The notes below the pieces were generated by a model. The model ran no database searches, had not been told where the DNA came from, and saw only the letters and a list, made by a program, of their open reading frames with translations. A stretch of 23,038 nt of DNA, from positions 1-23,038 of IMG/VR virus record IMGVR_UViG_3300026097_000711; one strand, 5' to 3'. Origin of the DNA: a virus. Numbering within the stretch: the stretch's first letter is position 1; the number at the start of each line of letters is the position of its first letter. The position numbers and the translations under genes are program-made. Of this stretch, positions 1 through 23,038 are shown piece by piece.

Positions 1-21
1 TCCCAGTACTTTATAGGCTAA
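1..21 (+). CDS. 3' end of an upstream phage gene (partial)
   Basis: The first 21 bases read in frame 1 as six codons (SQYFIG) followed by TAA. The last base of that TAA is the first base of the next gene's ATG, giving a TAATG stop-start overlap like several others in this window. This suggests the window opens inside an upstream gene of the same operon. Only six residues are visible, so no function can be given, and the reading frame rests only on the overlap geometry. Confidence 0.4.
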   Translation, partial: SQYFIG

Positions 22-1214
22 TGAAAGAAAATGAATTAGGCTATAACGACATAGTCGAAATGACAAACAACTCAGATCTAGTCTGCAAGGATTGTGGCGA
101 CAGCATGGGCAAGCCAACCACAGATTGTCCAAATGATTGCCATGATCCTAACGGTGATCACTGGATTAATAAGAGTGATATGAAAGAGGAAGATGATACC
201 CATGACACTGACCCATTTGCTCAATTCGAACAGTGGGCAATGCGTTTAGGCGAAGAATCAGCAATCCAAAGCATGGATGATGAAGAAAAATCAACAGCAG
301 TTAGAGAACTGCAAGGCCTAGTCGATGAATATTTTCCAGCAGGAGTGGATGGCACTAATGCTATTCAAAGTCTTGAAGGCATCATAGATGATCCTCGTTT
401 AGAACAACAAATCAAACAAGCGGCGAAAGAAGATCCAGATCAATGTGTTCGCCCAATGATCAAAAGTTGGTTAGAAGACAATGCTCCTGATGTAGTTGGC
501 GAATTAGACTTTGGCGATATGGTCGAAGAAGAAAAAGACGATGATAACGAACTGCCTTTTGATAAACCTGAAAAGAGACAGGGCACAATAACTGATAAAT
601 CAAGAGCTAAACACAGCTCCAAATCTAGAGCAAAACATGCAGCCCAACTAGGCATGCGTCAATTTCTAAACGCTGATACAATCAAAGAAGTTGCAGAGTT
701 TATTAAGAGTTGTTACGATCCAGTAACTGATACATTCCCTAAAGGCCCAACAGCAGTAGCATTAATGGTAGGCAAGAAGTTTGGTGAAACTGCCGGGCAT
801 GCTGCAAAAGAAATGTGTGAAAGAATGGCTCCTCAACAAGATGCAGATATTGTCGAAGCAGGTCGTGATGATGAGATGGATGCAGCATTACATAAAGCAT
901 TTGGTATTGAAGGTGATTTTGTTCCTTTCGATAAAAGACCTAGAGACGGTGAGGAAATTGAACTACAAGTACCAGTAAGATACACAAAGGCAGAACAAGT
1001 TATTCGTGATAAGTTCAGCGAAATTACAGGCATCGATAAAGATAAAGTTTCAGTAGAATATACCAAAGGCAGTCGTTCAGTTAAAATTGACGGACAATCT
1101 CCACATCCAGAAGTATTAAGTGCTCTTAACGGAACACTTGATAGTTTAGACACAGGCGGCGTTTCTGGTATGTACGACGACATAAACAATATCACAAGGT
1201 TAGCGGGACTATAA
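21..1214 (+). CDS. acidic phage protein with N-terminal Cys cluster, function unknown
   Basis: I do not recognise a characterised family in this 397-residue protein. Near the N-terminus four cysteines (C22, C25, C36, C40) form a CxxC-x10-CxxxC cluster that could bind zinc. The first half is strongly acidic. Residues 193-206 carry a basic tandem repeat, KSRAKH twice with two residues between. Two short PFD(K) motifs lie in acidic or mixed context at about 178-182 and 301-305, and gp32 downstream has a similar DDVPFD. A small alpha/beta domain seems to follow after residue 315. The start is the ATG of a TAATG overlap; the frame stays open to the window edge, so an earlier start cannot be fully excluded. 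The gene is followed at once by an intrinsic terminator, so it ends its transcription unit. Its place just upstream of gp32 suggests a replication or recombination role, but this is inference only. Confidence 0.8.
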   Translation: MKENELGYNDIVEMTNNSDLVCKDCGDSMGKPTTDCPNDCHDPNGDHWINKSDMKEEDDTHDTDPFAQFEQWAMRLGEESAIQSMDDEEKSTAVRELQGLVDEYFPAGVDGTNAIQSLEGIIDDPRLEQQIKQAAKEDPDQCVRPMIKSWLEDNAPDVVGELDFGDMVEEEKDDDNELPFDKPEKRQGTITDKSRAKHSSKSRAKHAAQLGMRQFLNADTIKEVAEFIKSCYDPVTDTFPKGPTAVALMVGKKFGETAGHAAKEMCERMAPQQDADIVEAGRDDEMDAALHKAFGIEGDFVPFDKRPRDGEEIELQVPVRYTKAEQVIRDKFSEITGIDKDKVSVEYTKGSRSVKIDGQSPHPEVLSALNGTLDSLDTGGVSGMYDDINNITRLAGL

Positions 1215-1228
1215 ACCGCTAACTTTTT
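1199..1228 (+). terminator. intrinsic terminator after the 397-residue gene
   Basis: GTTAGCGG at 1199-1206 pairs perfectly with CCGCTAAC at 1216-1223 (8 bp), with a 9-base loop and then TTTTT at 1224-1228. The stem begins inside the last codons and the TAA stop (1212-1214) lies in the loop. This is a textbook Rho-independent terminator that separates the upstream operon from gp32. Confidence 0.85.
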
Positions 1229-1240
1229 CTACTTTTAGGC

Positions 1241-1269
1241 TTGACAAACATAAATAATCAGTGCATAAT
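1241..1269 (+). promoter_or_regulatory. sigma70-like promoter for gp32
   Basis: A perfect -35 box TTGACA (1241-1246) is followed, after a 17-base spacer, by CATAAT (1264-1269). It lies just past the terminator and about 55 bases upstream of the gp32 ATG, leaving a leader of roughly 50 bases. Early or middle transcription by host-type polymerase would suit gp32. The call is from motif and position only. Confidence 0.65.
1249..1256 (+). promoter_or_regulatory. T4-type late promoter box (CATAAATA) within the gp32 promoter
   Basis: CATAAATA fits the NATAAATA late-promoter consensus described for T4-like cyanophages (T4 itself uses TATAAATA). It sits inside the spacer of the sigma70-like promoter, so gp32 may be transcribed both early and late. 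Reading both strands by eye, I found this heptamer core only at starts of transcription units in this window. Confidence 0.5.
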
Positions 1270-1325
1270 ACATGTTATGCAAATAGGCATATACCATTTT
1301 AAAGGCAAAACAAAGGAGGCTACAA

Positions 1326-2354
1326 ATGGCATCATTAGCAGAAATTCGTGCTAAACTAGCAGAATCACAAAACACCGGTGGCGGCAATCGTCAAACAGGC
1401 GGTGACAACGCAATCTATCCACACTGGAACATGCAAGAAGGCAAAGAAGCAGTAATTCGATTCTTGCCAGACGGCGACACAAATAACACATTCTTTTGGG
1501 TTGAGCGAGCAATGATTAAATTGCCATTCGCTGGTATTAAAGGTGAAACTGACTCACGCCCGGTACAGGTTCAGGTACCTTGTGTAGAAATGTATAATGA
1601 TGGACAAAGCTGTCCTATTCTACAAGAAGTTCGTGGCTGGTTCAAAGACAAATCACTAGAAGACATGGGTCGCAAGTATTGGAAAAAGCGTTCATATATC
1701 TTCCAAGGCTTTGTAGCAGAAGATCCTCTTAATGAAGAAACTGTTCCGGAAAATCCAATCCGTCGATTTATCATTGGACCTCAGATCTTCCAGATCATCA
1801 AAGGGGCACTGATGGATCCAGAGTTAGAAGAACTGCCAACTGACTACATGCGTGGTGTAGACTTTCGTGTTAAGAAAACAAGCAAAGGCGGATATGCAGA
1901 CTATTCTACTTCGCAGTGGAGTCGTCGTGAACGAGCACTAACAGAGCAAGAAGCTGCTGCAATTGATGCACACGGGTTGTTTAATTTAAATGACTTCCTT
2001 CCTAAAAAGCCTACAGATGTCGAAATGCAGGTAATGAAAGAAATGTTTGAAGCATCAGTTGACGGTGAAGCATATGATCCAGATCGTTGGAGTCAATATT
2101 TCCGTCCAGCAGGCATGCAGGCACGTACAGGTGATCCTAACGTTTCAGCTAGCCCGGCAGCAACTGCAACAAGTCAAAGTGCTCCTCAATCAGTGTCTAT
2201 TCCAGAAACAAAGGATGATGTTCCATTTGATCCAGATCCTAAGCCAGAGACAGCACCTGCTCCGCAGTCAGAATCATCGGGCGGTGAAGAGGAAGGTGCA
2301 AGCAGAGCACAGGACATCCTAGCAATGATCCGTGCCCGTAAAGGTCAAGAATAA
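1326..2354 (+). CDS. 32: gp32-like single-stranded DNA-binding protein
   Basis: Cooperative single-stranded DNA-binding protein of the T4 replisome. The 342-residue length is close to T4 gp32 (301) plus a longer tail. The N-terminus (SLAEIRAKLAE) has the short basic helix used for cooperativity. The OB-fold core spans about 30-230 and includes the CVEMYNDGQSC segment, where T4 has part of its zinc site. C86 and C96 keep the C-x9-C spacing, but the T4 position C90 is leucine here (L99). After about residue 265 comes a Pro/Ser/Ala-rich acidic tail with DDVPFD (297-302), ending in an amphipathic ILAMIRARK segment. A perfect ribosome site AAGGAGG (1313-1319) sits 6 bases before the ATG. It is the first gene of its unit, directly upstream of uvsX. 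Confidence 0.93.
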   Translation: MASLAEIRAKLAESQNTGGGNRQTGGDNAIYPHWNMQEGKEAVIRFLPDGDTNNTFFWVERAMIKLPFAGIKGETDSRPVQVQVPCVEMYNDGQSCPILQEVRGWFKDKSLEDMGRKYWKKRSYIFQGFVAEDPLNEETVPENPIRRFIIGPQIFQIIKGALMDPELEELPTDYMRGVDFRVKKTSKGGYADYSTSQWSRRERALTEQEAAAIDAHGLFNLNDFLPKKPTDVEMQVMKEMFEASVDGEAYDPDRWSQYFRPAGMQARTGDPNVSASPAATATSQSAPQSVSIPETKDDVPFDPDPKPETAPAPQSESSGGEEEGASRAQDILAMIRARKGQE

Positions 2355-2363
2355 AATAATAAT

Positions 2364-2404
2364 ACCCCCCAAGCCTAGGACATAGTCTGCTCACATCGGG
2401 GGGT
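2364..2404 (+). other. G/C-run hairpin in the gp32-uvsX gap
   Basis: ACCCCCC at 2364-2370 can pair with GGGGGGT at 2398-2404, giving a 7 bp stem around a 27-base loop. The loop itself contains a smaller pairing (GAC/GTC, AGC/GCT). No T-run follows directly, so this is not a canonical intrinsic terminator. It could be a weak terminator or attenuator, a 3' stabiliser of gp32 mRNA, or a regulator of uvsX translation. Six-base C and G runs stand out in such an AT-rich genome. Confidence 0.55.
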
Positions 2405-2423
2405 TAATCTGCTTTTTAGATTA
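2405..2423 (+). other. small hairpin just before the uvsX ribosome site
   Basis: TAATCT (2405-2410) pairs perfectly with AGATTA (2418-2423) around a GCTTTTT loop, immediately after the larger G/C-run hairpin. The uvsX Shine-Dalgarno AGGAG (2423-2427) starts at the last stem base, so stem formation could affect ribosome access. Functional role is inference. Confidence 0.4.
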
Positions 2424-2432
2424 GGAGATAAT

Positions 2433-3506
2433 ATGGCAAAGGCATTTGATTTATCAAAGTTTAGAAAAAGTCTGACCAAGAGCATTGACGGTCTTGGTGT
2501 AGGCTTTAATGATCCTACAGATTGGGTTAGTACAGGAAATTACGCATTAAACTATCTTGTTAGTGGTGATTTTCACAAAGGCGTGCCGCTTGGCAAAGTA
2601 ACAGTTTTTGCAGGCGAATCTGGTTCAGGCAAGAGTTATTTTTGTTCAGGTAATATTGTAAAAGCCGCACAAGAACAAGGCATCTTCGTCGTGCTAGTTG
2701 ATTCAGAAAACGCACTAGATGAAAAATGGTTACACGCATTAGGTGTAGACACAAGCGAAGAAAAACTACTTAAACTTAACATGGCAATGATTGACGATGT
2801 TGCTAAAACTGTTTCAGAGTTTATGAAAGAGTATAAAGCAATGGCAGAAGAAGATCGTCCTAAGGTATTGTTTGTAATTGACAGTTTAGGTATGTTACTA
2901 ACACCCACTGATGTTGATCAGTTCGGCAAGGGCGATTTGAAAGGTGATATGGGCCGTAAGCCTAAGGCACTTACAGCACTTGTGCGTAACTGTGTTAATA
3001 TGTTTGGTAGTTACAATGTAGGCATGGTATGTACTAACCATACATATGCGTCACAAGATATGTTTGATCCAGACGATAAGATTAGTGGAGGCCAAGGTTT
3101 TGTTTACGCAAGTTCTATTGTAATTGCAATGAAGAAACTAAAACTAAAAGAAGATTTAGACGGTAACAAGACCACAACTGTTAACGGTATTCGTGCCGCT
3201 TGTAAGGTTATGAAGACTCGTTATGCTAAACCGTTTGAAGCAGTACAGGTTAAAATTCCGTACGAAACTGGCATGAATCCCTATAGTGGATTAGTAGATC
3301 TATTTGAATCTAAAGGCATACTTACTCAACAAGGCAATCGACTTAAATACATTGACCTCAATGGTGAAGAACACATGGACTATCGTAAAAATTGGGATGG
3401 CGAACAGCTCGATTTGATCATGCGAGAATTTCATCAACAGCCAGAAGAAGTCGCTGAGGAAGTAAATACACCTGAAGATCAAATGGAGACTGAGACTAAT
3501 GAATGA
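2433..3506 (+). CDS. uvsX: UvsX, RecA-like recombinase
   Basis: T4 UvsX-family strand-exchange protein that forms filaments on single-stranded DNA and drives recombination-dependent replication and repair. Of its 357 residues (T4 UvsX is about 390), the Walker A motif GESGSGKS is at 61-68. The catalytic-glutamate region VDSENALDEKW is at 89-99, Walker B VLFVIDS at 145-151, and a Gly-rich loop (SGGQGF) at about 218-223. The start is ATG with AGGAG five bases upstream. The acidic C-terminus (EEVAEEVNTPED) is typical of RecA-like proteins. It follows gp32 and is followed by a small acidic gene and the UvsY-like gene. This is the expected partner set, because UvsY loads UvsX onto gp32-coated DNA. 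Confidence 0.95.
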   Translation: MAKAFDLSKFRKSLTKSIDGLGVGFNDPTDWVSTGNYALNYLVSGDFHKGVPLGKVTVFAGESGSGKSYFCSGNIVKAAQEQGIFVVLVDSENALDEKWLHALGVDTSEEKLLKLNMAMIDDVAKTVSEFMKEYKAMAEEDRPKVLFVIDSLGMLLTPTDVDQFGKGDLKGDMGRKPKALTALVRNCVNMFGSYNVGMVCTNHTYASQDMFDPDDKISGGQGFVYASSIVIAMKKLKLKEDLDGNKTTTVNGIRAACKVMKTRYAKPFEAVQVKIPYETGMNPYSGLVDLFESKGILTQQGNRLKYIDLNGEEHMDYRKNWDGEQLDLIMREFHQQPEEVAEEVNTPEDQMETETNE

Positions 3507-3717
3507 AGACATTATCGCCGACCTTTGGCATGTGACTATTGAACACATTCCACAAGATAAAAGAGAAGATGTTGCAACTGATTTTGTAAATGTACTATTA
3601 GACTACGATATCAAAGAAGCTACTCTTGAAGCATTGAAAGGCATCGATCCTTATTTGGATGGTGCAATTGACTATGCAATCGACGATGAAGACACACACA
3701 GCGAGTATGATGACTAA
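3499..3717 (+). CDS. small acidic protein between uvsX and uvsY
   Basis: A 72-residue acidic protein that overlaps the uvsX stop by 8 bases and ends in a TAATG overlap with the uvsY-like gene, so the three are translationally coupled. The sequence (DLWHVTIEHIPQDKRE, then DFVNVLLDYDIKE) predicts mostly helix, and the end is a run of Asp/Glu residues. As far as I recall, similar short proteins occur at this place in other T4-like marine phages, but I know no assigned function. Position suggests a recombination accessory factor; that is inference. Confidence 0.8.
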   Translation: MNEDIIADLWHVTIEHIPQDKREDVATDFVNVLLDYDIKEATLEALKGIDPYLDGAIDYAIDDEDTHSEYDD

Positions 3718-4172
3718 TGGGTTGGTATGATCGAGTTTCTAAGGATATCTCTGAAATCCCCAATGCAGTAAACTACTTTTATAATGAATTAGAAGAAGCT
3801 AGACTGGATACAAATATTTCAGGAAGAATCGAAAAAGCAGCCGCTACTATGCCGGCTATTGTAGAAACACGATTTAACCAGCTTCAAGAAATTGAAGCAA
3901 TACTCGAATACTTAAACATCGAGCTTCGCCGTTTACGAAGTCAACACTTTCGAAAATATTTAGAGAACTATCAAAGATCTTTGAGTAGTAGAGACTGTGA
4001 AAAATTTGTAGACGGCGAATCCGATGTTGTAGACTTTGAAAAAATTATCAACGACTTTGCTTTACTACGCAACAAATGGTTAGGTATTATCAAAGGCTTA
4101 GACATTAAACAATGGCAGATCAGTAATATTGTAAAATTACGAACTGCAGGATTGGATGATGCAACACTATGA
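3717..4172 (+). CDS. uvsY: UvsY-like recombination mediator
   Basis: A 151-residue protein, close to T4 UvsY (137). The call rests on position (two genes after uvsX), size, high helix content and a C-terminal segment. Residues about 103-147 (DVVDFEKIINDFALLRNKW, then IKGLDIKQW, then ISNIVKLRTAGL) resemble the T4 UvsY tail in the spacing of Asp, Trp, Ile, Lys and Arg residues. UvsY assembles as a ring, helps remove gp32 and nucleates UvsX filaments. The gene starts in a TAATG overlap and ends in an ATGA overlap with the methyltransferase gene. That overlap is notable because the sugar and methyltransferase island begins there without any gap. Confidence 0.72.
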   Translation: MGWYDRVSKDISEIPNAVNYFYNELEEARLDTNISGRIEKAAATMPAIVETRFNQLQEIEAILEYLNIELRRLRSQHFRKYLENYQRSLSSRDCEKFVDGESDVVDFEKIINDFALLRNKWLGIIKGLDIKQWQISNIVKLRTAGLDDATL

Positions 4173-4753
4173 GATGTTTAGAAATTGGACCGGGGAAAAA
4201 GCCTATTCCGGGTTTCGAAACTTTAAACTTAGGTGAAGGAGAACGCACTGAAGGTAAAGATTCTACCCATGTAGGCGATGCTAGAAATCTAACATTTAAT
4301 TCTAATACATTTGATGTTGTATACTCGAGTCATTGTATTGAACACATTCCATGGATGCAAGTAGAAAGTACTATTAAAGAATGGGCAAGAGTATTAAAGT
4401 CAGGTGGAACTTTAGAAGTCTGGACCGTTAACGGTTATGCTATTGCTAAAGCATTAGTAGAGTATGAAGAAACTGGAAATTGGAGTGGACCGCCTATATC
4501 AGAATGGAAAAATAAAAATATTTTAAAAATTTTAAATGACGATCCGTATTTGTGGGCAAGCGGAAGAATAATGTCTTATCCTAGATCCGGAGAATATGAT
4601 TCGAATTTACATAGAGTAATAATAACTCCTAATTTTTTAAAGCAATGTTTTAAAAAAGCAGGTTTGCAACATGTGAGAAACATGGATAGGTCTGAAGTTC
4701 GTGGCTACGATCACGGGTGGATTAACATGGGTGTTTGCGGTGTTAAACTTTAG
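4169..4753 (+). CDS. class I SAM-dependent methyltransferase
   Basis: A 194-residue Rossmann-fold methyltransferase. Motif I is LEIGPG at 4-9, starting almost at the N-terminus, so the protein is trimmed to the catalytic core. The acidic region before DVVYSSHCIEHIP (49-61) matches the family post-motif that precedes the active site, and RVLKSGGTLEVWT (74-86) is the strand with its typical SGG turn. The substrate is unknown. Methyltransf_11-like enzymes of this form are often found in glycan clusters, and the neighbours here are sugar enzymes. ATG start, four-base overlap with uvsY. It opens the glycan island. Confidence 0.8.
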   Translation: MRCLEIGPGKKPIPGFETLNLGEGERTEGKDSTHVGDARNLTFNSNTFDVVYSSHCIEHIPWMQVESTIKEWARVLKSGGTLEVWTVNGYAIAKALVEYEETGNWSGPPISEWKNKNILKILNDDPYLWASGRIMSYPRSGEYDSNLHRVIITPNFLKQCFKKAGLQHVRNMDRSEVRGYDHGWINMGVCGVKL

Positions 4754-5588
4754 AACTGTCGATGATTTAAACTTAGCGATTGTACAACATTTACATAAAT
4801 TAAGACAGCTTAACATTGACTTAATTGTTGGGATACCACGATCTGGAATGATACCAGCTAGTCTACTTGCCACACATTTACAGTTGCCGTTTACTGATGT
4901 TGACAGTTATAATTCAAAAAGATGGTATATTAGAAATAAAAAAATAACAGTTTCAGCTAACATGCCGGAAATTCCGTTAAGAGTTTTATTGGTTGACGAT
5001 ACAATCAATACTGGCAATGCAATGCGTAGCGTAATAACGACTTTGCAGTCAAACAACGATACAATTATTAAATTTGCTGTGTACGGATCTCCAAAAAATC
5101 GACCCGAAGACATTGACTATGTTTGCGAAATATGTCCGTTGCCTCGAGCATTTCAGTGGAATATATGGAAACACAACAGTGCATCTAAGTGGGCAACTGA
5201 CATGGACGGAGTACTTTGCCGAGATCCTTCTAAGAAAGAAAACGACAAAGGCGAACGATTAAAAAACTTTTATACAAATGCTGAACCAAAGTTTTTATTT
5301 ACAAAACCAGTAAAATACATTATTACTTCCAGAGAAGAACAATATCGAGAAGTAACCACAATGTGGCTTAAAAAACATAATATAGTGTACGAACAGTTAA
5401 TTATGAAACAGACTGGACAACCTGGAGGCGATGATGCTCACGGAAGATATAAATCTCAAATATTAAACAGTTTATCAAATATTGAATTATACATCGAAAG
5501 TGATGCTAAACAAGCAAAGATTATTTCACAGTTAGTTAATTTACCAGTTTGGTGTACTGATTCACAAAAACTTTATAAAGGACAATAA
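4740..5588 (+). CDS. phosphoribosyltransferase fused to a HAD-family phosphatase
   Basis: With the GTG at 4740 the protein is 282 residues. The N-terminal half is a type I phosphoribosyltransferase, with GIPRSGMIPAS at about 31-41 and the PRPP-binding motif VLLVDDTINTGNA at 82-94. The C-terminal half carries all four HAD motifs: DMDGVL (154-159, nucleophile D154 and acid/base D156), TSR (196-198), K238, and the acidic motif ESD (253-255). So one chain holds a PRPP-using site and a phosphohydrolase site. The substrates are not clear from sequence; a nucleotide-sugar or heptose-like route is possible. In-frame GTGs at 4701 and 4731 are alternative starts. I prefer 4740 because family proteins begin near FRTVDDLN and the overlap is then only 14 bases. 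Confidence 0.78.
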   Translation: MLNFRTVDDLNLAIVQHLHKLRQLNIDLIVGIPRSGMIPASLLATHLQLPFTDVDSYNSKRWYIRNKKITVSANMPEIPLRVLLVDDTINTGNAMRSVITTLQSNNDTIIKFAVYGSPKNRPEDIDYVCEICPLPRAFQWNIWKHNSASKWATDMDGVLCRDPSKKENDKGERLKNFYTNAEPKFLFTKPVKYIITSREEQYREVTTMWLKKHNIVYEQLIMKQTGQPGGDDAHGRYKSQILNSLSNIELYIESDAKQAKIISQLVNLPVWCTDSQKLYKGQ

Positions 5589-5590
5589 CA

Positions 5591-6154
5591 ATGCTTAAAG
5601 TAGATTATTCTAATTGTAATACCGTAGAAGAACTATATCACACTTCGATGTATCAACTCTCCAAACTGTATACTCCAGATTATCCAAGCTATCTTCCGCA
5701 TATTAGAGAACTATTAAAATCTTGTAAAACTTATAGAGAATTAGGAACTAATCAAGGAGCCAGTGTAAGTTCTATTATTTTATCTAAACCCGAATATATA
5801 GAGCTTGTTGATATAAATTTTAAAAATTATGCACCACAACAATCAATTGTAGAATCATATGCAAAAGAACACAACATAGATATTGTTATGCATGAACAAA
5901 GTAGCCTTACAGTTAATACTGATGTTAAAACTGAATTTCTATTTGTAGACAGTGTACACAAGTATGCTCATGTTAAAGAAGAAATTAAGTTATACGAACC
6001 GCTCACTACAAGATATATTATGTTTCATGATACTGTTGGTTTTCCAGGAGTTGGAAAAGCCGTAACTGAATTTTTAGAAAGTACAGTAGAATGGAAATTA
6101 TATTTTCATTTAGATAGTAAAACAGCCGGATATACAATTGTGGAGAAAGTATAA
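5591..6154 (+). CDS. class I methyltransferase, CmcI/Methyltransf_24-like
   Basis: A 187-residue protein. ELGTNQGASV (50-59) looks like a Gly-rich SAM-binding loop, ELVDIN (71-76) like the acidic end of beta-2, and FLFVDSVHKY plus MFHDT (144-148) like the D/H pattern of the CmcI and macrocin O-methyltransferase group. That group often has a metal site at such Asp/His residues. O-methylation of a sugar is the best guess. It starts 2 bases after the previous stop and ends in a one-base overlap with the next gene (TAATG). The family assignment is by motif only and could be wrong in detail. Confidence 0.68.
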   Translation: MLKVDYSNCNTVEELYHTSMYQLSKLYTPDYPSYLPHIRELLKSCKTYRELGTNQGASVSSIILSKPEYIELVDINFKNYAPQQSIVESYAKEHNIDIVMHEQSSLTVNTDVKTEFLFVDSVHKYAHVKEEIKLYEPLTTRYIMFHDTVGFPGVGKAVTEFLESTVEWKLYFHLDSKTAGYTIVEKV

Positions 6155-6801
6155 TGAAAGACAAATTAATTATTATTTCAGGTGCAGACTCATATAGATA
6201 CGATGCACACATTAATCATCAAAAATATGCTGATAAATATGGAGTTGATTACAAATTTCATTTAAGTAATGGATTAAAAAATCCATATTTTACAAAGTGT
6301 TATGCAATTTTAGATAGTTTTCAAAATGGTTATGACTATGTTTTATGGATGGATGATGATGCATTTTTTATAAATTTAGATTGGGATTGCACTTCTGTAT
6401 TTCGTGAAAACAGAGAAGATGTAATTTTAACAAGAGGAAGATCTAAAAAGAACGGAATAACATTTTTTAATAATGGAATTATGTTTATTAGAAATACAGA
6501 TTCTATGAGATTGCTTTTTGAAAAGATGCCCACAATTGCAGATCAAGAATTAAAACAGAATTGGATGCCTCATTGGGGTCCTTGCGTTGGTAATGACCAG
6601 CCGAGAATGATTTATCTAACGCAAACACTGTTTCCAGAAAAAGTCAAAGTGTTAGAATATCCTGGATTTAATGCACACGAAGTGACCTTTAAAAACAGAC
6701 GGTTTTTAAAAACAAATCCTCCTATTGCTCATATTACCGGAACAAACAAAGAAGGTAAGATTGCACGATTTATTGAATCTACCGGAATACCTTTACCGTA
6801 A
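6154..6801 (+). CDS. GT-A glycosyltransferase (GT34/GMA12-like)
   Basis: A 215-residue protein. Residues 60-72 (YDYVLWMDDDAFF) form the hydrophobic strand ending in an Asp-rich DxD motif (D67-D69) that binds the metal and nucleotide-sugar. NNGIMFIRN further on matches the segment that usually positions the sugar, and the C-terminal HITGTNKEG includes a His typical of the metal site in retaining enzymes. This resembles the galactosyl/mannosyltransferase GMA12/MNN10 type, but donor and acceptor are unknown. There is no transmembrane segment, so it would be cytosolic. Local GC is very low: the row 6301-6360 counts 16 of 60 (27%). It is the last gene before a spacer with two late promoter boxes. 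Confidence 0.75.
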   Translation: MKDKLIIISGADSYRYDAHINHQKYADKYGVDYKFHLSNGLKNPYFTKCYAILDSFQNGYDYVLWMDDDAFFINLDWDCTSVFRENREDVILTRGRSKKNGITFFNNGIMFIRNTDSMRLLFEKMPTIADQELKQNWMPHWGPCVGNDQPRMIYLTQTLFPEKVKVLEYPGFNAHEVTFKNRRFLKTNPPIAHITGTNKEGKIARFIESTGIPLP

Positions 6802-6819
6802 ATAAATAAAAAATAAATA
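6801..6819 (+). promoter_or_regulatory. paired T4-type late promoter boxes
   Basis: AATAAATA occurs at 6801-6808 and again at 6812-6819, both fitting NATAAATA, in the short gap before the ATG at 6825. For the upstream box, initiation about 6-7 bases downstream would leave a leader of about 10 bases with no Shine-Dalgarno. The downstream box would start at or inside the ATG. The repeated TAAATAAATA could also be only an AT-rich spacer. Confidence 0.4.
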
Positions 6820-6824
6820 AAACT

Positions 6825-7592
6825 ATGAGCAAAATTGTATTAGTTACCGGCGGATTTGATCCTATCCACACCGGACACATTTCATATCTTACAGAAGCAA
6901 AAAAACTTGGCGATATTTTAATCGTAGGAGTTAATAGCGATGCTTGGTTAACTCGTAAAAAAGGTAGACCTTTTATGCCCAGCGACGAAAGAGCTGGCGT
7001 TATCCAAGCATTAAGCATGATTGATGTCGTTATTCAATTCGCAGACGACTACGACACAGATAATAGTGCTATCCAGTTTATCAAAGACACTCTCGAAAAC
7101 TATTCAGATCATGAAGTGATATTTGCCAACGGTGGTGATAGAACCAACGACAACATTCCTGAAATGAGTATAGGAGATCCAAGACTAAGTTTTGAGTTTG
7201 GCATCGGCGGCAACGATAAAAAAAATTCGTCGTCGTGGATTTTAGAAGAGTGGAAATCTCCCAAGACTGAAAGACCGTGGGGGTGGTATAGAGTACTCGA
7301 TGATAAGCCCGGCTACAAAGTTAAAGAGCTTGTTATAGAACCAGGTAAAAGTCTGAGCAATCAAAGACATTTTAAACGAGCAGAACATTGGTATGTTCTT
7401 AAAGGTATGATCAAACTCGACACAGAATGGAAGGGATTAAAGGATACTAAACATATCAAAGAAAACGATTGGGGTTATACAATAGGCCGAGAAGTTTGGC
7501 ATCAAGCAAGCAATCCTACAAATGAACTAGCTCATATTTTAGAAATACAATACGGCAACGAGTGTATAGAGGAAGACATTGAAAGAAAATGA
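6825..7592 (+). CDS. nucleotidyltransferase (HIGH-type) fused to a cupin of the mannose-6-phosphate isomerase type
   Basis: A 255-residue fusion. Residues 1-135 are a cytidylyltransferase-like domain, with GGFDPIHTGH (9-18) carrying the HxGH site, GVNSD (35-39), and NGGDRT (102-107) as the family's second motif. HldE/RfaE C-terminal and glycerol-3-phosphate cytidylyltransferase domains are the nearest types. Residues about 148-250 are a cupin of the mannose-6-phosphate isomerase type II group, with ERPWGWY (149-155), ELVIEPGKSLSNQRHF, and H182, E187, H188 as likely metal ligands, ending at HQASNPTN. The domain pair suggests making an activated sugar or polyol from a sugar phosphate; the substrate is unknown. 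The start ATG has no clear Shine-Dalgarno. The next gene overlaps it by 14 bases. Confidence 0.82.
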   Translation: MSKIVLVTGGFDPIHTGHISYLTEAKKLGDILIVGVNSDAWLTRKKGRPFMPSDERAGVIQALSMIDVVIQFADDYDTDNSAIQFIKDTLENYSDHEVIFANGGDRTNDNIPEMSIGDPRLSFEFGIGGNDKKNSSSWILEEWKSPKTERPWGWYRVLDDKPGYKVKELVIEPGKSLSNQRHFKRAEHWYVLKGMIKLDTEWKGLKDTKHIKENDWGYTIGREVWHQASNPTNELAHILEIQYGNECIEEDIERK

Positions 7593-8265
7593 TATTACCT
7601 GGATAAGTTCAATCTCATCAAGCAAAATTAATTCATACTCAGCTTGTATAGAAACATGGCATTTATTAAAGGGCAGAAAAATCTTGTTTTTAGAAGGTGA
7701 TTCTAACTACAAATTTCCTGATGTCGATATTGTTAACTTTGAAAAAATTTTAGATAGAAATAATTGTAATTGGATTAAAAAGAAAAGACCATTTAAAGCA
7801 TATAGATTTTGGTTTAAAGGATACAGTATCTATTATGCTGTGAAAAATAAAATATCAAAATATGTTTGTTGGATCGATGCAGATGTTAAAGCATTAACTG
7901 AAGTATCGATTAATCTAGATTTAAAAAATTACCCCTTTGCTGCCATGGAATTTGAAAATGGCAAGCATGGAGGAACCAGAGGAATAGAATCAGGTTTAAT
8001 CGTATTTGACACATCTCACCCGAAAATTGATCAGCTAATTAAAGACTATATAAATTTTTGGGAGGACGAAACTATTTTTGATTTAGTTAGACCCTATGAT
8101 GCGTGTGTATTAGATGAAATTGGTGAAAAATATAATTTTTTAAATTTATGTCCAGTAACTGCGAAAAAAGAATTAATGGGTGAAGATTCATTCAAATATA
8201 CGGATTTTAAAAATAAACTATATCATTATATAGGTAAATCTAACAAAAAAATAATAAGTGAGTAA
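7579..8265 (+). CDS. GT-A fold glycosyltransferase with DxD motif
   Basis: A 228-residue protein that starts at TTG, with AGAGGAAG a few bases upstream. No in-frame ATG exists near the N-terminus. YVCWIDAD (95-102) is the DxD strand (D100, D102). The stretch before it (FKAYRFWFKGYSIYYAV) aligns with the same region of the glycosyltransferases at 11583, 12277 and 17529, so it belongs to the same local paralogue group. GGTRGIESGLIVFD matches the E-T-G-F/L-I pattern after the DxD region in those relatives. Donor and acceptor are unknown. The row 7801-7860 counts only 13 G/C in 60 (22%), the lowest I counted. Confidence 0.72.
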   Translation: MKENDITWISSISSSKINSYSACIETWHLLKGRKILFLEGDSNYKFPDVDIVNFEKILDRNNCNWIKKKRPFKAYRFWFKGYSIYYAVKNKISKYVCWIDADVKALTEVSINLDLKNYPFAAMEFENGKHGGTRGIESGLIVFDTSHPKIDQLIKDYINFWEDETIFDLVRPYDACVLDEIGEKYNFLNLCPVTAKKELMGEDSFKYTDFKNKLYHYIGKSNKKIISE

Positions 8266-8272
8266 AAATAGA

Positions 8273-8950
8273 ATGATTCCAATTTTTATAGGATATGATC
8301 CAAGAGAAGCAATAGCATATCATACCTGCGTTAACAGCATTATTAGACATTCAACCAAGCCTGTTCAGATTATGCCTCTTGCGTTAAACTTATTCGATGA
8401 TTATAAAGAAGAACACACAGACGGTAGTAACCATTTCATTTATAGTCGCTTCCTTGTTCCGCACTTAATGAGTCATACCGGCCATGCTATATACATCGAT
8501 GGCGATATGATAATTCGAGACGACATCAACCAGCTATGGGAGTTAAGGGATCATACCAAAGATGTACAAGTTGTAAAGCATAACTATAAAACTAAAATGA
8601 CTGAAAAATATCTAGGAAGTAAAAATGAAGACTATCCTAGAAAAAATTGGTCAAGCGTTATTTTATGGAATTGTCAAAATCATCCTAATAAAGTATTAAC
8701 ACCTGAATATATACAAAAATCAACAGGAACACATCTTCATAGGTTTGAGTGGATTGACGATGATCGTATTGGAAAGTTACCAAAAGAATGGAATTGGCTG
8801 CCAGACGAATATGGCGAAAACTCAGATGCTAAACTACTACACTACACACTTGGTACTCCTAGCTTTCACGAGTTTGCCGATACGCCGATGGGTAATGAAT
8901 GGCATCGTGAACGCATTTTAACTGAGTACTGCGAACAACATGGTTTATGA
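8273..8950 (+). CDS. GT-A fold glycosyltransferase (GT8-like)
   Basis: With the ATG at 8273 the protein is 225 residues. It begins with IFIGYDPREAIAYHTCVNS, a pattern typical of phage and bacterial GT8-like proteins. AIYIDGDMIIRDD (72-84) holds the DxD pair D76/D78. Later segments, WSSVILWNC and LLHYTLGTPSFHEF, match the sugar-binding and C-terminal HxxG-type region of the family. A GTG at 8258 overlaps the previous stop and would add five residues (VSKNR); the ATG start agrees better with how relatives begin. It overlaps the next gene by four bases (ATGA). It shares little with the GT paralogue group nearby and looks like a separate acquisition. Confidence 0.78.
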   Translation: MIPIFIGYDPREAIAYHTCVNSIIRHSTKPVQIMPLALNLFDDYKEEHTDGSNHFIYSRFLVPHLMSHTGHAIYIDGDMIIRDDINQLWELRDHTKDVQVVKHNYKTKMTEKYLGSKNEDYPRKNWSSVILWNCQNHPNKVLTPEYIQKSTGTHLHRFEWIDDDRIGKLPKEWNWLPDEYGENSDAKLLHYTLGTPSFHEFADTPMGNEWHRERILTEYCEQHGL

Positions 8951-9750
8951 TTTTCCTTAGTAAAAATGGAAAAGACGAGTATGTTAACATGTTTGCTAAC
9001 GGTTGTAAATCTCCTATAGTATCAACTGACGACTTTGTATATGAAGATTCTAACAAACCCATAGTGCTTAGAGGAATTTTAAAGCATAAAATAATGAAGC
9101 GTTGCTGGAAAGATAAAAGAACTTTTTATTATATCGATACTGGATACTTTGGCAACGAACGAACTAGTAATAATCCAAACGGATGGAAATACTGGCATAG
9201 AATTGTTAAGAACGATCTACAACACGGTGAAATTATCAAACGTCCAAATAATAGATTTGAATCTTTCGGTAAGCAATTTTCGTCTTGGAAAAAAGATGGT
9301 AGGAAGATATTAATAGCAAAGCCCGATATAAAGCCTTGTAAATTTTACGGTATAGATTTAGATACTTGGGTCGAAGAAACTGTTAATACAATCAAACAAC
9401 ATACCGATAGACCTGTAGTAATTAGAGAACGAGCTCCTAAAAGAATAGATAGGATTGCTACCGATACACTCCAACAAGCATTAGATGATGATGTATTTGC
9501 GTTAGTAACATTTAACAGTGTGGCAGCAGTAGAATCTATTTTTCACGGAATACCTGTATTTACACTTGCATCAGCTAATGCTGCAAGTCCGGTATCGAGA
9601 CAAGATATTAGTCAAATAGAGAATCCGTATTATCCTAATATGGATAAATTATATGAGTGGGGTTGCCATTTAGCATATGGACAATTTCATGTTTCAGAAT
9701 TAAAGAGCGGTATAGCCAAGCAATATTTAGAGGAATGGTATGGCAATTAA
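8947..9750 (+). CDS. capsule/Kdo-type transferase, paralogue A of three
   Basis: A 267-residue protein. The C-terminal half (about 139-260) aligns with the products at 10666 and 13517. Shared features are W141 with VEETV, T153-DRPVVIR, DDDVFALVTFNS (181-191), GIPVF (201-205) and IENPYYP (224-230), then a Glu-Leu-x-x-Gly tail. This layout resembles the KpsC/KpsS capsule and Kdo transferase fold (GT-B-like), where a His-Pro pair and a later Asn-Ser or Ser-Ser are important. In this copy the position of His-Pro reads RAP (R162), so the usual His is missing. The function could have changed or been lost. ATG start in an ATGA overlap; next gene overlaps by 11 bases. Confidence 0.65.
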   Translation: MIFLSKNGKDEYVNMFANGCKSPIVSTDDFVYEDSNKPIVLRGILKHKIMKRCWKDKRTFYYIDTGYFGNERTSNNPNGWKYWHRIVKNDLQHGEIIKRPNNRFESFGKQFSSWKKDGRKILIAKPDIKPCKFYGIDLDTWVEETVNTIKQHTDRPVVIRERAPKRIDRIATDTLQQALDDDVFALVTFNSVAAVESIFHGIPVFTLASANAASPVSRQDISQIENPYYPNMDKLYEWGCHLAYGQFHVSELKSGIAKQYLEEWYGN

Positions 9751-10666
9751 ATATGTAGTAGCACACAGAAAGGATCCAAATAACATTGGCGATATTGCCA
9801 GCAATCCATTGCAATATTTTTTAAAACCTAACGAATACAAAATTATAGATATTGCACACATTGGTGCAGAGTCCTACCCTGACAATGTTCCTATGATCGT
9901 CGGAGGTGGCGGATTAATTGGAAACTCAAACTTTGGAGATTTTTTTGCAGAAATACTAAACAGTTCGGATAGAAATCAAATAGAGGCTATTTGGGAACAA
10001 AGTTGGACATTATCAAATCCAGAACATAAAGAATTACACGACGAATTTCATACTAAACTTAGATCAATAACTAACGAGTTGTTAGCAAAAATTAGACCTG
10101 TAACTGCACCTAGAATAATTTGGGGGGCAGGCCATAATAGCGACAACGGTGCTCAAGAATTCAAAGAAATTAAATGGCCTAAATGCTTTGCAAAATATAA
10201 TTTAATCGGCCTTAGAGATTTTAGTATACATAGTAGATTTAATTGGACTCCGTGTGCTAGTTGCATGCATCCTGCATTTGACAAAACTTATGCTGTTAAA
10301 AATGATATTATTTGGTTCGAACACAAAAAACAATTAATTAAAGATTTTGGAAATGATCCTATCCCGAGATTTATTAACAGCGGTTCTAATTTAGAACAAA
10401 CTATTGAACTGTTAGGATCTGCTAACACTATTATTACAAACAGTTACCATGGAGCATATTGGGGAACTTTACTTAAGAAAAAAGTAATAATTGCTGGCGG
10501 TGTTTGGAGTAGTAAATTTAGATTCTTTAAGCATCAACCACCGATTGTTGGTAAAAAAGAAACTTGGCAAGATCATATAGAATCTACTCCGATTTTTGAT
10601 ACAGCACTAGACGAGTGTCGTGCAGCTACTAAAAACTTTTGGGCTCAAATACAAGGTATCTCTTAA
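9740..10666 (+). CDS. polysaccharide pyruvyltransferase-like protein
   Basis: A 308-residue protein of the CsaB/WcaK type (PF04230-like), which transfers pyruvate from phosphoenolpyruvate to a sugar hydroxyl pair, forming a charged ketal. NNIGDIASNPLQYF (14-27), GGGGLIG (55-61), IIWGAGH (126-132) and ITNSYHGAYWGTLL (232-245) occur in the family order and spacing. NSYHG corresponds to the conserved S/N-x-x-H-G active-site motif. AGGAATGG precedes the ATG. The gene ends in a TAATG overlap with the next. A pyruvyltransferase among glycosyltransferases strongly suggests that a real glycan is being built. CsaB-like members without proven pyruvyl activity exist, so the precise reaction is inference. 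Confidence 0.8.
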   Translation: MAIKYVVAHRKDPNNIGDIASNPLQYFLKPNEYKIIDIAHIGAESYPDNVPMIVGGGGLIGNSNFGDFFAEILNSSDRNQIEAIWEQSWTLSNPEHKELHDEFHTKLRSITNELLAKIRPVTAPRIIWGAGHNSDNGAQEFKEIKWPKCFAKYNLIGLRDFSIHSRFNWTPCASCMHPAFDKTYAVKNDIIWFEHKKQLIKDFGNDPIPRFINSGSNLEQTIELLGSANTIITNSYHGAYWGTLLKKKVIIAGGVWSSKFRFFKHQPPIVGKKETWQDHIESTPIFDTALDECRAATKNFWAQIQGIS

Positions 10667-11586
10667 TGACATCTGTAGTAGCATATCTCGCAGGAGTTCC
10701 TAGTCCGCATAAAAATCCTCACAAGACAGAAGTTCTAAAACGATTTGTTGACGGTGTAAACTTAATGCGAGACAAAGGTGTTGCCCACACTGGAAAAAAT
10801 TTAGTAAATGCTGATGTAGGCGTTATACAAGGTTGGGTTCATTCTGGAAGTCCTAATACCCCACACTTAATTCTCAGAAAACAAGTTGCTCAAAACACTC
10901 ATAATAAACACACAATAATTGTAGACAGTAACTTGTTTAATTATAATTTAGGTAAACTATATCACAAACATTATAGTAGATATAGCATGGATGGTGTGTT
11001 TCCTACAACCGGAAACTACTTTCGAGATAAAGCAGACCCCAATCGCTGGCAACAAATTAGTAGAGACTTAAATCTAAGTTTAAAAGACTGGAGAACCGCA
11101 GGTAATCACATTTTATTATGTACTCAACGCAACGGCGGATGGAGTATGAACGGATTAGATGTTATGACTTGGGTAGAACAAACTGTAAGAACTTTAAGAA
11201 AGTATACAGATAGACCCATAGTAGTTAGGGGACATCCTGGTGATAAAAACGCAAGAACATATTTAAAACCAAGTAGAAATAGTTCTTGGACTTTAAGTAG
11301 AAATGAAAAAATTGTAGATGATTTTAGAAATGCTTGGGCAGTGGTAACATATAATAGTAGTCCCGGAGTAGCGGCAGCAATTGAAGGCATTCCGGTGTTT
11401 GTAACTGATCCAACTCCGCAAATTAGTCAAGCATACGAAGTTGCTAATACTGATTTAAAAGATATTGAAAATCCTGCGACACCTGAAAGATTGTCGTGGG
11501 TTGAAAAGCTATCAATGTGTCATTGGAAGTTTGAAGAATTAAGCAGTGGAGTCGCTTGGGCTCATATGAGACAGTATATCAAATGA
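10666..11586 (+). CDS. capsule/Kdo-type transferase, paralogue B of three
   Basis: A 306-residue protein, starting at the ATG of a TAATG overlap; a TTG 27 bases upstream is less likely. The C-terminal half matches paralogues A and C: WVEQTVRTLRKYTDRP (169-184), RGHP with intact His-Pro (H190-P191), VVTYNSSPGVAAAIEGIPVF (226-245), IENP (267-270), and the Glu-Leu-x-x-Gly tail. It is the most complete copy, with both the HP pair and the N-S pair expected for KpsS-like or sialyltransferase-like GT-B enzymes. The N-terminal half, with QGWVHSG and HTIIVDSNL, is the acceptor side. Substrates are unknown. Four-base overlap with the next gene. Confidence 0.68.
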   Translation: MTSVVAYLAGVPSPHKNPHKTEVLKRFVDGVNLMRDKGVAHTGKNLVNADVGVIQGWVHSGSPNTPHLILRKQVAQNTHNKHTIIVDSNLFNYNLGKLYHKHYSRYSMDGVFPTTGNYFRDKADPNRWQQISRDLNLSLKDWRTAGNHILLCTQRNGGWSMNGLDVMTWVEQTVRTLRKYTDRPIVVRGHPGDKNARTYLKPSRNSSWTLSRNEKIVDDFRNAWAVVTYNSSPGVAAAIEGIPVFVTDPTPQISQAYEVANTDLKDIENPATPERLSWVEKLSMCHWKFEELSSGVAWAHMRQYIK

Positions 11587-12305
11587 AAATAGTTGCTATA
11601 ACTAGTTTTAATCAAAAATATTATGATTTAATTGGGAAAGATAGTGTTGACAGTTTTTTAAGATATTGGCCAACAAACATTTCAATTACATGCTACATAG
11701 AAGATATGATTCTTAATCCAATCGATAGATTAAATATTATTGATTTTTCAGAGTTATGTAATCAGTATCAAGAATTTCAAAACTCAAATCAACGACCTAG
11801 AGTAAAAATATTTGCTAAAAAAGCATATTCTATAATTCATGCCATGGAAAATATCGATTGCGATTTTTTAATTTGGTTAGACGCAGATACTATTACTACA
11901 CAACAAGTAAATTTAAAACAAATAACTTCTCTGTGTCAATCTAATGATTTAGCAACATTTATGGGCGTATATCATAATAAAAATAATCAAACTTATTTTA
12001 GTGCTGAAACTGGGTTTTTTATTCTAAATAAAAATCACAAAGGATTTACAGATTTTTCTAATCGATATCGAGAATATTATGATAAACGATTAACAGAAAA
12101 GTTAAGAAGATTTTATGACGGAGAAGTATTTGGTGCTGTTGTAAAAGATTTAGAACACAAATATGAATTTAATGATATGTGTTTAAAGTTTAACAAGCAA
12201 TATAAAACACCACTTCGTAGAACTACTGTTGGGAAATTTTTACATCATTACAAAGCTAAAAGCACAAAAGACAAATTTATCGCCAATAAGTTTCTGGACG
12301 ATTAA
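11583..12305 (+). CDS. GT-A glycosyltransferase, local paralogue group
   Basis: A 240-residue protein starting at the ATG of an ATGA overlap; a TTG nine codons upstream is a weaker choice. The pattern TSFNQKYYDLIGKDSVDSFL with WP (7-30) matches the N-terminus of the proteins at 12277-13086 and 17529. FLIWLDADT (95-103) holds D100 and D102 of the DxD motif, and FSAETGFFILN is the family's E-T-G segment. The 3' end overlaps the convergent minus-strand gene by 29 bases, so the C-terminal codons of both share DNA. The paralogue relation suggests duplication within the phage lineage. Donor and acceptor are not known. Confidence 0.75.
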   Translation: MKIVAITSFNQKYYDLIGKDSVDSFLRYWPTNISITCYIEDMILNPIDRLNIIDFSELCNQYQEFQNSNQRPRVKIFAKKAYSIIHAMENIDCDFLIWLDADTITTQQVNLKQITSLCQSNDLATFMGVYHNKNNQTYFSAETGFFILNKNHKGFTDFSNRYREYYDKRLTEKLRRFYDGEVFGAVVKDLEHKYEFNDMCLKFNKQYKTPLRRTTVGKFLHHYKAKSTKDKFIANKFLDD

Positions 12306-13086
12306 TTCTCAAGTCTTGTGGCTTACTGCGACCTAACTGTTTTCTCTCACCTTTTAGATGATCAAGATATGCTCCCCATTCTGAATTAATAAGTGGATGG
12401 CCTTCACCTTTGATAATTCCAGCACTCCAATTGTGTTCATTGAGCTGACCTCTAAACTTAGTTCTTACAGCATCGAATACAAAACTATCATGCCATTCGG
12501 CTAGGGTAAAAATACCGTTATCGGCGTCGTCATACATTCTTTGAAATTCTCTTAGAAAGCTTTGTACAACCGGAGATGTTAGTTTCATAGCATATAACCC
12601 GCACTCTGTATACTTGCCTTCTCTTCCTAGAAATCCTAGTTCGCTGTTAGCAGGTAAAAAAGAATTTAATTTGTCTAAGGTTATAGGACTATGGCACACA
12701 TTATCAGCATCCATCCAAAACAGCCATTCTGTATCGCATTTTTTAACACAATCAAATATAGAATATACTTTGTGCGCAAATCTCACAGCGTCCCACTTAA
12801 ATCCTTTACCAGCATCTTTTCTTGTTCTGCGAATAGGATCACCACTTACATCACCGTTTGCTTTTGGAACTCCTTTCCAGTTGTTCTTAAATGCTGTAAG
12901 TTCATCGACAGAATCTAAATCAGTTAATACAATTCTTGAATGATCCGGTACTTGTGGATTACATTTTTCTGGGTAAACAAATAACTTTACCTCTGTAGGC
13001 CAGTTGTCTACAAATGTGTTAATCATTCGTTGACCATATAATTTTAGTCCTGCTTCGTGAAATGTTGTCACTACTGATATTGTCAT
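12277..13086 (-). CDS. GT-A glycosyltransferase on the minus strand, local paralogue group
   Basis: A 269-residue protein. The N-terminus (TTFHEAGLKLYGQRMINTF plus WP at 29-30) closely matches the product at 17529 (TTFSKDGYDLYGSKMIDTW, WP) and, less closely, the one at 11583. AVRFAHKVYSI (100-110) and WLFWMDADN (121-129, D126/D128) continue the match. An extra segment of about 30 residues between 70 and 100, rich in Lys/Arg and Gly, is unlike the others. It is the second gene of a two-gene minus-strand unit, starting in an ATGA overlap with the gene at 13083-13481. Most of the window is plus strand, so a paralogue in the opposite direction implies an inversion or separate insertion. Confidence 0.8.
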   Translation of the reverse strand: MTISVVTTFHEAGLKLYGQRMINTFVDNWPTEVKLFVYPEKCNPQVPDHSRIVLTDLDSVDELTAFKNNWKGVPKANGDVSGDPIRRTRKDAGKGFKWDAVRFAHKVYSIFDCVKKCDTEWLFWMDADNVCHSPITLDKLNSFLPANSELGFLGREGKYTECGLYAMKLTSPVVQSFLREFQRMYDDADNGIFTLAEWHDSFVFDAVRTKFRGQLNEHNWSAGIIKGEGHPLINSEWGAYLDHLKGERKQLGRSKPQDLRINRPETYWR

Positions 13087-13481
13087 CTATTAACCTTCCA
13101 AAAATGATAATCGTATTGTTTTGATACTCTTTTATAACCATGTGCTAATAGCGGTCGAATGTGATCTCTATCAAGGTGATCGCTATCTCCTATAACTAAC
13201 ATTGGTTTTGACTTTGTTAAAACATGCGTATAATGCGATATAATAGTATTATACTTTGTATCAATAAAAAATATTGATATCCCTGGCAATACATTTAGGT
13301 CGCTTTTAAAATTTCTATAAATTAAATTCTTTGATCTAATATTAGGATGTTCATCTGCAATTACAAAGACTGTGTTAAACTTTGATAGCAGATCCTCTAA
13401 ATGGCCGAAAGCTGTTCCTACAACTAATGCTGTATCGAAGTGTACTCCTACTTTGCTCAGTCTCTTTATAAATTTTGACAT
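13083..13481 (-). CDS. small Rossmann-like protein, possibly a degenerate methyltransferase
   Basis: A 132-residue protein. Residues 17-26 (TALVVGTAFG) look like the beta-strand and Gly loop of a SAM-binding fold, VFVIADEHP (38-46) like the next strand with acidic end, and ISIFFIDTKY (69-78) plus PMLVIGDSD (93-101) like later strands. The conserved SAM-binding Gly pattern is partial (VGTAFG), and the protein is short, so it may be a trimmed or inactive methyltransferase. It begins about 20 bases downstream of a perfect minus-strand TATAAATA box and is co-transcribed with the glycosyltransferase. No Shine-Dalgarno is visible. I do not recognise a named family. Confidence 0.68.
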   Translation of the reverse strand: MSKFIKRLSKVGVHFDTALVVGTAFGHLEDLLSKFNTVFVIADEHPNIRSKNLIYRNFKSDLNVLPGISIFFIDTKYNTIISHYTHVLTKSKPMLVIGDSDHLDRDHIRPLLAHGYKRVSKQYDYHFWKVNR

Positions 13482-13500
13482 AATATATTAAATAACAAAG

Positions 13501-13508
13501 TATTTATA
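13501..13508 (-). promoter_or_regulatory. T4 late promoter box (TATAAATA) for the minus-strand pair
   Basis: The plus strand reads TATTTATA, so the minus strand has a perfect TATAAATA. It lies 20 bases upstream of the minus-strand ATG at 13481. T4-type initiation 6-7 bases past the box gives a leader of about 13 bases. It lies between divergent genes and faces the minus-strand unit, which has no other promoter that I could see. Confidence 0.62.
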
Positions 13509-13516
13509 AGGCAGGT

Positions 13517-14365
13517 ATGAAGTTTAGATTATATCGTGAGTACGGCGCATTGAATAGCAACCCAGTGTTTGATGCGTTTGAACACAGTGTTAAACTGCTC
13601 GGACACACTACAACTATAGGTAACGATAGTGATGTAGATGTTATCTGGAGTGTGCTATTCCACGGACGCATGGCTAATAATAAGACAGTTTGGGATCAAG
13701 CACAACAACAAAAAAAGCCTGTGATAGTTTTAGAAGTTGGCGGTATCAAACGAGGAACAACATGGAAGGTAGGTGTTAATGGGATTAATAGAGATGCTTT
13801 TTTCGGTGATGCTGGGAACGATAGTAGGCGTAGCGATCTACTTAATCTTAAACTAAAGCCCTGGCGCACTAATGGAACAAAGATTTTGCTCTGCGGACAA
13901 CACGACCGTAGTCTACAATGGGATATGTTGCCTAGTATGACAAGATGGGTTAAAGAAACCATAGAGCACATTAGACACTACACAATTCGCCCTATTATAT
14001 TTCGCCCGCATCCTAGATGTCCGGTTCCGCAAATAGAACATATGTTTAAAGATGTTTCTAGACAAACGCCACGACAAACTCCTGGTACTTATGACGACTA
14101 CGATATGATCTTTGACGATGTTTATTGTACAGTAAGCTGGACAAGTAATCCTGGCATACACAGTGTGCTACACGGAGTTCCTAGCTACACTAGCCCCAGT
14201 AGCCTAGCTTATGATGTTAGCATTAAAAGTCTTGCTAACTTAGAAAACCCACCCCTCCATGATAGACACCAATGGCTCAATGACTATGCTTGGACAGAAT
14301 ACACTGTGGAAGAAATTGCACAAGGCCTGCCTTTACAAAGATTACTCACACAGTTAAGCAAATAA
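13517..14365 (+). CDS. capsule/Kdo-type transferase, paralogue C of three
   Basis: A 282-residue protein. Shared blocks with paralogues A and B are KPWRTNGTKILLCGQ (114-128), WVKETI (144-149), TIRPIIFRPHP (156-166, intact H165-P166), GVPSY (220-224), NLENP (241-245) and the Glu-x-x-x-Gly tail. At the N-S position this copy has T-S (SWTSNPG), and the GIPVF position reads GVPSY. ATG start with AAGG five bases upstream. No convincing plus-strand promoter is seen; a TTGACA at 13475-13480 lacks a good -10 at normal spacing. It is the last island gene before uvsW and its partner, and is less AT-rich than the neighbours. Confidence 0.66.
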   Translation: MKFRLYREYGALNSNPVFDAFEHSVKLLGHTTTIGNDSDVDVIWSVLFHGRMANNKTVWDQAQQQKKPVIVLEVGGIKRGTTWKVGVNGINRDAFFGDAGNDSRRSDLLNLKLKPWRTNGTKILLCGQHDRSLQWDMLPSMTRWVKETIEHIRHYTIRPIIFRPHPRCPVPQIEHMFKDVSRQTPRQTPGTYDDYDMIFDDVYCTVSWTSNPGIHSVLHGVPSYTSPSSLAYDVSIKSLANLENPPLHDRHQWLNDYAWTEYTVEEIAQGLPLQRLLTQLSK

Positions 14366-14369
14366 TCTC

Positions 14370-14397
14370 TTGATCTTTTTTGTATTTGTAGTATAAT
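14370..14397 (+). promoter_or_regulatory. sigma70-like promoter before the uvsW unit
   Basis: TTGATC (14370-14375), a 16-base spacer and a perfect TATAAT (14392-14397) sit in the 38-base gap after 14365. A start about 7 bases past the -10 falls at or just before the ATG at 14404, so the transcript would be leaderless or nearly so. A T-rich stretch lies in the spacer. Confidence 0.55.
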
Positions 14398-14403
14398 AAT
14401 ACT

Positions 14404-15585
14404 ATGTACATTGAAGATGTTTATGAAGAATTTTACACTGTTGCGATGATTATGCGCATGCCTATTCAGCGTAACGATCAGAGTGCTATGAAAAATTTTT
14501 ACAATCTATGTTCAGCCAAAAGCCAGCTCACAGAAAAACAAGCTAATTTTATTTTACGATTATTAAACAAATATAAAGAAGCCAGTAAAGAACTAGATTA
14601 CGACTACGAAGAACATCTACAGGATCCTCAGTGGACGCAACCATTTAGAGTTATAGACGAATCTAAAAAGGTATTCATCGAGAAAGATTCAGACGGAGTT
14701 TTTTGGGTTTGTTTAAAGTTTCCATTTCAGTTAATAAAAACCTTTGAAGAAGAAGTTGGCAATGACACAAATCCTTTTGATGATTACACAGTCTGGGATA
14801 AGGACCGTAGACTAAAAATGATTCCATTATACAAATGCAATCTAGTTAAAATAGACGAGTTTGTAAAAAAGCATGGATTTGAAATTGAACCACAATTTAA
14901 TTATGTAGTTAGTACAGTAGAAGAAATTTGGCAGAACAGTGAATCGCTTGTTCCTCAAAGCATTATAGAAAGAGATAAAATAATTCTAAAGAACACAAAC
15001 AGCGGTGCTGAAGAGTATTTTGCTAAAAACAGCACAGGCGATATATCGAATGATCTAATGCTGGCAAAGAGTATGGGCTATTGTTTTAGTGGAGTAGTCA
15101 CAAGCAAAATATCGAAAATAGCCAGCCATGAACAAACAACATTTTGGGTCGATACTTTGAAGTCGTTTGTAGATGTAGCAGAACAAGTACCAGGTAAAGT
15201 TGCTATCTTAATGGATCGCACTGAAGATCACAAGTTGTGGATCAGTAATTTTGTAAAAGAACTGCGCACAATTACAGGCGATACGGATTGTGCAAAAGTT
15301 TGTTTTAGAGAATCAAATAAAACCAATCCAGAATTTAACACATGGCTTGCTGAAGAAAATCTCACAGGCGATTTACACGATGCCAAATATTTAATTTTTA
15401 AAAATAAATTACCTAAATGGTTGTTTAAAGATCCAAATGATATTAAAATAGTAGCAACTAACAATGTATTCCCAACGAACATTGCAGTGGTTCGACATTG
15501 GTTAGAATCGCATCCGTGTGTGATTTACATTAGCGAATACAAACCAGTTTTCGGTAAAAAGGATAATTCACTTGTCAACTTGTAA
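14404..15585 (+). CDS. unrecognised protein coupled to uvsW
   Basis: A 393-residue protein with no family I can name. The N-terminal 60 residues contain LTEKQANFILRLLNKYKEA (about 42-60), a helical segment that also occurs in some phage replication proteins. The middle is charged, and the C-terminal third (KVAILMDRTEDHKLW, then TDCAKVCFRE, then IVATNNVFPTNIAVVRHWLE) looks like alternating strands and helices. This resembles a helicase C-terminal domain without an evident ATP-binding motif. It overlaps the uvsW start by 14 bases, so the two are probably made together. It could be an UvsW partner or a diverged, inactive helicase; neither is shown. The start is the first ATG after the promoter, without Shine-Dalgarno. 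Confidence 0.8.
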   Translation: MYIEDVYEEFYTVAMIMRMPIQRNDQSAMKNFYNLCSAKSQLTEKQANFILRLLNKYKEASKELDYDYEEHLQDPQWTQPFRVIDESKKVFIEKDSDGVFWVCLKFPFQLIKTFEEEVGNDTNPFDDYTVWDKDRRLKMIPLYKCNLVKIDEFVKKHGFEIEPQFNYVVSTVEEIWQNSESLVPQSIIERDKIILKNTNSGAEEYFAKNSTGDISNDLMLAKSMGYCFSGVVTSKISKIASHEQTTFWVDTLKSFVDVAEQVPGKVAILMDRTEDHKLWISNFVKELRTITGDTDCAKVCFRESNKTNPEFNTWLAEENLTGDLHDAKYLIFKNKLPKWLFKDPNDIKIVATNNVFPTNIAVVRHWLESHPCVIYISEYKPVFGKKDNSLVNL

Positions 15586-17026
15586 GTTAATAATTCAAGA
15601 TGAAGTTAATATTAAAGTAGAGGGTCTTGCCGTAGAAACAAGACGAAAAATAGTTAACAAACTAAAATACGAACTGCCGTATGCTCGTCACATGCCTGCA
15701 TTTAAACTAGGACGCTGGGATGGTACAGTTGCATTCTTCGGTATTGGCGGTACTGGATATCTAGCACACCTAGATGTTGTTCTTCCTATTATAGAAAACG
15801 ATGGATACTACATTGAAGTTGAAGATCGTAGAGAACATGCAGAATTAAGTTTTGATTTGATTGATGAAAACTATTGGAAAGACCAAGGCATATGTTGGCC
15901 CGAAGGACACCCAGATGCAGGTAAACCTGTGATACTGCGTGACTACCAATACGATGTCATTAACAAGTTTTTAGAAAACCCTCAGAGTTTACAGGAAGTT
16001 GCCACAGGCGCAGGCAAGACTATCACCACAGCAACACTAAGTCGTGTGTGTGAGAAGTATGGACGCACAATGGTTATTGTACCTAACAAGAGCCTTGTAG
16101 TACAGACCGAAGAAGACTACAGAAACTGCGGGCTTGATGTCGGTGTGTATTTCGGTGATAGAAAAGAATTAAACAAGACGCACACAATATGTACTTGGCA
16201 AAGTCTCAATATTTTAGATAAAAAGAAATACGACGAAGATGCATTATCACTTGCAGAATTTACAGAAGGTGTAGTGGCTATTATTGTAGACGAAGTTCAC
16301 CAAGCCAAAGCAGATGTTCTTAAGAAACTGCTTACACAAAACTTCCGTAATGCTCCTATCCGTTGGGGACTAACAGGCACGGTGCCTAAAGAAGCATTTG
16401 AATTCCAAGGCATCCTTGCTAGTATCGGCCCTGTGATTAATCAAGTGTCGGCACATGACCTACAACAAAAAGATGTTCTCGCTAAACTAGATATTCAAAT
16501 CTTACAAACAAAAGATGTAGAAGAATTTCGCAACTTCCAAGAAGAATATGCTTGGTTAGTGGGTGATAAAAAGCGTGTGGCTTGGTTGGCAAATAAAGTC
16601 AAGGATATTTCTCAAACAGGGAATACACTGGTACTGGTTAATAGAGTTAGTACTGGTAATGACTTAATAGAAATATTAGATGATGCTGTATTTGTTAGTG
16701 GGTCAATGAAACTTGATGACAGGAAAGACGAGTATGACGAAATTAAAACCTCAGACAATAAAATCATCGTTGCAACATACGGTGTGGCAGCCGTTGGTAT
16801 TAACATTCCAAGGATATTTAATCTTGTTCTTATTGAGCCAGGCAAGTCGTTTGTTAGGGTAATTCAAAGCATTGGACGAGGAATTCGTAAGGCTCAAGAC
16901 AAAGATTTTGTACAGATTTGGGATATCACGAGCACATGCAAATATGCAAAAAGGCATTTAGCAGAGCGTAAAAAATATTATAAGGATGCAAAGTATCCAT
17001 TCACGGTCACAAAGGTTGATGTATGA
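15572..17026 (+). CDS. uvsW: UvsW-like superfamily 2 DNA/RNA helicase
   Basis: A helicase that in T4 unwinds branched DNA and R-loops and shifts replication from origin-dependent to recombination-dependent mode. The 484 residues compare with 503 in T4. The N-terminal domain contains RWDGTVAFF (48-56), like the T4 N-terminal fold. Then come the Q-motif region LRDYQ (122-126), Walker A ATGAGKTI (144-151), the DEVH box (240-243), LTGT (267-270), and motif VI QSIGRGIRK (432-440). The start is TTG with AAAAGGA about 8 bases upstream, overlapping the previous stop. No ATG lies near the N-terminus in frame, so TTG is likely real. GC is higher than in the island: 27 of 60 (45%) in row 15961-16020. 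Confidence 0.93.
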   Translation: MSTCKLIIQDEVNIKVEGLAVETRRKIVNKLKYELPYARHMPAFKLGRWDGTVAFFGIGGTGYLAHLDVVLPIIENDGYYIEVEDRREHAELSFDLIDENYWKDQGICWPEGHPDAGKPVILRDYQYDVINKFLENPQSLQEVATGAGKTITTATLSRVCEKYGRTMVIVPNKSLVVQTEEDYRNCGLDVGVYFGDRKELNKTHTICTWQSLNILDKKKYDEDALSLAEFTEGVVAIIVDEVHQAKADVLKKLLTQNFRNAPIRWGLTGTVPKEAFEFQGILASIGPVINQVSAHDLQQKDVLAKLDIQILQTKDVEEFRNFQEEYAWLVGDKKRVAWLANKVKDISQTGNTLVLVNRVSTGNDLIEILDDAVFVSGSMKLDDRKDEYDEIKTSDNKIIVATYGVAAVGINIPRIFNLVLIEPGKSFVRVIQSIGRGIRKAQDKDFVQIWDITSTCKYAKRHLAERKKYYKDAKYPFTVTKVDV

Positions 17027-17532
17027 CAAAAATTTTAACACACGAAAATAAGTCGTTTGATTTAAACGATCTACCAGAAGAACTAGAAGACGATGTGAGA
17101 TTTTCAGTTTTAGATAATTCTAATCCTAACGATCCAGATTTCTTTTTTATACCACTAGTATTCTTAGAATCGTTTAACAGTCCTGCTATCGAATTAAACA
17201 TCAGCGGAGCAAATGTAATGATGCCCTTGGATTGGTGTATGTTGGTAGGAGAACGAGAGTGCGGATTAGATCCAGAAGTGTTACCATTAACCAGTATTAA
17301 TGAGCGTGGGTTCGAAACATTAATCTTTAATCCGATTAATGGATTTCGATTTGAATACGCTCCAGTAGAGATTGTTAATATCTACCAAGATGTTAAATGG
17401 TATTTTCCTAAAATGAAAAACGGACAGCTATTGAGTATTCCGTTAACTGACGATGATCAACCATTCTGTGCATTTTTTGTTAAAGAGATTTCTAGACAAA
17501 GTGAAGTTTTACAATTAGCTAAATTAGCATGA
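17023..17532 (+). CDS. conserved phage protein after uvsW, function unknown
   Basis: A 169-residue acidic protein that starts in an ATGA overlap with uvsW. Its pattern is FFFIPLVFLESFN, then MMPLDWCMLVGER, then VLPLTSINERGF, then IVNIYQDVKWYFPK. It looks like a compact beta-rich fold. I recall similar proteins near uvsW in T4-like cyanophages but no assigned function. The overlap with uvsW and the next glycosyltransferase (ATGA) suggests one operon from 14404 on. The conserved tryptophans (W72, W126) and Tyr suggest a structural core, not a disordered tail. Confidence 0.82.
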   Translation: MTKILTHENKSFDLNDLPEELEDDVRFSVLDNSNPNDPDFFFIPLVFLESFNSPAIELNISGANVMMPLDWCMLVGERECGLDPEVLPLTSINERGFETLIFNPINGFRFEYAPVEIVNIYQDVKWYFPKMKNGQLLSIPLTDDDQPFCAFFVKEISRQSEVLQLAKLA

Positions 17533-18260
17533 CCTCTGTTATCACAACCTTTAGTAAAGATGGCTATGATCTTTACGGTAGTAAAATGATAGATACTTGG
17601 ATTACACATTGGCCGAGTAACTATACTTTAACTGTATACACTGAGGGTTATGATATTTCTCAACAACACGAACGAGTTAACACTATAGATATTAATCATG
17701 CATGTCCAGATTTGCAAATTTTTAAAGATGCCAGTCAACAACTATTAAGAGAAAAAGATAAAAAACACAATAACAGAATTAAAAAAACTGTAAAGTGGTG
17801 TCATAAAGTGTATGCTATGGCACATGCTATTAAAAACAATTCACAGCATTTGATTTTTTTAGACGGTGACACCAGAACATTAAAACCTGTTGTTTCTAAC
17901 CTAGCAGAACAGTTAGTACAAAACTATTTGTTTGCTGTACACTTTGAAAAACTCAAAGATGGTTTACATTTTGAAACAGGACTAGTAGTGTTTAATCTTA
18001 ATCACGACAAAATAGAGTGGCTAGCTGATACTTTAGTTTCTGTATACAATAGTTTAGCTATATACAATATGAACAAAACTTGGGATGGGTTTTTATTTGC
18101 CGATCTTTACAAACAATACAATCTACCAGTAAAAGATTTATCGGCAGGAACACCAGGTGTGTTTAGTCATCCTTTGGTAAAAAAATATATTGTACACGAT
18201 GTTGGACCGAAGAAATATCACGGTACAGACTACGATAGGTATACAGGTAGAAAAAAGTGA
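17529..18260 (+). CDS. GT-A glycosyltransferase, paralogue of the 12277-13086 gene
   Basis: A 243-residue protein. TTFSKDGYDLYGSKMIDTW plus WP (6-29) matches the minus-strand gene at 12277-13086 almost position by position. TVKWCHKVYAMAHAI (87-101) and LIFLDGDTRT (108-117, D112/D114) follow in the same order, then HFETGLVVFNLN. It sits outside the main island, after UvsW, so the same family flanks both sides of the uvsW block. ATGA overlap at both ends (next gene starts GTG at 18257). Substrate unknown. Confidence 0.78.
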   Translation: MTSVITTFSKDGYDLYGSKMIDTWITHWPSNYTLTVYTEGYDISQQHERVNTIDINHACPDLQIFKDASQQLLREKDKKHNNRIKKTVKWCHKVYAMAHAIKNNSQHLIFLDGDTRTLKPVVSNLAEQLVQNYLFAVHFEKLKDGLHFETGLVVFNLNHDKIEWLADTLVSVYNSLAIYNMNKTWDGFLFADLYKQYNLPVKDLSAGTPGVFSHPLVKKYIVHDVGPKKYHGTDYDRYTGRKK

Positions 18261-18805
18261 TATCAAATAAACTTAAACAAATTTACACGGAAATACATAA
18301 TAAAACACCATTTGGCAAGAGAGGAAAAATACCTAGTCATCTAAAAGAATTTATTAAAGAAAAGAATCCAAGCAGTATATTAGACTTTGGATGTGGAAAA
18401 GGCAATCTAGTTGATACTCTAAAAGAAAAATATCCGGATAAACAGATTCACGGATATGACCCTGCTAATCCAGAATTTGACAATGGAGTACCTTGTGTTG
18501 ATATGGTGATTAGCACCGATGTATTAGAGCATGTAGAGCCAGAGCATATTGCAGATACAATAGAAATGCTATCATTGAAAGCCAAGTTTCACTATCATCT
18601 TATCAGTTGTGCTCCTGCTAAACTAATATTACCAGATGGTAGAAACGCACACTTAATACAAGAAGGTCCCGATTGGTGGAGGCCTCAATTTGAAAAGCTT
18701 GGCTTCGAAATACTTTTCGAAGAATACACAGAGTTTACAAAGTTTTCTAAACAGTTAAGGAAAGAATTACTTGTTAAAAACTATTATGTGATGATGGAAG
18801 TATGA
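18257..18805 (+). CDS. class I SAM-dependent methyltransferase
   Basis: A 182-residue protein (Methyltransf_23-like). ILDFGCGKGN (41-50) is a classic motif I, HGYDPA (65-70) the acidic end of the second strand, and DMVISTDVLEHVEPEH (82-97) the post-motif with D82 and the EHVEPEH stretch. GRNAHLIQEGPDWW in the C-terminal half is typical of phage and bacterial members that act on small or sugar substrates. It starts at GTG in a GTGA overlap with the glycosyltransferase stop, with a weak AGG upstream. Together with the previous gene it suggests glycosylation followed by methylation. MetK lies two genes downstream. Confidence 0.82.
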   Translation: MISNKLKQIYTEIHNKTPFGKRGKIPSHLKEFIKEKNPSSILDFGCGKGNLVDTLKEKYPDKQIHGYDPANPEFDNGVPCVDMVISTDVLEHVEPEHIADTIEMLSLKAKFHYHLISCAPAKLILPDGRNAHLIQEGPDWWRPQFEKLGFEILFEEYTEFTKFSKQLRKELLVKNYYVMMEV

Positions 18806-19062
18806 CAAAACTTATTCCCGGAGAACCACTGATATACGAACGAAACGACGGTGTTGTGTATGCTCGCTATCGTGATCCGCCACACAATGCTATTCCACGA
18901 TGGATTGTAGGTGGTAATCCAGATAGCGTTGCTAGAGCAAATGGTGAAATAAGTTCTAGCGAAATGAAAGAAATATTTAAATTAGCAAAAACTAACACAA
19001 CATTAAAGACATTAATTGACAAACTTTATACAACATATCTACTAACAAAGGGAGAACAATAA
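18802..19062 (+). CDS. small conserved phage protein, function unknown
   Basis: An 86-residue protein starting in an ATGA overlap. The opening GEPLIYERNDGVVYARYRDPPHNAIPRW (7-34) is, as far as I recall, well conserved in small cyanophage proteins, but I know no function. The second half is helical and charged. The stop TAA is one base before the metK TTG, and its last codons form the metK ribosome site AAAGGGAG (19047-19054). metK is therefore probably translationally coupled to this gene. Confidence 0.82.
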   Translation: MTKLIPGEPLIYERNDGVVYARYRDPPHNAIPRWIVGGNPDSVARANGEISSSEMKEIFKLAKTNTTLKTLIDKLYTTYLLTKGEQ

Positions 19063-19063
19063 A

Positions 19064-20158
19064 TTGAAAAACTATATCTTTACCAGCGAATCGGTAAGTC
19101 GAGGACATCCAGATAAAGTAGCAGATCAGATTTCAGATGCAATTTTAGATGCGGCATTACAAGCAGGAGACGATACTACTAGAGTAGCCTGTGAAACTCT
19201 TGTAACTACAAATTATGTTTGCCTAGCAGGCGAAGTGAAAAACTTCAACCTCACTACTGACGAAGTAGAAAACATTGTACGCAATACTGTAAAAAATATT
19301 GGGTACGAACAGGATGGATTTCATTGGAATAAATTAACAGTACACAATCATTTACACAAACAAAGTGGCGACATTGGGTTAGGCACAGATAACTTTGGAG
19401 CAGGTGACCAAGGATTAATGTTTGGATATGCGTGTAATCAAACTTCAAGTTACATGCCAGCACCTATCCATTACAGTCACGAAATACTTAAAAATTTAGA
19501 TAACAAGCGTTTATCTAATTTAGATACACTAGGTCCGGATGCCAAGTCACAGGTATCTATTGAATATGTAGACGGAAAGCCTAGTGTGGCTACAGCCGTG
19601 GTTGTAAGCACACAGCATGCCGAAGGTAAAAAATTAGAAGCACTCGGTTTAGCTAATCTTGCAATTATAGAAGAACTTGGAGGATTATATCAGGAAGGTG
19701 TTACAAAATTATATCTTAACCCAACAGGCAATTTTGTAGTAGGTGGCCCGGATGGCGATGCAGGTGTTACCGGTCGTAAGATTATTGTAGATACATATGG
19801 CGGCTATGCCCCACATGGCGGCGGCGCATTCAGCGGAAAAGATCCTACTAAAGTAGATCGAAGTGCGGCATATATGTCTCGTTGGTTAGCTAAAAATGCT
19901 GTAGCAAAGGGTTGGGCAGATTGGTGTACAGTGCAATTGTCATATGCTATCGGTGTAAAAGAACCCATGGCAGTCTATGTCGATTGTAACGATGAAGCAG
20001 ACAAGCAAGCAATTGTAAATTGGATTGACACTATTGATTTAACACCATATGGCATTATAAAAAGATTTGACATGTTTAACTTTACCAAGTATAGTAATGA
20101 GTGTGTATACGGACACTTTGGCGATAAAGATGTTCCTTGGGAAAAACTAGATGGCTGA
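19064..20158 (+). CDS. metK: S-adenosylmethionine synthetase (MetK)
   Basis: Makes S-adenosylmethionine from methionine and ATP. All hallmark motifs are present: ESVSRGHPDKVADQISDAI (9-27, with the catalytic-site His at 14), GAGDQGLMFGYA (112-123), GGPDGDAGVTGRKI (227-240) and GGGAFSGKDP (252-261). The C-terminus HFGDKDVPWEK matches the normal family ending but stops early. The length is 364 against about 384 in E. coli; the deficit is a shorter loop before GAGDQG and a trimmed C-terminus. The residue before PDAKSQV is Gly, not Arg as in E. coli. The start is TTG with AAAGGGAG 9 bases upstream. The gene overlaps the next by 8 bases. No inactivating change is visible. In the window it sits near three or four methyltransferases. 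Confidence 0.92.
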   Translation: MKNYIFTSESVSRGHPDKVADQISDAILDAALQAGDDTTRVACETLVTTNYVCLAGEVKNFNLTTDEVENIVRNTVKNIGYEQDGFHWNKLTVHNHLHKQSGDIGLGTDNFGAGDQGLMFGYACNQTSSYMPAPIHYSHEILKNLDNKRLSNLDTLGPDAKSQVSIEYVDGKPSVATAVVVSTQHAEGKKLEALGLANLAIIEELGGLYQEGVTKLYLNPTGNFVVGGPDGDAGVTGRKIIVDTYGGYAPHGGGAFSGKDPTKVDRSAAYMSRWLAKNAVAKGWADWCTVQLSYAIGVKEPMAVYVDCNDEADKQAIVNWIDTIDLTPYGIIKRFDMFNFTKYSNECVYGHFGDKDVPWEKLDG

Positions 20159-20615
20159 TAAACTTCAACTTAAAGAAATACTTGCGGCTGTGGATATGGA
20201 TGCAAAATATCTATGGGATGAACTTACACCTGATCAGCGCAAGAGTATTGTGTTTTTCACACTCAACCGATATATCAGTAATGTAAGCGGGAGTAGAGAA
20301 ATGCAAGAGCACTTCGCATTGCTTGCTAACGAACGATTTAATAAAAACTTGTTTTTGTTTTTAAGCAAGCATCCGAAGTTGTGTTGGCAGTTAGCATGCA
20401 GTTGTGCTCACGAAAGCAAGGATATTAAGTTTCATCCTTGGTTAAAACTCAAGAAAGAAAAAGATAAAAAAGCAGACTTCCTTGCAGAACTGTATCCAAA
20501 TATGAAAAGGAGCGACATTGAAACCTTGTCAGCAATTAGTACAGACAAAGAAATCAAAGAATATTGCAAAGGACTCGGTTGGGATAAAAAAGCGATCGAT
20601 GGAATTAAACTTTAA
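20151..20615 (+). CDS. conserved phage protein, function unknown
   Basis: A 154-residue, Lys-rich and mainly helical protein. Recognisable blocks are LTPDQRKSIVFFTLNRYISN (25-44), REMQEHF (49-55), FLAELYPNM (109-117) and DIETLSAISTDKEIKEY (122-138). I recall similar proteins in T4-like cyanophages but cannot tie it to a named T4 gene, although gp59- or gp62-type replication accessory roles have been considered for genes of this size. It overlaps metK by 8 bases and the next gene by 17 bases, so the three are co-translated. Function left open. Confidence 0.82.
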   Translation: MADKLQLKEILAAVDMDAKYLWDELTPDQRKSIVFFTLNRYISNVSGSREMQEHFALLANERFNKNLFLFLSKHPKLCWQLACSCAHESKDIKFHPWLKLKKEKDKKADFLAELYPNMKRSDIETLSAISTDKEIKEYCKGLGWDKKAIDGIKL

Positions 20616-21282
20616 ATGTGAGTATTGCGGAAAATATTTCGCAAAAGAAAAAACACTGATTGTACACATATGCGAGAAGAAGCGTAGGCATCTTGCTAAG
20701 AATGAAAAGCATGTACAAACAGGACTGCTTACATATCAAAAGTTTTATGAGATAGCACAAAACGGAAAAAGCAAAAAGTCTTTTGAAGACTTTGCTAACA
20801 GTCCTTACTATACTGCCTTTGTTAAGTTTGGAAGTTTCGTTGTTAACACTGCACCTATCTATCCTGAACGATTTGTAGATTGGGTAGTACGAAGCGGTGT
20901 TAAATTAGATCACTGGTGCCGAGATGAGCTGTATGATCAATACTTAATCGAACTTATTAAGAAAGAACCTGCAGACGGTGCTATACAACGAACGATAAGT
21001 ACTATGATGGATTGGGCAGAGAATAACGATGCCGCTTGGGAACACTACTTTCAATATGTTAATCTTAACAGAGCTACACACGATATTCGAGAAGGTAGAA
21101 TAAGTCCTTGGATACTACTTAATACCAAGTCAGGCAAAGACATGCTACAACGAATGAATGACGAACAATTAGAAATTATAGGGCGTGTAATTGATCCTCA
21201 GTATTGGATCAAGCGATTTAAAACTAATCCAGCAGATCACGAGTTGGTTAAGGATGTTGTAAAAGAGGCTAAAATTTTATGA
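20599..21282 (+). CDS. C2HC zinc-finger phage protein, function unknown
   Basis: A 227-residue protein from the ATG at 20599; a longer TTG-start version is possible but would overlap more of the previous gene. The N-terminus holds a Cys/His finger (CEYCGKYFAKEKTLIVHIC: C7, C10, H23, C25), followed by the basic stretch EKKRRHLAKNEKHVQ. The rest (about 50-227) is helical with conserved-looking blocks such as FANSPYYTAFVKFGSF and VIDPQYWIKRFKTNP. A finger plus basic patch suggests nucleic-acid binding. I recall relatives in T4-like cyanophages without function. It is part of the operon that begins at metK or before. Confidence 0.82.
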   Translation: MELNFKCEYCGKYFAKEKTLIVHICEKKRRHLAKNEKHVQTGLLTYQKFYEIAQNGKSKKSFEDFANSPYYTAFVKFGSFVVNTAPIYPERFVDWVVRSGVKLDHWCRDELYDQYLIELIKKEPADGAIQRTISTMMDWAENNDAAWEHYFQYVNLNRATHDIREGRISPWILLNTKSGKDMLQRMNDEQLEIIGRVIDPQYWIKRFKTNPADHELVKDVVKEAKIL

Positions 21283-21518
21283 GTGACGATAAACTAGATT
21301 GGGACGATGATAACAACGAAGGCCTCGCCGCAAACGAATCTTGGATTAGCAGAGCTGATTTAGAAATCTATGCTATGCCTATCACGGAAGATGATGGTAC
21401 AGAAGCCGTGTATGTTCGATTTACAGGTTTTGATGACAGTGAAGAAGCAACTGAATATGCAGACTTTTTAGATGAAACACTACCTTTACTACTATTTGAA
21501 AGCACCACAATACAATAA
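21279..21518 (+). CDS. small acidic protein, function unknown
   Basis: A 79-residue, very acidic protein (KLDWDDDNNEG at 5-15, and many later Asp/Glu). It starts in an ATGA overlap with the finger protein. The middle, ADLEIYAMPITEDDG and AVYVRFTGFDD, predicts a small beta sheet, and the end, ATEYADFLDETLPLLLF, a helix with hydrophobic side. No family recognised. A proper gap with a Shine-Dalgarno follows before the next gene. Confidence 0.75.
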   Translation: MSDDKLDWDDDNNEGLAANESWISRADLEIYAMPITEDDGTEAVYVRFTGFDDSEEATEYADFLDETLPLLLFESTTIQ

Positions 21519-21533
21519 TAAGGAGTTACTATC

Positions 21534-21947
21534 ATGTTATATAGATTTCATTTAGCCATAGAAGGGGGAGATTTAAAAAAAACAATACCCTTTTATATAG
21601 ACATATTGGGCTGTAAAACAGATATGTGTGAAGAAGGACACTGGCAAGATATAGATTTTTGGGGACATGAACTAACACTTCATACATCAGTACCTAGAAC
21701 TGCTCTATCTAACGATCGTCATGATGTTGATATGGGTGCTGTTATAGTTCCTCACTTTGGTGTACATTTACCATATGATATTTACACAACTGTAAAAGAA
21801 AATGTAAAATCTACAGTCGGTTTTGTTGATCATCCATATATAAGATTTGCTGGAACAGACTACCAACAAGAAACTTTTTTTGTACACGATCCTAACTTTA
21901 ATATTTTAGAAATAAAGAGTATGACAAACTTGGATAATAATGCCTGA
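21534..21947 (+). CDS. VOC-fold (glyoxalase/dioxygenase-like) protein
   Basis: A 137-residue protein with the vicinal-oxygen-chelate layout. The opening YRFHLAIEGGDLKKTIPFYIDILG (3-26) is the standard first module, with H6 as a likely metal ligand. H50 (ELTLH), H78 (FGVHLP) and E126 (FFVHDPNFNILEIK) are the likely other ligands. VOC proteins include glyoxalases, ring-cleaving dioxygenases and fosfomycin or bleomycin resistance proteins; the exact reaction cannot be read from sequence. A strong AAGGAG (21520-21525) lies 8 bases before the ATG, one of the better ribosome sites in the window. It overlaps the DnaE-like gene by 8 bases. Confidence 0.78.
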   Translation: MLYRFHLAIEGGDLKKTIPFYIDILGCKTDMCEEGHWQDIDFWGHELTLHTSVPRTALSNDRHDVDMGAVIVPHFGVHLPYDIYTTVKENVKSTVGFVDHPYIRFAGTDYQQETFFVHDPNFNILEIKSMTNLDNNA

Positions 21948-22503
21948 TATTGATATAGATTTTGTCGACAGAGAACAAGCACTAGAGTTATTTAAACACA
22001 CTAGAGCTAGTCGATACGAAGACAATAAGATTGTGAAGCATAATACAGGTGTATATCTTCACGAAGTCCCAGTTGATGCTGTATCTAATCTATGTGCGGT
22101 ACCGTACGATCAGGCAGACGAATATGGGTACTTTAAACTTGACTTCTTAAATGTAAGTATGTATAACGGTGTTCGCAGTGAAGAACATCTTGTAGAACTT
22201 ATGAACAAGGAGCCGCTATGGGATTTGTTAGAGCAGGAAGATTTTGTCAACCTTTTGTTCCACATCAACGGACACGTCAGCATTTGCCAACAGATGAAAC
22301 CGAGAAGCATAGAACATCTGGCGGCAGTGCTAGCAGTAATTCGCCCGGCCAAGAGACACTTAATAGGAAAGACGTGGGAAGAAGTTCTAGAAGAAGTTTG
22401 GACTAAACCCGAAGAAGGTTATTATTTTAAGAAGTCGCATGCTACAGCTTACGCAGTTGCTATTGTTGTACAGATAAATTTAATTTGTGAACAGATTAGT
22501 TAG
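21940..22503 (+). CDS. miniature DnaE-like protein (condensed Pol III alpha)
   Basis: A 187-residue protein that keeps pieces of the bacterial replicative polymerase alpha subunit in the right order. PDIDIDF (2-8) matches the palm PDxDxDF motif that carries two of the three catalytic aspartates. TGVYL (36-40) matches the HAAGVVI region, GYFKLDFL (63-70) the KFDFLGL motif, and KPRSIEHLAAVLAVIRPA (120-137) the KPxxFEDLIAxxALYRPG segment. YYFKKSHATAYAVAIVVQ (161-178) matches the FNKSHAAAYxLxAYQ motif. A normal DnaE is about 1,100 residues, so the PHP domain, most of the palm and the C-terminal parts are missing. Catalysis seems unlikely with so much deleted; DNA binding or a scaffold role are options. 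I recall similar proteins in T4-like cyanophages. Eight-base overlap with both neighbours' ends. Confidence 0.8.
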   Translation: MPDIDIDFVDREQALELFKHTRASRYEDNKIVKHNTGVYLHEVPVDAVSNLCAVPYDQADEYGYFKLDFLNVSMYNGVRSEEHLVELMNKEPLWDLLEQEDFVNLLFHINGHVSICQQMKPRSIEHLAAVLAVIRPAKRHLIGKTWEEVLEEVWTKPEEGYYFKKSHATAYAVAIVVQINLICEQIS

Positions 22504-22867
22504 GCTTTCTAACCAGCGTAATTGATTTTCTCTTTACTCTTTTTACTATAATATCATTGAGGCTGGTACATGGTCCTAGCAATAATTTTACATCTTTAGT
22601 GTTAAAGTTTCTTATTGCGTATCTAAATTCACCGATGTCTTTGTTTAAGAATATGTTAATTGGAATTTGTCTATTTGATTCCCACCACCATACTTCACCA
22701 AGTTCTAAAAATTTAGATTTTTCTTCTTCAGTTTTTAGTGTTTCATAAACATACATGCTGGTTATGCTAGCATCTTGGTTGATTATGATGCCAACATATT
22801 CTTTGTCTACATGGTTAATAACGCTGATGAATGGAAAGTTTTCTTGTAGATTTTCTGATATTTTCAT
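22496..22867 (-). CDS. conserved phage protein on the minus strand, function unknown
   Basis: A 123-residue protein. The stretch YVGIIINQDASITSMYVYE (24-42) and LGEVWWWESNRQIPINIFL (56-74) resemble a family I remember from T4-like cyanophages near structural genes, without a known role. It is basic near its C-terminus (KRVKRKSITLVRK). Its 3' end overlaps the convergent DnaE-like gene by 8 bases, with a small hairpin over the two stops. Upstream, a minus-strand TATAAATA box lies 48 bases before the ATG. The start codon has no Shine-Dalgarno. Confidence 0.82.
   Translation of the reverse strand: MKISENLQENFPFISVINHVDKEYVGIIINQDASITSMYVYETLKTEEEKSKFLELGEVWWWESNRQIPINIFLNKDIGEFRYAIRNFNTKDVKLLLGPCTSLNDIIVKRVKRKSITLVRKPN
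22499..22513. terminator. small convergent hairpin, possible bidirectional terminator
   Basis: GTTAG (22499-22503) pairs with CTAAC (22509-22513) around a GCTTT loop. It lies over the stop codons of the two convergent genes. The stem is short and only T-rich sequence follows on the plus strand, so the terminator role is uncertain. Confidence 0.35.
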
Positions 22868-22868
22868 A

Positions 22869-22876
22869 GATAAATA
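22869..22876 (+). promoter_or_regulatory. T4-type late promoter box (GATAAATA) for the last gene
   Basis: GATAAATA fits NATAAATA. It ends 20 bases before the ATG at 22897, leaving a leader of about 13 bases that carries AAAGG (22881-22885). This is the usual geometry of a T4 late promoter and suits a virion gene. It lies two bases past the start codon of the minus-strand gene. Confidence 0.65.
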
Positions 22877-22896
22877 TGTAAAAGGTCCTAAACTGT

Positions 22897-23038
22897 ATGC
22901 AACAAAGTTATGTGTATTTATATCGAAATCAAATTGATGTGTTTACAAATTCTACAACATCATGGACCCCTGAAAGGTATCGCAGAGTGTATAATAGAAA
23001 TTTAAAAGTTTATCGTGGCGTTGACAACACCGTTGATT
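22897..23038 (+). CDS. 5' end of a probable late (virion) gene, partial
   Basis: The first 47 codons are open to the window end. The frame has an in-frame stop at 22879, so the start is the ATG at 22897. The protein begins MQQSYVYLYRNQIDVFTNS and continues with WTPERYRRVYNRNLKVYRGVDNTVD. This resembles the start of structural or tail-associated proteins in T4-like cyanophages as I remember them. The late promoter box directly upstream supports a late role. Length and identity cannot be judged because the gene runs off the window. Confidence 0.68.
   Translation, partial: MQQSYVYLYRNQIDVFTNSTTSWTPERYRRVYNRNLKVYRGVDNTVD
22915..22922 (-). promoter_or_regulatory. T4 late promoter box (TATAAATA) facing the minus-strand gene
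   Basis: The plus strand reads TATTTATA; its complement is a perfect TATAAATA 48 bases upstream of the minus-strand ATG at 22867. It lies inside the first codons of the plus-strand gene, so the divergent pair would overlap. Expected leader about 40 bases. Confidence 0.5.

What the first reader, a model, noticed from the sequence alone, without database searches (positions are those of the whole stretch)
21940..22503. A 187-residue DnaE-like protein with palm and finger motifs in order
Five short DnaE motifs, from PDIDIDF to FKKSHATAYA, are retained in the correct order but with hundreds of residues deleted between them. This is not a random truncation, because both ends of the polymerase core are kept. 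It may be a repurposed polymerase remnant, for example a primer-end binder, a decoy for the host clamp or exonuclease, or a replication regulator. T4-type phages use a family B polymerase, so a family C relic is unexpected.
Basis: partly seen in the sequence, partly recalled or inferred. Interest (0 to 1): 0.72.

Follow-up and report, generated by a model that had tools for sequence, protein, structure and literature searches.

The report
One half of a split phage polymerase
This small gene encodes the catalytic half of a stripped-down bacterial-type DNA polymerase that giant T4-related phages carry as two separate proteins; it looks maintained rather than decayed, and this split enzyme was already described in 2021 although I found no experimental test of it.

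Summary
The ORF at 21940-22503 (+, 187 aa) is real and is a DnaE (family C polymerase) relative. It is not a relic: it belongs to a compact, strongly conserved phage family (PHROG_11778) found full-length in over 60 jumbo-phage records and over 500 IMG/VR loci. All three catalytic aspartates are invariant and dN/dS is about 0.08.

It stops three alignment positions before this protein begins. The two genes lie tens of kilobases apart. All 60 isolate records with the second gene also have the first. Thumb, most of the fingers, PHP and HhH domains are missing, and a full family B polymerase is also present.

Best explanation: the C subunit of a two-subunit minimal family C polymerase acting beside the family B replicase. 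Iyer et al. (2021, PMC7824862) already described this split minimal Pol III alpha in group 2.2 jumbo phages. The finding is therefore a new member of a known kind. Assembly, activity and role remain untested. The window itself is a 23 kb fragment and does not contain the partner gene.

The parts
21940..22503 (+). C subunit (palm metal-binding half plus reduced fingers) of the split minimal family C polymerase; PHROG_11778
21943..21963 (+). PDIDIDF motif: first two catalytic aspartates (D3, D5; equivalent to E. coli DnaE D401/D403 from established knowledge)
   Evidence: D3, D5, D7 invariant in 46/46 metagenomic and 19/19 paired genomes; aligned to DnaE MPDIDIDF
22039..22050 (+). HNTG, counterpart of the DnaE HAAGVV motif of the palm
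   Evidence: H34 and G37 invariant; alignment to DnaE
22135..22143 (+). K-L-D of FKLDFL: third catalytic aspartate D68 and lysine K66 (equivalent to E. coli D555/K553 from established knowledge)
   Evidence: invariant 19/19; aligned to DnaE KMDFLG/KFDFLG
22339..22353 (+). IRPAK, counterpart of the DnaE (F/Y)RPGP finger motif
   Evidence: I134, R135, P136, K138 invariant 19/19; Pfam DNA_pol3_finger matched in 41 of 46 relatives
22426..22455 (+). FKKSHATAYA, counterpart of the DnaE FNKSHSAAYA motif
   Evidence: H167 and Y171 invariant; aligned to DnaE 773-787
22496..22867 (-). Convergent neighbour, 123 aa, PHROG_11637 (unknown function), overlapping the 3' end of the polymerase gene; conserved linkage, possible functional partner
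   Evidence: homologue on the minus strand in 90 of 92 loci of the family

Best explanation
The ORF encodes the C subunit of a phage-specific, minimal DNA polymerase III alpha whose palm is divided between two genes. The N subunit (PHROG_11127, elsewhere in the genome) brings the helices and the GRGS loop that bind the incoming nucleotide's triphosphate. The C subunit, this gene, brings the three metal-binding aspartates, the rest of the palm sheet and a shortened finger region. The two chains probably associate without covalent joining to rebuild one active site, giving a small, low-processivity nucleotidyl-transferring polymerase. It would act beside the family B replicase, for example in short synthesis next to the primase and helicase (primer extension) or in recombination-linked repair. 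Shown here: homology, complementarity of the halves, co-occurrence, conservation of active-site residues. Inferred: physical association, catalysis, biological role. The window's own N subunit has not been seen because the window is a 23 kb fragment.
For: Family and conservation: full-length PHROG_11778 match; 65 isolate records matched, 63 over at least 80% of its length; 548 IMG/VR loci, with every one of the best 80 full-length and intact. Second gene: PF07733 finds a separate ORF of about 155-165 aa covering profile positions 11-97, while this protein starts at about 97; N profile matches E. coli DnaE 320-393; joint alignment puts the end of N at DnaE residue 406 and the start of C at 410, with only thumb (441-521) and mid-finger (654-736) regions absent from the core. 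Co-occurrence: 60 records with N, all in the C lists; N in 6/6 complete isolate genomes. Active-site residues invariant in both halves, 19/19; dN/dS medians 0.077 and 0.101; tree correlation r = 0.75, 0 of 10,000 permutations as high. Structure: AlphaFold2 pLDDT 91.2 for C and 84.6 for N; Foldseek top hits are exclusively family C polymerases for both (ranks 1-9 and 1-8). No PHP, HhH or other finger piece. Family B polymerase present in 8/8. The gene sits in a replication and recombination neighbourhood: SSB, UvsX, UvsY, UvsW in the window, primase and helicase downstream in isolates; N lies by the clamp loader. Independent published description: PMC7824862.
Against: Association and activity are untested; no complex model could be run. 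Foldseek E-values are modest (1.3e-3 and 1.7e-2) and TM-scores only 0.4-0.5, as expected for heavily cut-down halves but not proof. The missing thumb and most of the fingers would weaken DNA binding, so the pair may be inactive or need another partner. The tree correlation can reflect shared genome history. The N gene is absent from the window and was not found in several long but possibly incomplete contigs of the closest relatives (G001, G002).
Confidence: 0.82

Rival explanations
1. The C protein acts without catalysis: a repurposed DnaE core that binds DNA or primer ends, or regulates or decoys replication factors.
For: Thumb, most of the fingers, PHP and clamp-binding parts are missing; a full family B replicase exists in the same genomes.
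Against: Both catalytic aspartates of DxD, the third aspartate and its lysine, and the GRGS motif of the partner are invariant across 19 deeply diverged pairs, which a decoy would not require. The complementary half is always present in complete isolates.
Confidence: 0.1
2. The pair is an active nucleotidyltransferase that no longer copies a template, for example adding nucleotides to DNA ends, RNA or a protein.
For: The Pol-beta-type active site is complete across the two chains while template-holding parts are reduced.
Against: Finger motifs RPxK and KxHAxxYA are also invariant or nearly so, suggesting template or nucleotide handling is kept; the replication gene neighbourhood fits a polymerase.
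Confidence: 0.07
3. Decaying remnant of a once complete DnaE gene, split by mobile elements.
For: The same phage group has a family B polymerase split around an intein (PMC6892783), so gene splitting happens here.
Against: Low dN/dS, constant length (188-195 aa in the best 80 relatives), 60/60 co-occurrence, no intron near the genes, and N ends and C starts cleanly with no intein residue seen at the junction.
Confidence: 0.01

Closest known systems
Split minimal DNA Pol III alpha of group 2.2 jumbo phages (Iyer et al. 2021, PMC7824862)
   Same: [quoted passage not shown] no other Pol III domains; accompanied by family B polymerase. The finding's protein is the C-terminal one.
   Different: The window comes from an uncultivated relative, 37-55% identical to isolate members; its own N gene lies outside the window.
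PHROG_11778 (C) and PHROG_11127 (N), 'DNA polymerase'
   Same: Full-length match of this protein to PHROG_11778; partner genes in related genomes match PHROG_11127.
   Different: The PHROG entries as shown do not say that the two families are halves of one enzyme.
Bacterial DnaE (DNA polymerase III alpha)
   Same: Catalytic aspartates and finger motifs in the same order.
   Different: No PHP, no thumb, reduced fingers, no HhH or C-terminal domains, and the palm is divided between two proteins.
Truncated Pol III alpha CBB_328 of Pectobacterium phage CBB (PMC5259590) and gp316 of Atu_ph07 (PMC6102473)
   Same: Same system: CBB_328 is the N half.
   Different: Those papers noted a truncated or predicted alpha subunit only; the C half in CBB was deposited as 'putative membrane protein'.
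Split family B polymerase with split intein, phage MIJ3 (PMC6892783)
   Same: A DNA polymerase encoded in pieces in the same phage group.
   Different: Family B, with an intein and a homing endonuclease between the pieces; not the pair described here.

Membership tests
Split minimal Pol III alpha of group 2.2 jumbo phages, C subunit | Small protein beginning at the DxDxD strand with all three catalytic aspartates and a short finger region | tested here: met
Split minimal Pol III alpha of group 2.2 jumbo phages, C subunit | Separate gene elsewhere in the same genome for the N-terminal NTP-binding part | tested here: inconclusive
   Not in the 23 kb window; present in relatives with C proteins 62-70% identical to the window's, in 6/6 complete isolates, and all 60 N-bearing records have C
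Split minimal Pol III alpha of group 2.2 jumbo phages, C subunit | Family B polymerase in the same genome and no other Pol III alpha domains | tested here: inconclusive
   Met in relatives (PolB 8/8; no PHP or HhH); cannot be seen in the window itself
Split minimal Pol III alpha of group 2.2 jumbo phages, C subunit | T4-type replication and recombination gene set | tested here: met
   SSB, UvsX, UvsY, UvsW-type helicase in the window
Bacterial DnaE/PolC (complete family C polymerase) | PHP domain, thumb, full fingers, HhH region in one chain with the palm | tested here: not met
Bacterial DnaE/PolC (complete family C polymerase) | GRGS triphosphate-binding motif in the same chain as the catalytic aspartates | tested here: not met
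   GRGS is in the partner protein
Bacterial DnaE/PolC (complete family C polymerase) | DNA polymerase activity | not testable with these tools
   needs biochemistry

The most novel reading that the evidence does not exclude
The pair assembles non-covalently into an active, thumb-less family C polymerase of about 340-390 residues, possibly the smallest of its family, used for a step that the family B replicase does not do (such as extending primers before hand-over), possibly with the almost always adjacent convergent gene product (PHROG_11637) as a third subunit or regulator.
Probability: 0.3. Interest if true: 0.6.

Novelty: new member of a known kind. Interest (0 to 1): 0.33.

Why it matters
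If the two halves rebuild an active enzyme, this would be a naturally divided active site and a minimal working family C polymerase, useful for asking which parts of the bacterial replicase are essential and why giant T4-type phages keep two unrelated polymerases. The architecture was published in 2021, but I found no experiment on it. This work adds the exact junction, residue-level conservation in both halves, selection estimates, wide environmental distribution and a conserved neighbouring gene.

Tried and rejected
A third fragment carrying the rest of the fingers, a PHP or an HhH domain: none found (one weak finger-model match in CBB at 198044 is far below the cut-off). Trans-spliced intron: no Rfam match near either gene. 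Split intein at the junction: N ends in ...FFKEI and C starts MPDIDIDF, no intein residue seen. A fused or adjacent N-C form: none in 80 C loci and 93 N loci with 3-4 kb flanks. Bacterial origin: a genome-contig scan gave only 6 weak matches; the two I read are complete bacterial DnaE genes, and all six carry an ORF above 1150 aa. The weak PDB match of the N protein's N-terminal part to 'ORF67' did not return when that part was searched alone. A search with the divergent SCTP-2 protein found nothing new. Co-evolution by direct coupling was not attempted (too few paired genomes).

Full report
Observation. The ORF 21940-22503 (+, 187 aa) exists exactly as described. Its ATG overlaps the stop of the upstream gene (21534-21947), which suggests coupled translation. 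The five DnaE motifs are present in order. Pfam alone sees only a sub-threshold finger match (E = 0.06), which explains why it is easily overlooked. PHROGs place it full-length in PHROG_11778 'DNA polymerase' (3.5e-70) and less strongly in a large phage DnaE family. All 46 diverse relatives match bacterial Pol III alpha models, and a profile of the family retrieves only DnaE chains from the PDB, aligned at the PDIDIDF, KMDFL/RPG and NKSHA regions.

A maintained protein. The family is found in 65 phage records, in 63 of them over at least 80% of its length and at 37-55% identity among those listed (RaK2, 121Q, GAP32, CBB, PA5oct, XacN1, SCTP-2, Atu_ph07, Phosso), and in at least 548 IMG/VR loci. 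Lengths are nearly constant and frames intact. Median dN/dS is 0.077 (100 close pairs). In 19 diverged genomes D3, D5, D7, H34, G37, K66, D68, R135, P136, K138, and the histidine and tyrosine of KxHAxxYA never change. The scan of bacterial and archaeal genomes returned only weak matches; the two examined are ordinary complete DnaE genes, so this form looks confined to phages.

The missing half. Searching large relatives of the window with the Pol III alpha palm model found a second, separate ORF of about 155-165 aa covering model positions 11-97, while the finding's protein starts at about 97. This is PHROG_11127. In L083 it ends ...WGVGRGSSVASYVLYLIGVHKVDSVKYNLPIEEFFKEI. Its profile matches E. 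coli DnaE residues 320-393. In a joint alignment with bacterial DnaE, the first protein ends at residue 406 and the second starts at 410. What is missing altogether is the PHP domain, the thumb (about 441-521) and the middle of the fingers (about 654-736). GRGS is invariant in 19/19, and dN/dS is about 0.10.

Co-occurrence. A strict search for the N half finds 60 phage records, and every one is also in the lists for the C half. The one C-bearing record I could identify without an N match, W12-3, is only 109.5 kb long against about 350 kb for its relatives. All six complete isolate genomes examined have both, as do several large environmental contigs. The genes are far apart: 34 kb in CBB, 31 kb in 121Q, 44 kb in Paride, and never within 3-4 kb of each other in 80 C loci or 93 N loci. 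Distance matrices of the two halves correlate (r = 0.75; 0 of 10,000 permutations as high), though shared ancestry of the genomes contributes.

Structure. AlphaFold2 models are confident (C: pLDDT 91.2, a beta sheet carrying the aspartates followed by helices; N: 84.6, mainly helical). Against the PDB, the top nine matches of C and the top eight of N are all family C polymerases, with probability near 1 for the best. E-values and TM-scores are modest, as expected for cut-down halves.

Genome setting. All eight genomes tested carry a family B polymerase, none a PHP or HhH_6 domain. A DnaQ-type exonuclease is seen in four of six isolates. The C gene lies in a replication and recombination region: the window holds SSB, UvsX, UvsY and a UvsW-type helicase, and in isolates primase and DnaB-type helicase follow. 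The N gene lies near the clamp loader.

Comparison with the literature. Iyer et al. [quoted passage not shown] This matches what was found here independently. Earlier genome papers noted only a truncated or predicted alpha subunit (PMC5259590, PMC6102473). The window protein is therefore a new, environmental member of a known kind.

What is inferred. Association of the halves, catalysis and role are not shown. The most likely role, short synthesis beside the family B replicase, rests on gene neighbourhood and on analogy with bacteria in which a second DnaE extends primers (established knowledge for Bacillus subtilis DnaE). The window is a 23 kb fragment without the N gene, so for this particular phage the partner is predicted from relatives with C proteins 62-70% identical to the window's.

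Noticed in passing
window 22496-22867 (-): A 123-aa gene of unknown function (PHROG_11637) runs convergently into the polymerase gene and overlaps its end; a homologue sits on the minus strand downstream in 90 of 92 family loci, from environmental contigs to RaK2, PA5oct-type and Atu_ph07 phages (missing in XacN1 and CM1). Such fixed linkage suggests a functional tie.
   Followed up: partly
window 4169-14365 and 17529-18805: Many sugar-related genes (glycosyltransferase family 8 match, a cytidylyltransferase fused to a mannose-6-phosphate isomerase C-terminal domain, several glycosyltransferase-like and methyltransferase-like ORFs by eye) are inserted between UvsY and the UvsW-type helicase of the replication block.
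   Followed up: partly
window 19064-20158: A complete S-adenosylmethionine synthetase (all three Pfam domains, PHROG_1569) encoded by the phage.
   Followed up: no
window 20518-21282: A conserved protein of unknown function (PHROG_11058) with a C2H2-like zinc-finger stretch by eye (CEYCGKYFAKEKTLIVHICEKKRRH), a few genes upstream of the polymerase subunit.
   Followed up: no
L101, L219 (Pseudomonas phage Paride) and other records: The two halves are annotated inconsistently across records ('putative membrane protein', 'hypothetical protein', 'DNA polymerase', 'DNA polymerase III alpha'), so the pair is easy to miss in databases.
   Followed up: yes
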